This document shows positions 1 through 64,000 of a DNA stretch of 64,000 bases, in pieces (the stretch's first letter is position 1; each line of letters begins with the position of its first letter). A program made the translations under genes and the position numbers. Under the pieces are notes generated by a model. That model saw nothing but the letters and a program-made list of their open reading frames with translations. It was not told the origin of the DNA and made no database searches. The stretch is from Acidobacteriota bacterium (lineage in GTDB: Bacteria > Acidobacteriota > Terriglobia > Acidiferrales > UBA7541), in assembly GCA_003225295.1 (NCBI GenBank), contig QHYZ01000107.1, forward strand, positions 1 to 64,000, written 5' to 3'.

Positions 1-401
1 AAATATACTTGGCCGCCTGTCCGGTCGTGAGTCCTTCGTGCAGCATTACTCACATTTACACACATCCTACTCACCTAGGTCAAGCTCCTTCCCTAGTGAT
101 CCGTCGTTCGCACCACTTGCTCCTCTCCTAGGTTTTTCGGCTCTCTGGCGCTCGATCGGCTCCCTTCAGCTGTCTGCATCGAGCTGTTTAGGAGTCGCAG
201 ATCTTCCCCAGGTCAAGTTTCATTCCCCCGAAGAGAAAATGCAACAGGGGCGTCTAAAACGGCTCACATCAAAGGGGGTACCAGTCTCTGGGCCAACTAA
301 TGATGTCTAGATCTGGTTATCGAAAGAAGGCTTGCTGACGGGTTCCGGTGGGTTCGGGCGACGGACGGGAAAAGTGCTTCGAGGAGCGCCCCACAGCAGT
401 C
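1..401. other. no recognisable gene
   Basis: No open frame here has recognisable protein character. A 90-codon plus-strand frame (38-310) is rich in Ser, Pro and Leu, has no convincing ribosome binding site and resembles no family I know. The stretch probably holds the distal end of a neighbouring unit or plain intergenic DNA. Confidence 0.4.
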
Positions 402-890
402 TCAATAATTTCCTCTTAGGGCGTAACCCACGTCAAAGGGCAGCTTGCCATCCACGCGGAGGACTTTCACCGAACTGTTGATGGAATAGACGTCGATAAT
501 TCCCACTGCCCCTGGCGTGGTTTCCACCAGGTGCAGCAGATCTTCGTCGCTGGCCACGATCTTTACTGTCACGTGAGACTCGTTCAGCTTGGCAATCGCG
601 GCCTTGGGGTCGCCGCTGGAGTCGCCGAAAAGCTTCTGCACCGCCACGCGCATCTCGGGAGACTCGGGATTCCTGATAACGAGAGTGAAGCTCTTTCCGT
701 CCGGCCAAGCCTTCTGGATGCCCTTGCACAATTTGCTGAGTTCGGCCAGTGGGATATCCGAGAGCTTACTCCCCATGGACACGACCACCGCCATGTTCTT
801 GACCGCAGCAAGGGTTAAACCGCCAAGCATCGAAGCAATACAAAAAAGGGCCGTGCTGCGCAGCCATTTCCCGCGTACATTCTGCTTCAT
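402..890 (-). CDS. periplasmic PBP-like (phosphate-binding-type) protein
   Basis: Small exported protein of about 162 residues. It starts with a signal peptide (MKQNVRGKWLRSTALF, then a hydrophobic run ending near LTLA). The mature part resembles the PstS-like PBP fold: a VVVSMGSKLSDIPLAELSKL opening, an RNPESPEMR segment and a GAVGIIDVYSI segment near the C-terminus. Such proteins bind small anions or act in uptake and sensing, but no transporter genes are adjacent, so the ligand is unknown. An upstream in-frame ATG at 935 is possible. I chose 890 because it places the signal sequence at the N-terminus. The family's usual second lobe is short or absent, so this may be a single-domain variant. 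Confidence 0.65.
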   Translation of the reverse strand: MKQNVRGKWLRSTALFCIASMLGGLTLAAVKNMAVVVSMGSKLSDIPLAELSKLCKGIQKAWPDGKSFTLVIRNPESPEMRVAVQKLFGDSSGDPKAAIAKLNESHVTVKIVASDEDLLHLVETTPGAVGIIDVYSINSSVKVLRVDGKLPFDVGYALRGNY

Positions 891-1133
891 AACGCCCCAG
901 CTCACTTTCAGGCAGGTTACCCACAGTATGTTCAAGCCTCATTGTCCGGAGCAAGTCCCGGTTTTTCGCCCTGTGCCCAACTGTGCGCCTCCCTTTGTCC
1001 TCAATCGGTTAACCCCTTCTTTATCATCACGCACACCTGTCCTACAGGCCAGTATCCCCGCACCCGTACACCGCGCTAGCCTGTCAATCCGGGCTCATTT
1101 CTGTTCCCCTTTGGGAAACGGAGACTGTTTGGC

Positions 1134-2654
1134 ATGAAACGATATGCGGCGCGCTCTTTCTTTCTAATCTCACTTTCGCTCTTGGCCGTCGGCGCTCGGG
1201 CACAAACTCCCGCCTCGCGCGTCGCGGAAACCGCAAGCCGCGCGGCCAGGCACACCCCGCCGATGGTGTCCAGTGGGCAGCGCCTCTTTGGCGCCATCCC
1301 TATCTCCACGCAATCCGGAGAGGCCCGCAAGTTCATCGAACTAGCGTGGGACAAATACGAAAACTCAATGTTTGACGACGCATTAGTGAATGCCCGTCAC
1401 GCCACGGAAAAGGACCCGCAGTCTGCTCTGAGCCAGGCCCTGCTTTCCTTCGTTGCCCGGCGCGGTATTCCCAACTCAGTGGCGCTGGCGAAAGCCAAAT
1501 CTCTTCTCCCCCGCACCACAACCGACGAGCAACTTCTTGTTCGCTGGATGACCAGCATTCAAGAGCGCGACCTTCTCCCCGCGATCATGAACATGAACGA
1601 CCTCCTGAAGCGCTACCCCAAAGACAAGCATGTCCTTTATCTCACTGCGGAATGGTTGTATCTCCAGCAGGACTACGATCGGGCGCGGACCATGATGCAG
1701 GCGGCTTTGCAAATCGATCGAAATTTCCCCGCGGTCCTGAACAGACTCGGCTATGTGTATGCTGAAACTGGTGAACCCGCAAACGCAGTCGCCTCCTTGG
1801 AACGATACGCGGAAGTGGAACCAGGCTCCCCTAATCCGGAGGACTCGCTGGGCAGGGTTCTGCGAACCACCGGTGATGATCGCGGTTCCCTAGAGCACTT
1901 CGGTGCAGCTTTGCAGATCGATCCCACCTATTTCGCCTCCCAGGTCGGACTGGGAGACACGTTGACGCTGATGGGCGACTTCAGCAGCGCACGAAAGGAA
2001 TACGATCGCGCCTCTCAAATCGCGGAAAATTCGCGCGACGAACTCTACGCCGAATTTCAGAAGGCGCTGGTCTATTTCTGGGAGGGAAACGCTGCCGAGG
2101 GCCGCCACGAGCTTGCCGCGCTCTCAGAACGAGCCGCTATCAAAAAAGAACCCAACATGCAATTTGCCATCGCCTTGGGACGCGCCATGCTTGCCGCCAA
2201 TTCTCCGGACGAAGTCGAGCAACTCGGCACTCTGGCTGTTTTTTTGGAACGGCCCCTGGCCGGCATGAGCGAATCGGACCGCGGGATCGCCCGCGCCACG
2301 GTGCTCCGCGAACGTGTGCGAGTGGCCGCACTGAGCGGACTCGCGGACCTCGCCTCCAGCACGATCTCCAAACTCGAAGACCTCGCGGCATCCTCCCGCG
2401 ATCTTGTCATCGAAAATGCTTATGAATCCGCGCGTGGCTTTGCGCTCTTCCTACAGCGTGACTATCTAGACGCCGCCGACGAACTGGCCGCGGACTCCCA
2501 TTCGCCGCTGGTGCTCCGGCAGCTGGCCATCACTCAGGAAAAACTGGAAAAGCCCGATGCGGCGCAATCAACTCGCACGCGCCTGCAATACCAGCGAGGA
2601 GCAACCGTCGAGTGGTTTCTGGTCACGCACCCAGAGACCGACACATCTCGCTAG
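1134..2654 (+). CDS. secreted tetratricopeptide-repeat protein
   Basis: 506-residue protein with an N-terminal signal peptide (MKRYAARSFFLISLSLLAVG, cleavage near ARAQ). The middle (about residues 65-300) consists of TPR-type helical repeats, for example LYLTAEWLYLQQDYDRARTM, NRLGYVYAETGEPANAVASL and AALQIDPTYFASQVGLGDTL, which give a protein-binding superhelix. The C-terminal third is helical and less regular. It is probably periplasmic and a scaffold. No operon partner is visible: the next gene lies on the other strand. The ATG at 1134 directly precedes the signal sequence. Function beyond scaffolding is not evident. Confidence 0.8.
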   Translation: MKRYAARSFFLISLSLLAVGARAQTPASRVAETASRAARHTPPMVSSGQRLFGAIPISTQSGEARKFIELAWDKYENSMFDDALVNARHATEKDPQSALSQALLSFVARRGIPNSVALAKAKSLLPRTTTDEQLLVRWMTSIQERDLLPAIMNMNDLLKRYPKDKHVLYLTAEWLYLQQDYDRARTMMQAALQIDRNFPAVLNRLGYVYAETGEPANAVASLERYAEVEPGSPNPEDSLGRVLRTTGDDRGSLEHFGAALQIDPTYFASQVGLGDTLTLMGDFSSARKEYDRASQIAENSRDELYAEFQKALVYFWEGNAAEGRHELAALSERAAIKKEPNMQFAIALGRAMLAANSPDEVEQLGTLAVFLERPLAGMSESDRGIARATVLRERVRVAALSGLADLASSTISKLEDLAASSRDLVIENAYESARGFALFLQRDYLDAADELAADSHSPLVLRQLAITQEKLEKPDAAQSTRTRLQYQRGATVEWFLVTHPETDTSR

Positions 2655-2726
2655 CCTTCTCAGAAGGCAATGGAGATTGGCCCACTGGAGATCTCTTGGC
2701 CTTGGGACCCCGGTTTAATTTCTTGG

Positions 2727-2972
2727 CTAGGCCTTTTTCACCAGTCGCGTGATCCACACCAGAATCACCGCGCCAACAAACGCGACGATGATCGAGCCAA
2801 GAATGCCTCCGCCTGGCCAAATGCCGAGCATCCCAAACACCCAGCCGCCGACGATGCCGCCGAGGATGCCGAGGACGATGTCAATCACCACGCCGTATCC
2901 GCCGCCCCTCATCACTTTTCCGGCGAGCCAGCCGGCGATCAACCCAACCACAATCCAGTAGAACAATCCCAT
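2727..2972 (-). CDS. GlsB/YeaQ/YmgE-type stress membrane protein
   Basis: Small (81-residue) inner-membrane protein of the transglycosylase-associated/GlsB family. It has three hydrophobic segments: MGLFYWIVVGLIAGWLAGKV, a Gly-rich IVLGILGGIVGGWVFGMLGI and GSIIVAFVGAVILVWI. The family's GLIAGWLAG and GILGGIVGG motifs are present. The frame extends upstream to 3053, but the ATG at 2972 has a good GAGGGG ribosome site and matches the normal family start, so the extension is not coding. Family members are often induced by general stress. No regulatory site is visible here. Confidence 0.88.
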   Translation of the reverse strand: MGLFYWIVVGLIAGWLAGKVMRGGGYGVVIDIVLGILGGIVGGWVFGMLGIWPGGGILGSIIVAFVGAVILVWITRLVKKA

Positions 2973-3101
2973 GTTTGCCCCTCGTCTTTCTCCCTGCGAG
3001 TGTAGCTCCCCGTGCCGCGCGTCCTTTTTAGAACCTGACTTGCACAATGTCAACGGCGCGGCTTACACTGGCTCACCAGACCCAGCCGCAACGGAGCGTT
3101 G

Positions 3102-4037
3102 ATGATTTCTCGCATTCGGTTATTTGCTCTCCTGCTGCTGGCATTCGCTCTGACTAGCGCCGCCTGCTCCAAGACACGGAAAGACGCGGCTTCCACCTCC
3201 CTCTCTGGCACGCGTCCTACCATCATCTTCATGACCGACTTTGGCACCTCCAACGATGCCGTAGCCATCTGCAAGGCCGTCATGCTGGGCATCGCCCCGG
3301 ACGCCCGTATCATGGACCTCACCCACCAGGTGACTCCCTACTCCATCGAGGACGCATCGCGCTTCCTGGAAGCGGTGTCCCCTTACTATCCGGCTGGAGC
3401 GGTCTTTGTGGCGGTGGTCGACCCCGGAGTCGGTACGTCACGCAAGCCGATGGTGGTCAAGTCAAAAAAGGGTCAGTATTTTGTTCTTCCGGACAATGGC
3501 CTGGTCACGCCGGTAATTGATCGCGACGGTCTGGATTCCGCGCGCGAGATCACCAATCCAAACTGGATGATTCAATCTGCGATTTCTTCCACTTTTCACG
3601 GCCGCGACATCTTTTCTCCAGCTGGCGCACACCTCGCCGCCGGATGGGATTTCAATCTCGTCGGCCCCGAGATCCCGCAACTCGTCCGACTTACTCCGAG
3701 AACTTCCACGCTCACCGACAAAGGCATCTCCGGCGACATCATCGCGCTCGACGATCCCTTCGGCTCTCTGGTCACCGACATTCCTGGCGACGAATTCAAG
3801 AAGCTCGGCTACAACCTGGGCGACAAACTCCGGATCGAAATCAATAAGAAATCGGTGAGTCTGCCTTATGTGAAAACTTTCATGGATGCGCCCGTCGGCG
3901 ATGCGCTTCTGTTCATCGATTCTCGCGACCGCGTCAGCATTGCCGTCAACCAGGGCAACTACTCCAAGAAGTTCAACGTCGAGCCTCCCGGTGCCATCTT
4001 CATTCCGCGCAAAGGCGCCCCGCTCAAAGAAAAGTAA
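3102..4037 (+). CDS. SAM hydrolase / SAM hydroxide adenosyltransferase (DUF62), putative lipoprotein
   Basis: 311-residue member of the SAM-dependent halogenase/hydroxide adenosyltransferase family, which cleaves S-adenosylmethionine to adenosine and methionine using water. Family signatures are FMTDFGTSND (Asp46), VFVAVVDPGVGTSRKP, YFVLPDNGLVTPV, STFHGRDIFSPAGAHLA and ALDDPFGSLVTD. The N-terminus is unusual: a hydrophobic stretch ending ALTSAAC resembles a lipoprotein signal, implying export, while typical members are cytosolic. The frame opens with a TTG at 3099, but the ATG at 3102 follows an ACGGAGCG ribosome site. A lipid-anchored or periplasmic form is an inference from the signal only. 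Confidence 0.85.
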   Translation: MISRIRLFALLLLAFALTSAACSKTRKDAASTSLSGTRPTIIFMTDFGTSNDAVAICKAVMLGIAPDARIMDLTHQVTPYSIEDASRFLEAVSPYYPAGAVFVAVVDPGVGTSRKPMVVKSKKGQYFVLPDNGLVTPVIDRDGLDSAREITNPNWMIQSAISSTFHGRDIFSPAGAHLAAGWDFNLVGPEIPQLVRLTPRTSTLTDKGISGDIIALDDPFGSLVTDIPGDEFKKLGYNLGDKLRIEINKKSVSLPYVKTFMDAPVGDALLFIDSRDRVSIAVNQGNYSKKFNVEPPGAIFIPRKGAPLKEK

Positions 4038-4203
4038 ATCGGCTCTCACCTTGAAGTGAACCAGGTTCGCCTCAGGATCTTAACCTGCACTTTGTGCTGC
4101 GGAGCCTCCTGGGGTGATTCTCCGTCCAGCCACGATTGCTCCTTTCGTCTCAATCATGCAATCTTGCCGAGAACGCCCACAAGCTCTCTGCTATCCTGCC
4201 ACC

Positions 4204-4596
4204 ATGGAAAACCGTTCCTTCGGCGACGTCGGTGGCACTCCCGGCGGCCTGGGCCATTTCCTGATCGGCATCATCATGAGTAGCCTGGGGGGCTACTTCC
4301 TGGCCAATCAGGTCAGCGTGGTCGGTTCCTTTTGGAGCTTTTTCGGCGCGAACACTTTCGGCATCACCCTGATCCCTATGCTTTTCGGCGTGGGTCTGCT
4401 GTTCTGGAACGGTCGCAGCACAGCCGGCTGGGTTCTCACTCTTCTAGGTTCGCTCTTCATCTTCGCGGGCGTGCTCGCCAACATGCACATCTATTTTCGC
4501 CCCACTAGTCTTTTCAACACCCTCATCATGCTGGTCCTCCTTGTCGGCGGACTTGGCCTCATCGCCCGCTCGCTGCGCGCGCATCCTCCTTCCTGA
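4204..4596 (+). CDS. small four-TM membrane protein, unknown function
   Basis: 130-residue integral membrane protein starting MENRSFGDVGGTPGGLGHFL. About four hydrophobic segments follow (FLIGIIMSSLGGYFLA, a segment around ITLIPMLFGVGLLFW, WVLTLLGSLFIFAGVLA and LIMLVLLVGGLGLI). The open frame begins upstream at 4114, but the residues there are not hydrophobic or conserved-looking, and the ATG at 4204 is the more natural start. I do not recognise a family. It stands alone between the SAM hydrolase and an ABC permease, both on the same strand. Confidence 0.6.
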   Translation: MENRSFGDVGGTPGGLGHFLIGIIMSSLGGYFLANQVSVVGSFWSFFGANTFGITLIPMLFGVGLLFWNGRSTAGWVLTLLGSLFIFAGVLANMHIYFRPTSLFNTLIMLVLLVGGLGLIARSLRAHPPS

Positions 4597-4727
4597 CGTT
4601 CCACTGTTGATACCCGTCTCCAGGTGCCAGATTTTAGGGAACTTCTCCTACCATCTGTCGTATCACCCTCTCAGATCGTCCGGTGAAGGTACCTGTTGAT
4701 CAGGCACGATCAGGGTGGTGGAGCCCG

Positions 4728-7199
4728 ATGGAATCCTTCAAAAGCCAACTCCAGCAGGTCCTGCGAAGACTCGGTCTTGCCCCGATGTTCACGGCCATCA
4801 CCATCGTCACGCTGGCCGCTGGCGTGGGGGCCAACACCGTTGTTTTCAGCGTCCTCGAAGGTGTCCTGCTCAAGCCCCTGCCCTATCCCAAACCCGACGA
4901 ACTAGTAGGTGTGTGGCTTACCGCACCCGGCATCCAGCTCAAGGACGCCGAATTGTCCCCCTCCGACTACTTCATCTACCGCGAACAAAACCGCACCCTG
5001 CAGGATATTGGCCTGTATCAAGGCGACTCGGTGAGTGTGACCGGTGTTGCCGAACCCGAGCAGGTCCCCGCCTTGCGCGTCACGGACGGCACTCTCCCTC
5101 TCCTCGGCATTCCTCCGCTGCTCGGTCGCGGCTTCAGCAAACAAGATGATTCGCCGGGCGCTCCCGAAACCGTCATGCTTACTTACGGTTATTGGCGTCG
5201 CAAGTTTGGCGGCGACTCCTCCGTGATCGGCCGCAACATCATCGTGGATGGCAAGAGCCGCCAAATTATTGGCGTTTTGCCGCAGCGCTTTCATTTCCTC
5301 GATGACGATGATCCCGCCGTGATTACCCCGTTCCAGTTTGACCGCAACAAGATTCACCTCGGCAATTTCAGCTACGACGGTCTCGCCAGACTCAGGCCCG
5401 GCGTCACCCTCGAGCAGGTCAACGCCGACGTTGCTCGCATGCTTCCGATTGTTATGACTTCCTTTCCCGCTCCGCCAGGTTTCGGCCTCAAGCTCTTTGA
5501 AGACGCGCACATCGGCCCCAACGTCCGCCCTCTGAAGCGCGACGTCGTCGGCGACGTGGGCCGCGTGCTCTGGGTTCTCATGGGCTCGATTGGTATGGTC
5601 CTTCTGATCGCCTGCGCCAATGTCGCCAATCTGCTGCTCGTCCGCGTCGAGGGCCGCCGTCAGGAACTGGCCGTGCGCGCCGCCTTGGGTGCCGGCCGCG
5701 GACGCATCGCTGCCGATCTTCTGCTCGAAAGTGTCATTCTCGGATTGCTGGGCAGCGCCGTCGGTTTGGGTCTCGCCTACACCGCTCTGCGCATTCTTGC
5801 CGCTGTCGCTCCAGCGGGGCTTCCTCGCGTCCGTGAAATCGGCATTGATGGATCGGTTCTGCTCTTCACGCTCGTGATTTCCCTCTTTGCCAGCATGCTG
5901 TTTGGTTCCATTCCCATCATCAAGTACGCCGGAGTGCGTCTCAGCACCGGCATCCGCCAGGGCGGACGCGCTCTCAGCCAGAGCAAGGAGCAACACCGCG
6001 CGCGCAGCGTCCTCGTCGTGGTCCAAGTCGCCCTCGCGCTCGTCTTGTTGATCTGCTCCGGCTTGATGATTCGGACCTTCCGCGCCCTCACCAACGTCAA
6101 CCCCGGGTTCGCCGAGCCCGCCGCGTTGCAAACTTTCCGCATCTCGATTCTTAAGTCACAGGCGAAAGGAGACGAACAGGTTGTCCGCAGGCAAGAGGAG
6201 ATCTCGCATAGGCTCGCCGCGATTCCGGGGGTATCTTCTGTCGGAATCAGCTCCAAAATCCCAATGACCGGCGGAGGCTGGCACGATCCCATCTTCATCG
6301 AGGACCGTACTTACGCCGAAGGCCAGCTCCCGCCGCTCCGCGGCTTCAAATTCATTTCGCCCGAATACCTAGGCGTTCTTGGCACACCGCTGGTGGCCGG
6401 CCGTGGAATCACCTGGAACGACACCTACAGGAAAATCCCTGTCGCCATGGTGTCTGAAAGTCTGGCTCGTGAGTATTGGCCCGATCCCTCCGGCGCGCTC
6501 GGCAAACGCATCCGTGTCGGCTCTAAGGACGACTGGCGGGAAATCATCGGTGTGGTTGGTGACGTTTACGATGAAGGGGTCAGCAAACCAGCCACTACGT
6601 CTGTCTATTGGCCCCTCATGATGGATCACTTCGAGAGCGATGAGTCCATGTCCATGCGCGACGTAGCGTTCGTCCTTCGCAGCACGCGCACCGGCTCGGA
6701 GAGTTTCTTGAACGAGGTCCGGCAAGCGGTCTGGTCCATCAATCCGAATCTTCCACTTGCCGACGTCCACACTCTGGACTTCTATTACAAGCGCTCTACG
6801 GCCCGGACTTCCTTCACCCTGATCATGCTCGGTGTTGCCGGCAGCATGGCGTTGTTGCTCGGGGTCGTCGGCATCTATGGCGTGATCGCCTATTCCGTCT
6901 CCCAGCGCACCCGCGAGATCGGCATTCGCATGGCCCTCGGCGCCCAGCACCAAACGCTTACCAGCATGTTCGTCCGCCACGGCCTGGCGCTGACGGGCAT
7001 AGGTGTCGGCTGCGGACTTGCCGTGGCCGTCGTCGTGATGCGTCTAATGTCGTCCCTGCTTTTCAAAGTGAGTCCCGTCGACCCGGTTGCCTATGGTGCT
7101 GCCTCCTTCGGCCTGGTAGCCACCGCATTCCTGGCCAGCTACCTGCCTTCGCGCCGCGCCTCCGTGGTCGATCCCGTGGAGGCCCTCCGCGCCGAGTAA
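4728..7199 (+). CDS. orphan ABC-type permease, ADOP family (MacB-like/FtsX)
   Basis: Large integral membrane permease of the acidobacterial duplicated orphan permease type, about 823 residues, with no ATPase gene nearby. Layout: a first TM helix with the hallmark PMFTAITIVTLAAGVGANTV, a periplasmic MacB core domain, an FtsX block near residues 270-410 (LLIACANVANLLLVRVEGRR), a linker, a second periplasmic domain and a C-terminal FtsX block (YSVSQRTREIGIRMALGAQ) ending near PSRRASVVDPVEALRAE. It is the short form: it lacks the roughly 80-residue helical prefix found in the four copies at 29,240-40,247. A GTG at 4683 is in frame, but the ATG at 4728 fits the family start. Confidence 0.88.
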   Translation: MESFKSQLQQVLRRLGLAPMFTAITIVTLAAGVGANTVVFSVLEGVLLKPLPYPKPDELVGVWLTAPGIQLKDAELSPSDYFIYREQNRTLQDIGLYQGDSVSVTGVAEPEQVPALRVTDGTLPLLGIPPLLGRGFSKQDDSPGAPETVMLTYGYWRRKFGGDSSVIGRNIIVDGKSRQIIGVLPQRFHFLDDDDPAVITPFQFDRNKIHLGNFSYDGLARLRPGVTLEQVNADVARMLPIVMTSFPAPPGFGLKLFEDAHIGPNVRPLKRDVVGDVGRVLWVLMGSIGMVLLIACANVANLLLVRVEGRRQELAVRAALGAGRGRIAADLLLESVILGLLGSAVGLGLAYTALRILAAVAPAGLPRVREIGIDGSVLLFTLVISLFASMLFGSIPIIKYAGVRLSTGIRQGGRALSQSKEQHRARSVLVVVQVALALVLLICSGLMIRTFRALTNVNPGFAEPAALQTFRISILKSQAKGDEQVVRRQEEISHRLAAIPGVSSVGISSKIPMTGGGWHDPIFIEDRTYAEGQLPPLRGFKFISPEYLGVLGTPLVAGRGITWNDTYRKIPVAMVSESLAREYWPDPSGALGKRIRVGSKDDWREIIGVVGDVYDEGVSKPATTSVYWPLMMDHFESDESMSMRDVAFVLRSTRTGSESFLNEVRQAVWSINPNLPLADVHTLDFYYKRSTARTSFTLIMLGVAGSMALLLGVVGIYGVIAYSVSQRTREIGIRMALGAQHQTLTSMFVRHGLALTGIGVGCGLAVAVVVMRLMSSLLFKVSPVDPVAYGAASFGLVATAFLASYLPSRRASVVDPVEALRAE

Positions 7200-7634
7200 C
7201 CATTAGCCCGCATCTCTTTTAACCGTGGCAAGCCATGGAGTCGCCTCGCCGGCTGTGGCCATGGCTCACGCTGATTGCCTGGTCTAGGCATTGCAGGTGT
7301 GTTTCGATTAAGGGCTTGGCCACAAAAATTCGAGACACACTTGAGGCCAATATCTAGTACCCTCGTCTTCGTTCTTGCCAGCCCGAGGGGCGACTAGAAG
7401 GCTAGAAGTGCCGCTGGCTCCTGCGACCAAACCTACCTGAGGGCTAGCTTGGTGGCACGGCCAATGCTGGCTGTGCTCTTTGATCTCTTCCGAATCATCA
7501 ACCTGTCGGTGCCTCGAAGAAGGATCAACATCCATTCTCTTTTTCTCTGGCTGAGTGAATTACCGCCAAAGAGTTGCATTTCCCTGGGATCGGACCAACA
7601 ATACAGTGGAACTCTCCACCTGCGAGGTCCCGCC
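7200..7634. other. intergenic region, no gene seen
   Basis: 435 bp between the ADOP permease and the thiolase. The thiolase frame is open upstream from 7449, but that translation lacks family character, so it is treated as leader. No convincing promoter or hairpin was picked out. Confidence 0.4.
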
Positions 7635-8876
7635 ATGCCCGAAGCCGTGATTGTCTCCGCCGTCCGCACTCCCGTTGGCCGTGCCTACAAAGGCTCGTTG
7701 CGCGCCACCCGTCCTGACGATCTCGCCGCCCTTTCCATCAAGCAAGCACTTGCCCGTGTTCCCGGCCTTGAGGCAAAAGAAATTGACGACGTGATTCTGG
7801 GCTGCGCTATGCCCGAAGGCGAACAGGGCATGAACGTCGCACGCATCGCCGCACTCCGCGCCGGCCTCCCCGTTGAAACCAGCGCGATGACCATCAACCG
7901 CTTCTGCTCTTCCGGTTTGCAAGCCATCGCCCTGGCCGCCGAACGCATCCGGGCCGGCTCCGCCGAAGTCATCGTCGCCGGCGGCACCGAATCCATGTCC
8001 ATGGTGCCCATGGGCGGCAACAAGATTTCGCCCAATCCGTGGCTCGTCGACAACTATCCCGACGCTTACATCAACATGGGCTTGGGCACGGAAAACATCG
8101 CGCGCAAATTCGGCATCACCCGCGAGCAGGCCGACCAGTTCTCCGCCGAATCCCACCGGAAAGCTCTCGCCGCCATGGCCGCCGGAAATTTCAAGGACGA
8201 AACAATCCCCGTGGAAGTAAAAATCACCTCGCTCCCGAACGGCAACGGCTCTTCTTCCGGCGCCGGCGTGCCCCATGCTTCGCGCGGTGTTGGCGCGGGT
8301 GGGACGGTGAAGCCCACAACACAAACGTTCACATTTTCAACCGACGAACTGCCCCGTGCCGACACGAACCTAGAGGTCCTCGCGAAATTGAAGCCCGCAT
8401 TCCAACTGAAAGGAACGGTCACGGCGGGAAATAGCTCCCCCATGAGTGATGGAGCGGCGGCAACCGTCCTGATGAGCGATGCTCGCGCAAGATCTCTTGG
8501 ACTGAAACCGCTGGCGCGATTCGTCGCCTTTGCCACGGCCGGCGTGCTACCCGAAGAGTTCGGCATCGGTCCCGTTCAAGCCATCCCCAAAGCGCTGAAG
8601 CTCGCAGGTCTCTCGCTCAGCGACATCGCCGTGATCGAGCTCAACGAAGCTTTCGCTGCACAATCGCTCGCTGTGATTCAGCAAGCCGGCCTCGACGCCT
8701 CGCGCGTCAATCCCAATGGCGGCGCCATCGCCCTCGGCCACCCGCTCGGCTGCACCGGCGCAAAACTGACCGCTACCATTCTTCGCGAACTCCGGCGCAA
8801 AAATGCCCGCTACGGCATGGTCACCATGTGCATTGGCGGTGGCATGGGCGCCGCCGGCATCTTCGAGCGTCTGTAG
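7635..8876 (+). CDS. acetyl-CoA C-acyltransferase (thiolase)
   Basis: 413-residue thiolase, catalysing thiolytic cleavage or condensation of acyl-CoA thioesters. All three catalytic elements are visible: acyl-accepting Cys91 in [12 protein letters not shown], His369 in [12 protein letters not shown] and Cys399 in [11 protein letters not shown]. The N-terminus [20 protein letters not shown] is typical of degradative FadA-type enzymes. A 60-residue in-frame upstream extension (from 7449) is not family-like, and the ATG at 7635 has GAGG about 7 nt upstream. An acyl-CoA dehydrogenase lies about 6 kb downstream, so a role in fatty-acid beta-oxidation is likely. Biosynthetic acetyl-CoA acetyltransferase is the alternative. 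Confidence 0.93.
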
Positions 8877-9072
8877 CACAGGTTTTAGTCCATGTCTGGC
8901 GGGCGAAAAGTTTGTCCTGTTTTTGTGGCGCCGGCATATTTGCGGGCTTTGTCGGCCAGCCCGGAACGCAGCTGGCTTTGATGGTATGGCCCGCAGGCTT
9001 CGTCTTTGTAGCGGCGAGTTTATCTCGCCATCTTGCTTTTGGCAGTGGGTTTGCTTCCGACGGAGGTCAGAG

Positions 9073-9816
9073 ATGAGGCCGCTTCTTTGTTCGTTCCTGC
9101 TTCTTTTCGCATTTTCTCTCAGCACCAAGGCGCCGGTTGCTGTTCCCATCCCGAAGGAGCCGCATCATCATCTGGTACTGGAAAACTCCTACGTCCGCGT
9201 ATTCCGCGTGAGTGTTCCCGCGCACGATGCCACACTTCTCCATCAGCACGATGTGCCCTATGTCTACGTGGCGCTCGGCCCCGGCGACGTCATCAACGCT
9301 GTCGCCGGCAAACCGGAAGCCCGCATGGTAATGACGGACGGGCAAGTCGGCTACTCCGATGGCGGCTTCGCCCATGTCGCCCGTACCGACTCCGGCCTGA
9401 TCTTGAACAATATCATCATCGAATTGCTAAAGCCTCAGGGCCGACCCCGCAATCTTTGCGCGCAAATCGTCCCAGGCGCTGAAGCCGCTCCTTGCGGGAT
9501 AACGCTTGCGGACAAACAAAAGAGTTATTTCATCGAGCCGCAGTTTGAAACTGCGGAAATGATCGTGGATCAAATCCAGATTGGTCCGAAAGCAGGGAAG
9601 CTCGGAACGATTCCACAGACAGAATCCCTGCTCGTGGCACTGAACGAATCTGAAATCCAAATCGATGTGGAAGGCCAGCCCACAAGAACCCTGAGCCCGG
9701 GAGAAGTGATTTGGCTTCAGGCCGGCTCGCTCGAAACGCTATCGATTCCGGGGAAAAAATCTGCCCGCTATCTTCAACTCAGTTTCAAGGACAGTGGCGC
9801 AAGCGCAAGACCGTAA
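9073..9816 (+). CDS. secreted cupin-fold protein
   Basis: 247-residue exported protein with a signal peptide (MRPLLCSFLLLFAFSLSTKA). The body looks like a double-stranded beta-helix protein. The stretch around ENSYVRVFRVSVPAHDATLL followed by HQHDVPYVYVAL resembles a cupin metal-binding motif, and a second cupin-like half contains TRTLSPGEVIWLQAGS. The ATG at 9073 has an ideal GGAGGT ribosome site at 9062, whereas the longer frame from 8803 runs through the thiolase end. The catalytic activity is unknown. It follows the thiolase by about 200 bp on the same strand. Confidence 0.75.
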   Translation: MRPLLCSFLLLFAFSLSTKAPVAVPIPKEPHHHLVLENSYVRVFRVSVPAHDATLLHQHDVPYVYVALGPGDVINAVAGKPEARMVMTDGQVGYSDGGFAHVARTDSGLILNNIIIELLKPQGRPRNLCAQIVPGAEAAPCGITLADKQKSYFIEPQFETAEMIVDQIQIGPKAGKLGTIPQTESLLVALNESEIQIDVEGQPTRTLSPGEVIWLQAGSLETLSIPGKKSARYLQLSFKDSGASARP

Positions 9817-10036
9817 GTAGCGACAGCGGTTATGGGTTCCACGCGCACGAGCAACGTTTCACGCGCATCTTTCATGGTCATGCACTCTCGGCTCTCGATG
9901 TTCACCGTTTCCGAAGGCCTACGCTTTGTCGGCTCTTTCCCTGGCGTCTGCGGTCATGACTGACAATCGAAGTGGCCCACGGGCCCCTCCAGAATGAAAC
10001 GCGTTGATCAGCGAATTCCCGCCCGAGCTTGCCAGT

Positions 10037-10382
10037 TCACTTCTTCGCCTTCCACAGCCCCACCGTATTGCCTTCCGGATCTTGCATCCACGCGAATGTT
10101 GCGGTGGGAATCTCCACCGGAGGAACGAGCATCTTTCCGCCGAGTGATTTTGCTTTTTCCAGATAAGCGCCTACGTCGTCCACGCCCACATAGAAAATCG
10201 TGTAGTGATGCGGCTCATGCCCCAAGCGCGGTGATGTGGCCGGTGATGCCGCCGGCTTCCGCCGCGATCATTGCGGCAGGCCCCATCGCGTCGACCTTCC
10301 AATCGAAGAGTTGCTTTTAAAATTCCTGCGTCTTTCGACTGTCCTTGCATCCAATTTCGAAATGCACCACCGGGCGTCCCAT
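10037..10382 (-). pseudogene. decayed VOC-family (glyoxalase-fold) gene
   Basis: The ATG at 10,382 has a textbook AGGAGG site and begins MGRPVVHFEIGCKDSRKTQE, the usual opening of VOC proteins. After residue 21 the frame meets an in-frame TAA where an aromatic residue is expected, then continues KQLFDWKVDAMGPAAMIAAE. Near 10,225 one extra G (GGGG instead of GGG) shifts the frame, and the rest (HEPHHYTIFYVGVDDVGAYL ... MQDPEGNTVGLWKAKK) is in another frame. Assembled, it makes a normal-length protein of about 114 residues of the EvbL/PhnB-like type. Two independent lesions argue for a real pseudogene. Confidence 0.85.
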
Positions 10383-10394
10383 GCGTCCTCCTGT

Positions 10395-10740
10395 GTTAGG
10401 TCAACACGTCTTGCAAATGTGGCGGCCATTCTATCTCGAATTTCTCGATCTGCTCTTGTGAAACGCCAAAGGCCGAGAGCCACACTTGAACGTCGATTTT
10501 TTTCCCGCGCACCTTTGATGGTGACTCCGCAAAGCGCGCCGTTGAGCTCGCGCAGGCTGACGCAAAATCCGCGTAGCGCGCGCACGAACTCTAACGCGTC
10601 CGGAATAATTTTCCGCGCCCGCCGCTTCCAGCGCGAGTCGCACTGAGGCTGCAGCCGGGAGTTCGCATCGATGGCAAAAATTCCGCCGGCTTCGAGGAGA
10701 CGCGCACAGGTCTCGGCGCGAGAGACTCACTTTATGCCGC
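10395..10740 (-). pseudogene. possible decayed gene upstream of the VOC pseudogene
   Basis: On the minus strand two adjacent frames together look protein-like. One reads ARLLEAGGIFAIDANSRLQ ... EFVRALRGFCVSLRELNGAL and the next, after a one-base shift in an A-run near 10,495, reads GKKIDVQVWLSAFGVSQEQI and ends WPPHLQDVLT just upstream of the VOC ribosome site. An in-frame TGA lies at the 5' end of the first frame. No family is recognised. It may be the partner gene of the VOC gene, decayed with it, or chance open frames. Confidence 0.3.
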
Positions 10741-10882
10741 GGCCAAGCAAACTCGGCGGAGAGCGGCGCGATGCTGATCGAGCGCCCACAGCAAACCGAG
10801 CAGCATAAACCCCCAGCGGCAATCGGCCGACGCAGTGGACTTCGAGTTCAGGTGGCCTTACAAGAAAAGAAAGGAACCATAA

Positions 10883-12487
10883 TTAGTCGGCGGCGTAGCG
10901 GCGGAAGAAGGAATCGGGCTTCCAGCGGGGACGCGCGGCGATGTTGGCGGTGTCGAGGAGCAGGCGACGCGTAAATTCCTCGTAGCTTGCCGCAGTCTGG
11001 AGATCGACGGGCTGGTTCACATCGTCGGATGGAGCGTGATAGCGGTTGGTGAGCCAGTCCTTGAAGATTTTTTGCTCGGGCGTGCCGAGCTCGAAGCCCA
11101 CGTCGACTTTGACGGCGGGAACGCCCTTCTTGATGAAGCTGTACTGATCGCTGCGGATGAACGCGTTGCGCAGCAGTTCGGGATCGGGGATGGGTTTCAG
11201 GCCCATGGACTGCGCAATGGCAGCGGCGCGCGTGCCGAGGTCGGATTCCTCGATGCCTTCAATCTTGAGGATCTTCAGCGGGACGATGGGCAAAAACATG
11301 TCCACGTTGATGTCGGCGACGATGGACTTCGGCGCGACGGTGGGATGGGCGGCGAAGTACTTGGAACCGAGAAGACCTTTTTCTTCGGCGGTGACCAGGA
11401 GGAAGAGGATCGAGCGCTGAAGTTTTTCAGGATGAGCCTTGAGGCTCGCGGCGATGTCCATCACGAGAGCACTGCCGGAGCCGTCGTCCATGGCGCCATT
11501 GTAGATGCGGTCGCCGTTGATGGGCGCGCCGATGCCGACATGGTCGATGTGCGCGGAGAGGACGATGAATTCGTTCTTGAGGGCGGGATCGGAGCCGGTG
11601 AGTTTGGCAACGATATTGGAGGATTCTAGCGTTCTGGTGAGGATGACGGCGTTCGCTTGGAGCGAAACGGCCAAGTCGAAGCGCGGAAGGGGTTTGCGAT
11701 CTTTGCCCAGGGCAGCGATCTCGGCAAAGGTGTGGCCGGAGCCTGTGAACAGCGGTTCGGCGGAAGCGGGGTTGCAGGCCACCCCCAATTCAAGGCCGGG
11801 AGTTTCATTGAACTCGGGATCGGCGAGATCCATAGAGGGGTGATTGCGGTTGACGGAGATGCGGGACCAGGGAATGTCCATGGAGGCGGGATTGAAAATG
11901 GAAATGATGCCGATAGCGCCAGCTGCGTGCAGGAATCTCCAGCGCTCTCCGGCGGTTTGATAGTGTGAGGCAAGGGCCGTGGGGATGTCCGAAGGAGAGC
12001 CGGCGAGATAGACAGCGATTTTTCCTTTCAGGTCGAGGCCGGCGAGTTCATCGAGATTTTTTTCCGGGATTTGCAGGCCGTAGCCGACAAAGACCAGAGG
12101 CGCGGTGAGCGTGGCGGAAGTGTGCGTGGCGCGTGTATTGATGTACGCGTCGTCGGCAAAAGAGAGAGATTTGGATTGGCCGCCCGCAACCAGGGCCAAG
12201 GAGGATTTGGCTTCGTCGACCTGATATTGATTGAAATGCACGGGCTGGTAGAAACCATTACTGCCGGCAGGCTGGAGATTGGCCTTTTGGAGTTGCTCGA
12301 CGGCATAGGCCTGAGCTTTCTGAAGACCTTCGCTGCCGGTGTCGCGGCCTTCGAGGGAATCATCGGCGAGGAATTTGACGTGCGACCACCAGGAGTGGCC
12401 ATCGAAGTGGGAAGCGGGTGGCGTCTGCTGGGCTGGGGAATTGACAGCAGAGGCGAGGAAAAGAATCCAAGACAGAGTCTTGCGCAT
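10883..12487 (-). CDS. secreted M28-family zinc peptidase
   Basis: 534-residue exported metallopeptidase. A signal peptide (MRKTLSWILFLASAVNSPAQ) precedes an N-terminal region, an inserted PA-type domain (around LVFVGYGLQIPEKNLDELAG) and the M28 catalytic domain. Di-zinc ligands are in place: His313/Asp315 in VLSAHIDHVG, Asp334/335 in NGAMDDGSGS and Glu368/Glu369 in VTAEEKGLLGSKYF. M28 enzymes of this architecture are aminopeptidases or carboxypeptidases acting on exported peptides. It is followed on the same strand (after transcription of CocE) by no partner. Start context is ordinary; the ATG is followed directly by the signal sequence. Confidence 0.9.
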   Translation of the reverse strand: MRKTLSWILFLASAVNSPAQQTPPASHFDGHSWWSHVKFLADDSLEGRDTGSEGLQKAQAYAVEQLQKANLQPAGSNGFYQPVHFNQYQVDEAKSSLALVAGGQSKSLSFADDAYINTRATHTSATLTAPLVFVGYGLQIPEKNLDELAGLDLKGKIAVYLAGSPSDIPTALASHYQTAGERWRFLHAAGAIGIISIFNPASMDIPWSRISVNRNHPSMDLADPEFNETPGLELGVACNPASAEPLFTGSGHTFAEIAALGKDRKPLPRFDLAVSLQANAVILTRTLESSNIVAKLTGSDPALKNEFIVLSAHIDHVGIGAPINGDRIYNGAMDDGSGSALVMDIAASLKAHPEKLQRSILFLLVTAEEKGLLGSKYFAAHPTVAPKSIVADINVDMFLPIVPLKILKIEGIEESDLGTRAAAIAQSMGLKPIPDPELLRNAFIRSDQYSFIKKGVPAVKVDVGFELGTPEQKIFKDWLTNRYHAPSDDVNQPVDLQTAASYEEFTRRLLLDTANIAARPRWKPDSFFRRYAAD

Positions 12488-12577
12488 GAGTTTCTCCGCT
12501 AGCGAAATTAGAGGCTAGAGGATAACAGGGGCGACGGCGAAGAGTCACGCGGGGCGCGGCCTCCGGACGGCTAGACC

Positions 12578-14429
12578 TCACGGTGCGGAGACCATCGGCA
12601 GCTCAATGAAACTTGCTTGGCCGGGCGCATGGTAGATGCGCTGAGTGGCTTGGCGATAGTCACCAGGCTTGGCCCAGAAAATGTTGGCAACGAACGTCTG
12701 GGGATTGCGGTCGTAGAGCGGAAACCAGGCGGACTGGATGTGGACCATGATGCGGTGGCCGGGGAGGAAGACATGATTTGCGTTGGGAAGCGCGAAGCGA
12801 TAAAGGAGCGGCTTGTCGGAGGCAATGGCCTTGGGCGTCTCAAAACTCTCGCGGTAGCGGCCGCGGAAGATTGGCGACGGGTGGCCCGCTGATCTTCACG
12901 GGTGCGTCCAGGACAGCGGAGACGAACACGACTACGTCCGGGCGGCCGGACGCTTCCCGCTGGTCGTCCACGAGCCACTGGGACCAGGTCAAGCCGTTGG
13001 AGTAGCCCATGGGTTGGCTAGGACGTGGGCGGAAGGGCACGGGCTTGGCGGGGTCGGAGACGTATTCGTCGAAGGCAGGATCACTTGGCGCCGGTGCAAC
13101 ATAGCTGAGCTTCAAACCAGCGTTGAGATAGAGAGGCGTGGGTCGCACGGTGCAGCCGCTGGCGCAGCCTGAAGGCCAAGCGGGCAGACGCCGCCATTTG
13201 TTCGTCCCGGTTTCATAGGCAGAGACGGGCGGGAGGTCCGCCTGGGGGGCGCCGTCCTTGAGGTATTGGTCAAGGAAGGGCCGTAGGATCTCTCGCAGAA
13301 AGTAGAGTGAGGTATTGCTGTTGAACTTCAAGGCGCCGAGCGTGCTGCCGTCATCGATCTCCTGGCCGTGATGCCAAGGCCCCAGGACCAGAAAGACCTT
13401 GTGGTTGTCCGTGTCTTTCGGTTTGATCGCTTTGTAGACGGCCATCGCGCCATAGATGTCCTCCTGATCCCAGAGGCTGTGCACCAGCATCACCGGCACT
13501 TTTAGGGGTTGCGCCGCCAACACACGGTCCACCGCCTGTTCGCGCCAAAAGGCGTCGTAGCTGGGATGTTCGAGAATTTTCCGCCAGAAGCCGACCTGTT
13601 CGAGGCCATGACGACGGCCCAGCTCACCAGCCGAGCCGGCCTGCATGAATTCGTCGTAATCGTCAAAGTGGCTGGTCCACCATTTGGCCTTGTTGTCGCG
13701 ACTGGCCTCCTGTTCGTAGATGTAGGCCATATTCTGTTGTCGAAACGCTCCGTAGTGGAACCAATCGTCGCCCATCCACCCGTCGACCATGGGGTTCATC
13801 GGCACGGACACTTTGAGGGCCGGATGCGGATTGACGAGGGCCATCAACGGAGTGAACCCATCGTAAGAAATCCCCAGGATGCCGACCTTGCCGTTGGTTT
13901 CCGGGATGTTTTTCACCAGCCAGTCGATAGTGTCGTAGGTGTCCGTGGCGTGGTCGACCAGTGTGGGGTTCAACGGCCCGCGCAGCGGCCGGTTCATCAC
14001 ATAGTCGCCCTCCGAATCGTACTTGCCGCGCACATCCTGGACGACCCGAATGTAACCGCCTTCGACGATGACCTCAGTGGCGTTGTCATAGCCGCTCAAG
14101 ATCGGGCCGAGGTGGGAGCTGCGCGCGTGGGAGGTGAGATCGGTGGCGTCGTAGGGTGTGCGGGTCAGCAGGATCGGCGCGTTTTTGGCTCCTTTGGGGA
14201 CGAGGATGACGGTGTGCAGCTTTACGCCGTCGCGCATGGGGATCATCACCTCGCGCCGCAGGTAATCGAAGCTATCGGTGACGGGATTCAATTTGGCGGG
14301 CGTTTCGTTGGGCAAGGTGGCGGGAGCGGATGGCGGCGGAGCCTGGGCGGCGATGAGTTTGGGGAACAAGAGGACGCCCAGCACGGGCGCGAGCGACAGC
14401 AGAGCACGAATCTGATCGATCAGCCTCAT
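12578..14429 (-). pseudogene. CocE/NonD-type alpha/beta hydrolase with internal deletion and frameshift
   Basis: Exported X-Pro dipeptidyl-peptidase/cocaine-esterase-type hydrolase. It has a signal peptide (VLGVLLFPKLIAAQA), nucleophile Ser188 in GILGISYDGF, acid Asp321 in SLWDQED and His353/354 in GPWHHGQ. The open frame stops after KISGPPVANLPRPLPREF at 12,840. In the next frame a normal C-terminal jelly-roll continues from FRGRYRESFETPKAIASDKP through NANHVFLPGHRIMVHIQSAW to ELPMVSAP and a stop at 12,578. The strand between PVANL and RGRYRE, which normally carries about 40 residues including the TDxDxxVKLxDV motif, is missing. The gene therefore has an out-of-frame internal deletion near 12,862-12,872. 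The truncated product may be inactive. Confidence 0.85.
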
Positions 14430-14678
14430 AGGAATTCCTCAGTGGTGCGTAAGATGGCGTTGGATTATATCCTTGGTTTGCCACCGCGCACCACCTGCAG
14501 AGACTAGGGGCGGTGTCGCACCGTGAGTGAAAACCGATTCGACACCGGCAACTTAACGATGTTTACTGCATCATTTTGCGGGCGTAAGATGGGTTGGAAG
14601 GGTCAGGGCGTCCCACTTTAAGCCAAGGTCTGACCAAATCCCATTTATTGCAAGCGTCCCCCGCTAGGAGCGACCAAG

Positions 14679-16478
14679 ATGGCCACCGCTACCCTCACCA
14701 AGCCTGCCGCAAAGGGAGGCAGCTTTCTCCTGGAATCGCCGCAACCGGGCGACATCTTTACGCCCGCGGACCTGACGGACGATCAGAAGCTGATCGGGCA
14801 GACGGCTGAGGAATTTGTCCTGAAGGAAGTTTTTCCTTTCATCAAAGAACTCGAAAATAAGAAGGCCGGATTGATGGCCGAGCTGGTGAAAAAAGGCGGC
14901 GAAGTCGGCTTGATGGGTGGCGGTGTTCCCGAGGAATATGGCGGCGCGGGTCTGGACAAGATTTCCACCACCGTTCTCACCGAAAAACTCTCCATCTACG
15001 GCGGGTTCGCGGTGACGCACGGCGCGCATGCGGGCATTGGGACATTGCCGATCGTGTATTTTGGCACCGAAGCGCAGAAGAAAAAATATTTGCCGAAGCT
15101 GGCCACCGGCGAGTGGATCGGCGCGTACTGCTTATCGGAGCCGCAAGCGGGGTCGGACGCGCAGAACTCGCTGACACGGGCGGAACTCAACGCCCAGGGA
15201 ACGCACTATATCCTCAACGGACAAAAGATGTGGATCACCAATGGCGGCTTCGCCGACGTTTACCTTGTGTTTGCGAAGATAGACGGTGAAAAATTCACCG
15301 CCTTCATCGTCGAACGCACCTTTCCAGGATTCAAGCCCGGAAATGAAGAACACAAGATGGGCATCCATGGGAGCTCGACGACTCCGATTTTCCTGGAAAA
15401 CTGCATGGTTCCTAAAGAGAACTTGTTACATGAGATCGGCCGCGGGCACATCGTGGCTTTCAATATCCTGAATGCCGGGCGATTTACGCTAGGCGCTTCT
15501 TGCGTTGGCGGATCAAAGCATGTGCTGATGACTTCTTCAAAATATGCGAAGGAGCGCAAAGCGTTTGGAAAACAGATCGGCGATTTCGGCCTGATGAAAG
15601 AAAAACTGGCGGAGATGGCCATACAGATTTTCGCGGTGGAATCGATGGTATACCGCTCGGCAGGAAACATCGAGGCGGCCATGGCGGCGGCTTCGGGCTC
15701 TGGAGATAAGATTCAGAACACCATGAAAGTTCTGGAGGAATATGCCATCGAGAGCTCCATCGCCAAGGTCTACGGCAGCGAGATGCTGGATTTTGTCGTG
15801 GACGAAGCGGTGCAAATCTTCGGCGGCTACGGATTCCACGAAGATTATCCCGTTTGCCGCGCGTACCGCGACTCGCGCATCAACCGCATCTTTGAAGGCA
15901 CCAACGAAATCAACCGCATGCTCATTATCCAAATGCTGATGAAGCGCGCGATGGGTGGGCAGCTCCCGCTAATTCCCGCGGCCATGAAGCTGGCGGATGA
16001 AATCCTCGCCGGACCTTCCTTCGAGGAGGCCCCGGAAGGCGTTCTCGCGGGCGAAGCCCGCGTCGTCGCCAACTCCAAGAAAATGTTTCTGCAAGCGGCC
16101 GGAGGCGCGGTCCAGAAATTTCGCGAAAAGCTGGCCGACGAGCAGGAACTGATCGGCGCGCTTTCGAACGTGGTCATGGAAATCTACGCGATGGAATCCT
16201 GCATGCTGCGCGCGCAAAAAGCTGCAGCGACCAAGGGTGAGCCGGCATCGCAAAATATGATCGATTCTGCGCGCGTATTCATCAACGACGCCGCCGAGCG
16301 CGTTGAGCACGAAGCCAAGCGCGCCATCGCCGCTATCCACGAAGGCGATATGCTCACCACCCAGATGGCCGTCCTAAAGCGTTTCGCGAAGCGCGCTCCG
16401 GTGGACACCATCGCTCTGCGCCGCCGTGTGGCCGCTGCGATACAGTCTCAGGATCGTTACCCCTTAGAGGGCCGCTAA
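14679..16478 (+). CDS. acyl-CoA dehydrogenase (long, VLCAD/ACAD9-like form)
   Basis: 599-residue FAD-dependent acyl-CoA dehydrogenase, introducing the alpha-beta double bond in the first step of beta-oxidation. Features: substrate/FAD motifs YCLSEPQAGSDAQ and MWITNGGFADVY, a RKAFGKQIGDFGLMKEKLAE helix, VQIFGGYGFHEDYPV, and catalytic Glu406 in RIFEGTNEINR. The extra C-terminal domain of about 190 residues (from roughly 420) matches the VLCAD/ACAD9 type rather than the 380-residue short-chain type. A TAGGAGCG site precedes the ATG. With the thiolase at 7,635 it indicates fatty-acid degradation, though the genes are not one operon. Confidence 0.93.
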   Translation: MATATLTKPAAKGGSFLLESPQPGDIFTPADLTDDQKLIGQTAEEFVLKEVFPFIKELENKKAGLMAELVKKGGEVGLMGGGVPEEYGGAGLDKISTTVLTEKLSIYGGFAVTHGAHAGIGTLPIVYFGTEAQKKKYLPKLATGEWIGAYCLSEPQAGSDAQNSLTRAELNAQGTHYILNGQKMWITNGGFADVYLVFAKIDGEKFTAFIVERTFPGFKPGNEEHKMGIHGSSTTPIFLENCMVPKENLLHEIGRGHIVAFNILNAGRFTLGASCVGGSKHVLMTSSKYAKERKAFGKQIGDFGLMKEKLAEMAIQIFAVESMVYRSAGNIEAAMAAASGSGDKIQNTMKVLEEYAIESSIAKVYGSEMLDFVVDEAVQIFGGYGFHEDYPVCRAYRDSRINRIFEGTNEINRMLIIQMLMKRAMGGQLPLIPAAMKLADEILAGPSFEEAPEGVLAGEARVVANSKKMFLQAAGGAVQKFREKLADEQELIGALSNVVMEIYAMESCMLRAQKAAATKGEPASQNMIDSARVFINDAAERVEHEAKRAIAAIHEGDMLTTQMAVLKRFAKRAPVDTIALRRRVAAAIQSQDRYPLEGR

Positions 16479-16664
16479 GCGGGCCGGTTGACTGCTCGCC
16501 TTCTCATAAAGAACCATGCACTAAGGCTGCCGAATGGCTTCGGTTTCTCCGGGGACATTTCCCATCTTGGAACTTCCCTGTTTAAGTCTTCGCTCTCCTT
16601 CCTGAAGCTGCCCTAGACTGAGGACATAGAACCACTCGGCAGACCCTCGAAGGAGCCTCTGAGG

Positions 16665-19520
16665 ATGTTCCGCAAGGTGATGGTATTGGCATGTGTCGTT
16701 GTCGGCTTTCACATTGTGGGCATGCTGACGCTCGGCACATCTACTGCGGCGGGCGTGCTCGGCAATTCACTTCAAATTTTTTCCAGCGGCCTTGCGGCGG
16801 CGGCTTGTTTTAGCGCGTCGCGCCGGGGGTGGGGCCTGAGCCGTCCGTTCTGGTTGCTGGCCGGCTGTGGCATGGCCACTTGGGGCATAGCAGATATCGG
16901 CTGGATGTACTACGAGAACTGGTTGCACCTGGTGGTGCCGAACTACTCTGTCGTGCGCATCCTCTTCGACGTTCAGGGAATCTTCTTCGCCATCGCGCTA
17001 TTCCTCGATCAAGAAAGAGACTCGCCAAGTTTCGATCTGGAGACACGGCTGGATTCGCTACAGATCGCTATCGTTTTCTTGTCCGTTTTCTTGGGTCTTA
17101 ATTACGTGCAACTGCTTCGTGGCGACTCGGTTACGGCCGGTGACCCGCTGCCGACCTGGATATTTGACGAGATCAATATCGCGCTGGCGGCAACCGCGGT
17201 AATTCGGATGTTGAGCGCGCCAACGCGGCGGCTGCGCAAGCTGTATGGAGGATTGGCATTCTTTCTGGTGATCTATACAGTTTGCTCCGGAATCGCCGAT
17301 TACTTACAAGCTGTCCGTCACGTTCCAACGGGCACACCCTATGACCTTTATTGGACGGCGCCGTTCCTGCTAGGAGCGTTCTGGGCTGCGGGCTGGAAGG
17401 AACCGGAGGAGCAGGGGGCCATTGCCCCGCATGCCAAGAAAAATCTCGCCCGGCTGGCCGCCAAAAACGTATCGCTGGCACTACCGCCCCTAATTGTTGT
17501 CGCCCTGGTCGTACAACTCGGGCCAGAATGGCGTCGCACCGGCTTCGCGCTCCTGGCGCTGTCCATCGTGTGCTTCGCGACGCGACTGGGGCTTAGCGAA
17601 TACCGTCAATCGGATAGCGCGGAGATCGCGCGGCGAAATACGTTGGCGATGGACTCGGCCATTAACGGGATGGCCATTCTCGATGCCGGAGGGAAATACA
17701 TATATGTCAACTCGACCTACGCGCGGATGATCGGGAATACCAATCGCGAAGCAATGCTGGGCAAGTCATGGCGAGAGGCTTCCGGCCCCGGGGATACCGC
17801 CCCGGTAGAGTCGGAGGTTCAGGAAGCCTTGAAGAAACATGGCAGGTGGTTCGGGCCGCTGACCGTGCATCACAGCGACGGAACGGAGGTCCCGACGGAA
17901 ATGGCCGTTACCACCCTGCCCGATGGCGGCAGGATTTGCGTGACCCGCGACATCACCGAACGGGTGAGCGCCCAGCGTGCCCGCGCCGAAACGGAAATCA
18001 AATACCGCATGCTGGTCGAGCAGGTCGCCGCCATTAGCTACATCGCGGAACTCGGCATCCATGGCCAATGGTTCTACGTCAGCCCCCAAATCGAAACGAT
18101 GTTTGGCTATTCCACGGAAGAATGGCTTTCGAACTCGAGAGATTGGATAAGCCACGTCTCCATCGAAGATCATCCCATCATTCATGCCGCGGAGGAAGCC
18201 AGCGCGCGCGGCGAGCCATTCCAGGCCGAGTACCGCGTTACGCGCAAGGACGGGCAGATCATGTGGGTCAGTGATACGGCCGTCGTGGTGCGCGGCAGCG
18301 ACCGTCATCCCGTTATGGAAGGCCTGATCGTCGATATCACCGACCGGAAAATGCTCGAAAACCAATTACTGCAGGCGCGCAAGATGGAGGCCGTGGGTCG
18401 ACTGGCAGGAGGTGTCGCACACGATTTCAATAATCTTCTGACGATCATCAAGGGTTACATCGAAATGGCCATGAACCGCTGCCCGGACCGGCCGGAGTTG
18501 CGCGGCCACATCCGGCGCATCGAAGAAGCTGCTGATCGCGCGGTCGCGCTGGTTCGGCAGTTGCTGGCCTTCAGCCGCAAGCAGGTTCTGCGGCCAAAAA
18601 TCCTTGATCTCAACGCCATCGTGATGAATCTCGACCAGCTGCTGCGGCGATTAATGAGCGAAAACATCGAGATGAAAACATTTGTGTCGAAAGACGTCGG
18701 AGCGATCAAAGCAGATCCCGGTCAGATCGAGCAGGTAGTCATGAATTTGGTCGTGAATGCACGTGATGCCTTGCCGAGCGGCGGCCGGATCCTGATTGAA
18801 ACGAGCAACGTCGATCTCGATTCGACGTATACCCGCGACCTTGCGGTTGTCCGTCCGGGACCCTATGTCCTGCTGGCGGTAACGGATACTGGCATCGGCA
18901 TGACGGCCGACACGGTCGCCCACATTTTCGAGCCTTTCTACACTACCAAGGAGAGCGGCCAGGGCACCGGACTTGGTCTATCAACCGTGTACGGCATCGT
19001 GAAGCAGAGCGGCGGCTACATCTGGGTGTATAGCGAGCTGGGAAAAGGCACGACCTTCAAGGTTTATTTGCCGCGCGTCAAGGATGCCGTCGAGGTGTCG
19101 GTGGCGGAAACGCCCGCATCCACGACGCACAAGGGTTATGAAACCATCCTGCTTGTGGAAGACGAACCCGCGGTTCGCGAACTGACGCAGATAGTTCTCA
19201 CCGCGCGAGGGTACAAGGTGATCGAAGCACTTTCGCCGGAAGACGCGGTGCGCTTGGCCGTAAACAAAGGCGCCGAAATCCATCTGCTCTTGACGGACGT
19301 GGTGATGCCGGGAATCAGCGGACGCGAACTGGCCAAGCGGCTCACGGGGCTTTACCCCAATCTGCGAGTGCTGTATATGTCCGGCTACACGTACAACGTG
19401 ATCGCGCAAGACGGGACACTTGAGGAAGGAATCTCCTTCCTCCAAAAGCCTTTTACGCCGCACGTGCTCGCGCAAAGAGTCCGCGAGGTGCTGGACCGCC
19501 CCGTTTCCGTAAAATCATAA
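16665..19520 (+). CDS. membrane hybrid histidine kinase (7-8 TM, 2 PAS, HisKA, HATPase, REC)
   Basis: 951-residue two-component sensor. Residues 1 to about 310 hold seven or eight TM helices forming an uncharacterised membrane sensor. Two PAS domains follow (about 320-440, with AMDSAINGMAILDAGGKYIY; and 440-565, with ISYIAELGIHGQWFYVSPQ). The HisKA domain carries phosphorylatable His586 in GGVAHDFNNLLTII. The ATPase domain has VVMNLVVNARDALPSGG (N-box), DTGIGM and GQGTGLGLSTVYGIVKQSGG. A C-terminal receiver domain begins ETILLVEDEPAVREL with phospho-acceptor Asp878 in LLTDVVMPGISG. GAAGGAG lies upstream of the ATG. No separate response regulator is adjacent, so phosphate may pass to a remote partner. 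Confidence 0.93.
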   Translation: MFRKVMVLACVVVGFHIVGMLTLGTSTAAGVLGNSLQIFSSGLAAAACFSASRRGWGLSRPFWLLAGCGMATWGIADIGWMYYENWLHLVVPNYSVVRILFDVQGIFFAIALFLDQERDSPSFDLETRLDSLQIAIVFLSVFLGLNYVQLLRGDSVTAGDPLPTWIFDEINIALAATAVIRMLSAPTRRLRKLYGGLAFFLVIYTVCSGIADYLQAVRHVPTGTPYDLYWTAPFLLGAFWAAGWKEPEEQGAIAPHAKKNLARLAAKNVSLALPPLIVVALVVQLGPEWRRTGFALLALSIVCFATRLGLSEYRQSDSAEIARRNTLAMDSAINGMAILDAGGKYIYVNSTYARMIGNTNREAMLGKSWREASGPGDTAPVESEVQEALKKHGRWFGPLTVHHSDGTEVPTEMAVTTLPDGGRICVTRDITERVSAQRARAETEIKYRMLVEQVAAISYIAELGIHGQWFYVSPQIETMFGYSTEEWLSNSRDWISHVSIEDHPIIHAAEEASARGEPFQAEYRVTRKDGQIMWVSDTAVVVRGSDRHPVMEGLIVDITDRKMLENQLLQARKMEAVGRLAGGVAHDFNNLLTIIKGYIEMAMNRCPDRPELRGHIRRIEEAADRAVALVRQLLAFSRKQVLRPKILDLNAIVMNLDQLLRRLMSENIEMKTFVSKDVGAIKADPGQIEQVVMNLVVNARDALPSGGRILIETSNVDLDSTYTRDLAVVRPGPYVLLAVTDTGIGMTADTVAHIFEPFYTTKESGQGTGLGLSTVYGIVKQSGGYIWVYSELGKGTTFKVYLPRVKDAVEVSVAETPASTTHKGYETILLVEDEPAVRELTQIVLTARGYKVIEALSPEDAVRLAVNKGAEIHLLLTDVVMPGISGRELAKRLTGLYPNLRVLYMSGYTYNVIAQDGTLEEGISFLQKPFTPHVLAQRVREVLDRPVSVKS

Positions 19521-19537
19521 GGCGTATCAGGCTGGCA

Positions 19538-20674
19538 CTAGCGTGTTTCTGCTAGAGAAACGGTCTTGCCCGTGGCTGCGGACTGTCTGGCCGCATCGAG
19601 TATTTCCGTCACAATCACATTCGTCTCGAGAGAAGATTGTCCGTCCGGTTTCAAGCCTCCTAACAGCACCGCTCGCAAATAGGAAACGGAATCTTCCTTT
19701 GTTTTCTCCAGTGGCTTGGCATCGGTCGACGTCTCCACTTCCTCGAGACGCCGCACACGCACGGTGTCACGCCCGACGGTGATGGCATAGCCCTTCTGCC
19801 CATACACTTCCATATCTTTTCTTGAGAACGGCCAATTCCAGGAAGCTTGCACGATCGCCTGTGCGTTTGGATACGTCAAGATGATGGTCGCTTCATCATC
19901 CACTCGCGGGTAGACATCCGGCTTGATTTGCTGCGTGACGGCGGTTACGGAGTCCGGTCTGTGGCCATCCATCAGCCAAGTGGCCAGGTCCGCGCCATAA
20001 CAGCCAAAATCAAACAGTGCGCCAGCGCCGTTTAATTTGGGATCGGTGAGCCAGGCGAGAAACTCCGGCCCGACTCCGATTTCTCTCGGGCCGCGATGGC
20101 CCGAGTGCACCACAATCTTTCGAATTCCCCCAATGGCGCTTTCGTGCGCCAGGTCGTAGACCGCTTGATTGCTGCGATACCAGGTCGTTTCGTAATTCAC
20201 CAAGACATGAATCCTACCCGCGCGCGCCGCTTTCTCGATGGCCAGCGCGTCTTCAAGGCTGACCGCCAGCGGCTTTTCCATCATTACTGGGACACCATAC
20301 CGCGCACAGATCTCCACCACGCGGCGATGATCGTAGGTATTGGTATACGCGAGTACCGCCTGAGGATGCGTCGCCTTCAGCATTTCCTCCAGATCGGAAT
20401 GGAACAGACCCGGTGCCAAGCCATAGCTCTTCGCGAAATGTGCCGCGAGCTGATGATCGCCTTCCGCGATTCCCACCACCTGCAAGTCCGTGCGCTTCTG
20501 AAACTGATCGAAGAATCCGAACGCGTGTCCGTGCGCCAGTCCCGCCAATGCGACGCGCAGCGGCGCTTCTTCCTTCTTGGCCGCTGGCTGCGCCTGTCCG
20601 CGGGAATCCGCGTTCGCGCCCGCCAACACGGCTAAGCTCATCACGAAAACAGCAAGTAAAGAATTGCGTCGCAT
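19538..20674 (-). CDS. exported Gfo/Idh/MocA-family oxidoreductase
   Basis: 378-residue NAD(P)-dependent sugar-type oxidoreductase. An export signal (MRRNSLLAVFVMSLAVLAGA) precedes a Rossmann domain starting PLRVALAGLAHGHAFGFF. The consensus EKP motif (Glu133-Lys134-Pro135) is present in VPVMMEKPLAVS. The C-terminal alpha/beta domain contains VHSGHRGPREIGVG and GAGALFDFGCYGADLATWL. The signal is not a clear twin-arginine motif although MRRN is basic, so how a cofactor enzyme would be exported is unclear. An AAGGAGG site precedes the ATG. Substrate unknown; neighbours give no pathway. Confidence 0.87.
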   Translation of the reverse strand: MRRNSLLAVFVMSLAVLAGANADSRGQAQPAAKKEEAPLRVALAGLAHGHAFGFFDQFQKRTDLQVVGIAEGDHQLAAHFAKSYGLAPGLFHSDLEEMLKATHPQAVLAYTNTYDHRRVVEICARYGVPVMMEKPLAVSLEDALAIEKAARAGRIHVLVNYETTWYRSNQAVYDLAHESAIGGIRKIVVHSGHRGPREIGVGPEFLAWLTDPKLNGAGALFDFGCYGADLATWLMDGHRPDSVTAVTQQIKPDVYPRVDDEATIILTYPNAQAIVQASWNWPFSRKDMEVYGQKGYAITVGRDTVRVRRLEEVETSTDAKPLEKTKEDSVSYLRAVLLGGLKPDGQSSLETNVIVTEILDAARQSAATGKTVSLAETR

Positions 20675-20868
20675 GGGCCTCCTTCAAGGCATTGGTTGGC
20701 TGCATTAGGAATCGACAGCTTCGCATTGCCGCGGTCCGCTGGCCTGCAAACAAACCAGACGATAAGCAGCAGTGAAGAATAGAAGCCCGGCCCGGATCGC
20801 GCAAACTGAACCGAAGAAACCGTGCGTCCGAAAATCATTGCTTCGCTCTGATACCTTCCGATTGAGTT

Positions 20869-21426
20869 TCAGTGCGGCCAAAGCCACCCAAAGGTGCCCG
20901 CGGTCAGCAAGCCGTAGACGAGTCCATCGAAGACTTCCTTCAGGGTCATTCCCCATGCCTGGCCCTTCCAGATGCCATTGCTCAGATGTCCCAGGCCGTA
21001 GGCGAGGAACGCCGCAGTACCTGCCACGCGGAAGACCGCCAGATAGTGTGCGCCGGGCGCGACCGTGTGCCCCGTGAGATAGGCGACGAAGAAACCGATG
21101 ACCAGGCAATAGGCGAACCACATCCCCAGGAACTTGGGCATGGCGGGTGGGCCACTGGGAAACACGGTTAGCATACCCACCGGACCTTGCTTGAGTTTTT
21201 CCACCATGGCGGGCGACTTCATCTCTTTGTGGCTGCAAAAAGGGAAATGATAGAGTCCCCGCTTTAAGCCCGCCGCTCGCAGGGCGGCAAGAAGCTTGTC
21301 TTCTTCGGGGAGCTGCTGGTAGTCGCTGCGGTGGTAAGGCAGAAGCATGTACATGATGGAGCTGGCGACGAAGACGATGACCGCTGACAGAATAATCGGG
21401 AACCAAAGAGCAGTGAGGGCAACCAT
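20869..21426 (-). CDS. four-TM membrane protein, unknown function
   Basis: 185-residue membrane protein beginning MVALTALWFPIILSAVIVFV, with three further hydrophobic helices in the C-terminal half (FLGMWFAYCLVIGFFVAYL, AVFRVAGTAAFLAYGLGHL and LVYGLLTAGTFGWLW). Between helices 1 and 2 is a soluble loop of about 60 residues containing LPYHRSDYQQLPEEDKLL and LYHFPFCSHKEMKSPAM. The ATG at 21,426 has AGGAGG directly upstream, and the in-frame extension to 21,501 is not used. I have seen no named family that fits. It lies about 190 bp upstream of the oxidoreductase on the same strand. Confidence 0.65.
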   Translation of the reverse strand: MVALTALWFPIILSAVIVFVASSIMYMLLPYHRSDYQQLPEEDKLLAALRAAGLKRGLYHFPFCSHKEMKSPAMVEKLKQGPVGMLTVFPSGPPAMPKFLGMWFAYCLVIGFFVAYLTGHTVAPGAHYLAVFRVAGTAAFLAYGLGHLSNGIWKGQAWGMTLKEVFDGLVYGLLTAGTFGWLWPH

Positions 21427-21553
21427 GGGCAACCTCCTAGGGCGAAGTTGAATGCCAAGCCCTTCGCGAAAGAGGCTATCTCCTGCTGGAGCCGTGGTCA
21501 AGGAGTCTCGAGCGGAGCTCGAGCGGAGCGCGCCCGTGCAAGAGCCAAAGATA

Positions 21554-21602
21554 AAGTGGGTTGTTTAAACAGGCAAAGTAATTGTTTGAGGAAGACCCAC
21601 TT
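21554..21602. other. inverted repeat AAGTGGGT / ACCCACTT with inner palindrome
   Basis: Eight-base arms (21,554-21,561 and 21,595-21,602) pair perfectly. The loop contains the ten-base palindrome TGTTTAAACA at 21,562-21,571. The region lies between two minus-strand genes and could be an operator or a weak hairpin. No T-tract follows, so it is not a good intrinsic terminator. Confidence 0.3.
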
Positions 21603-21727
21603 CTGCGGTAGGTTCCACCTTCGTCAGAATCTATTTTCAGCCATAGAAGGCGCTGATCCCTATCCGGTTGTCGCGGGAAAGTGTCGAGACGGAGAACAGA
21701 ATTGGGAATTTTGTTGTGCCACTTAAA

Positions 21728-22066
21728 TCAGGACGATTGGCGAAGCCTGTTCATCAAACTGGCTAGACGTGAGCGGTCTTCATCAATCACCCCTGTGAAC
21801 TTCAGTGCCAGTCCATCACCTGGCTCTACGCGCATGACAACAGCGTCAGCCCTGATCTGTCCCTCCTCAATTAGAAATTCCAGATTGACCGCGGAACCCA
21901 AGTTCCTTGGCGTTGGAGTCTCTAAAAACAGACCACCCAAACTCATATTCCGAACTCGTGAAATGTCTTCACGTCCGGCACAGCGCCAATCGACCCACAC
22001 CCCCGATGGCGGCGTCTTGACTCGCGACGTGAACCTTCTCGAAGGAGAAGCGGACTGTTTCAACAT
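21728..22066 (-). CDS. PilZ-domain protein
   Basis: 112-residue single-domain PilZ-like protein, expected to bind cyclic di-GMP. The pattern matches: a basic N-terminus with RRFTSRVKTPPSGVWVDW, then DISRVRNMSLGGLFLETPT corresponding to the (D/N)xSxxG element, then AVVMRVEPGDGLALKFTG. The canonical RxxxR is represented by the SRRFTSR stretch. It could be a c-di-GMP effector or a degenerate PilZ adaptor. No flagellar or pilus genes are nearby. Confidence 0.8.
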   Translation of the reverse strand: MLKQSASPSRRFTSRVKTPPSGVWVDWRCAGREDISRVRNMSLGGLFLETPTPRNLGSAVNLEFLIEEGQIRADAVVMRVEPGDGLALKFTGVIDEDRSRLASLMNRLRQSS

Positions 22067-22447
22067 GTTCCCACACGGCCTGCCTTAGGCACAGAGATAT
22101 CACCGTGCAAACGTACGCAGGTCTTGACGGGCGGGAGTCGTTGCGAACGATAGGTCTTAGAATAGCCGCGGGCGCTACTTTCGACCAAGTCCCCGCCTGT
22201 TAACTGGGGGACAACAGAGGCGCAATACTAGACTCAAGAAACTGCGATTGCAACATGAAAATTGGTCCGGCGCGGCGTTGCTGTAGCACACATAGATGGG
22301 ACTGGATTGGGAATCCGAGAGGCGGGACTCGCCTCGCTAGCCTGTTCGCAACCTTGGCATGCGGTAAGTGGCAGGAACCCACCGAAGGTATCCATCGCTT
22401 AGGCGTGGAACCAGTAGGAATCACCGGACTTTAGCCCGGGGAGGAGG
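22067..22447. other. intergenic region, no gene seen
   Basis: 381 bp between the PilZ gene and the end of the next minus-strand gene. A short minus-strand frame (22,200-22,424) lacks protein character. Nothing else is supported. Confidence 0.4.
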
Positions 22448-23986
22448 TCAACGTGGGGGCTTCGTGGGCGCATCGGTCGCTCCCTGGGGTTTAGCGATCG
22501 TGGAGAGCGTCTCCACATTGAACTTCTTATAGTCCCAATAGCGCGTTACTACGCTGGCCTTAATCCCCTTCACCAGCAGGAAGCGCACTCCAACGTGCGC
22601 CTCCATGTAGGTTGGCAGCCACACCTCGTTATTCACATAGGCCTGCTCAAAAACGAAGCTGGTGCCTTTCTGCAGATTCGCCAGCAAACCGCCGGCAATC
22701 TTCATATCGCCGGTAAAATATGCCTCCAGCCTTGCCACGTCGTGTGCTTTCTCGTCGATCCACACAACGCCGGCGAGCTTCTGCGCGAACTTTTCCACCA
22801 TCTTGTGCGGCCTGAACTCGGAATTCGGCTCGAAATCGAAAACCAACACATCCTGCCCACGAAAGCGCTCGCGGCGCGGATTCACGAACTGGCATGCCCG
22901 CAAGAATACCTCAATCCCCGGCTCCTCTTTTTCGTCGCTCTTCCCTTCTTCTTTGGCCTTTTCCTCTTTGGCTTCTTTCTTGACTTTGCGCTTCTGCAGC
23001 TCCTCGATGCGTTTCTGTGTCTTTTCGTTTTCTTTCTTCTGTTCTTCTGCGCTCAGGGGCTTGCCGTCTTTTTTCACCCGCGTGGTCACTTCCTGCCCGC
23101 TGAGATAGAAAAAAGTGTACTCGTTGGCCTCGCGCTTCTTCACTCGGCCGTCGCCCTCGAACTCCGTCTCCTCCTCGGACTGCGACCCGGCATAATTCTC
23201 CTTGATCTTGTCGATGGCCTTCTGATTGTCGTCAATCTCTTTGAACAGCGCCTTCAGGTCCGGCAATTTGACTTGTGATTTGATCGGGAAATCAAAGACG
23301 CGTTCGCCGACGGTTCCGTTGATCACCGCGCGTGTCACGCTGATGACGTATTTCTCGTTTCCCCGGTGCAGCTCGATCTTGTTAGGTAATTTCACGCCAT
23401 CAACGGTTCGGTAGTCGTCATAGAGGATCTCTTCCTCCACACCGCCAACGGTCGCCGCCTCCTTCACGATGAGGTGAGTCTGCGGATCGAAGAACGCTTG
23501 TCGCTTTACACCCGTAGCCGTGGTTACCTCGACTTCGAGCGCATCTTTCCCGCGCACCTCTGCGTGTCCCACGGGCGCCAATGTGACCTTGCTCTTCTTG
23601 AGATTGAGCAGCCGCGAATTGTAATATTGCGCTGCCGCTTCCAGTTGCATCCCTTCGGGACCCACCAGCGTGCCAAGCTCACCTGCTGCATTGCGGTGCC
23701 ACGCGGACTTCCCGTTGTACGCCTCGATCAGATTCTTTTCCCCAACCAGCAATTCCGAGTAGTAGCGATTCGGTAGCTTGGTATCCAACGTGTACGTCCC
23801 CGACTTCCCGTCGACACTCGTAAAGGTCCCTTCGAGCGTCAACGTCTGGATTTTGGCCAGTGCCCGGCCACCTCCTGCGGCCTTCACGTACTGTTCCACA
23901 ATCCTCCCCGCTTCCTGGGCGCGGGCGGGATCGGCCCCGCCGGTGAGCAAGCATGCGATAAATGCGATGAACAGACGTGTGCGCAT
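22448..23986 (-). CDS. secreted protein with lysine/glutamate-rich coiled segment
   Basis: 512-residue exported protein with a signal peptide (MRTRLFIAFIACLLTGGADP, cleavage near ARAQ). The N-terminal half resembles outer-membrane lipoprotein-sorting (LolA/LolB-like) beta proteins: an EQYVKAAGGGRALAKIQTLT opening, then ATGVKRQAFFDPQTHLIVKE and YDDYRTVDGVKLPNKIEL. Residues about 300-350 are a highly charged helix rich in Lys and Glu. The C-terminal part (FDFEPNSEFRPHKMVEKFAQ, ARLEAYFTGDMKIAGGLLAN) looks like a second copy of the same fold. The frame opens at a TTG (23,995), but the ATG at 23,986 is preferred. Function unknown. Confidence 0.72.
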   Translation of the reverse strand: MRTRLFIAFIACLLTGGADPARAQEAGRIVEQYVKAAGGGRALAKIQTLTLEGTFTSVDGKSGTYTLDTKLPNRYYSELLVGEKNLIEAYNGKSAWHRNAAGELGTLVGPEGMQLEAAAQYYNSRLLNLKKSKVTLAPVGHAEVRGKDALEVEVTTATGVKRQAFFDPQTHLIVKEAATVGGVEEEILYDDYRTVDGVKLPNKIELHRGNEKYVISVTRAVINGTVGERVFDFPIKSQVKLPDLKALFKEIDDNQKAIDKIKENYAGSQSEEETEFEGDGRVKKREANEYTFFYLSGQEVTTRVKKDGKPLSAEEQKKENEKTQKRIEELQKRKVKKEAKEEKAKEEGKSDEKEEPGIEVFLRACQFVNPRRERFRGQDVLVFDFEPNSEFRPHKMVEKFAQKLAGVVWIDEKAHDVARLEAYFTGDMKIAGGLLANLQKGTSFVFEQAYVNNEVWLPTYMEAHVGVRFLLVKGIKASVVTRYWDYKKFNVETLSTIAKPQGATDAPTKPPR

Positions 23987-24122
23987 GAGGTCCAACTATA
24001 GGAACGCAACTCTGACGAAAAAGTTTCCCACAATTCTTGGGTGGCAGGGACACGGCACAGCACCTGGTAGGGGCCCAGCCCGCCGCGGCGGCAAACCTCT
24101 ATGGGTGCAACCCTGGCTGGAG

Positions 24123-25466
24123 TTATTGCGCCTTTGGCCGTTTCGAGTACTTCTCGTAGAGGCGGAGATGCCGGTTGTCCATGGACGTGCGCTGCCCCCG
24201 AATGAAGAGGTACATGACGTCAGTGGTCAGTTCAAGCGGGTCGCCGTTGGTCACGATGAGGTTGGCGATTTTGCCTTGTTCGAGGGTCCCGATTTGACCG
24301 TCGAGCCCGAAAATCCGCGCTGGATAAAGCGTCACGGCCTTGAGCGCTTCGTCATACGGCAGGCCATAAGCGACGGCGTTTGCAGCATTTTGTCCCAACC
24401 GTCGCGCGAAAGAGTTATCGAAACTCGCGAAGGCGAACTTCACGCCGGCAGCTGCAAGCTCCGCCGGCTGGGAAAGCAACCGATCGTAGGAATCGTCCTC
24501 GTCGAGCGGGAGCGTGAGTAACGGCCGGAGGATTACCGGAACGCTTTTGGAACGGAGGAGGTCTTTAACCTTGTAGGCCTCCGAACCGCCGGCAAGGATC
24601 ATCCTCAGACCCTGCTTGTCGCAAAACTCAACTGCATTGCGGATCTCGCGTGAGCGGTCCGCAAAGACCAGGAGCGGCAGCTCGCCGCGAACAACCGGGG
24701 CAAGCGCTTCGAGCTTCAGGTCGCGATCGTACCTGGCGGCGGAGCCCTTTTCCATTGCCAGGGCGTAGTGCCGGGCGCGCTCCACCCAGTCCGTGATCTC
24801 ATTCACCTGTTTGTCGTATTCCTGCTTGGCCTCGCTGAAGGGCTTTTCCTTTCGCGAAAAAGTGGTCAAGTCAAAAGTGTGCGTTTCGATCTCCGGCCAA
24901 TTGAGCACCATCGCCGCGCTCTTCTTGATGAGCATTTCGTCGATGGTCCAACCGGCGAGGTGAATGGCCGAGGCTTGTCCGCCAATCACGCCGCCTGAGC
25001 CGTTCGAGTCAAAGCCGCCGCCGCCGGGAACGGCAAGAACTTCGGTGATACCCGCGGCGCGGGTGACGGGGATGTGCTCGCTCGAGGGAGACACGGCCGC
25101 GGCTGCAACAACGTCCGGGTTGTAATTTCCCGTCTCCGTCGAATCCACGGTGGCGCTGACTGCCCCGATCTCCCGCAACCCCATCTGGGTGATCGAGTCG
25201 AAGATTCCCGGGTAGACCTGCAGTCCTTTTGCATCGATCACCTGGGCCTCTGCAGGGACCTCAATGCCGACGCCAACGGCCGCGATTTTTCCATCGCGAA
25301 TGAGGAGCGTGCCATCTTCGATGGCACTCCCAGCGAGCGTAAAGATTTTCGCATGAGTCAGAGCGTAAGTAGCGGAAGGCTGCGATTGCGCGCATGCCCG
25401 CCCAGACAGAGCGCAAACCGCGGCGAGCATCAGTCCAATACGGCGAATGATGGATGACGTCTTCAC
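24123..25466 (-). CDS. amidohydrolase-like protein without HxH motif (third gene of trio)
   Basis: 447-residue exported amidohydrolase-superfamily protein (signal IRRIGLMLAAVCALSGRACA). The composite beta-sandwich is recognisable (THAKIFTLAGSAIEDGTLLI, DGKIAAVGVGIEVPAEAQ), as is the closing segment DGQIGTLEQGKIANLIVTNG. The first metal-binding strand, normally PGxxDxHxH, reads VYPGIFDSITQMG, so both His ligands are absent. Metal-dependent hydrolysis is therefore doubtful unless ligands come from elsewhere. The GTG start overlaps the stop of the preceding gene (GTGA), indicating translational coupling. Last gene of a three-gene operon. Confidence 0.82.
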   Translation of the reverse strand: MKTSSIIRRIGLMLAAVCALSGRACAQSQPSATYALTHAKIFTLAGSAIEDGTLLIRDGKIAAVGVGIEVPAEAQVIDAKGLQVYPGIFDSITQMGLREIGAVSATVDSTETGNYNPDVVAAAAVSPSSEHIPVTRAAGITEVLAVPGGGGFDSNGSGGVIGGQASAIHLAGWTIDEMLIKKSAAMVLNWPEIETHTFDLTTFSRKEKPFSEAKQEYDKQVNEITDWVERARHYALAMEKGSAARYDRDLKLEALAPVVRGELPLLVFADRSREIRNAVEFCDKQGLRMILAGGSEAYKVKDLLRSKSVPVILRPLLTLPLDEDDSYDRLLSQPAELAAAGVKFAFASFDNSFARRLGQNAANAVAYGLPYDEALKAVTLYPARIFGLDGQIGTLEQGKIANLIVTNGDPLELTTDVMYLFIRGQRTSMDNRHLRLYEKYSKRPKAQ

Positions 25467-26992
25467 CGCTCACCCCCGGGCAGAACGGGCGCCGCCGATT
25501 CGAGAGGCGGCCCGGGGTTTTTTTCCGGCTTCTTTTCTTCCGGCTTTTTCTCTCCGGGTTTCTTTTCGGCGGGCTTTTGTAGAATGGGCACGGTAGCATC
25601 GGGCTTCTTGTCTTCCGGCTTCTTTTCCGCGGATTTTTTAAATTTGTCGATGAGCGCCTTCTTTTCTTTTTCGCGCTCGGAGTGTTCGGCCGTGTCGCGC
25701 TGGCGGTCGAAGTAGACGCGACCGTCGATCAGTGTTTTCTGCACAACGGCATAAGCGCTCAATGGATCGTGATTGTAAATCGCGAGGTCGGCGTCTTTCC
25801 CCACGTCAATCGTGCCCACGCGATTGTCGATGCCGAGCTGCACGGCGGGATTCAGGGTGACCATCTTGAGCGCTTCGTCGTGCGAGAGGCCGCCAAACTT
25901 CATGCTCTTGGCGGCTTCCTGATTCAAGTGCGTGGCTTCTTCGGCGTCGTCGGAATTGATGGAGACGACCACGCCGCGGCGGGTCATCAGCGCGGCGTTG
26001 TACGGAATCGCATCATAGGCTTCCACTTTGTAGGCCCACCAATCGGAAAAAGTGGAAGCGCCAACTCCGGCGGTAGCCAATTCATCAGCGACTTTATACC
26101 CTTCAAGAACGTGCTGAAAGGTGCGGACTTTGAAACCGAACTCTTTCGCAACGCGAAGGAGCATCAGGATTTCATCCTCCCGGTAGCAGTGTGAGTGAAC
26201 GTAGCGCTTGCCTTCCAGCACTTCGACGAGCGGTTCGAGGCGCAGATCGCGGCGCGGCGGAATGAGATTTTTTTCACCAGCGGCGAGGCGCTTGCCATAG
26301 TCCTGCCACGATTTCTGGTAGTCCCGGGCTTCACTAAACGCGCTGCGAATGGTCTCTTCGACTCCCATACGCGTGGAAGGATACCGCCGGGGCTGACCCG
26401 GGATACTGAAATTCGAGCGCTTGGGATTCTCGCCGAGTGCGAACTTGATGCCGGGAAGCGCGCCTTCGAACGGCAACTTCGCGGCGGGCTGCCCCCAGCG
26501 CAGCTTGATGACCAGCGTTTGTCCGCCAATGGCATTGGCCGAGCCGTGAAGAATGTTCGCCGCCGTGACTCCGCCCGCTAAATCACGATAGATGTCGATG
26601 TCCTCCGGATTCAAGATCTCCGCCATGTTCACCATCGAGGAGACGGAAACGCTGCCCTCGTTGATGCTTTCCGCGGCGATGTGGGAGTGGCAGTCGATAA
26701 TGCCGGGCATGACGAATTGCCCCGCGGCGTCGATCACCTGAGCGTCTTTCGGTGCATTGATGGACTGGCTGACTTCGGCGATCTTGCCATCCTTAATAAG
26801 GATGGAGCCGCGCTCGATCGTCCCATGCGAGACGGTCAGGATAGTGGCGTTTCGAATCAGAATGACGGCGGCCGCGTCAGGCGGATTTGCTGCGCTTGCC
26901 GAACGCGGAAAGTAACCTAGGCACAGGACCCCAAGAAGGCCGAGGAACAAAGTCCCCAGGCCGTGCGCGTTTAGCACCTTCGAGATTCTCAC
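25463..26992 (-). CDS. amidohydrolase with intact HxH motif (second gene of trio)
   Basis: 509-residue exported metal-dependent amidohydrolase of the imidazolonepropionase-like/prolidase type. An N-terminal hydrophobic signal (LGTLFLGLLGVLCLGYF) is followed by the metal site GQFVMPGIIDCHSHIAAES, which keeps HxH. A further metal-ligand candidate is in VRTFQHVLEGYKVADEL, and NSDDAEEATHLNQEAAKS supplies the late Asp. GTIDVGKDADLAIYNHDPLS is the usual C-terminal strand. The tail (about residues 435-509) is a low-complexity Lys/Pro/Glu-rich segment. GTG start overlaps the upstream stop by four bases. Substrate unknown. Confidence 0.87.
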   Translation of the reverse strand: MRISKVLNAHGLGTLFLGLLGVLCLGYFPRSASAANPPDAAAVILIRNATILTVSHGTIERGSILIKDGKIAEVSQSINAPKDAQVIDAAGQFVMPGIIDCHSHIAAESINEGSVSVSSMVNMAEILNPEDIDIYRDLAGGVTAANILHGSANAIGGQTLVIKLRWGQPAAKLPFEGALPGIKFALGENPKRSNFSIPGQPRRYPSTRMGVEETIRSAFSEARDYQKSWQDYGKRLAAGEKNLIPPRRDLRLEPLVEVLEGKRYVHSHCYREDEILMLLRVAKEFGFKVRTFQHVLEGYKVADELATAGVGASTFSDWWAYKVEAYDAIPYNAALMTRRGVVVSINSDDAEEATHLNQEAAKSMKFGGLSHDEALKMVTLNPAVQLGIDNRVGTIDVGKDADLAIYNHDPLSAYAVVQKTLIDGRVYFDRQRDTAEHSEREKEKKALIDKFKKSAEKKPEDKKPDATVPILQKPAEKKPGEKKPEEKKPEKNPGPPLESAAPVLPGGER

Positions 26993-28671
26993 TGTGCGCC
27001 TCCGCGGTTGACCAGCGCTGATGAAACTGCGCTGGGTTTGACGCCGGTAAACTCGAGCGAGAGACCCCGCACGCTGATGCTGCCCTTCAACGAAGTCCCA
27101 TCAAACGTGCCTGCGAAGATGACGTCCGCCGTCGATCCCTCGAGCGGAATGTTAATGGTGAAGCTGAATTTGTCCACGCTCAAATATCCGCTAATGACTG
27201 AGGCGGTGCCGCGCTTGCTGGTCACGGTGCCGGAGATGGTGCCGTCCCTGTCCATGGCGAGGTCGGCGGTGGCTTGCTCGGGACCATCGGGCGTGGTGTA
27301 GGAAAGGTTCCATTTACCGGTGAGGTCGCCTTTCGGCGGCTCCTTGGGTTTCTCCGGCTCGCGAACTTCAAACCGATGGCCGTCGACGAAAACCATCTTG
27401 ATCTTCGTTTTTTCCTCGAAGAGATCACCATCGGTGACGACTAGATTGGCGATTTTCCCGTTTTCGAGCGAGCCCAGGCGGTCGGCGACACCGAAGATTT
27501 CCGCCGGCGACAGCGTCAGCGCGCGAAGTGCCGCGTCCGGCGCGAGGCCCGCGTCAATCGATTTCTTCGCGGCTTTGAGGGTGTCCTTTGGCGCAGTGAT
27601 GCCGCCGGAATAAAACGCGAACTTGACGCCGGCTTTGACCAGCGCCGCCGGTGAGGACGGTGCGCGGTCGCGGAACTGCAGCGTTCGAAGCGATGGCTTG
27701 TCCTCGGGATCGGCGTCTTTGTCGGCTTCGGGCCACTTGAGATTCACGAGCACGGGAAGTTTTTTTGTGGCGATTTCCGAAGCAACTTCGTATGCCATCT
27801 GTCCACCGTAAATGACGCCATTGACATGCCAGCGATCGACCAGTTCGAGGGCGCGGCGGAGCTGGACTGAATTGTTCGCAGGAATCAAGACCAGCGCGTG
27901 ATCTTCCAGCGCATCGGCGAGCGCCGCTTCGGTGCGGTCATAACGGGGCCGCGCCACGCTGCGGGGATTCTTTTCGTAAGCAGCCTGCGCCTTGGTGCTC
28001 CACTCGGTGTCCAGCCAGACCTGGTGAAGGTAAGCAAGCACGCCCATGATGGAACTGGGAAACCCGCCCCCGAATCCTCTCGAGGTCTGAAATACCACGG
28101 GAATCGCCACCGGCGATTTGACCACCAGCTCCCCGGCGCGTTCGCCTGTCAGATCCAGAACCGCTGCCTGCCCCGGAAGAATTCCGCCCTTTGGCGCGGA
28201 AACAACGGTGGTGAATCCTGCGCTGCGCCAGGTTTCGATGCGCTTGTCGCTCAGGCTGACCTCGTCCGCGGCGCTACGCCATGGCGTCGAGTAGGGCCGG
28301 TCCTCCGGACCCCGCGCGCTCTCTTGCGCGCCACGCGGACTACCTTCAGCAGTCCCCGGGGGAGCGGGAATCCCCACATCAGTGAATGAATCGAACAGGC
28401 CCGGGTACACGGTCAACCCCTGGCCTTCGATGACCCAAGCCTCCGGCGGGACCGCGACGTCTCTCCCCACGGCCGTTATGAGACCGCGAGAGATGACAAT
28501 GCTGGCGTTTTCGACTGGCGGCCCGGAAACGCGTACGACTTTGGCGCCGCGGATGACGAAGTATTGCGGCTCGCCACCTTGTGCCTGAAGAGACGGTGCG
28601 GCAGCGAAGAGAGTCAAAAGAGCCGTGAAACAGACCGCTAGTTCACCCCTGAGAATCAGGTTGGAAGGCAT
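26989..28671 (-). CDS. amidohydrolase-like protein without HxH, with C-terminal beta domain (first gene of trio)
   Basis: 560-residue exported member of the same superfamily (signal LAVCFTALLTLFAAAPSLQA). The family frame is clear (RGAKVVRVSGPPVENASIVI, DRLGSLENGKIANLVVTDGD), but the first metal strand reads VYPGLFDSFTDVG, lacking HxH. After about residue 445 a separate domain of about 110 residues follows, rich in beta strands (GDLTGKWNLSYTTPDGPEQA, ... SGTVTSKRGTASVISGYLS); the other two genes lack it. GAGGAG precedes the ATG. It opens the operon, so the two flanking genes may encode non-catalytic subunits around the active middle enzyme. Confidence 0.83.
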   Translation of the reverse strand: MPSNLILRGELAVCFTALLTLFAAAPSLQAQGGEPQYFVIRGAKVVRVSGPPVENASIVISRGLITAVGRDVAVPPEAWVIEGQGLTVYPGLFDSFTDVGIPAPPGTAEGSPRGAQESARGPEDRPYSTPWRSAADEVSLSDKRIETWRSAGFTTVVSAPKGGILPGQAAVLDLTGERAGELVVKSPVAIPVVFQTSRGFGGGFPSSIMGVLAYLHQVWLDTEWSTKAQAAYEKNPRSVARPRYDRTEAALADALEDHALVLIPANNSVQLRRALELVDRWHVNGVIYGGQMAYEVASEIATKKLPVLVNLKWPEADKDADPEDKPSLRTLQFRDRAPSSPAALVKAGVKFAFYSGGITAPKDTLKAAKKSIDAGLAPDAALRALTLSPAEIFGVADRLGSLENGKIANLVVTDGDLFEEKTKIKMVFVDGHRFEVREPEKPKEPPKGDLTGKWNLSYTTPDGPEQATADLAMDRDGTISGTVTSKRGTASVISGYLSVDKFSFTINIPLEGSTADVIFAGTFDGTSLKGSISVRGLSLEFTGVKPSAVSSALVNRGGAQ

Positions 28672-28780
28672 GCCAGACTCCTCGTGAAGGCTTTGAAAGG
28701 AAACCGTCCCCCGGCAACCGTAAAGGTAGACGGATGAGGCTAGTGGGAAGTTTCGGAAGAGTCAAGAAGAGGGGCGCTGG

Positions 28781-28815
28781 AAAAAAAGGAAAAAACCCGG
28801 AAACAAAATGCCGGG
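28781..28815 (-). terminator. intrinsic-terminator-like hairpin ahead of the amidohydrolase operon
   Basis: Read on the minus strand, CCCGG and CCGGG (28,811-28,815 and 28,796-28,800) pair across a ten-base loop and are followed by TTTTTT, CC and seven more T (28,795-28,781). It lies only about 110 bp upstream of the first amidohydrolase start. It could stop antisense transcription from padR or act as a leader attenuator. The stem is short (5-6 bp). Confidence 0.4.
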
Positions 28816-28862
28816 GTCTTTCGTTTCTTCTATTGCATTCCCATAGGGACGGTGGCATATAG

Positions 28863-28879
28863 ATATGGGTATCCCATAT
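28863..28879 (+). promoter_or_regulatory. palindromic operator ahead of padR
   Basis: Perfect seven-base arms ATATGGG and CCCATAT flank a TAT spacer, 19 bp before the padR ATG. The AT-rich sequence just upstream (CATATAGATAT) could supply a -10 element. PadR-type repressors usually bind such dyads in their own promoters, so autorepression of padR and the coupled permease genes is the likely role. Confidence 0.6.
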
Positions 28880-28898
28880 AAGCTACCGGAGAAAAACG

Positions 28899-29243
28899 AT
28901 GGGTGAACGAGCGGATGTTTGGCAAGGCACGCTGGCCTTGATGGTGCTGAAGACCCTACAGGCGCTGGGGCCATTGCACGGGTACGGGATTGCGCGCCGG
29001 ATCGAACAGACCAGCGGCGACCTGCTGGCCGTGAACTACGGCACGCTCTACCCCGCCCTGCTGAAGCTGGAGCAAGAGGGCTACATTGCCTCCGAGTGGG
29101 GCACCTCCGACAACAACCGCAAAGCCAAATATTACAAACTCACGCGCGCCGGGCGCAAACAACTGGACAAAGAAGCGCGCGAGTGGGAGCAGACCACGGA
29201 GATCCTGGCGCGCTTCCTGGCCCCCGGAAAGGAATCCGCATGA
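28899..29243 (+). CDS. PadR-family transcriptional regulator
   Basis: 114-residue winged-helix regulator of the PadR family. Typical elements: [20 protein letters not shown] at the N-terminus, [40 protein letters not shown] as recognition helix and turn, and [20 protein letters not shown] for the wing and dimer helix. It is the short form with a C-terminal dimerisation helix only. A palindromic operator lies at 28,863-28,879. Its stop overlaps the start of the first permease (ATGA), so the two are translationally coupled. PadR genes paired with ADOP permeases are a recurrent acidobacterial arrangement. Confidence 0.93.
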
Positions 29244-31888
29244 GGCTGGTACGCTCCTGGGTGTTGCGGTTGGGCGAACTGTTTCGAAAGGAACGGCGAG
29301 AAAAAGATCTTGCCGCGGAGATCGAGAGCCATCTCCAGATGCACATCGAAGACAATCTGCGCATGGGCATGAGTCCGGAAATCGCACGGCGGGAGGCACT
29401 GACGAAACTCGGCGGCATCGAGCAAACCAAGGAGAATTACCGGGACCGGAGAGGTCTTCCCCTGCTGGAAACAATTTTGCAGGATGTACGCTCTGCCTGC
29501 CGCATGCTGGGTAAGAGCCCGGGCTTCACCGCTGCGGCCGTGCTCACCCTGGCTCTCGGTATTGGTGCGAATACGGCCATTTTCTCGGTTGTGAACGGCG
29601 TCATGCTGAAGCCGCTCCCCTATCGCCAGCCCGAGCGCCTCATGTCGCTCTTTCTTCACGGCCGGGGAACGGATCGCGGGGTGATGGGCGTGGCCGATTT
29701 CATGGCTCTCGATGAGCGCCAAGGGGCATTCGAACATGTTGCCGCCATTTCTCCATCCACCATCGGATTCACACTCACGGGCCTCGGCAGTCCTCAAATG
29801 ATTCCAGGGACGTCGGTCACGTCTGATTTCTTTTCCGTGCTCGGCGTGCAGCCGGTTCTGGGACGTGCGTTTCTTCCCGCGGAGGGCCAGATCGGAGGGA
29901 ACCTTTCCGTTCTCGTCAGCCATCACTTCTGGGAACAGTTCCTTCGCGCCGATCCCGCGGCCGTTGGCAGCAGTATCAAGCTCGATGGCAAAAGCTATGC
30001 GGTAATCGGCGTTCTACCGTGGGACTTTCATTTTGGTCCGCATAACGAATTGTGGCCTATCCTTCAGTTGCAGCCTGCCAAGCAGCGCCCGCCGTACTGG
30101 TTGCTGACCGTTGGCCGCCTCAAGCCAGGCATTTCGGAAACACAGGCCGCCGCAGATGCTTCCCTCATCGCCAAACAGGTTCACGAGCAGTTTCCTCTTT
30201 CGGACGACAGCAGCACCATGGTCGTGCCTCTGAAGGACCTCCTGGTCGGTGATACAAGCGAAGCTCTGCTGATTCTTCTCGTTGCCGTGGGTTTTGTGCT
30301 GTTAATCGCTGTCGTCAATGTCGCCAATTTGCATCTATCGCGTTCTGGCTCGCGCATCCGCGAGTTCGCCATCCGTTCGGCGCTCGGAGCGGGCCGTGGC
30401 AGATTGATTTGCCAGCTGCTGACGGAGAGCGTTGTTTTGGCGGTTTTGGGGGGCTTGTTCGGTCTGGCCCTGGCCTACGGAGGGGTTCGCACCATTCTGG
30501 CCCTCAGCCCGGACGTGCTGCCCCGAATGGAGGAGATAACTGTTGATGGCCGCGTCCTCTCGTTCACGGCGATGATTGCGATCGTCACCGGAATTGTATT
30601 TGGATTGGTTCCCGCACTGCGTTGCGCAGGTTTACCGCCCGGCCGGTCGCTGAAAGAAGGAAGCCGGACAGCAACTTCAGGCCGGAGCGCCGGCCGCTTG
30701 CACGGCGCGCTAGTGGTGGCCGAATTCTCCTTGGCGCTGGTCGTCTTGACTGGAGCTGGCCTGCTGATTCGAACTTTGTCCCACCTGCAATCCGTGAACC
30801 CGGGCTTCAATTCCTCTCACATGGTGACCGCGCTGCTCACCCTGCCGCGAGAGCGCTACGCGAACGCACCACAGGTTACCTCGATTTACCAGCAACTCCT
30901 TGAGCGCGTCAAAATTTCTCCCGGAGTTGAAGCGGCGAGCATAACCATGAGCCTGCCTCCCAACCTGCTCGAACTCACGAATCCTTTTCACCCCGAAGGT
31001 AAACCTGACACGCCCGGCCAGCCTGCTCCGGCCATAGGCGAGATTCCCGTCGGCACGGAGTACTTTGCCACTCTGGGCATCCCTCTGTTTCGCGGCCGCC
31101 TTTTTTCGGACCAGGATCGTTCTCCTGCCACACATGTCCTGGTCATCAATGAAAATATGGCCCGGCGATATTTCCCGGATCAAGACCCGCTAGGCACAAG
31201 AGTGCAAACCGGCGAGTACAACCCCAAAGGGGACTGGTACACGATTGTCGGCGTTGTCGGCAATGTGAAATACCAAGGTCTGGGCGAAAAGGATCAACCG
31301 ACGATGTATGTTCCCTATTTCGATTCCGGCTGGTGCCCGTGGTTTGTCCGAGAAATGTACGTCGTCGTCCGTAGCGCGTCCGCTCCGGAAAAGGTCGTTT
31401 CCGTTCTTCAATCCGCAGCCTTGTCGCTGGACAACCAGCTTGCGATAGCTCACGTGCGCACCATGGATCAACTGCTCTACGAATCGGTGGCAGGCTCGCG
31501 GTTCCGCGCGGTTCTTTTTGGCGTTTTTGCGGCCCTCGCGCTGGTTTTGGCAATGATCGGCATTTACGGAGTCATGGCATATTCCGTCAGCCAGCGCACG
31601 CATGAAATCGGAATCCGCATAGCCCTGGGAGCGCACCGAACGAACATCTTGCAGACGATTCTGCGCGAAGGCGCGAGTCTTGCTCTTCTCGGGGTGGCCA
31701 TCGGGTTCGTTGTGGCGCTGGCATTGTCGCGCACGCTGGCGGGATTGTTGTTTGGCGTTCAGGCCACCGATCGAATGACATTTGCGGAGGTAGCTGCGCT
31801 TCTTTTGTGCGTCGCGCTGGCAGCATGTTACCTACCCGCTCGGCGGGCGACGCGCGTCGATCCGATGGTGGCACTGCGTTACGAATAA
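29240..31888 (+). CDS. ADOP permease, copy 1 of tandem array
   Basis: 882-residue long-form orphan permease. Residues 1 to about 80 form a helical prefix ([20 protein letters not shown], then [17 protein letters not shown] and [20 protein letters not shown]). TM1 follows with [20 protein letters not shown], then a MacB periplasmic domain, FtsX block 1 ([20 protein letters not shown]), a second periplasmic domain and FtsX block 2 ([19 protein letters not shown]), ending [16 protein letters not shown]. No ATPase gene accompanies the array. The ATG is inside the padR stop (ATGA), in frame with a longer shadow frame from 28,919. Probably a membrane complex for efflux or envelope signalling; substrate unknown. 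Confidence 0.9.
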
Positions 31889-31946
31889 TTTTCAGAGGTC
31901 TGGAGCGGGTGCTCAGGGCTTCGCATCGCAAGTGGCCGAGGGCGTT
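31889..31946 (+). repeat. 58-nt leader upstream of ADOP copy 2
   Basis: Starts TTTTCAGAGG and ends CGAGGGCGTT directly before the ATG. It has the same length and visible similarity to the leaders at 34,843-34,900 and 37,556-37,613. It holds the ribosome site GAGGG. Confidence 0.6.
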
Positions 31947-34751
31947 ATGAGCAAGCTGCGCGGATGGCTGTTGCGGCTGGGTGAACTATTCCAGCGAGAC
32001 CGGCGCGAGGGTGAGCTCGCCGCCGAGATGGAAAGCAATCTCGCGCTGCACATCGAGGAAAACCTGAGCGCGGGAATGAGCGCAGGGGAAGCGCGCCGCA
32101 AGGCGCTGATCAAGCTGGGCGGCGTCGAACAAACGAAAGAAATGGTTCGAGAGCGGAGAGGGCTGCCACTAGTGGATGCCCTGGTGCAAGATCTGCGTTT
32201 CGCCGCGAGGATGTTGCGGAAAAACACTGGCTTCACTTGCGTCGCCGTGGTGACCCTGGCTCTCGGCATCGCGGTGAATACTGCGCTCTTTACAGCCTTT
32301 GACGCGCTTGTCTTGCGCCCGCGAGCAGTAGAGGATCCCGACCGCCTGGCAGTCCTCTCGCGCATCACTCCCGGAGGACGCGATAGCAGATTTTCCTATC
32401 CCGATTACCTCTACTATCGCGACCACAGCAGATCGTTCTCTGATCTTTCTCTGTTTGCCTTCGGCATGGCCGTCACTTCTTCCGACCTGCCTGCCGCTAG
32501 TCCGGAGGCCACCCCCCGCATCGCCGGAGCCGCCGGCTTCCAGCTCCCGCAATTGCTTCAGGGCAGCGCTCAACCCATCATGTGTTTTTTTGTTTCCGGC
32601 AACTATTTCCCAATGCTGGGAGCAACTCCTCTTCTGGGCCGCATTCTCCTGCCCGAAGACGATCAAGCCAATGCCCCGCCGGTTGTGCTGATGAGCGGGA
32701 ATTCCTGGCAGCGACAATTTCACTCCGACCCCAAAGTCGTGGGTTCGGTCCTGCATCTAAATGGGGTCGCCTTCACGGTCGTCGGTGTTACGTCGCTCGA
32801 TTACCTCGCCACTGCCTCATCTGTTCCCGATCTTTGGGCGCCCCTCACCGCAAAAATCGCGTTGGGAGCAACGACCAGCCAGGAATTCGAAAATCGCCTG
32901 GTGGTTGCCGGCTTTCCCAGTGGTCGATTGAAACAGGGCGTTTCGCTCTCCGATGCGCAAGCCGAACTCAATGTTCTCGCGGCCCAGTTGCGAACGCAGT
33001 ATCCCGAAGCTGAGCGCAACATGAGTGTGAACGTTGTCTCCGGTCGAAATAACCTCTCTGAACTTGATCCTGAGGCGTGGGCCGTCGTCGCTGCCGCCAT
33101 GACCGGCGTTGCTTTGCTCCTCCTCATCGCCTGTGCCAATGTCGCAAGCCTGTTGCTTGCACGGGCGGTCGCACGCCGCAAGGAAATTGCTGTGCGCCTT
33201 GCCCTCGGCGCGGGTCGTTGGCGGCTGTTACGCCAATTGCTCACGGAAAGCATTCTGCTTGGACTTCTTGCGGGAGCACTGGGCCTCCCTCTGGCCACCT
33301 GGACGCTCCACCTCTTGATCGTGGAGATCGCTGCAGCTCTCCCGTCGTTCTGGGGCACCATTGCTCTTGAGATCACGCCCGACATCCGCATCTTCGCCTA
33401 CACCTTGTTTGTCTCCTGCGCAGCTGGAATTGCCTTTGGCCTCACTCCGGCCTTCGAAGCCTCCAAGGCTGACGTTAACTCTGCCCTTAAAGAAGACGGC
33501 ACTGCTTTCGGGCAGCGTCTTAATCGTTCCCGACTGCGCGGAATCCTGATCGCCGGCCAGATAGCCGCCTGCCTCGTTCTGCTGATCAACTCCGCTTTGC
33601 TCCTTCGCGGCTCGCAGCGCGCCCTCAAGATCGATCCAGGTTACGAGACCCGGCGCGTGGCGTACCTGGAAATGTACGATCCGGCGAACCTGCATTACTC
33701 CCAGCCGCGCTTGCTCCAACTCAATCGCGACCTCATCTTCAGGATCGCCAATCTCCCTGGCGTTCAGTCCGTCACCCAAGCTTCCCGCAGTCCGATTGGC
33801 GGCATCCGCTGGGTGTCCGTTGCCCCCGTGGGTGTAGCGCCTTCTACACGCGGTGTGCAGGGAAGCGAACCGCCCGGGGCGGGCTATAGTTACGTTACCC
33901 CAAACTATTTCGAAACCCTCGGTATTCCCATCGTTCGCGGCCGCACGTTCACGTCTCAGGAAGCCGACGGGCAGGCGCCAGTTGTCGTCATCAGCGAAGC
34001 CACCGCCCGGCGCTTCTGGCCCGGCGAAGATCCAATTGGCAAGCGCTTGAAGATCGGTTCCGAACGCGCCAGCATGTCGTTCCCCGGCGAGAAAGATCCG
34101 TTCGCGGCCAGCAGCGAAGTGATCGGAATTGCCCGCGATGTGCGCAGCATGGATCTGCGCAAAATCGATGAATCCTACCTGTACTTGCCGCTCTCCCAAA
34201 CCCATCAGTGGACCAGCACTTTGCTCACGCGGACCGAAGGCGACCCCGCGACATTACTCGCGGCCATGGGCCGCGAGGTTCGCCGTGTGGACGCTAATCT
34301 CCCAGTCATCGGCGCACCGTTATATACGATGGTTTCCATGGATCCTTATTTTGTGGTCTCGCGCATCGGAGGATTGCTCGCGAGCATTGTCGGCGTACTC
34401 GGGCTTCTGCTGGCGTCGATGGGCGTGTATGGCATGGTCAGCTACAGCGTCGCGCAGCGAACCCGGGAAATCGGCATCCGCATGGCCCTAGGGGCACAAA
34501 GAATCCAAGTGCTGCGGCTCGTAGTGGACGAAGGATACCGACCGATTCTCTCCGGCATCGCGATGGGAGTCTTCGCTTCGGCTTGCGTCTCTCGCGCGCT
34601 TTCGGCGACGCTTTTCGGACTCAGTCCCTTGGACCCCGTCGCTTTCGCGGGGGTCTCCCTGCTGCTGTTCGCAATCGCGCTGCTGGCTACTTGGCTTCCC
34701 GCACGCCGAGCGACAGACGTAGATCCAATGGTCGCGCTGAGATACGAATAA
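31947..34751 (+). CDS. ADOP permease, copy 2 of tandem array
   Basis: 934-residue long-form ADOP permease, starting MSKLRGWLLRLGELFQRDRR, with the helical prefix ELAAEMESNLALHIEENLSA. The first helix deviates from the usual motif (GFTCVAVVTLALGIAVNTAL instead of GIGANT), and the loop after it (LRPRAVEDPDRL) is also atypical. FtsX block 1 reads LLIACANVASLLLARAVARR; block 2 reads YSVAQRTREIGIRMALGAQ; the end is [16 protein letters not shown]. It is the most divergent and longest of the four, with extra sequence in the first periplasmic domain (SSDLPAASPEATPRIAGAAG). A GTG at 31,932 is in frame but lies inside the leader. Confidence 0.9.
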   Translation: MSKLRGWLLRLGELFQRDRREGELAAEMESNLALHIEENLSAGMSAGEARRKALIKLGGVEQTKEMVRERRGLPLVDALVQDLRFAARMLRKNTGFTCVAVVTLALGIAVNTALFTAFDALVLRPRAVEDPDRLAVLSRITPGGRDSRFSYPDYLYYRDHSRSFSDLSLFAFGMAVTSSDLPAASPEATPRIAGAAGFQLPQLLQGSAQPIMCFFVSGNYFPMLGATPLLGRILLPEDDQANAPPVVLMSGNSWQRQFHSDPKVVGSVLHLNGVAFTVVGVTSLDYLATASSVPDLWAPLTAKIALGATTSQEFENRLVVAGFPSGRLKQGVSLSDAQAELNVLAAQLRTQYPEAERNMSVNVVSGRNNLSELDPEAWAVVAAAMTGVALLLLIACANVASLLLARAVARRKEIAVRLALGAGRWRLLRQLLTESILLGLLAGALGLPLATWTLHLLIVEIAAALPSFWGTIALEITPDIRIFAYTLFVSCAAGIAFGLTPAFEASKADVNSALKEDGTAFGQRLNRSRLRGILIAGQIAACLVLLINSALLLRGSQRALKIDPGYETRRVAYLEMYDPANLHYSQPRLLQLNRDLIFRIANLPGVQSVTQASRSPIGGIRWVSVAPVGVAPSTRGVQGSEPPGAGYSYVTPNYFETLGIPIVRGRTFTSQEADGQAPVVVISEATARRFWPGEDPIGKRLKIGSERASMSFPGEKDPFAASSEVIGIARDVRSMDLRKIDESYLYLPLSQTHQWTSTLLTRTEGDPATLLAAMGREVRRVDANLPVIGAPLYTMVSMDPYFVVSRIGGLLASIVGVLGLLLASMGVYGMVSYSVAQRTREIGIRMALGAQRIQVLRLVVDEGYRPILSGIAMGVFASACVSRALSATLFGLSPLDPVAFAGVSLLLFAIALLATWLPARRATDVDPMVALRYE

Positions 34752-34842
34752 CGAATAACGCTTGGTTCGCCGAACCACACAACGAACCATGAAAGAAGTG
34801 TCGAAGGGTTGCAGGGTTTAGGCCTTCTTTCTAAAGAATGAG

Positions 34843-34900
34843 TTTTCCGAGGGCTGAAACAAGTGTTCAGAGACTCGCATGGCGAGTGGCAGGGGGCGTC
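34843..34900 (+). repeat. 58-nt leader upstream of ADOP copy 3
   Basis: Begins TTTTCCGAGG and ends CAGGGGGCGTC before the ATG. It is most like the leader of copy 2 (shared GTG.TCAG, CTCGCAT.GC and AGTGGC blocks). About 90 bp of extra sequence precede it, including an inverted repeat TGGTTCGCCGAACCA. Confidence 0.6.
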
Positions 34901-37555
34901 ATGAAATGGCTTCGCGGATGGCTGTTTCGGCTGGGCGCGCTATTTGGAGAGCAACGTCGTGAGCGGGAGCTCGCCGCAGAGATGGAGAGCCATCTCCAGA
35001 TGCACATCCAAGACAATCTGGGCGCGGGCATGAGCGCTACCGAAGCGCGGCGGGAGGCGCTCATGAAGCTGGGGGGCATTGAACAGACTAAGGAAAACTA
35101 TCGGGCCCAGCGCGGGCTTCCCCTTCTTGAAACCCTGTTCCAGGACTTGCGATTTGCTGGTCGGATGCTCCTGAAAAATCCCGGCTTCACGGTGGTGGCG
35201 GTGTTGACGCTGGCGATAGGCATCGGCGCCAACACCGCGATCTTCAGTCTCGTAAACGGAGTTCTCTTGCGCCCGTTGCCCTATCGTGAGCCCAGCCGGC
35301 TCACGATTGTCTGGGGCAAGGACGATCGAGGGAAACCAGGCAACCTGGGTTATGCAACCTATGTGGACTGGAGGGCGCAGAGCAAGAGTTTTGAGGAATT
35401 GGCTCTGTACCGCTCCTGGTCGCCCGTGCTGCAAACTCTCGAACCGGAGCAGTTGAGCGGACTGCGGGTGACAAACAATTACTTCCGCACGCTTGGCGTT
35501 CATCCCCAGTTCGGCCGAGATTTTCGGCCGGAAGAGGACCTCCCTGCCTCAAGTCAGGTGGTGATCCTCGGCAACGGCCTCTGGCAACGACGGTTCAACT
35601 CGGATCCCCGCATCATCGGCAGAGCTATTACCCTGAATGCGTCAACTTACATCGTCGTCGGAGTTCTACCAGCCAATTTTCAGTCGTTAATCTCAATGGA
35701 TCCGCACGGCGGCCCCGTGGAGATCTGGGGAGTGCTGGGCTACGACGCGTCGTTGCCGTGGGCCTGCCGTACCTGCCAGCATCTGGTCGCCATCGGGCGG
35801 CTCCGGCCGGGGGTCACGTTTACGCAGGCAAACGCGGAGATGGACACCATATCGTCGGCGATTTGGAAAGATTATCCAAAGGAATATTCCGCAGCCGGCG
35901 TAATCCTCACACCGCTGCGCGACCATCTAGTCGGGCACGTGAGCGCCGCGCTCTACATTCTCCTCGGGGCGGTTTCGTTTGTGCTGCTGATCGCCTGTGC
36001 AAACCTTGCAAACCTGTTGTTGGCACGGGCAAATCATCGCCAAAGGGAGATGGCCGTGCGCACCGCGCTAGGCGCGGCGCGTATCAGAATCGTGCGGCAG
36101 TTGCTTGTCGAGAATTGCTTGCTGGCTGCCTTGGGCGCGATGGCTGGCTTGCTTCTCGTGTATTGGACGCCCCAACTGCTGCGTGTTTTGGGGGAAGACG
36201 AATTGCCGCGCTTGGGGGAAGTGACCGTCGATTCGCACGTACTGCTATTTACCCTTGGCGTGGCATTACTTACAGGAATCCTTTCCGGTCTGGCGCCCGC
36301 ATTTCGTTTGTCGAAACCCACCTTACATGATTCGCTGAAAGAAGGCGCGCGTGGGACATCGACCGGCACAAGCCGGAGGGTGCGCAATTTGCTGGTGATT
36401 TCCGAAATTGCGCTTTCCATGACGCTGCTGGTCGGGGCTGGGTTGCTGTTGCGAAGCCTTTCGCAGGTGCTCGGCGTTTCGGCGGGCTTTGATCCAAATC
36501 ACGTTTTAACCATGAGAATCTCGGTTCTAGGCCAACGCTACAACGACAACCAGAAGCTGCGCCAGTTCTTTGCGAGTGCACTGGCAAGTATTCGCGCATT
36601 GCCCGGAGTACAATCTGCGGCGGTGACCAGCCAAATCCCGCTTGGCGGGAATGTGGATCGCTACGGTTTCCATGTCGAAGGGAAGATTCATGCGAACCCC
36701 GAGCTCGACGAAAGTGCGGAGCGGTTCTGCGTTTCTCCCGGGTATCTCGACGCCATGCGCATCCGGCTCTTCAGCGGAAGAGATATTTCCGACCGCGATA
36801 CTTCGACCACCCAACAAACTCTATTGGTCAATGAAACCACCGCCCGCAGCATGTGGCCCGGAGAAGATCCTATTGGCAAGCGCGTAAAGCTGGGCGGGCT
36901 TGATCTTCCCTGGTGGACAGTGGTCGGAGTTGTGGCGGACGTTCATCATTCTGGCCTGGACATCGCTCCCACCATGCAGTTCTACATCCCGCATGCGCAA
37001 TGGCCGTTCCCCGATTCCGACATGACTTTCACCATTCGTACCGCCGGGCCGCGGGACACTTTGACGTCCGCCGTGCAACAGACAATTCATGCTCTCGATC
37101 CAACGCAGCCGCTTTCGCGGGTCATGCCGCTCGAGGACTACATCGGGCTTTCCGTGCAGGGCAGACGGTTCTCCTCGATCTTGCTCGCGGCGTTCGCAGC
37201 CGTGGCCCTATTTCTCTCCGCTCTGGGAATCTACGGAGTCACGACCTACAGCGTCGCGCAAAGAACGCGCGAGATCGGTATCCGCATGGCTTTAGGTGCG
37301 CAACCGCAGGAAGTTTTTGCGCTTCTACTGCGGCAATGGGTGGTCCTGGTCGTTTTCGGCGTCGCTCTAGGAGTGGCTGCCTCGGCCGCGCTCACACGAT
37401 TTCTCGCAAGCATGCTGTTCGACGTGAGACCCAGCGATCCGGCAACCTTTGTGAGTGTGGTGTTTCTCTTGGTGGGAGTGGCGGCGCTGGCCTGCTGGAT
37501 ACCGGCGCGGCGGGCAATGCGAGTCGATCCGATCGTGGCGCTGCGCTACGAATGA
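34901..37555 (+). CDS. ADOP permease, copy 3 of tandem array
   Basis: 884-residue long-form ADOP permease beginning MKWLRGWLFRLGALFGEQRR, with prefix [22 protein letters not shown]1 has [20 protein letters not shown]; FtsX block 1 has LLIACANLANLLLARANHRQ; block 2 has YSVAQRTREIGIRMALGAQ; it ends ARRAMRVDPIVALRYE. The periplasmic part contains LPWACRTCQHLVAIGRL, a Cys pair not obvious in the sister copies. The frame is open from 34,838, but the ATG at 34,901 aligns with the other copies. Confidence 0.9.
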   Translation: MKWLRGWLFRLGALFGEQRRERELAAEMESHLQMHIQDNLGAGMSATEARREALMKLGGIEQTKENYRAQRGLPLLETLFQDLRFAGRMLLKNPGFTVVAVLTLAIGIGANTAIFSLVNGVLLRPLPYREPSRLTIVWGKDDRGKPGNLGYATYVDWRAQSKSFEELALYRSWSPVLQTLEPEQLSGLRVTNNYFRTLGVHPQFGRDFRPEEDLPASSQVVILGNGLWQRRFNSDPRIIGRAITLNASTYIVVGVLPANFQSLISMDPHGGPVEIWGVLGYDASLPWACRTCQHLVAIGRLRPGVTFTQANAEMDTISSAIWKDYPKEYSAAGVILTPLRDHLVGHVSAALYILLGAVSFVLLIACANLANLLLARANHRQREMAVRTALGAARIRIVRQLLVENCLLAALGAMAGLLLVYWTPQLLRVLGEDELPRLGEVTVDSHVLLFTLGVALLTGILSGLAPAFRLSKPTLHDSLKEGARGTSTGTSRRVRNLLVISEIALSMTLLVGAGLLLRSLSQVLGVSAGFDPNHVLTMRISVLGQRYNDNQKLRQFFASALASIRALPGVQSAAVTSQIPLGGNVDRYGFHVEGKIHANPELDESAERFCVSPGYLDAMRIRLFSGRDISDRDTSTTQQTLLVNETTARSMWPGEDPIGKRVKLGGLDLPWWTVVGVVADVHHSGLDIAPTMQFYIPHAQWPFPDSDMTFTIRTAGPRDTLTSAVQQTIHALDPTQPLSRVMPLEDYIGLSVQGRRFSSILLAAFAAVALFLSALGIYGVTTYSVAQRTREIGIRMALGAQPQEVFALLLRQWVVLVVFGVALGVAASAALTRFLASMLFDVRPSDPATFVSVVFLLVGVAALACWIPARRAMRVDPIVALRYE

Positions 37556-37613
37556 TTTTCAGAGGTTGGATGCCAGAAGTTTGAGCTCCAAGTCACAACT
37601 GGCAGAGGGCGTT
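37556..37613 (+). repeat. 58-nt leader upstream of ADOP copy 4
   Basis: Starts TTTTCAGAGGT, as in the copy 2 leader, and ends GCAGAGGGCGTT before the ATG; the central part has drifted. Identical length to the other two leaders supports tandem duplication of gene plus leader. Confidence 0.6.
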
Positions 37614-40247
37614 ATGAGAAGACTGCGTGGATGGCTGTTGCGGCTGGGCGGACTCTTCGGGAGAGACCACCGCGAGCGTGAGCTTGCCGCGGAGATAGAA
37701 AGCCATCTCCAGATGCACATCGAAGACAATCTGCGATCGGGCATGAGCCGCGGGGCAGCGCGGCGGGAGGCGCAAATGAAACTGGGCGGCGTCGAGCAAA
37801 CCAAAGAGATATGCCGCGAACGGCGCGGGCTTCCGCTACTTGAAACACTATTCCAGGACTTGCGATTCGCCTTTCGAATGGTGCTGAAGAATCCCGGCTT
37901 CACCGCGGTCGCTGTGCTGATCATGGCGCTGGGAATGGGCGCAAACACGGCGATGTTCAGCGTGGTGAACGCCGTTCTCTTGAAGCCGCTGGCCTTCGCC
38001 GACCCCGACCGCATCGTCACTCTTGGCTCTCTCTGGAAAGGCCGGCCGGGGCACGGCAATGTATCGGCACCCGACTTCCACGATTGGCACGATCAAAACA
38101 CGGCATTCGAAGGCATGGCGTACTATGATGACGATGACGTAGCCGTGACCGCGGGACCCGTAGCCGAGTATGCGCACGTTGCCGTCGTTACTCGGGAGTT
38201 TTTTCACGTTTTCAAAATTGAGCCCGTGGTGGGACGCGAGTTCACCGTCGAGGAGACGAAGCAAGGAAGCTCCGGTGCGGTAATCATCAGCAGTTCCTAT
38301 AGCGCAAGCCATTTCGGCGGGAATTCGAACGCCCTCGGGCATGCCGTCCGGCTGAGCGGTAGGACTCTCGATATCGTCGGAGTGATGCCTCCCGGCTTCC
38401 ATTATCCGGGCAAGACGGACATCTGGTTCCCTGCCAACACGATTTATACGGAAACGGATTCGCGCTCGGCACATAACTATCTGGTCGTCGCGCGGCTGAA
38501 ATCAGAGATCAGTTTGGAGCAGGCTCAAGCGCAGATGACCACAATCGCAACACGCCTGGAAGAAAAATTTCCGGACAGCAACAAAGGCAAGAACGTTGCC
38601 GTGACGCGCATGCGCGATGAAATGGTCAGCAATTTCCGGCTCACTCTTTACGTGATGCTGTCCGCCGTGGGACTTGTTTTGCTGATTGCCTGCGCGAATC
38701 TGGCGAACATGCTTCTGGCGAAAACTGTGGCGCGAACGCGGGAGATTGCGATTCGCGCCGCGGTAGGCGCGACGCGAAGCCGCATCGTGCGGCAATTGAT
38801 CACGGAAAGCATTGTGATGGCCCTTCTCGCCGGGGCAGTCGGCGTGCTCCTGGCAATCTGGGGAGCTCGCGTGCTCGTGGCGCTGGCACCTGCCGATGTG
38901 CCGCGCCTAACCGAAACAGGGATCGACGGACATGTGCTGGCATTTGCATTCGGCGTTTCAGTGGTGGCGAGTTTGCTCTTTGGTCTCGCGCCTGCCCTCC
39001 AAGTTTTGCGGATCGACTTGAACAATTCGCTCAAACAAGGCACGGCGCGGGCGGCGGGCGGGAGTATTGCGGACCGCATGCGTGGAGCGCTGGTGGTAGG
39101 CGAGATCGCTCTCTCTCTCATGCTGTTGGCGGGGGCGGGTCTGTTTATAAAGAGTTTCCTGGCGCTGCAAAACGTGGCTCTCGGCTTTCGACCCGAACAT
39201 GTTCTGGTCGTGGAAACGAGCGTGCCAGCGTCAGATCTGGAGAGTGCACGCCGTGCCACGCGTTTCTACAAAGATCTGTTGCCGCAGTTGCGCGCGCTCC
39301 CAGGGGTGCTGGATGCCGGTGCAACGATGGCGCCTCCGGGCCACGTTCATTCGAATGGCGGATTTTGGATCGATCATCTTCCACAAGAGTTCAGCGTTAA
39401 TGGACCGCAAGCGGTTTTTTCCGTCGTGGCCCCCGGCACTCTTGCCACGCTGGGAATTCCTCTGCAGCTTGGCAGGGACTTCAATGACCGCGACACGTAT
39501 GACGCACCGTTTGCTGCGGTCATCAACGAAGCCTTGGCCAAGTCCGCATTTCCTGGCCAGGACCCCATCGGCCACTCCATTTATTGCGGCCTCGATTCCA
39601 TGAATCCAATGAAGATCGTGGGTGTCGTCGGCGACATCCGGCAATACGGACCGGCGCAGGAACCATCCCCGGAAATCTACATGGCTTACGAGCAGCATCC
39701 CTTCCCCGCTACCCATCTGAGTGTCGTCCTTCGAACCGCACTGGAGCCGACTCTGCTTTCCGAGGCCGTGCGGCAAAAAGCAAACGAAGAGTCAGTCGAC
39801 GTGCCGGTGAAATTCACGACCATGGAGGCGTCACTGGCGGGGAATGTCGCCGCGCCGCGCTTCCGAACGCTGCTGCTCGGCATTTTCGCGGGGCTGGCGG
39901 TGTGCCTGGCAATGGCCGGCGTATACGGTGTGATGTCCTATGTAGTGGGCCAGCGTTCGAACGAGATCGGGCTGCGCATGGCGCTGGGCGCGAGCCCGGG
40001 CGATGCGTTGCGACTGGTGCTAGGCCAAGCGTTGACCCTGGCGGGGACCGGGATCGTGATTGGTTTGGTGGGAGCTTTCGTGGTTACCCGGTTGCTCGGG
40101 AGCATGCTGTTTGGAGTGAAAGCGACTGATCCCGCGACTTATGCAGGAGTTGTTGCTCTGCTCGGAATTGTCGCGCTCGTGGCGAGCTACATTCCGGCGC
40201 GGCGTGCGGCGCGAGTCGATCCGATCGTCGCGTTGCGTTATGAGTAA
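37614..40247 (+). CDS. ADOP permease, copy 4 of tandem array
   Basis: 877-residue long-form ADOP permease beginning MRRLRGWLLRLGGLFGRDHR, with prefix [19 protein letters not shown], matching copy 1 closely. TM1 reads GFTAVAVLIMALGMGANTAM; FtsX block 1 LLIACANLANMLLAKTVART; block 2 YVVGQRSNEIGLRMALGASP; end ARRAARVDPIVALRYE. The frame opens earlier (37,455), within copy 3, but the ATG at 37,614 is preceded by the conserved leader with GAGGG. Last gene of the padR-ADOP cluster, which has no other strand switches or gaps above about 150 bp. Confidence 0.9.
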   Translation: MRRLRGWLLRLGGLFGRDHRERELAAEIESHLQMHIEDNLRSGMSRGAARREAQMKLGGVEQTKEICRERRGLPLLETLFQDLRFAFRMVLKNPGFTAVAVLIMALGMGANTAMFSVVNAVLLKPLAFADPDRIVTLGSLWKGRPGHGNVSAPDFHDWHDQNTAFEGMAYYDDDDVAVTAGPVAEYAHVAVVTREFFHVFKIEPVVGREFTVEETKQGSSGAVIISSSYSASHFGGNSNALGHAVRLSGRTLDIVGVMPPGFHYPGKTDIWFPANTIYTETDSRSAHNYLVVARLKSEISLEQAQAQMTTIATRLEEKFPDSNKGKNVAVTRMRDEMVSNFRLTLYVMLSAVGLVLLIACANLANMLLAKTVARTREIAIRAAVGATRSRIVRQLITESIVMALLAGAVGVLLAIWGARVLVALAPADVPRLTETGIDGHVLAFAFGVSVVASLLFGLAPALQVLRIDLNNSLKQGTARAAGGSIADRMRGALVVGEIALSLMLLAGAGLFIKSFLALQNVALGFRPEHVLVVETSVPASDLESARRATRFYKDLLPQLRALPGVLDAGATMAPPGHVHSNGGFWIDHLPQEFSVNGPQAVFSVVAPGTLATLGIPLQLGRDFNDRDTYDAPFAAVINEALAKSAFPGQDPIGHSIYCGLDSMNPMKIVGVVGDIRQYGPAQEPSPEIYMAYEQHPFPATHLSVVLRTALEPTLLSEAVRQKANEESVDVPVKFTTMEASLAGNVAAPRFRTLLLGIFAGLAVCLAMAGVYGVMSYVVGQRSNEIGLRMALGASPGDALRLVLGQALTLAGTGIVIGLVGAFVVTRLLGSMLFGVKATDPATYAGVVALLGIVALVASYIPARRAARVDPIVALRYE

Positions 40248-40488
40248 GTCATGGCTCTCAAAGAGAGAGAGCGCCACGACGAAGGATGAAAGCAGCCGTG
40301 CGCAGCAGAGCCAGGATGTTCAGTCAGATAGGCGGCTTCTCTCGTGGGAGTTTTCCTGCGCCCTTGGCCGACCACCGGGCCTGAAAACAAGGCGGCTCCG
40401 CATAAACATCGCGGGAATAAGAAGGACTTGCGCCTATTCTCATGGCCATGAAGAATCAATTTTTCAGTTTTGGCTTTTGGTCTTCAAA

Positions 40489-42225
40489 TTATTTGTCCTG
40501 GGGCTTTTTCTTTTTGAAGAGGCCGCTGAGAGCGTTTATGGCGTCGGCGGGATTTTGCCCTTGCGCTTTGTCGCTGCTGGAGGAAGAGCGGCCGCCGAGG
40601 CAGCCGAGTTGCGATTTGAAGAGATCTTTCGCCAAACCGCCGACATCCGGAATAAATTTCGGCTCTGCGGTCGTGCCTTGAATCTGGAACGGAATTTTCA
40701 GACCTTCGCTGCAAGCACTGCCACCGCCCCCAGTAACCGCGCTGAGAAGCCCGCCGAGCCCGCCACCCGATCCGGCGGATGAGCTTGCCGAGCTGCTGGC
40801 CTCTTTTGTGAGTGTGGCGAGCATTTTGAAATCGAGAACGTTCTTCGAGTCCACCGTGCCCGCACCGGTAAAATTGCCAAGGGTTGGGAGCACCGCAAGA
40901 AAGTTGTCAGCCCGAATGCCCGTGGGAGCCACGCGGAGATTCGAGGTGACTTTCTCAATGTTCAGATCCTTGCCCGTTTTGATTCCCGCGAGCGAGGCGA
41001 CGGAGGACATTTTCGAGCCGAGATCGAAGCCCGCGAGCACGCCATTGAAGAGACCGACGTTCCCGGTAATGACGAGTTTGTTGGTCGGGCCGGTCAGATT
41101 GAGACTGGAATTCAGTGTGCCCGCCTGCAGCGAAGCGCCTTTGGGAAGATGGATGCCCAGGGCAGGAAGGAAAGCTTCGAGATCCTTCGCGGGCATGTCT
41201 TTGGCGTCGAGCTTGATGTTGACAACGGTGGCTTCACCAGCCGATTCATAAGTGCCGTTGAGGTGGGCAGCAGCGCCCCCGATATTTAGTGTCGAAGGAT
41301 TGAGGACGCCGGAGTTCCTGTGGAGATTGTATTTGGTATCGAAATTGACGGTAACGGGGACACCGGCGGGCGAGCCGCCGGCGACCAAGAGCGATTTAGA
41401 GAATTTGACTTTGCCTTTGGTCTGGGCCTCACCGCCCTGTGAGGAGAGGTTGCTGTCGAGATCGAGAATGCCGCCGAGACCCGCAGAAGAATCGAGAAAA
41501 CCTGTGGAGGCGAGGTCCAAGGAAGTTACGTTGAGCCTGGCATCGAGGGGAGTGAGCGTGGTGTCTGCTTGATCCACGGGGCCGACAATGCCGTCCAGCT
41601 TGAACTTGCCGCCGGCAGGCAGATCGGCGGTAACCGTAACTGGGAACTTGGAGGTCAAGGAAACGTCGGAAGCGGCGACGTTGACGTGATCGTAGGTGCT
41701 GCGGTTCTGCGAATTGGTGGAGCCGATGATGATGCTGCCGTCGGTCAGTGTGAGTTTCTTGACGGAAAATTCGGTAGCGTTCGACGAGCCGGCAGATCTT
41801 GCGGCGGGCGCCTGCTGGACCTGAGACTTCGCCGCGGAACCGCCGAGCGAAGAATAGTTCCACTGACCGGCGGTGTTGCGAAGGAGTATCACCTGTGGGC
41901 CGGCAATCGTGACGCCAGTGACATTCAGGGTCTTTGAGAAGATCAGGGGCATGATTTCGACTCCCACGTTCAGCGACTTGGCGGTGAGGAAAGGAGAGGG
42001 GCTGAATTTGGGGTCGTCGCCAATGGAGAGGTTTTCCGCAGAGAGCGAACCGCTGAGGAGAGAAAGACTGATATCGCCCAATTGCACTTTACGGCCCAGG
42101 GCGGCGGATGCTTTTTCTTCAATCGTGGGGCGGAACTGGTTGACGGGGATCAAAAACGGGAGCACGAGAACCAGCACGGTCAGCACGCCCACAACCACCA
42201 GGATAATCTTTAATGTCTTCTTCAT
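40489..42225 (-). CDS. AsmA-family protein
   Basis: 578-residue membrane-anchored protein of the AsmA type. A single N-terminal TM helix (IILVVVGVLTVLVLVLPFLI) is followed by the conserved VNQFRPTIEEKASAALGRKV and LGDISLSLLSGSLSAENLSI, then a long beta-rich periplasmic region. AsmA proteins form elongated lipid-transfer bridges or influence outer-membrane assembly. A low-complexity Ser-rich stretch (residues about 515-530) and a Gly-rich stretch lie near the C-terminus, which ends in a Lys-rich tail. GGAGGTGGTC precedes the ATG at 42,225; the frame upstream to 42,348 is not used. It converges with ADOP copy 4. Confidence 0.85.
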   Translation of the reverse strand: MKKTLKIILVVVGVLTVLVLVLPFLIPVNQFRPTIEEKASAALGRKVQLGDISLSLLSGSLSAENLSIGDDPKFSPSPFLTAKSLNVGVEIMPLIFSKTLNVTGVTIAGPQVILLRNTAGQWNYSSLGGSAAKSQVQQAPAARSAGSSNATEFSVKKLTLTDGSIIIGSTNSQNRSTYDHVNVAASDVSLTSKFPVTVTADLPAGGKFKLDGIVGPVDQADTTLTPLDARLNVTSLDLASTGFLDSSAGLGGILDLDSNLSSQGGEAQTKGKVKFSKSLLVAGGSPAGVPVTVNFDTKYNLHRNSGVLNPSTLNIGGAAAHLNGTYESAGEATVVNIKLDAKDMPAKDLEAFLPALGIHLPKGASLQAGTLNSSLNLTGPTNKLVITGNVGLFNGVLAGFDLGSKMSSVASLAGIKTGKDLNIEKVTSNLRVAPTGIRADNFLAVLPTLGNFTGAGTVDSKNVLDFKMLATLTKEASSSASSSAGSGGGLGGLLSAVTGGGGSACSEGLKIPFQIQGTTAEPKFIPDVGGLAKDLFKSQLGCLGGRSSSSSDKAQGQNPADAINALSGLFKKKKPQDK

Positions 42226-42415
42226 GACCACCTCCAAGGCGGGAGGAATGGGCGATCCGCCAAACGCAGCGAGGCGAGAATAGCACAGTGACCTGTGACT
42301 CGTGGCCATCGACCTGGGTTGGTGCACAAACTCGAAAGGGCGGGACATATCGAGAGGTACAATGCCACTTGGTTAGGAAGCCTCCTGACTTAAAGAGGGG
42401 AAGGACTGTTCAGCC

Positions 42416-43006
42416 ATGCGCAGATTGACGGTGTTTGGCTTTGTTTCTCTTTTTCTCTCCACAGCGGCAAGCGCGCAGACGGACTCCCAAGGAAACATTT
42501 CCTTCGGGTACTCGTACGTTCGAGGAACCTTGTCCTCATCCTCCAACTCACCGCTGGCCCCGACGATTAGCAGTTCCAACCTGAACGGGTGGTACACCTC
42601 TGCGGAGTACAAACTGGTGCCGTGGCTGGGAGCAGTGGCGGATTTGAGCGGCGACTATGGAACCGAACGCGTAACCCCCTTTTGCGAAGTGATCCCCGTC
42701 TGTCCGGGCCCGCTCAGTGCGCAAGCAAACGTGCAAACGTTTCTGTTCGGCCCGCGAGCGTCGGTCTCGATCGGGAAGGTTACGCTGTTTGCACAAGGGA
42801 TCTTTGGAGGGGCACACACGAGCGCCAGCGGCACGGGCTTCTCCGATTCAGATACTTCGCTTGGCACGGCGCTGGGCGGCGGGGTGGATTTTCGCCTCGC
42901 CCAGACTATTGGCTGGCGCGTGCAGAGCGATTACCTGCAGACGCGACTTTTCGGCAGTGTGCAGAACAACTTTCGGTTTTCGACTGGCGTGGTGGTCCGG
43001 TTTTGA
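42416..43006 (+). CDS. outer-membrane beta-barrel protein
   Basis: 196-residue exported protein with a signal peptide (MRRLTVFGFVSLFLSTAASA, cleavage near AQT). Alternating hydrophobic strands, aromatic girdles and a C-terminal Phe (NNFRFSTGVVVRF) are typical of eight-strand OmpA/OmpW-type porin-like barrels. Examples are GNISFGYSYVRGTLSSSS, GWYTSAEYKLVPWLGAVADL and LGGGVDFRLAQTIGWRVQSD. A GGGGAAGG site lies upstream. The predicted two Cys (FCEVIPVCPG) could form a loop disulfide. Function unknown. Confidence 0.82.
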   Translation: MRRLTVFGFVSLFLSTAASAQTDSQGNISFGYSYVRGTLSSSSNSPLAPTISSSNLNGWYTSAEYKLVPWLGAVADLSGDYGTERVTPFCEVIPVCPGPLSAQANVQTFLFGPRASVSIGKVTLFAQGIFGGAHTSASGTGFSDSDTSLGTALGGGVDFRLAQTIGWRVQSDYLQTRLFGSVQNNFRFSTGVVVRF

Positions 43007-43069
43007 ACAACGGGTCTCCTACGGCTGCGCTCCGTACAAGCAGAGACCCGGCGCTACAGAGGAGGAGTG

Positions 43070-44007
43070 ATGCAGAGACGCACGTTTATGAATGTGACGA
43101 CCGGTGCGGCGGCGACGCTGGCGTTCGAGCCTCTGGCGTTTGCGGAGAAGCAGGAACGGAAGAGTCCGGTGGCGTATCCCGATCCGGCAGTGGAAGTGCT
43201 TGACCCGCGCTTCGCAAAATACAGTGTCGGCAACGCGGCGGTCGAGCGCTTATATACCGGCACGCGGTGGTCGGAAGGGCCGGTATGGTTTGGGGACGGA
43301 CGGTATCTACTGTGGAGCGACATTCCGAGCAACCGCATTCTGCGATGGTGCGAGGAGACTGGAGAGGTCAGCGTATTCCGCAGCCCTTCGAATTACAGCA
43401 ACGGCAACTGCCGGGACCGCCAGGGCAGGCTGCTCCGAACGACCTGGCAGTGCATTCCGACGGGTCCATCTGGTTCACCGATCCGGGTTACGGCATCATG
43501 TCGAACTACGAAGGGCACAAAGCGGCGTTCGAGCTGCCCGCCAATGTTTACCGGCTCGACACCAAGACGCGCGAGGCGACCGTGGTGGCCGGCGATATGG
43601 ATAAGCCCAACGGCATTTGCTTCTCTCCCGACGAGAAACTGCTCTACATCGTGGATACGGGAACTCCCCGGCACCCCGGCGACCCGCGCGCGATTCGCGT
43701 CTACGAGGTGGTGGATGGCGTACGGCTGAAGAATGGCCGCTTGTTCGTGGACATGTCGCCGGGCTCATCCGATGGGATCCGTTGCGATATGGACGGCAAT
43801 GTCTGGTCCGCCGCGGGATGGGGTGGAGAAAGCTTCAACGGCGTGCATGTGTTCGCCCCCGACGGGAAGCTCATCGGCAAGATTCATCTTCCGGAAACGT
43901 GCGCGAATCTGTGCTTCGGTGGCACGAAGAAAAACAGGCTGTTCATGGCGGCGAGCCAATCGCTGTACGCCGTGTACACGGATGCCCAGGGCGCGCAGAT
44001 GCCGTGA
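43070..44007 (+). pseudogene. exported SMP-30/gluconolactonase-type protein with internal deletion and frameshift
   Basis: A twin-arginine-type signal (MQRRTFMNVTTGAAATLAFE) leads into an SMP-30 beta-propeller: ERLYTGTRWSEGPVWFGDGR, YLLWSDIPSNRILRWCEETG and FRSPSNYSNGNCRDRQGRL. At about 43,430 the frame changes, and the propeller resumes as NDLAVHSDGSIWFTDPGYGI, then MDKPNGICFSPDEKLLYIVD, to a stop at 44,007. Between GRL and NDLAVH the family normally has about 30 residues (CEHGxRRVTRTE...GKRLNSP), so an out-of-frame deletion is present. AGGAGG precedes the ATG at 43,070. Without the deletion this would be a calcium-dependent lactonase or related enzyme. Confidence 0.85.
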
Positions 44008-44062
44008 GCGGGGAGTCTCCGGCACGATTTTCGTAGCGCAAAGACACTAAGATGGGGATGGC

Positions 44063-44797
44063 ATGACAGCTTCGTCAAGGTGGAGCGGAGAGCAGACAGC
44101 AGCCATCGAGCCGGTGATGGTGCGCGTGCCGGAGGGGTGGTTTGGGATGGGGTGCGAGCGCGGGCGGGATGATGAGAAGCCGGTGCATCGGGTGTGGGTG
44201 GATGCGTTTGAGCTGGCGGCTTACCAGGTGACGAATGCGGAGTATGGGTGCTTCCTTGCGGCGATGAGTTGTGCTCCGCCGCCGTGCTGGAGTGACCCAA
44301 ATTTTCATGATCCGCAGATGCCGGTGGTGGCCGTGTCGTGGCACCAGGCGGCGGACTACTGCGAGTGGCTGAGCGGCGCGACCGGCAAACGCTATCGTCT
44401 GCCAAGCGAAGCCGAATGGGAGCGTGCGGCTCGCGGCGGCGTGGAAGGCTTTACATACCCGTGGGGGGATGCGCCTCCGGAGACGGTTCCGGATTATGGC
44501 AAGCGATGGAAGCTGGGACCAGAGCCCGTGGGTCAGTATCCGCCGAATGCATACGGGCTCTACAACGTTGGCGACAACGTCCATGAATGGTGCGCCGACT
44601 GGTACGACGACGGTTACTACGGGCGCTCACCGGAACGAAATCCGCAGGGGCCGAAGAGTGGCAGCCGCCGGGCTTCGCGGGGCGGCTCCTGGCGGCATCA
44701 TATTAAGGTCACCCCTACGGCGGCTCGTTCGAGCATTCCGCCGGAGTTCCAATACGCGGACTACGGATTCCGAATCGCGCGCTCCTTGAGTGCCTGA
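44063..44797 (+). CDS. FGE/SUMF1-fold protein lacking the catalytic cysteines
   Basis: 244-residue formylglycine-generating-enzyme-like protein. Family signatures are MVRVPEGWFGMGCERGRDDE, YQVTNAEYGCFLAA, VVAVSWHQAADYCEWLS, RLPSEAEWERAARGG, YPWGDAPPET, YNVGDNVHEWCADWYDD and RASRGGSWRHH. The last element normally continues with two Cys of the copper site; here HHIKVTPTAARSS follows, so it is unlikely to be an FGE. Other members of the fold act in ergothioneine/ovothiol-type sulfoxide synthesis or as structural modules. It lacks a signal peptide. Activity unknown. Confidence 0.82.
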   Translation: MTASSRWSGEQTAAIEPVMVRVPEGWFGMGCERGRDDEKPVHRVWVDAFELAAYQVTNAEYGCFLAAMSCAPPPCWSDPNFHDPQMPVVAVSWHQAADYCEWLSGATGKRYRLPSEAEWERAARGGVEGFTYPWGDAPPETVPDYGKRWKLGPEPVGQYPPNAYGLYNVGDNVHEWCADWYDDGYYGRSPERNPQGPKSGSRRASRGGSWRHHIKVTPTAARSSIPPEFQYADYGFRIARSLSA

Positions 44798-45103
44798 GAA
44801 CGCAGCCGCGGTCGCCCTTCAAGACGAGACTAGGGAAGAGACCCATAGGCAGTTGTCTGCGCAACAAACGCTGCTATTGATTTTGCTGCCGATGCTCCCG
44901 ACTTTTGTGTGCGTGAGGCTTTATCTCCACCTCTTGCAGGTGCGGCATTTCTGTCCGCGCGGAGTCCTGGCTCATCATCGGTTTTTGGAGTGCTGCGTTT
45001 GGTTTTATCTCACTTGCCGTGCTATCGCTACCTGAGCCTGCTGCTGGACAAGCGTAATCTCTCAGTAACCCGGCGGAGCAGGGGCTCATGCTACTATTGC
45101 TGA
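44798..45103 (+). other. intergenic region with possible decayed membrane ORF
   Basis: Two plus-strand frames look like pieces of one membrane protein: QQTLLLILLPMLPTFVCVRL in one frame and, about 30 residues later, ESWLIIGFWSAAFGFISLAV ending at 45,057 in another. A frameshift near 44,940 would join them. No family recognised; no clear ribosome site. Confidence 0.25.
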
Positions 45104-45886
45104 ATGCCGCGCGGCTCAGTGACCTTGCGCCTCATCACGCTGTCGGTGGCTGTCGTCGCAAACACAGCGGCGCAGCAGGAGCCAAGACCGCCAGACCTTC
45201 CCAATGCGCCAGCAGCAAAACAGGAAAGCACGCACCAGCAGCACCAAAATCCTTTCAACACAACCATCGAAGTTCTCGGACGGCGGTCTATTTTCTTTCC
45301 CGAGATTGCGACCAGCAGGGGTTCGCTGAGCACCACACAGAAGTTTGAACTCTTTGCCGACGAGAGCGTCTCCCCTTCACGTTTTCTCAGTTCTGCCGCC
45401 GGAGCAGGGATCAGTCAGGCGCGGAATTCGCTGAACGGATATGGCCAGGGAATGGGCGGTTACGGAGAGCGTTTCGGTTCTTCGATGGCCACGGCCGCGG
45501 CGAACAATTTTTTCGGAACGTTTCTGATTTCGTCGCTACTGCACCGTGATCCGCGCTACTTCGTAACGCTGCATGGAGGCGCGAGACACCGCATTGGTTA
45601 TGCGCTCAGCCGCATCGTGGTGGCGCGCACGGATGACGGTAAAGATGCGGCCAATTGGGCGGGGATGCTGGGCCCGTTGCTAGCTGAGACTCTGGCAAAC
45701 AGCTATCTGCCGGTGAAAGAACAAACGGCGGGCCGGACCCTGCAACGCTTCGGACTGCGGATCGGCTTGAATACCGCCAGCAACGCGCTCCGGGAATATT
45801 GGCCAACGATCTTTCGCAGTCTGCGTATTACGAAGGTCGCTCCGGGGATCAATTCGAATGCGGGAGGGACTCGGCCGTCGCGCTGA
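45104..45886 (+). CDS. secreted protein of unknown function
   Basis: 260-residue protein with a signal peptide (TLRLITLSVAVVANTAAQ). It has a Pro/Gln-rich linker (PRPPDLPNAPAAKQESTHQQ) and then a helical/amphipathic domain with QKFELFADESVSPSRFLSSA, GYGQGMGGYGERFGSSMATA and LLHRDPRYFVTLHGGARHRI. Proteins of this appearance recur in acidobacterial genomes without a known role. A start at 45,104 is favoured by the signal sequence directly following. It is the last ordinary gene before the tRNA-associated accessory region. Confidence 0.65.
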   Translation: MPRGSVTLRLITLSVAVVANTAAQQEPRPPDLPNAPAAKQESTHQQHQNPFNTTIEVLGRRSIFFPEIATSRGSLSTTQKFELFADESVSPSRFLSSAAGAGISQARNSLNGYGQGMGGYGERFGSSMATAAANNFFGTFLISSLLHRDPRYFVTLHGGARHRIGYALSRIVVARTDDGKDAANWAGMLGPLLAETLANSYLPVKEQTAGRTLQRFGLRIGLNTASNALREYWPTIFRSLRITKVAPGINSNAGGTRPSR

Positions 45887-45929
45887 CAAGCACGTGTGAA
45901 ACGGAAGGGCCTGCTAGTATTACAACGGA

Positions 45930-45969
45930 AGGGCGGGTCTGTCGCGCAGAAGGATAGAGCAGCACTTTC
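45930..45969 (+). pseudogene. truncated tRNA-Arg(CCU), 5' half (scar A)
   Basis: The sequence GCGCAGAAGGATAGAGCA followed by GCACTTTCCTAAA matches the D-arm through anticodon loop of tRNA-Arg(CCU). It stops being tRNA-like exactly after TTTCCTAAA, where GTGC and a T-arm would be expected; TCTGACC follows instead. The same break point occurs in the scar at 48,817. Confidence 0.6.
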
Positions 45970-46100
45970 CTAAATCTGACCATTTTCCTAGCCCGTTTCG
46001 GAAAAACTCGGACTCTGCAATATTCCTCAAGCCATCATAACGTGGTAAGTTCAATGACAGTGTCCGGAACCTGTAGAAAACAGATCACCGAGCCACCGCA

Positions 46101-46655
46101 TCAGAGAAGCTTGGGACTATCATTTGGCAAGAGCATCTGAGCGACTTGCGTCAATTTCCAGCTCGTCGGATGAAGTTGTCGATCAAGTACCCACACCAGG
46201 TCAAATCTCGAGTCGGGCCATTTCTGCGGACTGGATCGGTCGTTGCCCAGGATAACGTTGGCTAGGTCTATGATGGACTTGTGCTCCCAGGCGATAAGCA
46301 CAACGCCATGGGTGGTCATGGCCTCCTCTGCGAGCTTCCTTTCATCTCCCTTGGTGTGCTTTAAGTTGACCTTTAAGCCCAGAGATTCCGCGACCGCCTT
46401 AACCGTGTGATGTGAGCGTTCGCTCTGAATGTGCCCCGAGGGGGCGGCAGCGAAGACAGCGTTGGGCTTTGCCAAGGCTGGATGGATGAATTGTCCGTGC
46501 AGGGGATTAAAGAAACGAATGAGGGCGCCGGAGCGCTGCCAGCCGCTTGTAGATAATTCGTTCTTGTCGTGCTCGCCCTCTGGGTTGACTCCGTGAATGT
46601 CTTCATCTTTCTCTGGCTTTTCGCCATGGCGAACGATCATGATTTTGTCGGCCAT
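46101..46655 (-). CDS. histidine-phosphatase-superfamily protein
   Basis: 184-residue single-domain protein of the phosphoglycerate-mutase-like phosphatase clan. The phosphohistidine motif is IMIVRHGEKPEKDEDIHGVN. The second catalytic His is in VVLIAWEHKSIIDLA, and a basic patch GHIQSERSHHTVKAVAESLG fits the substrate pocket. GGAGAACG precedes the ATG at 46,655; the extension to 46,679 is not used. It lies between two tRNA-Arg remnants and may be cargo of an integrated segment. Substrate unknown. Confidence 0.8.
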   Translation of the reverse strand: MADKIMIVRHGEKPEKDEDIHGVNPEGEHDKNELSTSGWQRSGALIRFFNPLHGQFIHPALAKPNAVFAAAPSGHIQSERSHHTVKAVAESLGLKVNLKHTKGDERKLAEEAMTTHGVVLIAWEHKSIIDLANVILGNDRSSPQKWPDSRFDLVWVLDRQLHPTSWKLTQVAQMLLPNDSPKLL

Positions 46656-46726
46656 CTTCGTTCTCCAGCCGTCATCCATCGCTTCGGATCACGAGGGTGC
46701 AAGTGTTAAGCATGCGCTTCGCGGCT

Positions 46727-47082
46727 CTAGTTGGCCTTGCAGTTTGGCGCGCTCTTGATTTCCCGAATCCGCTTGAGAAAAGTATTCGTCCATTCGTCGA
46801 GGGTCGCCTCTTCAGGGTTTCGTGAGCCGCTATCTCGCAGCCGGCGCAACTGTTTCGGGGTCCATCGTCTGGAACCTGCCTCGGTGAATATGGCTCGCAC
46901 AGTTTGCGGATCCAGCCGCCCGAGTCTGTGGATCATTAGGTCCTGCGCCTCCTTCAGCGCACGCCAGGCAGCTTTTGCTCTTTTTTCATTTGATCGGGAA
47001 CTTGGCAGGTGTTGGTTTGCGCCGCAGCGTCGCTCACAACAGCTAGAGTCAAGAAAGTTAAAATCGCAAAGCGAAATCTCAT
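46727..47082 (-). pseudogene. small secreted protein gene with one-base frameshift
   Basis: From the ATG at 47,082 (GAGGA site) it reads a signal peptide MRFRFAILTFLTLAVVSDAA AQ, then a short mature stretch ending QMKKEQ. The next codons run out of frame. If one A is restored in the A-run near 46,975, the frame continues KAAWRALKEAQDLMIHRLGR and RWTPKQLRRLRDSGSRNPEE to the stop at 46,727, giving about 118 residues. No family recognised. It could be an assembly error rather than a mutation. Confidence 0.5.
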
Positions 47083-47131
47083 AAACATTCCTCGTCGCCG
47101 GTATCTGGATATCGGGCCTGGTCGGAAGACG

Positions 47132-48529
47132 TCAGAAGGGCTGCGCCTGGCAATGATTGGGCACGGTGGCAAGTCCCATGGGGTTGTCGATTGATGCCAG
47201 GTCGGTCGGTTTGCTTTTCCAGCGGCAGCGTCCGCTCGCAAGTTCCTCGCGCTTGGCCCTAAAGGCTTCCACCCACTGCTTCTGAATCGTCGCTTCGTCT
47301 AGTCCTTGCTTAAACGAGCCGTCGCCGTTGTGATATTCCGGCATATCGACGACGTGAGCCGCTTTGAATAGATCCTCGATTTGCGCGTCCGTGAGCTGGC
47401 ACATCAGACCGGCAAGAAAACGGCGTCCTTCCTCGCTGATGGTTGGATCACTCAAGCCATCCTTGGCCGTCAAGCTCTTGCTCAAACGAGCCTGGCACAC
47501 CGGGCAATCGGCGTCGCTCATGCCCGGCTTTCCCGTCTTTTTCCACAGCTCCGCTCCTGACCATTCGTGCAAATTCATCTTTGCGGTGTCATTGCTGGTG
47601 AACAGGCCGCCGCCACCAAATGTGGCACCCACATCCTGGACGATCATTTTCGATTGCTGACACGTGGTTGTGAACGGATGCGTGCTCTGGTCCACCTTTA
47701 CCCCATTGCACACGAGCCGTTGTTGTGGAGGTTTATTATCGCTGTGCTGGATGAATGCCCCCAACAATTTGAGGCCATCTTTCTCAGCGATCGGTCGGCC
47801 GTTGTACTCGTCCAGCTCCTTCCAACTCCATCCCTCCTCGCTCTTCCCTTGTTCGTACATCTTGTGTCCGGGATACTTTCTGACAATGGTTGCGGCATCA
47901 TAATTCCGCGTTTCCTTGGACCCGGAACCAGACTCCGGATCCGACGGACAATTGTTGCACTGCACTCTGACAGGGAACCACGAATCGGCGTAATAACCCA
48001 GTGCCCACATCAAGCGTGTCGAAACGACCTCAGCGTAAATCTCTTTGTCGTTGGCGCCAAACTTCACTTTGACTGGTTCTTCTTCCATCTGCGCGGTCAA
48101 GACCTGGACTTGCCCGTTGGCACTTTCGACCTTAGTGATCTGGCAGGAAAACTTAGGAGTCTTTCCGCCCATTTGTGAGCCTGGTTTGTCGAAGTCGCAG
48201 ATCACTTTGTCGTTCGGATGGAATTGAAATTGTTTCGGGTCCTGCGGTGGCCCTTGCAGAATGTCGGCATCCCCCACCGCCCGGGGCGTGAATAGCAGCG
48301 CAACGCGGAGCGCTTCGATCCTGTCTTTTGGTGTGTAAAACTCTTTCTCCACCTTTTGATCGGAAGACTGCGGCGGGTCCTGGGCGCGGGCGTTGGCAGG
48401 AAACACCACGAGGAGGACCGCTAGGAATAGCAAACCTCCCGTCGACAAGGCTGCCCCTGAAAATGGAGCAAGCGGCGGGCTGAAGCCGTACATTCGTTGG
48501 ACTCCGGCGGGCGACATCCCGGATGGCAT
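47132..48529 (-). CDS. secreted/membrane-anchored protein, unknown function
   Basis: 465-residue exported protein. The ATG at 48,529 has GGAGGTGTCGAG upstream and begins MPSGMSPAGVQRMYGFSPPL, then a hydrophobic segment GGLLFLAVLLVVFPANARAQ serving as signal or anchor. The mature part has several Cys, including VQCNNCPSDPESG and DADCPVCQARLSKSL (CxxC pairs that might bind metal or form disulfides), plus LNLHEW-like and Gly-rich segments. The frame extends to 48,703 but that part is not convincing. Same strand as the two preceding genes, possibly one transcript. No family recognised. Confidence 0.65.
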   Translation of the reverse strand: MPSGMSPAGVQRMYGFSPPLAPFSGAALSTGGLLFLAVLLVVFPANARAQDPPQSSDQKVEKEFYTPKDRIEALRVALLFTPRAVGDADILQGPPQDPKQFQFHPNDKVICDFDKPGSQMGGKTPKFSCQITKVESANGQVQVLTAQMEEEPVKVKFGANDKEIYAEVVSTRLMWALGYYADSWFPVRVQCNNCPSDPESGSGSKETRNYDAATIVRKYPGHKMYEQGKSEEGWSWKELDEYNGRPIAEKDGLKLLGAFIQHSDNKPPQQRLVCNGVKVDQSTHPFTTTCQQSKMIVQDVGATFGGGGLFTSNDTAKMNLHEWSGAELWKKTGKPGMSDADCPVCQARLSKSLTAKDGLSDPTISEEGRRFLAGLMCQLTDAQIEDLFKAAHVVDMPEYHNGDGSFKQGLDEATIQKQWVEAFRAKREELASGRCRWKSKPTDLASIDNPMGLATVPNHCQAQPF

Positions 48530-48751
48530 CTCGACACCTCCGCATTGAATGGTTGAGGATGGGAAACTTGCAGACGTTTTGTTTACCATACGCCCTCTTC
48601 TACGCACAACAAGATCTTCCAAAATTCCTGGTAAGTAGTGCGGCCCTACGACAAATCGTTTCTCCTGGGGATGCCAATCCAAACCTAGCGGGCAGGCTTT
48701 CACCCATTGGCCAGAGGTGGTCCTCCCCCGCCGGCCTTCGGGCTAGTTACG

Positions 48752-48777
48752 TACAGATTTGGGTACAACTGGGTACG
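48752..48777 (+). repeat. TTGGGTACA repeat block 1
   Basis: Contains the 17-mer GTACAGATTTGGGTACA, then ACTGGGTACGG. The same 17-mer recurs in block 2. Such short repeats beside a tRNA resemble integrase arm-binding sites of integrative elements. About 40 bp ahead of the truncated tRNA-Arg at 48,817. Confidence 0.55.
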
Positions 48778-48816
48778 GTTAAGCGCATCGCCTCTGCTGT
48801 AGTAAACTGTCGGTCT

Positions 48817-48856
48817 GGGGCTGTAGCTCAGATGGATAGAGCATTGGTTTCCTAAA
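48817..48856 (+). pseudogene. truncated tRNA-Arg(CCU), 5' half (scar B)
   Basis: GGGGCTGTAGCTCAGATGG, then ATAGAGCATTGG and TTTCCTAAA is a perfect 5' half of tRNA-Arg(CCU): acceptor strand, D-arm, anticodon stem and loop. After TTTCCTAAA the sequence (ATGCCTCTAGTG) does not supply the pairing stem, T-arm or acceptor strand. The tRNA cannot fold and is a remnant. Confidence 0.8.
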
Positions 48857-48942
48857 ATGCCTCTAGTGACTGCCTCCATGTAGAATCAAGGATTTAGCAG
48901 GCGGACAGTAGGCGTAACTCGGCGTTTTTGTACCCCAAAGAG

Positions 48943-48983
48943 CCTGGGTTGGGTACAGATTTGGGTACAGACTTGGGTACAAT
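48943..48983 (+). repeat. TTGGGTACA repeat block 2
   Basis: Three tandem TTGGGTACA units with 1-3 bp spacers, including the 17-mer shared with block 1. It ends 20 bp before the complete tRNA-Arg(CCU). Confidence 0.6.
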
Positions 48984-49002
48984 GCTAGAATCAAATTCGT
49001 TG

Positions 49003-49079
49003 GGGGCGGTAGCTTAAATGGATAAAGCAAGAGTTTCCTAAACTCTAGACTGCGGGTTCGAGTCCCGCCCGTCCCACCA
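49003..49079 (+). tRNA. tRNA-Arg(CCU)
   Basis: Complete 77-nt tRNA. Acceptor GGGGCGG pairs with CCGTCCC (one G-U); the D-arm is GCTTAAATGGATAAAGC; anticodon stem GAGTT with loop TTCCTAA gives anticodon CCU; T-arm GCGGG TTCGAGT CCCGC; discriminator A and encoded CCA. Two truncated relatives lie upstream. It probably marks the element-proximal end of an integration hotspot. Confidence 0.9.
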
Positions 49080-49083
49080 TTCT

Positions 49084-49133
49084 AACCACCGGATTTTTGA
49101 GTCCGGCGCGTCTGCCAGTTCCGCCACTCGGGC
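49084..49133 (-). pseudogene. truncated tRNA-Leu(CAA), 5' half
   Basis: Minus strand: GCCCGAGTGGCGGAACTGGC, AGACGCGCCGGACTCAAAAA, then TCCGGTGG. This gives a Leu-type D-arm and an anticodon stem CCGGA/TCCGG with anticodon CAA. After the anticodon stem the strand runs into the complement of tRNA-Arg, with no long variable arm or Leu T-arm. The tail therefore overlaps tRNA-Arg in antisense and the gene is broken. Confidence 0.7.
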
Positions 49134-49220
49134 ACGGCGACAGGATAGCATCAGCGAAGCCGGTGTTCAGCGTCCGGGAGTTATCAGGCCATTGACTTCT
49201 CCATACCGCAGCCAGGTTCT

Positions 49221-49250
49221 TTGCCTAACTCATTAGTGACCTTATATAAT
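49221..49250 (+). promoter_or_regulatory. sigma70-type promoter for the OLD-type gene
   Basis: TTGCCT (49,221-49,226) and TATAAT (49,245-49,250) are separated by 18 bp. The ATG of the ATPase gene is 28 bp downstream of the -10 box, giving a short leader. Confidence 0.55.
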
Positions 49251-49277
49251 GCCGAAACCTAAAGAGGTTCGGGGTGA

Positions 49278-49423
49278 ATGCGACTTTCCAAAGTACACGT
49301 CACCAATTTTCGTAGTGTTGAAGACTCCGGCGAATTCGATGTAGGACAAGTGCTCGCTCTTGTCGGCAAGAACGAAGCCGGGAAGACCGCGATCTTGCAG
49401 GCACTAGCTGGCTTGAATCCCCA
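49278..49423 (+). pseudogene. OLD-type ATPase/TOPRIM gene, 5' fragment (cut by IS)
   Basis: First 48 codons plus two bases of a 660-codon gene. They read MRLSKVHVTNFRSVEDSGEF, typical of the OLD/RecF/SMC-like ATPase N-terminus, and include the Walker A motif GKNEAGKT (residues 30-37). The IS21-type element enters after CA of the CAT codon for His49. Reading on into the element adds 25 unrelated residues before a stop at 49,499. The promoter at 49,221 drives this part. Confidence 0.88.
49419..49423 (+). repeat. target-site duplication CCCCA, left copy
   Basis: CCCCA directly before the left TG end of the IS element; identical to 52,753-52,757. Confidence 0.85.
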
Positions 49424-49679
49424 TGTCAGCGATCATCTGAATCTGTATTTTTTTGAAGGCTCGCCGGAAAATATAAACATATCAGCATCTGCGCCGTAGG
49501 CGCGCACCCCTCATCTTCATTCATCTGGTAGTTTGATCACCACTGGTGGGAAGTGGGAACCCGACCGTTAGAGCGGTCGAGTTCCCTGTGTGGCAGACCT
49601 TCATCAGGTAGCCAAACATCAACAGGTGTTCAAGCTGCCATGATCGGTCGTCGTTGTCCAGCCCCACCTTGGGGCGAGG

Positions 49680-50111
49680 ATGGCGGCCCACACCGAAGTT
49701 GTCCTCCGTCAACGAGTTTGCCGTGCCAGCGGCTGTGGCCAGGTCTTCTGGATCTGTCGCCATTGTGACCGGGGACAGCACTACTGCAGCCAGCTCTGTC
49801 GACAGCAAACGCGCCGGCAACAACACCGCCTGGCCAACCGCCGTCACCAGCAGAGCCCGGAAGGGCGCCAGGACCATCGCGATCGCCAGCGCGCGTATCG
49901 GCGGCGCCACTCATCACCTCGCGTGACGGATGTATCTTCCCTGATGCTTTCCTTCGCGGGCAGAATGCCGCTGCAATGTGCGCTTCCGATCCGGAATCTG
50001 CACGCCCAAGGGAACGGCGCCCTGCAGCGGCACCACGGCTTACTTCGCTGTGTCCTCTGCGGCCGCCTCGGACGTTTCGTGGAACCGTTCCCCCGAATCT
50101 TCCGGAGGTGA
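49680..50111 (+). CDS. IS-borne Cys/Arg-rich zinc-ribbon-like protein
   Basis: 143-residue basic protein preceding istA; its stop at 50,109-50,111 is two bases from the istA ATG. The N-terminal part holds clustered cysteines: [17 protein letters not shown] and [17 protein letters not shown], consistent with a zinc-binding DNA-contact module. An Arg/Gln-rich helix follows ([18 protein letters not shown]). Similar ORFs with the RGQ.YCS motif occur beside some IS21-type transposases. The role may be regulation of transposition or DNA binding. Start is uncertain; GGGGCGAGG precedes the ATG at 49,680. Confidence 0.6.
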
Positions 50112-50113
50112 GC

Positions 50114-51613
50114 ATGCTCAGCAGTGAACAGCGCGTACAGATCCGTCACTGGTTCTACGCCGAACATTGGAAAGTTGGCACCATCGCGCAGGAACTCGGG
50201 GTGCACCCAGACACCGTCCGCCATGCGCTGGACACCGAGCAATTCAATCGTGCCAAGGCTCTTCGTCCCTTGGTGACCGACCCCTACGTAGAGTTCCTCC
50301 GGCAGACCTTACAGAAGTATCCCCGGCTGCGTGCCACGCGCATCTACCAGATGATCCGGGAGCGCGGTTATACCGGAAGTGTTGTGCAGTTGCGACGCGT
50401 GGTAGCTCGCTTGCGACCGGTTCACCAGGAGCCCTTTTTGCGACTCCGCTCGTTTCCGGGCGAGCAGGGACAAGTGGACTGGGCCCATTTCGGCGAAGTC
50501 TCCGTCGGCCGCGCCCGTCGGCGTCTGTCCTGCTTTCTGATCACGCTTTCCTACTCGCGCGCCCTGTATCTGGAATTCTTCTTCGATCAAAGCATGGAAA
50601 ACTTTCTGCGTGGTCATGTCCATGCGTTTCACGCTTGGTCAGGACAACCGCGAATCCTTTTGTACGATAACCTTCGCAGTGCCGTGCTGGAACGTCGCGG
50701 CGACCAGATTCACTTTCATCCGCGACTGTTGGACTTGTGCTCGCATTATCATTTCGCTCCTCGTCCCTGCCAGGTACGGGCAGCCAATCAAAAAGGAAAA
50801 GTGGAACGAGCGGTTCTCTATGTACGCGAATCATTCTGGGCCGGCCGAACTTTCACCACGCTCGAAGAGCTGAATCGTCAAGCCTTTCTCTGGCGTGACC
50901 AAGTGGCTCATCAACGTCCTTGGCCGGATGATGATTCCAGAACCGTGGAGCAAGTCTTCACCGAAGAACAACCACGACTGCTTCCTTTACCGACACACCC
51001 GTTCGAGACGGATCTGGTTCTCCCGATCCACGCGGGTAAGACGATTTACCTTCGTTTCGACCTGAACGACTACTCCATCCCGCCGGAGGCCATAAGACGT
51101 CCGCTGACCCTGGTGGCCTCAGACGCGAGGGTACGGATCCTGGACGGTAGTGAGGAGATCGCCCAGCATCGCCGCTCCTATGATCGACACCAGTTAGTGC
51201 TTGATCCAGATCACCAGCAAGCCCTGCTGGAGGAAAAGCGCAAGGCCTTTGGATCGACTCCAGGCGGTCGCTTGTCGCAAGCGGTGCCGGAAAGCGAGGC
51301 TCTGCTCGATGCCGCTTTCGCACGTGGAGAATCGGCGGGCAGCCAAACCGCACAGCTCCTCAAGCTCTTGGATACTTACGGGGCCGCCGAGCTGCGTACG
51401 GCCATCCGGGAAGCAGTCGAGCGCAACACACCACGTGCTTCTTCGGTGGCGTTCATCCTGAGCCGACGGCAGCGCTCTCAGCAACACTCCGCTCCCACCC
51501 CTGTGGATCTCAGTCGCCACCCAGAACTGCAATCTCTCGATGTCATCCCTCACGATCTGGAGTCCTACGATGAGCTCACCGACAAGCACCATGAGCCCGA
51601 TGCCGATGAATGA
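50114..51613 (+). CDS. istA: IS21-family transposase IstA
   Basis: 499-residue DDE transposase. An N-terminal helix-turn-helix ([20 protein letters not shown]) and a second DNA-binding helix set precede the RNase-H-like core with catalytic Asp122 ([10 protein letters not shown]), Asp185 ([10 protein letters not shown]) and Glu231 ([17 protein letters not shown]). The C-terminal part has the Mu-type beta-barrel element [27 protein letters not shown] precedes the ATG. It overlaps istB by 8 bp. IstA cuts and joins the element ends as a complex with IstB. Confidence 0.95.
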
Positions 51614-52358
51614 CCTGCTAGCGCAGCTCAAGCACATCGGTCTGAAGACCATCCCCGCGAACCTGGACGACTTTCTCGCCCGGGCCACCAAAGCGCGTTG
51701 GTCTCCCCGCATGCTGCTGGAGCAACTCGCCCAGGAGGAAACCCAAGAGCGTTCCCGCCGTAGTCTGGAGCGACGGCTACGGCTGTCGGCCATCAAGAAA
51801 TTCAAGCCCATGGCCGATTTTGAATGGGATTGGCCCACCAAGGTCGAACGCGAGGTCATCGAACGGGCCCTCACCCTCGACTTCATTCACGAAGCACGCA
51901 ACTTCGTGCTGGTAGGCCAGAACGGTTTGGGCAAAACGATGATCGTCCAAAATATCTGCCACCTCGCTGTGTTAGCGGGCTGCTCGGTTCTGTTTCGCAC
52001 CGCTGCCGCCATCGTGGAAGATCTGCGCCATGAAATGTTCGAGGGTCGCCGACGCAAGCTGCGTGGCTACAGCAGAGCGGATCTCTTATGTATCGACGAA
52101 CTGGCCTACTTGTCTTTCGACGATAAAGCTGCGGACATCCTCTATGAAGTCATCAATCGCCGTTACGAACGCAGGTCCGTGATCGTGACCACCAACCGAG
52201 CATTTAAAGAATGGAACCAAGTCTTTCCCAACGCTACCTGCATCGCCACGCTGCTGGACCGTCTGTTGCATCACGCCGATGTGACCCGCCTGGAAGGCGA
52301 CAGTTACCGAATTCGCGAAAGCCAGCGGGAGGCCGCCACACGGAGGAAGAAACCATGA
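51606..52358 (+). CDS. istB: IS21-family helper ATPase IstB
   Basis: 250-residue AAA+ ATPase of the DnaC/IstB type that remodels target DNA for IstA. Walker A is GQNGLGKT (residues 104-111); Walker B is in [19 protein letters not shown]; sensor I is in [20 protein letters not shown]. The N-terminal helical domain begins [20 protein letters not shown]. It overlaps istA by 8 bp and the following small ORF by 4 bp (ATGA), so all are translationally coupled. Confidence 0.95.
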
Positions 52359-52750
52359 ATCGCTTCGATGATGACGCCGAACAGTACGTGCGCACCGTCC
52401 TAAATCTCTACCAACAGCTCCCGGAAACGCCCGCATTGCCGAGTTCCCGAGACCGCTTCCATGCCCATCAACTGCAACAACGCGGACTCCCTCTGTTGCT
52501 GATCGAGACGGCTTTCCTGTTGGGTTCTTTGCGGCGACTCCTGCGACCACCAGAAGCCGCAGCCTTATCCCCAATTCATTCCCTAGCCTACTTCGGGCCG
52601 GTTATCGACGAAGTCCTCCACAATCCCGTCCCCGACACTTACATCGAATATCTTCGGCGCAAAATGCAGCCCTTCGCCGGGAAAAAAGTTACCGGGCAAG
52701 AATCCTGTCCGGCGAGCCTTCAAAAAAATACAGATTCAGATGATCGCTGA
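52355..52750 (+). CDS. third accessory ORF of the IS21-type element
   Basis: 131-residue helical protein beginning [20 protein letters not shown], coupled to istB by an ATGA overlap. It ends inside the right inverted repeat, so its last residues (SCPASLQKNTDSDDR) are encoded by repeat sequence. It contains an SRDRFHAHQLQQRGLPLLL segment and LLRPPEAAALSPIHSLAYFG. I know no biochemical role; such ORFs accompany some IS21 relatives and may assist or regulate transposition. Confidence 0.65.
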   Translation: MNRFDDDAEQYVRTVLNLYQQLPETPALPSSRDRFHAHQLQQRGLPLLLIETAFLLGSLRRLLRPPEAAALSPIHSLAYFGPVIDEVLHNPVPDTYIEYLRRKMQPFAGKKVTGQESCPASLQKNTDSDDR

Positions 52751-52752
52751 CA

Positions 52753-52757
52753 CCCCA
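52753..52757 (+). repeat. target-site duplication CCCCA, right copy
   Basis: Directly after the CA right end of the element; matches 49,419-49,423. Confidence 0.85.
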
Positions 52758-54594
52758 TCCATTGACGCCAGTTAGCTACGACGTTGAGCGAGATTATCCC
52801 CGGCGTTTCTTGACGGAATATACCGAACGGCACCCGAAGGAAAATGCCAAAGTCGTTTCCACCAAGTGGACGATGACTGACGAAGAAAAGAAGAAAATTC
52901 AAGACGAGATCGGTGATGCCCTCCAGGACAAGCCTGTCGTCATCTCCTGTGGATATAAGGACACTGAGCCTACCTGGGAATTGCCGATAGATTACGCAAA
53001 GGCCGCTCAAAATCTCATTGCCACAGAGAAATTGAATAAAGAAGAGAAGGCTTCGCTCGCGGATGTGGAAACCACTTCAAAGTTGCGCGAGAGTCTTGAA
53101 AAGATCAAAGAGCCAAGATCCAGACAGAAGAGGCTGCTGGAACGGTTGACTGCTTACCCGGAGAAATGCTTCAAAGGATTTGCCGAAGCGATCTTGAAAC
53201 CGGGGTTCCCGCGCTTCATGTACTCGTCCCATTACGACCGGATGGTTGGAGAAATTCGACTAGACACATTCGAAGCCAGGAAGGCGAAGCAGCATCCAGT
53301 TTTTACACAGTGGGGTGAGATCAAGCCTGGTGAGCAAGTCTTTGTTGATTTTCTGGAATACGCCGGAACCTCGCTTAAGGAAATCGCGACCGCCAACACC
53401 TACGAAAGCCTGAACGCCAGGTGTGAAGCTGCGTCAAGCCATATCACGGCGCAACTGCTGGAATATTGGACGCAAAACCCAAACATTGAATTCGAAGTGC
53501 GTGTAACCAAGGCGGAAGCTGGCGACCCGGCCCCGTTCAACGAGGGCATCATTGCCAGAGCACGTGTGAAGAACAATCTTCACAAGCTTTCGCTGCCATT
53601 CTCCGAACGAAGTGCTGGCTTCGTCTGGTTCTTCTCTTTTCTCGTCAAGTTCGCCCAGGTTCAGAAGACCGCTGGCAACTTGATTCTGTTGCTTGACGAG
53701 CCTGGTCTGACACTTCACGGAAAAGCGCAGGGAGACTTGCTTAGGTATTTCGATGAAAAGCTGGCTCCGCGCCATCAAGTGATTTATACAACTCACTCGC
53801 CGTTCATGGTCCCGGCAGACAACTTGCCAGCCGTTCGCATAGTTGAGGATAGAATCTTCCAGCCCAGGCCCGGCCAGTGGACTTCAGAAGGGACGAAAGT
53901 CCGCGATGACACTCTTGCTACTGACCGCGACACATTGTTCCCGCTGCAAGGCGCTCTCGGCTACGAGATCACGCAGACGTTGTTCGTTGGAAAGCACACT
54001 CTGCTGATTGAAGGACCTGGAGACATTCTGTTCCTGGAATCGTTGTCGTCAGCATTGGTCCGTCGTGGCAAGACTGGCCTTAATCGACGTTGGACCATGT
54101 GTCCGGCTGGCGGGATAGATAAGATTCAGCCGTTCGTGGCATTGTTCTCCGGGCAAAAGTTGGATATCGCCACATTGAGCGATTACGCCAAACCGGACAA
54201 AAAGAAGTTCGAATCGTTGCGGCAGAACAAGGTGCTGGAGAGCGAGCGCCTGTTGAACTTCGCAACAATTCTTGGACTGCAAGAGGCAGACATTGAAGAT
54301 ATATTCAGCCCGGCGCTCTACGCCGAAGTTATCAACGAAGCGTTCGATCTCCCCGCCGCTAATCGAGCAACCGCACAATTGTTGCTGGACGCAGACCAGA
54401 ACACGACCAGGCTTGTAAAGAAAGCGGAGGCGTTCTTCGCCGTGCTTCCACCTGGCGCACCTGAGTTTAATCATTTCGCTCCGGCGGGCTGGCTGTTTTT
54501 CAATCCAGGTGTGCTGGACCAAAAGACGCCAGAAGTGAATGAGACCTTGGACCGGGCTGAGAAAGTGATCGCTGCGCTGAACAAGCTTTTGTAG
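52758..54594 (+). pseudogene. OLD-type ATPase/TOPRIM gene, 3' fragment
   Basis: Continues codon 49 of the interrupted gene to the stop, giving 660 residues in total when rejoined. It carries Walker B LLLDEPGLTL (Asp362, Glu363 in whole-protein numbering), the HSP switch TTHSPFMVP and a C-terminal TOPRIM domain with Glu467 and Asp471 in LLIEGPGDILFLESL, followed by CPAGGIDKIQPFVALFSGQK. This is the OLD/GajA-like nuclease architecture, in which a nucleotide-sensing ATPase controls DNA cutting. An internal TTG at 52,762 could start a piece without Walker A. A DUF4062-like gene follows after 25 bp. Confidence 0.85.
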
Positions 54595-54619
54595 ACGGCG
54601 TTAGGGCAGGCTGCGAAGC

Positions 54620-55630
54620 ATGGCTAGGGCTGGAATAGTGTTGAGTGTCCTTATCTCCTCTCCTTCGGATGTTGCTCCACTGTGCGCGACTATCATCAGT
54701 GCCATTCGGGACTGGAATAGCTCTCATTCGCGAGACGTGGGCATCATGCTAGAAGCGGTTCAATGGCAGACACATGCCTATCCGGAATCCGGAGACAGGC
54801 CGCAGGCTCTCATCAATAAGCAGATTGTCGATGAGTCAGACATGGTCATCGCGGTGTTCGGTCATCGCATTGGTACTGCCACTGGTGCCGCACAGTCAGG
54901 AACAACAGAGGAAATTGAGCGTCTACGGGCCAAAGGAAAGCACGTGGCCGTTTACTTTTCAGATGCGCCGATACCACGCGACCACAACCCTGAACAGCTT
55001 CGCCTGCTGAACGAATATCGCAAGTCTCTGACGTCAAACACCCTTTATTGGTCCTTCGAGACTCCGGAAGATTTGTATCGGCACGTCTCGCAACATCTTG
55101 CGAAGAGCGTGCCCCGCGTCTACCAGGAACTGCTGGCGTCCGGTACGATTCACCTTTTGGCGACCCAACTTCCAGGTGCCGTGGGCGGATTGGAGTTGAC
55201 AACGCAGCCCGTCGAGGCCACAAACCAGTCTTCGCGGAGCGAGCCTTTCAAAATGCAGCATGTGTTCGTTGGACAGTTTCCGGATGGTCCCAAACTGCGA
55301 TTGACCGCGACTAGGCAATTTACAGTCACACAGATGGATTACCTTGACGAAAATGGTGCCAGGGTCGCCTCGGACAATCTATCCAAGTCGAACGTTTCGC
55401 GGATGGTAAGCGGAAAAGGTCAGATGCTTGAGGTGCCCGTAGACCACGCGAAACTGATTCAAATTCATAATTTGAAGCCGCGCACGGGGACATCCTCGAT
55501 TCCCATGCAGTTTAGGCTTCAACTTGAGTTAGGTGGTAGTAAGGAAACCCGCACAATTCCGGCACTCCTCAACCCAGGATTCAAGAACATCAACAATACA
55601 ACGACCTACTTCATGGACGTTATTGGATAA
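54620..55630 (+). CDS. DUF4062/TIR-like effector-type protein
   Basis: 336-residue cytosolic protein. The N-terminal domain (about 1-150) opens IVLSVLISSPSDVAPLCATI and contains GDRPQALINKQIVDESDMVI, AVFGHRIGTATGAAQSGTTE and EIERLRAKGKHVAVYF. This is the Rossmann-like pattern of the DUF4062/TIR-related group, which often occurs in defence operons and may hydrolyse or sense nucleotides. The C-terminal part (about 200-336) is beta-rich (VFVGQFPDGPKLRLTATRQF) and unassigned. It lies 25 bp after the OLD-type gene, so probably one operon. The IS insertion upstream may be polar on it. Confidence 0.72.
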   Translation: MARAGIVLSVLISSPSDVAPLCATIISAIRDWNSSHSRDVGIMLEAVQWQTHAYPESGDRPQALINKQIVDESDMVIAVFGHRIGTATGAAQSGTTEEIERLRAKGKHVAVYFSDAPIPRDHNPEQLRLLNEYRKSLTSNTLYWSFETPEDLYRHVSQHLAKSVPRVYQELLASGTIHLLATQLPGAVGGLELTTQPVEATNQSSRSEPFKMQHVFVGQFPDGPKLRLTATRQFTVTQMDYLDENGARVASDNLSKSNVSRMVSGKGQMLEVPVDHAKLIQIHNLKPRTGTSSIPMQFRLQLELGGSKETRTIPALLNPGFKNINNTTTYFMDVIG

Positions 55631-55632
55631 AA

Positions 55633-55818
55633 ATGTCTGCATTTGATAGCGTCGTCAAATTGGCAAAGCAGTGCGAGCCTCATGCGTTGCCGCCCGAGTT
55701 GAAGTATCGGGACTCGCTAATTGCGCACCTGCGGGTTGGTCCGACGCTAAATCGGCTTAGGCAAAGTTTGTGTTATCTTGTCGTGTCATGGACAGACGTT
55801 CATTCTGCCATTCGATGA
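55633..55818 (+). CDS. MSAF-type micro-protein, copy 1 (possibly truncated)
   Basis: 61-residue frame starting two bases after the DUF4062 stop. The first 30 residues, MSAFDSVVKLAKQCEPHALP and PELKYRDSL, resemble the minus-strand copy at 58,265-58,458. After about residue 46 the sequence (LCYLVVSWTD) belongs to the upstream flank of the next gene, so the C-terminus is probably lost. No family recognised. The tight spacing suggests it belonged to the OLD/DUF4062 operon. Confidence 0.5.
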   Translation: MSAFDSVVKLAKQCEPHALPPELKYRDSLIAHLRVGPTLNRLRQSLCYLVVSWTDVHSAIR

Positions 55819-56121
55819 TCGGCGGAGTTGCCACCGCTGCCGCTGTGCGCACTTTGGCCGTTTCGGGTATACAGTTTTCCGAGTGAGTTGCAATTTTTAT
55901 CCATTGACGAGTTAAAGAGAATCTACATTGAACGAGCAATGAACAGTCTGCTCGCTGAAGCGCGTGAGAATATATGGATTCCCAGCTGGTCGGTACCAAC
56001 TCTGCAACGGTTCTCAACTGATAGGGCGTTCGAGCGGCTGGAGCTTCAAGTCCCCGGACAAATGCCGAATCGGGGCCCTGGGAATGCTAAAAGTCTTCAT
56101 GGATTTATCGAACAAAAATAA
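55788..56121 (+). pseudogene. Tat-signal small protein gene with one-base frameshift
   Basis: From the ATG at 55,788: MDRRSFCHSMIGGVATAAAV RT, a twin-arginine-type signal. An extra T in ACTTTGG (near 55,850) then shifts the frame to a stop at 55,878. With that T removed it reads on as WPFRVYSFPSELQFLSIDEL and KRIYIERAMNSLLAEARENI to 56,121. A TATCTT box lies 14 bp before the ATG and no ribosome site is visible. Phage- or element-associated acidobacterial ORFs with this opening exist to my recollection, but I cannot assign a function. Confidence 0.5.
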
Positions 56122-56200
56122 GTAAACTATTTTTCCCGCTGCTCTACCTGCACGATTCCACGATGCAGGAGTTCTCAATGCCGAGCTACGATTCGTTCAT
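56081..56200 (+). repeat. duplicated segment, copy 1 (pairs with about 59,760-59,872)
   Basis: Shares, with substitutions and small gaps, the pattern GTCTTCATGGAT.TAT...AACAAAA.TAAG.AAAC, then CTACCTGC..GATTC, AGGAGTTC and GCCAAGCTA-like GCCGAGCTACGATTCGT, with the second copy. It covers the end of the Tat gene and the start of the next small gene. Confidence 0.5.
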
Positions 56201-56375
56201 GTGTCCGAATTGCGAACATCATTTCCGCGTCATCTGGCCCGACCCATTGCCAAGCCACTACGACGTTTGCAGCAAAATCAAAATAAAGTGCCCTGACTGT
56301 CGGGACGTGATTCGTCGGCCAATACGTGGCTCTGGGTCGCGTGCGCACATGATTTTGTCGATAAGAAAATCGTAG
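56178..56375 (+). CDS. small zinc-ribbon protein
   Basis: 65-residue protein beginning MPSYDSFMCPNCEHHFRVIW, with a second pair CPDCRDVIRRPIRGSGSRAH. Two CxxC knuckles about 30 residues apart suggest a zinc ribbon. AGGAG lies 6 bp before the ATG at 56,178; an upstream ATG at 56,163 is less well placed. A diverged start of a similar gene (PSYDSW) is seen at 59,857 after a duplicated 5' flank. Unknown function. Confidence 0.6.
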   Translation: MPSYDSFMCPNCEHHFRVIWPDPLPSHYDVCSKIKIKCPDCRDVIRRPIRGSGSRAHMILSIRKS

Positions 56376-56482
56376 CTTGATGTAGCGGGCCTCGCCTGCG
56401 CCTATCGTGAAGATCGCCGTCGGCAACAACCTTTCATTCCGTCCTTGCCAAGTTGCTCTCAGACTCTCAGAGAGATCAACAG

Positions 56483-57214
56483 CTATTTAGGCGGTGGCGG
56501 CCATGGCTCGGCATCCGGTCGACTCCACCGCGCCTCGAACAAATCACTGAAGAATCTGATTAAAATCCTGCCGCGCTCCGTTGTTGATGTGACCATGATC
56601 ATCGGATTCCTGCGGCCGGCGATTTTGGGCGGCTCTCCAGCGTACGTGTACCATCCGACGAAAAGGTACTCCATCTGTGACTCGCGGGGAGTCAGCAGCA
56701 CGCCTCTAACAGTCGCTGCGTCTCGTCCAAACTTACCTTCGAGATAATCAACAAAAGTTTTATCTTTTAAGTGATAGATGAGTTCGATGCTCTCCCGTGC
56801 GCGTTGGCCGTCGCGAATGTCAACGGCTGTGTCCGGATGCTGGCAAAGTACTTTGACCTTTATTCCTGCTTGGCAAAACTCCTGGATTGGTGTCTTCAGG
56901 CTTGACATGCCGGCCCCAAGGATGCGCACGTGATCAATGTGCTCTGTCTGAATTAGTCTTGCGATCTCTGCCTGAAACTCTCTATCGTTCAGGACTAGGC
57001 CGATCTGGAGAGGTTTGCGACGGAGAATCCAAAGGATTTCTAGAAGCAAGGCGAGGACGAGGACTTCAAAAACTGGGCGCCGAGTGAAGAACCGGAAGAT
57101 ATCGTCAGAGAAAAACGCGATGACTAATAGCACCTCAGCGAGGATTGCCGCGGCAAACGTCGTGAACTCCGCGACGCTCATGTCAGGTGGGAATTTCAAC
57201 GTCTGTTTAGGCAT
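56483..57214 (-). CDS. two-TM protein with C-terminal soluble domain, coupled to PfkB-like kinase
   Basis: 243-residue inner-membrane protein. Helix 1 is about residues 17-36 (FTTFAAAILAEVLLVIAFF) and helix 2 about 46-64 (PVFEVLVLALLLEILWIL). The cytosolic part has IGLVLNDREFQAEIARLIQT, VRILGAGMSSLKTPIQEFCQ and GIKVKVLCQHPDTAVDIRDG. This Rossmann or PLD-like beta-alpha arrangement is sometimes found in membrane-anchored phospholipase-D-like sensors; no HxK motif is seen, so catalysis is doubtful. It follows the PfkB-like gene by 7 bp on the same strand. Membrane-plus-enzyme pairs of this kind resemble effector/modifier pairs. That is inference only. Confidence 0.6.
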   Translation of the reverse strand: MPKQTLKFPPDMSVAEFTTFAAAILAEVLLVIAFFSDDIFRFFTRRPVFEVLVLALLLEILWILRRKPLQIGLVLNDREFQAEIARLIQTEHIDHVRILGAGMSSLKTPIQEFCQAGIKVKVLCQHPDTAVDIRDGQRARESIELIYHLKDKTFVDYLEGKFGRDAATVRGVLLTPRESQMEYLFVGWYTYAGEPPKIAGRRNPMIMVTSTTERGRILIRFFSDLFEARWSRPDAEPWPPPPK

Positions 57215-57221
57215 CAGACCC

Positions 57222-58217
57222 TCATTCAGTAAGTGAGCCCGGATGGATCTGGATCTGCTCCATCAGTTCATAGACGCGCTTTGGACTGAAACACCCAGGA
57301 AGTCGCGTTTCCGCGTTTGCAGCGCCAACTGCAACAAAGAGCCGCAGAGCGTTCTCTCGTGACTGATTTCCCTGGAGAGCCCAGAGAAAGGCACCCAACG
57401 CAGCGTCGCCGCTACCGAACTGGTTTCTAAGGCGCACACGCGGTGGAGTGACGGTGATAGGGGAACCGTGCCAGACGATGAAGGTGGGGGCGTCATCTGC
57501 AGAACAAATGACGATTTGCGTACCATAGTCAGTCAACGATCGGAGATATCTTAAAATGGCGCACTCGTCATGGGCGTCGACTGAAGCAGGGAGGTGCTCG
57601 GAATTCGTCTTGATAATTCGAGCCCCAGCCCGGACACAAGGCTCGAATGCGTTGCCGCGGGTGTCAACGGCAACGATTCGCCCAGCGGATTGCAGCGCTG
57701 CCACCAAGGACGCATACGAATCCGCTGGAACGTCGGGTGGAAGGCTCCCGCCGAGGAGGACGTAACAAGAATCGGCGCTGCAATCCGAAACCGCCCGGTG
57801 GAACGACTGAATGTCTTGAACAGACATTGCTCGGGACGGCTCAACTACCACCGTTGTGCCCGTGCTGTCTTGCGTGAGTAAAGTGATCACGTTGCGTGTC
57901 TCAGCCTGTACTTGGACCACATTAGTCATGAATGGTTCGTCTGCGAGCAGACGACGAAGGCCCAAACCCGTGTGGCCACCTGCAGTGGTAACTAAATTCA
58001 CCGTCGCCCCGAGCTGGCAGGCCGCCCGAGCAGCGGTGATGGAACAACCGCTTGCTATATCTTGGATGGCGATCGCTCGGTTGACTTTCCCCTGAGTGAG
58101 ATTCGTAAGCTCGAAAACCCGCTCGTAGACCGGCGCGATCATCGCGAAGACCAAAAGCGAGGAGCCGTGCGCGGGGGCTCGGCCACCAACGGACTTCTCT
58201 TCTGCGTGTACACCCAT
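57222..58217 (-). CDS. PfkB-family (1-phosphofructokinase-like) kinase
   Basis: 331-residue ribokinase-fold kinase of the LacC/FruK type. Seen: TLQGKVNRA-like LTQGKVNRAIAIQDIASGCS, a SITAARAACQLGATVNLVTT opening of the Gly-rich region, LLGGSLPPDVPADSYASLVA, VDTRGNAFEPCVRAGARIIK with TNSEHL (normally KPNxxE) and the catalytic QFGSGDAALGAFLWALQG (GxGD class Asp). The N-terminal about 20 residues (MGVHAEEKSVGGRAPAHG) are not family-like, so the true start could be at VFAMIAP. Substrate may be a sugar phosphate or nucleoside. Partner: the two-TM gene, 7 bp downstream. Confidence 0.8.
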   Translation of the reverse strand: MGVHAEEKSVGGRAPAHGSSLLVFAMIAPVYERVFELTNLTQGKVNRAIAIQDIASGCSITAARAACQLGATVNLVTTAGGHTGLGLRRLLADEPFMTNVVQVQAETRNVITLLTQDSTGTTVVVEPSRAMSVQDIQSFHRAVSDCSADSCYVLLGGSLPPDVPADSYASLVAALQSAGRIVAVDTRGNAFEPCVRAGARIIKTNSEHLPASVDAHDECAILRYLRSLTDYGTQIVICSADDAPTFIVWHGSPITVTPPRVRLRNQFGSGDAALGAFLWALQGNQSRENALRLFVAVGAANAETRLPGCFSPKRVYELMEQIQIHPGSLTE

Positions 58218-58264
58218 ATGGCTGGAAAACAGCTAATCAAAGCCTTATGCTCTCTGGTGGACCG

Positions 58265-58458
58265 TTAAGAGTTCGCGGCTTTTCCGATACCACCTTTCAC
58301 CACGACTCTCACCGGCTCGCCACAAACATAATAGCCCTCATCTTCGGAGGCCGTTCTCACAATAATCAAGTCAGCGAGTCTCGATACACCAACTCGGTCG
58401 GCAACAGTCGCGGTGGCCATTCCCTAACCAGCTTATGGACATCCTCGAACGCCGACAT
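58265..58458 (-). pseudogene. MSAF-type micro-protein, copy 2, frameshifted
   Basis: The minus-strand ATG at 58,458 reads MSAFEDVHKLVREWPPRLLP TELVYRDSLT then TGA. With one base added the frame continues DLIIVRTASEDEGYYVCGEP and VRVVVKGGIGKAANS to a stop at 58,265, giving about 65 residues. The first part matches copy 1 at 55,633 in spacing and key residues (MSAF, KL, LP.EL.YRDSL). It lies about 47 bp upstream of the PfkB-like gene on the same strand. Confidence 0.5.
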
Positions 58459-58469
58459 GATTGCTGAAT

Positions 58470-58743
58470 TTAACTCAGCCTCCCTGAGGCTCTAGTGTTT
58501 CCCTTCTTCTTCTCTGCTCTAGACTTTGCCCATCGCGCTTTTGTCGCCTTCGAAATCCTCGCTCTCGCTCTCGCAGCCGCAGACATTTTCCTTTTCTTCT
58601 TGCCAATCCGTTTACCGCCGCTGGCTACTTCGCGGCCTAGAGCCTTCATTGCTCCACGCACCGCGTCCAACTGTTTCCGCGCTCTATCCGCCTGCTTCTT
58701 TAGCTTCGCTTCTGCCTGTGTCAATGCCCGCCAAGATGTTCAT
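58470..58743 (-). pseudogene. basic histone-H1-like small protein, frameshifted start
   Basis: The open frame MTQAEAKLKKQADRARKQLD continues with GGKRIGKKKRKMSAAARARA and RISKATKARWAKSRAEKKKG. It is Lys/Arg/Ala-rich, as in small DNA-binding proteins. The ATG at 58,743 reads MNILAG and is out of frame by one G; the partial copy at 60,131-60,199 has the unshifted MNILAALTQEEAKLKKQA. A downstream start at 58,724 could still give an 84-residue product, so function may persist. Confidence 0.55.
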
Positions 58744-58986
58744 GAATCCTCCGGGCGGCTAATCTACCACGGACGGACTTGCTGGGGTGGGAGTAAGGTC
58801 GCCTTGCCTTGGGAACACACGACAATCTGCGTCGCTTCTCCCGCCTTGAAACCAAGCCGTTTAGGCTCTCCGGACGCCCCGCTAGGGTATCTACCGTGTT
58901 CGATTTCCGGGATTCGCCTTCTTGTTAATTGGACGCTCAGGATTATTCTCTTTGAAAAGGCCCTCCTGAAGCTGAAAGGAAACACC

Positions 58987-59295
58987 ATGAATAGGCAAAA
59001 GGCTTTCTCTCTCGTTCAACTGCTAATCGAAGTGGTAATCACTTTGTTCATCGCCGGGATCGTAGTTCCTAGCCTCCTCCGGTCCGATTTGGCCACGAAA
59101 GGGGCTTTTTTGGCTGCGGGTTCTCTCCGCACAATCAAGATCGCTGGGATTGCATTCTCGTACACGCACCCAAACGTTGCATTTGCCATCTTGGGCGCTT
59201 TCGTGGGTGCGATGGCGGCATTTGCTATCGATTTTCTCGCCAGTACGCCCAAAAACACAACCTCTACGCGAACAACTACTCTGCGGGCCGCGTAA
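58987..59295 (+). CDS. prepilin-like protein with altered cleavage region
   Basis: 102-residue protein with a type IV prepilin N-terminus: MNRQKAFSLVQLLIEVVITL, FIAGIVVPSLLRSDLATKGA and SLRTI. The usual GFSLIELL is here AFSLVQLL, so Gly at -1 is Ala and Glu at +5 is Gln; both residues normally matter for processing and assembly. The C-terminal half has a second hydrophobic helix (VAFAILGAFVGAMAAFAIDF) instead of the usual globular domain. AAGGAAA precedes the ATG at 58,987, within a longer frame from 58,495 that is not otherwise supported. Confidence 0.6.
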   Translation: MNRQKAFSLVQLLIEVVITLFIAGIVVPSLLRSDLATKGAFLAAGSLRTIKIAGIAFSYTHPNVAFAILGAFVGAMAAFAIDFLASTPKNTTSTRTTTLRAA

Positions 59296-59328
59296 ACTCT
59301 TCTGGGATTTGTGGAGCGAGAAGAGATT

Positions 59329-59667
59329 CTAGCGACCGGCCATTTTCTGGGCCATGTGCATCACGAGCTTGCGGTCACTCTCGGCAGCCTTGCCCAAATG
59401 TCTGCGGAGTTTGCTCAAATACCGCGCATCCTTGCCTGAGTTACCCCATACGTTTTGGTCAGATGATTTGCGCTTGAGCAGATTCGGTACTTGAGGCGGC
59501 TCTTCGCCATCGTAGAAAAGTTGATAGAGTGGGCATTCGAGAGCGCGGCCCAGCTTTTCCAACGTTTCGATGGCCGGGACAGTATGACCATTCTCGACGC
59601 GTTTGTTCCAAAAGCTCGGATACATGCATGGTATGTGGATGCTCGTCAGTCGCGAAGGTACCCGCAT
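59329..59667 (-). pseudogene. XRE-type regulator, C-terminal part (copy 1)
   Basis: The frame holds RVENGHTVPAIETLEKLGRA LECPLYQLFYDGEEP, the second half of an XRE helix-turn-helix domain, followed by a specific C-terminal tail KSSDQNVWGNSGKDARYLSK. The first half of the HTH domain is missing: upstream residues (MRVPSRLTSIHIPCMYPSF) are not family-like. The tail recurs at 60,892. It is probably a truncated regulator that can no longer bind DNA. Confidence 0.65.
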
Positions 59668-59759
59668 TTTGGTCCGGTATGAATCATGGCTTCGACCCGA
59701 CTCCTACATCGAAGGGCACATGGAGGTCGTAGGTGCCGGGTACTGAAAAAGACATGCGC

Positions 59760-59872
59760 AGCCCCGCCAAGGTGAAACTCTTTATGGATATTTAGGATAA
59801 GCAAACGTAAACTGCTTCTCCTACCTGCGATTCATTCCACTCAAGGAGTTCCCCAATTGCCAAGCTATGATT
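59760..59872 (+). repeat. duplicated segment, copy 2 (pairs with 56,081-56,200)
   Basis: Diverged copy ending AAGGAGTTCCCC AATTGCCAAGCTATGATTCGT. A TTG start at 59,857 with AGGAG upstream would give PSYDSWKLNDRKLLTTL and a stop at 59,982, similar to copy 1 only for its first few residues. Confidence 0.45.
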
Positions 59873-59899
59873 CGTGGAAACTGAACGACCGAAAATTGC

Positions 59900-60106
59900 T
59901 TACCACTTTAGTCCGATCAATATCTGACAGGACATACAGAGGTAGTAGATTGTGGGCGGTCTGGGAATGCGGAAGGCTTTAACCTTGGAGGTCCCATTAC
60001 AGCGGTCGCATTTCACACCTGCCACACAAGAAACGAAAAATGTGGCACCCGCCAACTTTAGTTTCCAGTCTTCAATCTCCATGCTTGATTCTACCGCTTG
60101 ACTCAA
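59900..60106 (-). CDS. small CxxC zinc-ribbon-like ORF
   Basis: 68-residue minus-strand frame. Likely start is M9 (MEIEDWKLKLAGATFFVSCV). Two CxxC pairs, VKCDRCNGTSK and LCMSCQILIG, fit a zinc ribbon. It overlaps a weak plus-strand frame from 59,857. No family or partner is apparent; it could be real or fortuitous. Confidence 0.4.
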   Translation of the reverse strand: MSQAVESSMEIEDWKLKLAGATFFVSCVAGVKCDRCNGTSKVKAFRIPRPPTIYYLCMSCQILIGLKW

Positions 60107-60130
60107 AGCGATGTATGAGGAATTGCTCGC

Positions 60131-60199
60131 TTAAAGGACCGATTCGGCCTGCTTCTTTAGCTTCGCTTCTTCCTGTGTCAATGCCGCCAAGATATTCAT
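60131..60199 (-). pseudogene. partial copy of the basic protein gene
   Basis: ATG at 60,199 reads MNILAALTQEEAKLKKQAES VL, stop. It matches the first 19 residues expected for the gene at 58,470-58,743, then diverges and ends. A 5' fragment created by duplication or deletion. Confidence 0.55.
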
Positions 60200-60270
60200 G
60201 AATCCTCCGAGCCGATATCCTCTCACGTCCAGGGCAGCGTGTTAAGCTCTTGCCGAGGAGGACGGTGGTG

Positions 60271-60753
60271 ATGAATTACGAATCAATCTCTCTCTGGGTT
60301 GCGGTCGCGTCACTGATCGTCGCAATAACTGCACTCTTCGTGGCAATAGGAGCTAATCGGATTGCGAAGAGTTCGCTTTCGCAAGCGAAGCAGGTTGCGG
60401 ATCGAGACCAAAGAGACTGGAGGCAGAGGAAGTGGTTCGATCTATATTTCAAAACAAACCAAGCCTACGACTTCCTCGAACGCTTCCAGGTTCTATACGA
60501 AAATCCGCCATCGGGCGCATCTGGCGTAGAAGAAGCCAGACGGGATTGGAACTCCTTGATGTTTCTTATACGGGAATTGCACACAATGGCAGTTGTGTTT
60601 CCTAAGAACGCAGCGATTGACGAACTCTTTGCGTCTACTGCGGTATTTAAGAACCGCGAGGAAGCCTTGTCAAAGGACCGTCTGGAAAAAATACGTAATG
60701 CCATGGAGGCGATACGCCAGCAGGCTTTGGTTGAACCCGCAGTGCTCGGCTAG
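60271..60753 (+). CDS. single-TM coiled-coil protein, unknown function
   Basis: 160-residue protein: a TM helix (SISLWVAVASLIVAITALFV) followed by a basic amphipathic helix NRIAKSSLSQAKQVADRDQR and a cytosolic helical domain (DRDQRDWRQRKWFDLYFKTN, YDFLERFQVLYENPP). The ATG at 60,271 follows GAGGAGGACGGTGGTG; the upstream ATG at 60,250 is less likely. Membrane-anchored helical proteins like this are frequent in accessory regions; no family recognised. Confidence 0.6.
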   Translation: MNYESISLWVAVASLIVAITALFVAIGANRIAKSSLSQAKQVADRDQRDWRQRKWFDLYFKTNQAYDFLERFQVLYENPPSGASGVEEARRDWNSLMFLIRELHTMAVVFPKNAAIDELFASTAVFKNREEALSKDRLEKIRNAMEAIRQQALVEPAVLG

Positions 60754-60891
60754 ACGCTCTACTCAAGGGCTTCGGGTGATTTCGATTCTCCGTCGCAGGC
60801 CGTCGTTCTTGCTATAATCCAGGCACTTTCCCACGACCCAACCTCCGTCAGTACCACAAAATGATAATAGCCGGGGCCTCTGGAAGTCCCG

Positions 60892-61224
60892 ATGTACCAG
60901 CTTTTCTACGATGGTGATGAGCCGTCCAACCTACCGAATCTTCCGAAGCACAAGTCGTCTGATGTAAACCTGTGGGGTAGCACTGGCACGGATGCGCGAT
61001 TTCTGAGCAAGCTTCGCCGTATGTTGGGTGAAGCCAACGAACAAGATCGAAAGACTATTTTGCTCATGACTCAGAAGATGGCCCTTCGCCACCTTCACGA
61101 TTTTTCTTTGCCAATCCTCTCTCAAATGAAAAAGTCCCTCAAGTCCGTCAAGACTAAGCTTAGACTGACATCGACGCAGTGGGATTGTCCAGCCGCCGAT
61201 TTTGCCGATGCCTCCTTCGACTAG
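60892..61224 (+). pseudogene. XRE-type regulator tail (copy 2) fused to unrelated end
   Basis: Starts MYQLFYDGDEPSNLPNLPKH KSSDVNLWGSTGTDARFLSK, matching the tail of the minus-strand copy at 59,329, but lacks the HTH domain altogether. After MTQKMALRHLHDF the sequence extends LRLTSTQWDCPAADFADA, which has no counterpart. Another 5'-truncated regulator remnant. Confidence 0.6.
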
Positions 61225-61475
61225 ACGCTCGCCAAAATCATGGTTTCTTATTTCGAGCTAAGCTCCCCCTTAGCCGCACCACCCGTACCATTTCATTTAT
61301 CATCCTCTTCGGGCAATGTTCCAAAGTACCATTGACACGTTCTTACTTCCTGCTATATCAATCGCTCGCCCAACTCTCCTGCCAATCAGCCCGGCGGGCA
61401 TTTAGACAAATGAACGTCGCTCACGGCGCGCCGTCTTCTCCCAAACGGTCCCGTGGACTACGCCTCGGAGGCTCT

Positions 61476-62279
61476 ATGCGAGTGGCTCGGCTGATCCTTT
61501 CGTTCCTCTTGCTTTTCTTCTTCTCTCCACGTCTGAACTCACAACAACCCATCACGGCCGCGCAGCGCGACACCCAGGCTGTAACAGCAGTGCAAACTGC
61601 CATTACAGCGCAGGGGAGTCAATCCGCCATCGGTGCCATTGCCAACGCCGTAGTCCAAGGAACGATTGTCCCGACGCAGAGCTCAACCGTGAATGGCGGA
61701 AATTTCAAGTGGGAAAGCGACTTCAGCGAGTCGACTTACGAATTCCGCAGCGAAATGCAGATTGGGGGCACAACGAGGGTCTTCGCGACTGGCCATGGCA
61801 ATCCAGCGTTTTACAACGGAAAGACAGTTCGGCGTTTGTTTTCGCATGTGGCGTACGCGTCGGTGCCATTTCATCTCCCTGCGGTTGTTCTGTTCCGTGA
61901 ACTCAATGATCCGAACCGATCTTTGCAATTCGTGGGAACTACTACGATCAACGGGACTCGCGGCGTCCACATTCGCACTTATGTGGCTACTGGACCCATA
62001 GAGACTGAACTTTCGGTCCATCATTGGTACTTTGATTCTTCAACAGGACTTCCGGTACGGGTCGAATATCGAACCCCCAACACTCTCGATATGAGGGACA
62101 ACATACCCGCAGCGGTGGATTTCTCTAATTACAAAGTCATCGACGGAATTGCTGTCCCGCTCACCATAACAGCCTCTGAGGATGGCAAAGTCGTGAGCAC
62201 AGCTACTGTCTTAATTGTTACGTTCAATTCAGGAGTTTCGCCCACCGATTTCGATCTCAAGACGGGTGGTGCCCTGTGA
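61476..62279 (+). CDS. secreted beta-rich protein, unknown function
   Basis: 267-residue exported protein with a signal peptide (MRVARLILSFLLLFFFSPRL, cleavage near NSQ). A helical, Ala/Gln-rich segment (AAQRDTQAVTAVQTAITAQG) precedes a beta domain: FKWESDFSESTYEFRSEMQI, RGVHIRTYVATGPIETELSV, HHWYFDSSTGLPVRVEYRTP and DFSNYKVIDGIAVPLTITAS. The last part resembles the LolA-like fold seen in the protein at 22,448. GGAGG precedes the ATG; the frame from 61,179 is not used. It overlaps the RHS-type gene by 4 bp (GTGA) and is probably cotranscribed with it. Confidence 0.72.
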   Translation: MRVARLILSFLLLFFFSPRLNSQQPITAAQRDTQAVTAVQTAITAQGSQSAIGAIANAVVQGTIVPTQSSTVNGGNFKWESDFSESTYEFRSEMQIGGTTRVFATGHGNPAFYNGKTVRRLFSHVAYASVPFHLPAVVLFRELNDPNRSLQFVGTTTINGTRGVHIRTYVATGPIETELSVHHWYFDSSTGLPVRVEYRTPNTLDMRDNIPAAVDFSNYKVIDGIAVPLTITASEDGKVVSTATVLIVTFNSGVSPTDFDLKTGGAL

Positions 62280-64000
62280 AATTCAAGTGGGCAGTCTTCG
62301 TCGGAATTCTTGCGTGTCTTGGTTCGGGAGCTGCACAAGCGCAAACTAATCCGAACCTCGAAATCGGGTTCAAGCCATTCGGGTCATACGATGGCACCGA
62401 TATTGACTCAGTAAATCTGTACACGGGCGATCTCACCGTGCATATACCGCTCTTCTCCTACCCACAACGTGGAACGCTCAGGAGCGAGTCCGTGATGTCC
62501 TTAAACACCAAAATGTTTAAGGTTTTTCAGAATTGCAACCATGTGACTGGAGTTTGCAACGACAGCTGGAGGTTGAATACGACGGGCCAGTATATGTTTC
62601 CGCTGGGCGTCTCGATCCGTAATACTTCTTTCCTGGGTCCTTATTGGACGTATAACACGACGTATAGTTATATCTATAGTACTACGACTTGGGATGGGGC
62701 CGTTCACCAAATGGCGCTCAACACTTCCGACAACACGACCTACGAAAGCACAGACAACACCGGTCTCTGGAACAGTGGCACCCGTGTTCTGCCCAATTAC
62801 TTCGGAATCGTGAAACAACGCAATGGCGACCTGGCGTCTCAGGACACGAATGGCAACTATTTTTCTTCTACCACGGACACAATTGGACGTGCGCCGGGCA
62901 GCTCCACTTCGACAACCGATTATTCTGGCTGCGGGGGTCCTGTTTCCCAAATTACTTCGGCCACAATAAGCTCTTCTCCGGGGCCCAGCGGCACAACCAC
63001 TCAAGTGAAGACCTGCATGGCTTCGATTAGCCTGAAGACAAAATTTCACGCTCACAACGTCGACATGCTCGATACCTACATCCAGGAGTACACGGGCAGC
63101 GCGGGTATGCTTCAGAGTGTTGTGGTTTACAACGGTACTTCCTGGGCGAGCCAACAGGCGGAAGCATTTCGTATTCATACAAGACTTATTTCTTATGTGA
63201 TTCGGACACTGTTGTAAATCCTGCGAATCGTGGCGTGATTTCTCGGACGATTAACGCCAATGACGGTGCTGGACCGCATACTACGACGTACGGAACCACG
63301 GTTGTCAACGGGTTCTTGATCCCCGTGCAAACAGACCCAGCTGGGAATGAGATTCTTCACACGTTCACAGGTCTCGGAGGATCTTGTTCAAACTATGAAA
63401 CGAAAACCCAATACTACCAGGGCACTCATACCACGGGAACCCTTCTAAGAACCGTCCAAACCGACTACACCTACCAGCCAAACCACCAAGATGTCGTAGG
63501 GGACGGGGTCTCCACGGTCATCAACGTTCTTCCGATCCGAATTACGACTACGCTTAATAACAACAAGGTCTCGAAAGTCGAAAAGGACTACGATTCCAAC
63601 CTCCATCTCATTTTCCATGGGGCCTTCACCGAGTCCTATGGCAACGTCATGGAAATGCGTGAATATGACTACGGTTCCGGAGCTCCTGGGCCTCTTCTTC
63701 GCAAAACGGACTACACCTACAAAGCGTTCGACACGGCCAGCTACCTCACGGCGAATATTATCGATCCGGTTTCTTCAGTCACTGTTTATGATGGCAGCGG
63801 AAACCAAGTTTCCAAAACAAATTACGGATACGATGAGTACACGCTTCAATCCTCAGGCGTCACCACCAATTTCACCCCTCCCCCTGCAGGAACGCCGCGC
63901 GGCAATCTAACGTCGGTGAAAAAGTGGCTCAATACGACGGGCGGCACACTCAACACCATTACGACTTATTACGATACCGGTATGCCGTATCGAGTTACCG
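62276..64000 (+). pseudogene. secreted RHS/YD-repeat-type protein with one-base frameshift, incomplete at window end
   Basis: GTG start overlapping the upstream stop. It has a signal peptide (MKFKWAVFVGILACLGSGAA) followed by the conserved secreted-RHS opening FKPFGSYDGTDIDSVNLYTG and DLTVHIPLFSYPQRG. The first frame ends at 63,217. From about 63,157 the next frame carries GGSISYSYKTYFLCDSDTVV onward with no stop to 64,000, with Tyr/Asp-rich segments such as KVSKVEKDYDSNLHLIFHG, YGNVMEMREYDYGSGAPG and NQVSKTNYGYDEYTLQSSG. A single-base indel near 63,155 separates the two. RHS proteins form large shells and often carry variable C-terminal toxins; that part lies beyond the window. Confidence 0.75.

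Follow-up and report, generated by a model that had tools for sequence, protein, structure and literature searches.

Transfer RNA genes are usually seen as fixed landmarks that genomic islands leave in working order. In islands of the Islander type, a fragment carried by attP restores the interrupted tRNA. Crossover in the anticodon loop and tandem use of one tRNA gene are already established, and 5′ fragments are found in 159 islands among 3919 (PMC4383910). A different outcome is described as tRNA-dependent lysogeny in actinobacteriophages, where a tyrosine integrase acts at an attB site in a host tRNA through a core of only about 10 bp, too short for the host tRNA to be rebuilt (Guerrero-Bustamante and Hatfull, mBio 2024, PMC10865867). 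The host gene is left broken and the tRNA carried by the element is relied upon (PMC10865867). Finally, in Sinorhizobium meliloti prophages, the parts of two reports considered here describe substitution of the host tRNA by a gene similar to that of unrelated taxa (PMC11476347, PMC12429752).

We analysed a 64,000-nt stretch of DNA (the window) from an Acidobacteriota bacterium, located on a 75-kb contig of a draft assembly of 385 contigs; the genomes of its relatives are draft assemblies as well. Our analysis indicates that tRNA-Arg(CCU) has very probably served repeatedly as the attachment site of tyrosine-integrase elements, which replace the tRNA as a whole. As in tRNA-dependent lysogeny, the cores are short (7–14 nt) and the element itself contains a complete tRNA of the same isotype. 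The attB site is in the host tRNA (scar A), and the complete tRNA is present in the window and in three relatives, G023, G084 and G006. The same three relatives display a short core and a tRNA rebuilt at neither junction, whereas the window displays left junctions only. The actinobacteriophage systems were established by experiments on Lys, Ile and Leu tRNAs; the present case concerns Acidobacteria and tRNA-Arg(CCU) and is known from sequence alone. It further differs by elements of mixed content, by nested serial use of the site, by the use of both orientations, and by a replacement tRNA that is often located 50–400 bp from the element end. Islander-type islands have in common with it integration into a tRNA, the anticodon-loop subsite and tRNA fragments at island ends, but here the fragment mismatches the complete tRNA, and the second resident half persists at the far end. 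The S. meliloti prophages resemble it in the substitution of the host tRNA gene, but they belong to Alphaproteobacteria and no serial nesting is reported in the parts of those two papers considered here. In the papers on tRNA-site integration considered here, we found no description of serial nested replacement of one tRNA in Acidobacteria with the replacement gene beside the attachment end.

A repeat search of the window returned exactly three copies of a 40-nt unit, all in the same orientation, at 45935–45974 (A), 48817–48856 (B) and 49003–49042 (C). These are the three places that a sequence-only reading of this DNA had singled out as tRNA-like repeats. The 23-nt motif GGATARAGCANNNNTTTCCTAAA occurs in the window at these places only, and never in 100 shuffles, while TTTCCTAAA is found three times in the 64 kb, always within A, B or C (mean of 0.23 in shuffled sequences). 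A pattern search of the 8.1-Mb genome found no further near-identical copy of the 5′ half. C (49003–49079) is the sole complete tRNA of the window, identified as tRNA-Arg(CCU) by ARAGORN and Rfam (69 bits), and the only intact copy of this tRNA in the genome. A and B both stop at the identical base, just after TTTCCTAAA, whose nine bases correspond to the anticodon loop plus one base on each side; the reading that the truncated copies end at the anticodon loop was thus accurate. A profile of the 5′ half, made from the intact tRNA-Arg(CCU) genes of relatives, gave 26.2 bits for A, 51.3 for B and 40.6 for C, scores that are not those of chance similarity. Since A is decayed and B well preserved, A is taken as the older scar. 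A pattern search for displaced 3′ halves found none in the 75-kb contig, and the 3′ halves of A and B (A3 and B3) were searched for and are absent from the assembly; they presumably lie beyond the contig end or have been lost. The features of the locus are listed in Table 1.

Table 1. Features of the window at the tRNA-Arg(CCU) locus.
Feature	Coordinates	Strand	Evidence and remarks
Ancestral left flank, gene of 260 aa without Pfam match	45104..45886	+	68–79% blastn identity and same position in L102, L108, L107, L103; precedes intact tRNA-Arg(CCU) there
Ancestral tRNA promoter GTATTACAACGGAAGGGC	45917..45934	+	Same sequence before intact tRNA-Arg(CCU) in L059, L060, L064, L065, L067 and others
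Scar A, decayed 5′ half of the original chromosomal tRNA-Arg(CCU)	45935..45974	+	Last 9 bases TTTCCTAAA, putative crossover core
Segment behind scar A, putative left part of element 1	45975..48745	.	Genes 46101–46679 (−) and 47132–48703 (−); no integrase; homology to empty sites ends at 45974
Putative arm-type repeats GTACAGAT / TTGGGTACAACT / GGGTACGG upstream of B	48746..48778	+	Repeat and spacing search
Scar B, well-preserved 5′ half of B-type tRNA-Arg(CCU)	48817..48856	+	Identical to 5′ half of intact tRNAs in L070 (G014) and L073 (G017)
Putative left end of element 2, 146-bp gap then tRNA promoter region	48857..49002	+	GGGTAC three times at 12-bp spacing (48951, 48963, 48975) and one inverted (48930)
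C, complete tRNA-Arg(CCU)	49003..49079	+	ARAGORN/Rfam; stems paired 12/12
tRNA-Leu 5′ fragment, antisense, directly behind C	49077..49138	−	Shorter version at same place in G018
Putative element 2 cargo, continuing to contig end at 75284	49278..64000	.	OLD-like ATPase gene split by IS21 element, DUF4062 protein, PfkB kinase, pieces of XRE-type regulator

Of 89 genomes from the family to which the window belongs, 73 contain the 5′ pattern of tRNA-Arg(CCU). Several relatives from the same genus (G001, G002, G008, G019, G020 and others) have the promoter GTATTACAAT directly in front of an intact tRNA-Arg(CCU), and most of them also keep the gene located upstream of A before this intact tRNA. The relatives sharing this flank therefore carry an intact tRNA and not the same truncated copies. 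Their alignment to the window ends at 45974, from where they go on into the 3′ half. As judged from the end of this homology and from the ancestral promoter preceding A, scar A is shown to be the old chromosomal tRNA-Arg(CCU), cut open, with 45975 as the left edge of the insert. An island of lower G+C begins at this position: G+C is about 58–62% before scar A and mostly 50–57% behind it, remaining low to the end of the window except in an IS21 insertion. In the empty sites, the tRNA is followed by an oxidoreductase gene (pyridine-nucleotide-disulphide type, by sequence). Here this gene is found on a separate contig (C360, 84% identity), which fits a large insert breaking the assembly. No 3′ half was found in the last kilobase of C360 before the contig end.

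These observations could be considered in the frame of classical islands, in which attP carries a 5′ half that rebuilds the tRNA with the resident 3′ half and displaces the old 5′ half. The common orientation of A, B and C, the 5′ fragments recorded in Islander (159 of 3919) and, in three genomes (G012, G055 and G057), displaced 3′ halves that match the complete tRNA exactly are all in line with such a process, and classical half restoration probably also occurs at tRNA-Arg(CCU) in other genomes. We nevertheless regard it as an unlikely explanation for this locus. A 3′ half left unchanged would fit both A5 and B5. Over the acceptor and anticodon stems, however, A5 pairs with the 3′ half of C at 8 positions out of 12 and B5 at 9 out of 12, whereas C itself is fully coherent (12/12), and B5 pairs at all 12 positions with the 3′ half of its intact counterpart, the B-type tRNA of G014. 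A resident half and an element half making up one coherent tRNA were thus not found in the window, and this poor fit argues against restoration by a half borne on attP. Moreover, the 186 bp from B to C would have to be the size of an element, yet a distance of about 170–190 bp recurs in independent genomes. Finally, the resident 3′ half is kept apart at the far end of the insert in G023, G084 and G006. For G084, where mixed pairings reach almost the same quality (11/12), pairing would not by itself exclude half restoration; it is the retained 3′ half (R3) that decides against it. Restoration of the 5′ half only, as the main mode, was ruled out by the pairing test together with the retained R3 halves.

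Replacement of the whole tRNA is best seen in these three relatives, where the old tRNA is preserved as two halves, one on each side of an insert with a different complete tRNA-Arg(CCU). The inserts measure 1.4 kb (G006), 14.7 kb (G084) and 38.6 kb (G023), the 5′ and 3′ halves of one event pair at 12 positions out of 12 in each genome, and the two junctions have no more than 7, 10 and 14 nt in common, respectively. In G023, joining the 5′ half (R5, 249305–249344) to R3, located 38.6 kb away, reproduces exactly the tRNA of G010 and G020. Besides its different complete tRNA-Arg(CCU), this insert contains one more displaced 3′ half, and the inner split tRNA lacks its 5′ half. In G084, R5 and R3 enclose an insert whose complete tRNA lies 138 bp inside one end; judged by sequence, it encodes a two-component system and a TonB-type outer-membrane protein, and the search for an integrase in it gave no match. 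In G006, the complete tRNA is in the opposite orientation. A half and a complete tRNA about 170–420 bp apart were also found in G009, G018, G085 and G087. Depending on the genome, the replacement tRNA lies beside the resident 5′ half or, in G006, G009, G015, G017, G018 and G035, inverted beside a 3′ half, indicating that both orientations are used; the near-symmetry of the core TTTCCTAAA would allow this. The inserts of G023, G084 and the window have a common site and mode, and we do not claim that they are one kind of element. In IMG/VR, about 10 of 120 tRNA-Arg(CCU) 5′ patterns correspond to halves that end at the same loop, and no complete tRNA was present in any of the eleven stretches inspected; the replacement mode is therefore not shown by these viral halves.

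In the mechanism that we propose, an incoming element would recombine with the resident gene at a core of 7–14 nt (TTTCCTAAA in the window) within the anticodon loop. The gene would thereby be split, its 5′ and 3′ halves coming to lie at opposite ends of the insert. The attP of the element would restore neither half; the element would instead bring a complete tRNA-Arg(CCU) with its own promoter near one end, often adjoining triple GGGTAC arm-type repeats. The next element would be limited to the remaining intact copy, that is, the tRNA of the previous element, and insertions would become nested. In the window, element 1 would have split A and brought B, and element 2 would have split B and brought C. 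The sequence-only reading had proposed a serial integration hotspot with crossovers in the anticodon loop during integration or excision. This proposal is strongly supported by the empty sites, by split tRNAs with both halves and by the integrase and arm-type repeats of a relative. The crossover site was correctly placed; one point to correct is that incoming elements would replace the whole tRNA instead of restoring a half.

The 2.84-kb segment between A and B is bounded exactly on its left only. It had been viewed beforehand as a small cargo segment, and its left edge does fall exactly at the element boundary, but it is at most a candidate for one complete element: it has no integrase, neither of its two proteins matched a Pfam family, and no homologue of the larger one (query 47132–48586) was found in 88 related genomes. 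B is taken to be the own tRNA of element 1, split by element 2, and would have been complete on arrival. The end module of B is preceded by no tRNA half in the window, making the step from A to B less well supported than that from B to C. The module formed by B, the gap and C is present in G018 over about 300 bp with 87% identity, inverted relative to the ancestral flanks; there the resident 3′ half adjoins B, and the oxidoreductase flank lies beyond it. Two portions of the element 2 cargo (58492–58752 and 60144–60248) are common with the G018 island and a third one (59329–59601) with the G023 element. No phage structural family was found among the window proteins tested. The contig ends at 75284, before the right ends of the islands, and only their left junctions are visible. 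C would be an element-borne replacement carried by element 2, and it is predicted to be functional.

A search for tyrosine recombinase domains found none on the 75-kb contig of the window; at the same tRNA in a relative, where the sequence-only reading had suggested looking, an integrase was found. The 38.6-kb element of G023 encodes a tyrosine integrase (PF00589, E value 1.5e-12) just inside its 5′-half end, and harbours GGGTAC/GTACCC repeats at both ends, three of them exactly 12 bp apart at the R3 end. The GGGTAC triple with 12-bp spacing is common to the window (in the gap between B and C), G018 and G023, and is degenerate in G035. We infer that the window element was moved by a member of the G023 integrase family. 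Of the 29 homologues of the G023 enzyme in this bacterial family, 26 had a tRNA or a tRNA half in the flanks examined (about 1.5 kb). One of the homologues, on contig C245 of the window's own genome, has a complete tRNA-Arg(CCG) on one side and, on the other, a displaced 3′ half of tRNA-Arg(CCG) that differs from the local complete tRNA and matches the intact gene of G023 with 100% identity. tRNA-Arg(CCG) in this genome thus shows the same mode of replacement. A scan of genome contigs with the G023 integrase retrieved only the G023 record (JABCZG010000002.1, an Acidobacteria MAG from the genus to which the window belongs) and a distant Clostridium match. The G023 element also encodes a primase, together with a terminase-like protein. 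Its proteins tested included no further phage structural family, and the element may represent a phage satellite or a reduced prophage.

A chimeric contig joined at the repeated 9-bp core or at a tRNA is conceivable in a draft genome of 385 contigs, but appears very improbable: the independent genome G018 contains the module from B to C with 87% identity, the complete split tRNAs of G084 and G023 are internal to contigs of 205 and 343 kb, respectively, and a 9-bp core is too short for misjoins. Tandem tRNA copies are common in bacteria, but duplication of the tRNA by ordinary recombination with decay of the extra copies and no integrase can be practically discarded, since A and B end at the same anticodon-loop base, the DNA behind A is missing from the empty sites and lower in G+C, the halves are unlike in sequence and promoter and not copies of each other, and empty sites and split tRNAs contradict it.

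Replacement of the whole tRNA by successive elements, if correct, widens the range of tRNA-dependent integration, described in actinobacteriophages, to acidobacterial islands. It also suggests that programs for island detection that rely on a restored half tRNA would miss these islands or place them wrongly. The genome of the window also contains a tRNA-Arg(UCU). This tRNA may read AGG by wobble, and the need for the element tRNA could be weaker here. The locus seems to record an ordered series of horizontal tRNA replacement, with at least two cuts at the anticodon loop, from the original gene to one element-borne gene and then to another, and the only working tRNA-Arg(CCU) of the cell now seems to belong to a mobile element. 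It is quite possible, if somewhat short of probable, that this is a standing process in these Acidobacteria, in which integrative elements would repeatedly split spare tRNAs (Arg CCU, Arg CCG, Thr CGT and others), bring in complete foreign ones and become the next target, so that the tRNA set partly turns over by way of nested mobile DNA.

Fragments of tRNA genes recur both within the island and elsewhere in the genome that carries it. The antisense tRNA-Leu fragment located behind the complete tRNA-Arg(CCU) gene has a CAA-like anticodon with one extra A, and a shorter tRNA-Leu fragment occupies the same place in the related genome G018 (locus L090, 14520-14545). Further into the island, the target sequence is present as perfect 45-nt inverted copies (49424-49468 and 52708-52752) around the IS21-family insertion. 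The island also holds a large open frame of 1125 aa at contig positions 63649-67026 (window end and locus L051), whose repeats look YD/RHS-like by eye.

Halves of the tRNA-Arg(CCU) 5' type are also carried by IMG/VR viral contigs (loci L178, L196, L198, L200, L201, L210, L267, L273 and L278), where they are cut at the same anticodon-loop core as those of the window; the fetched stretches of these loci contain no complete tRNA.

In the window's genome (G000), tRNA-Thr(CGT) occurs only in fragments. Nine of them come from the 3' side of the gene and one from the 5' side, each with its break in the anticodon stem-loop, and the search matched no complete copy. A common element end precedes several of the 3' parts.

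Features of the island and of other G000 contigs
Feature	Contig	Coordinates	Strand	Remark
OLD-like AAA ATPase/TOPRIM gene	window	49278-54594		split by the IS21-family insertion
IS21-family istA/istB insertion	window	49976-52358		inside the OLD-like gene
tRNA-Leu 5' fragment, antisense	window	49077-49138	-	directly after CCA of complete tRNA-Arg
Integrase homologue (L148)	C245	378-1760		flanked by complete tRNA-Arg(CCG) and displaced tRNA-Arg(CCG) 3' half
tRNA-Thr(CGT) fragment	C377	2219-2268
tRNA-Thr(CGT) fragments	C193	6132-6176, 8791-8840
tRNA-Thr(CGT) fragment	C152	69-118
tRNA-Thr(CGT) fragments	C312	26532-26576, 26443-26483
tRNA-Thr(CGT) fragment	C72	3974-4018
tRNA-Thr(CGT) fragments	C69	161094-161143, 159223-159265
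tRNA-Thr(CGT) fragment	C216	542-578

More tRNA fragments, of the Lys(CTT), Gly(CCC), Arg(ACG) and Pro(CGG) types, lie close to complete tRNAs at G000 loci L003, L010, L011, L016 and L132. Among the split tRNAs noticed, many have C at anticodon position 34, and their codons are readable by another tRNA. The genome has 67 PF00589 matches, and four to seven tyrosine recombinase genes stand in a row on its short contigs C298, C262 and C347.

On contig C245, the displaced tRNA-Arg(CCG) 3' half differs from the adjacent complete tRNA-Arg(CCG) and is identical to the intact gene of the related genome G023. This site is a second tRNA replacement within the same genome.
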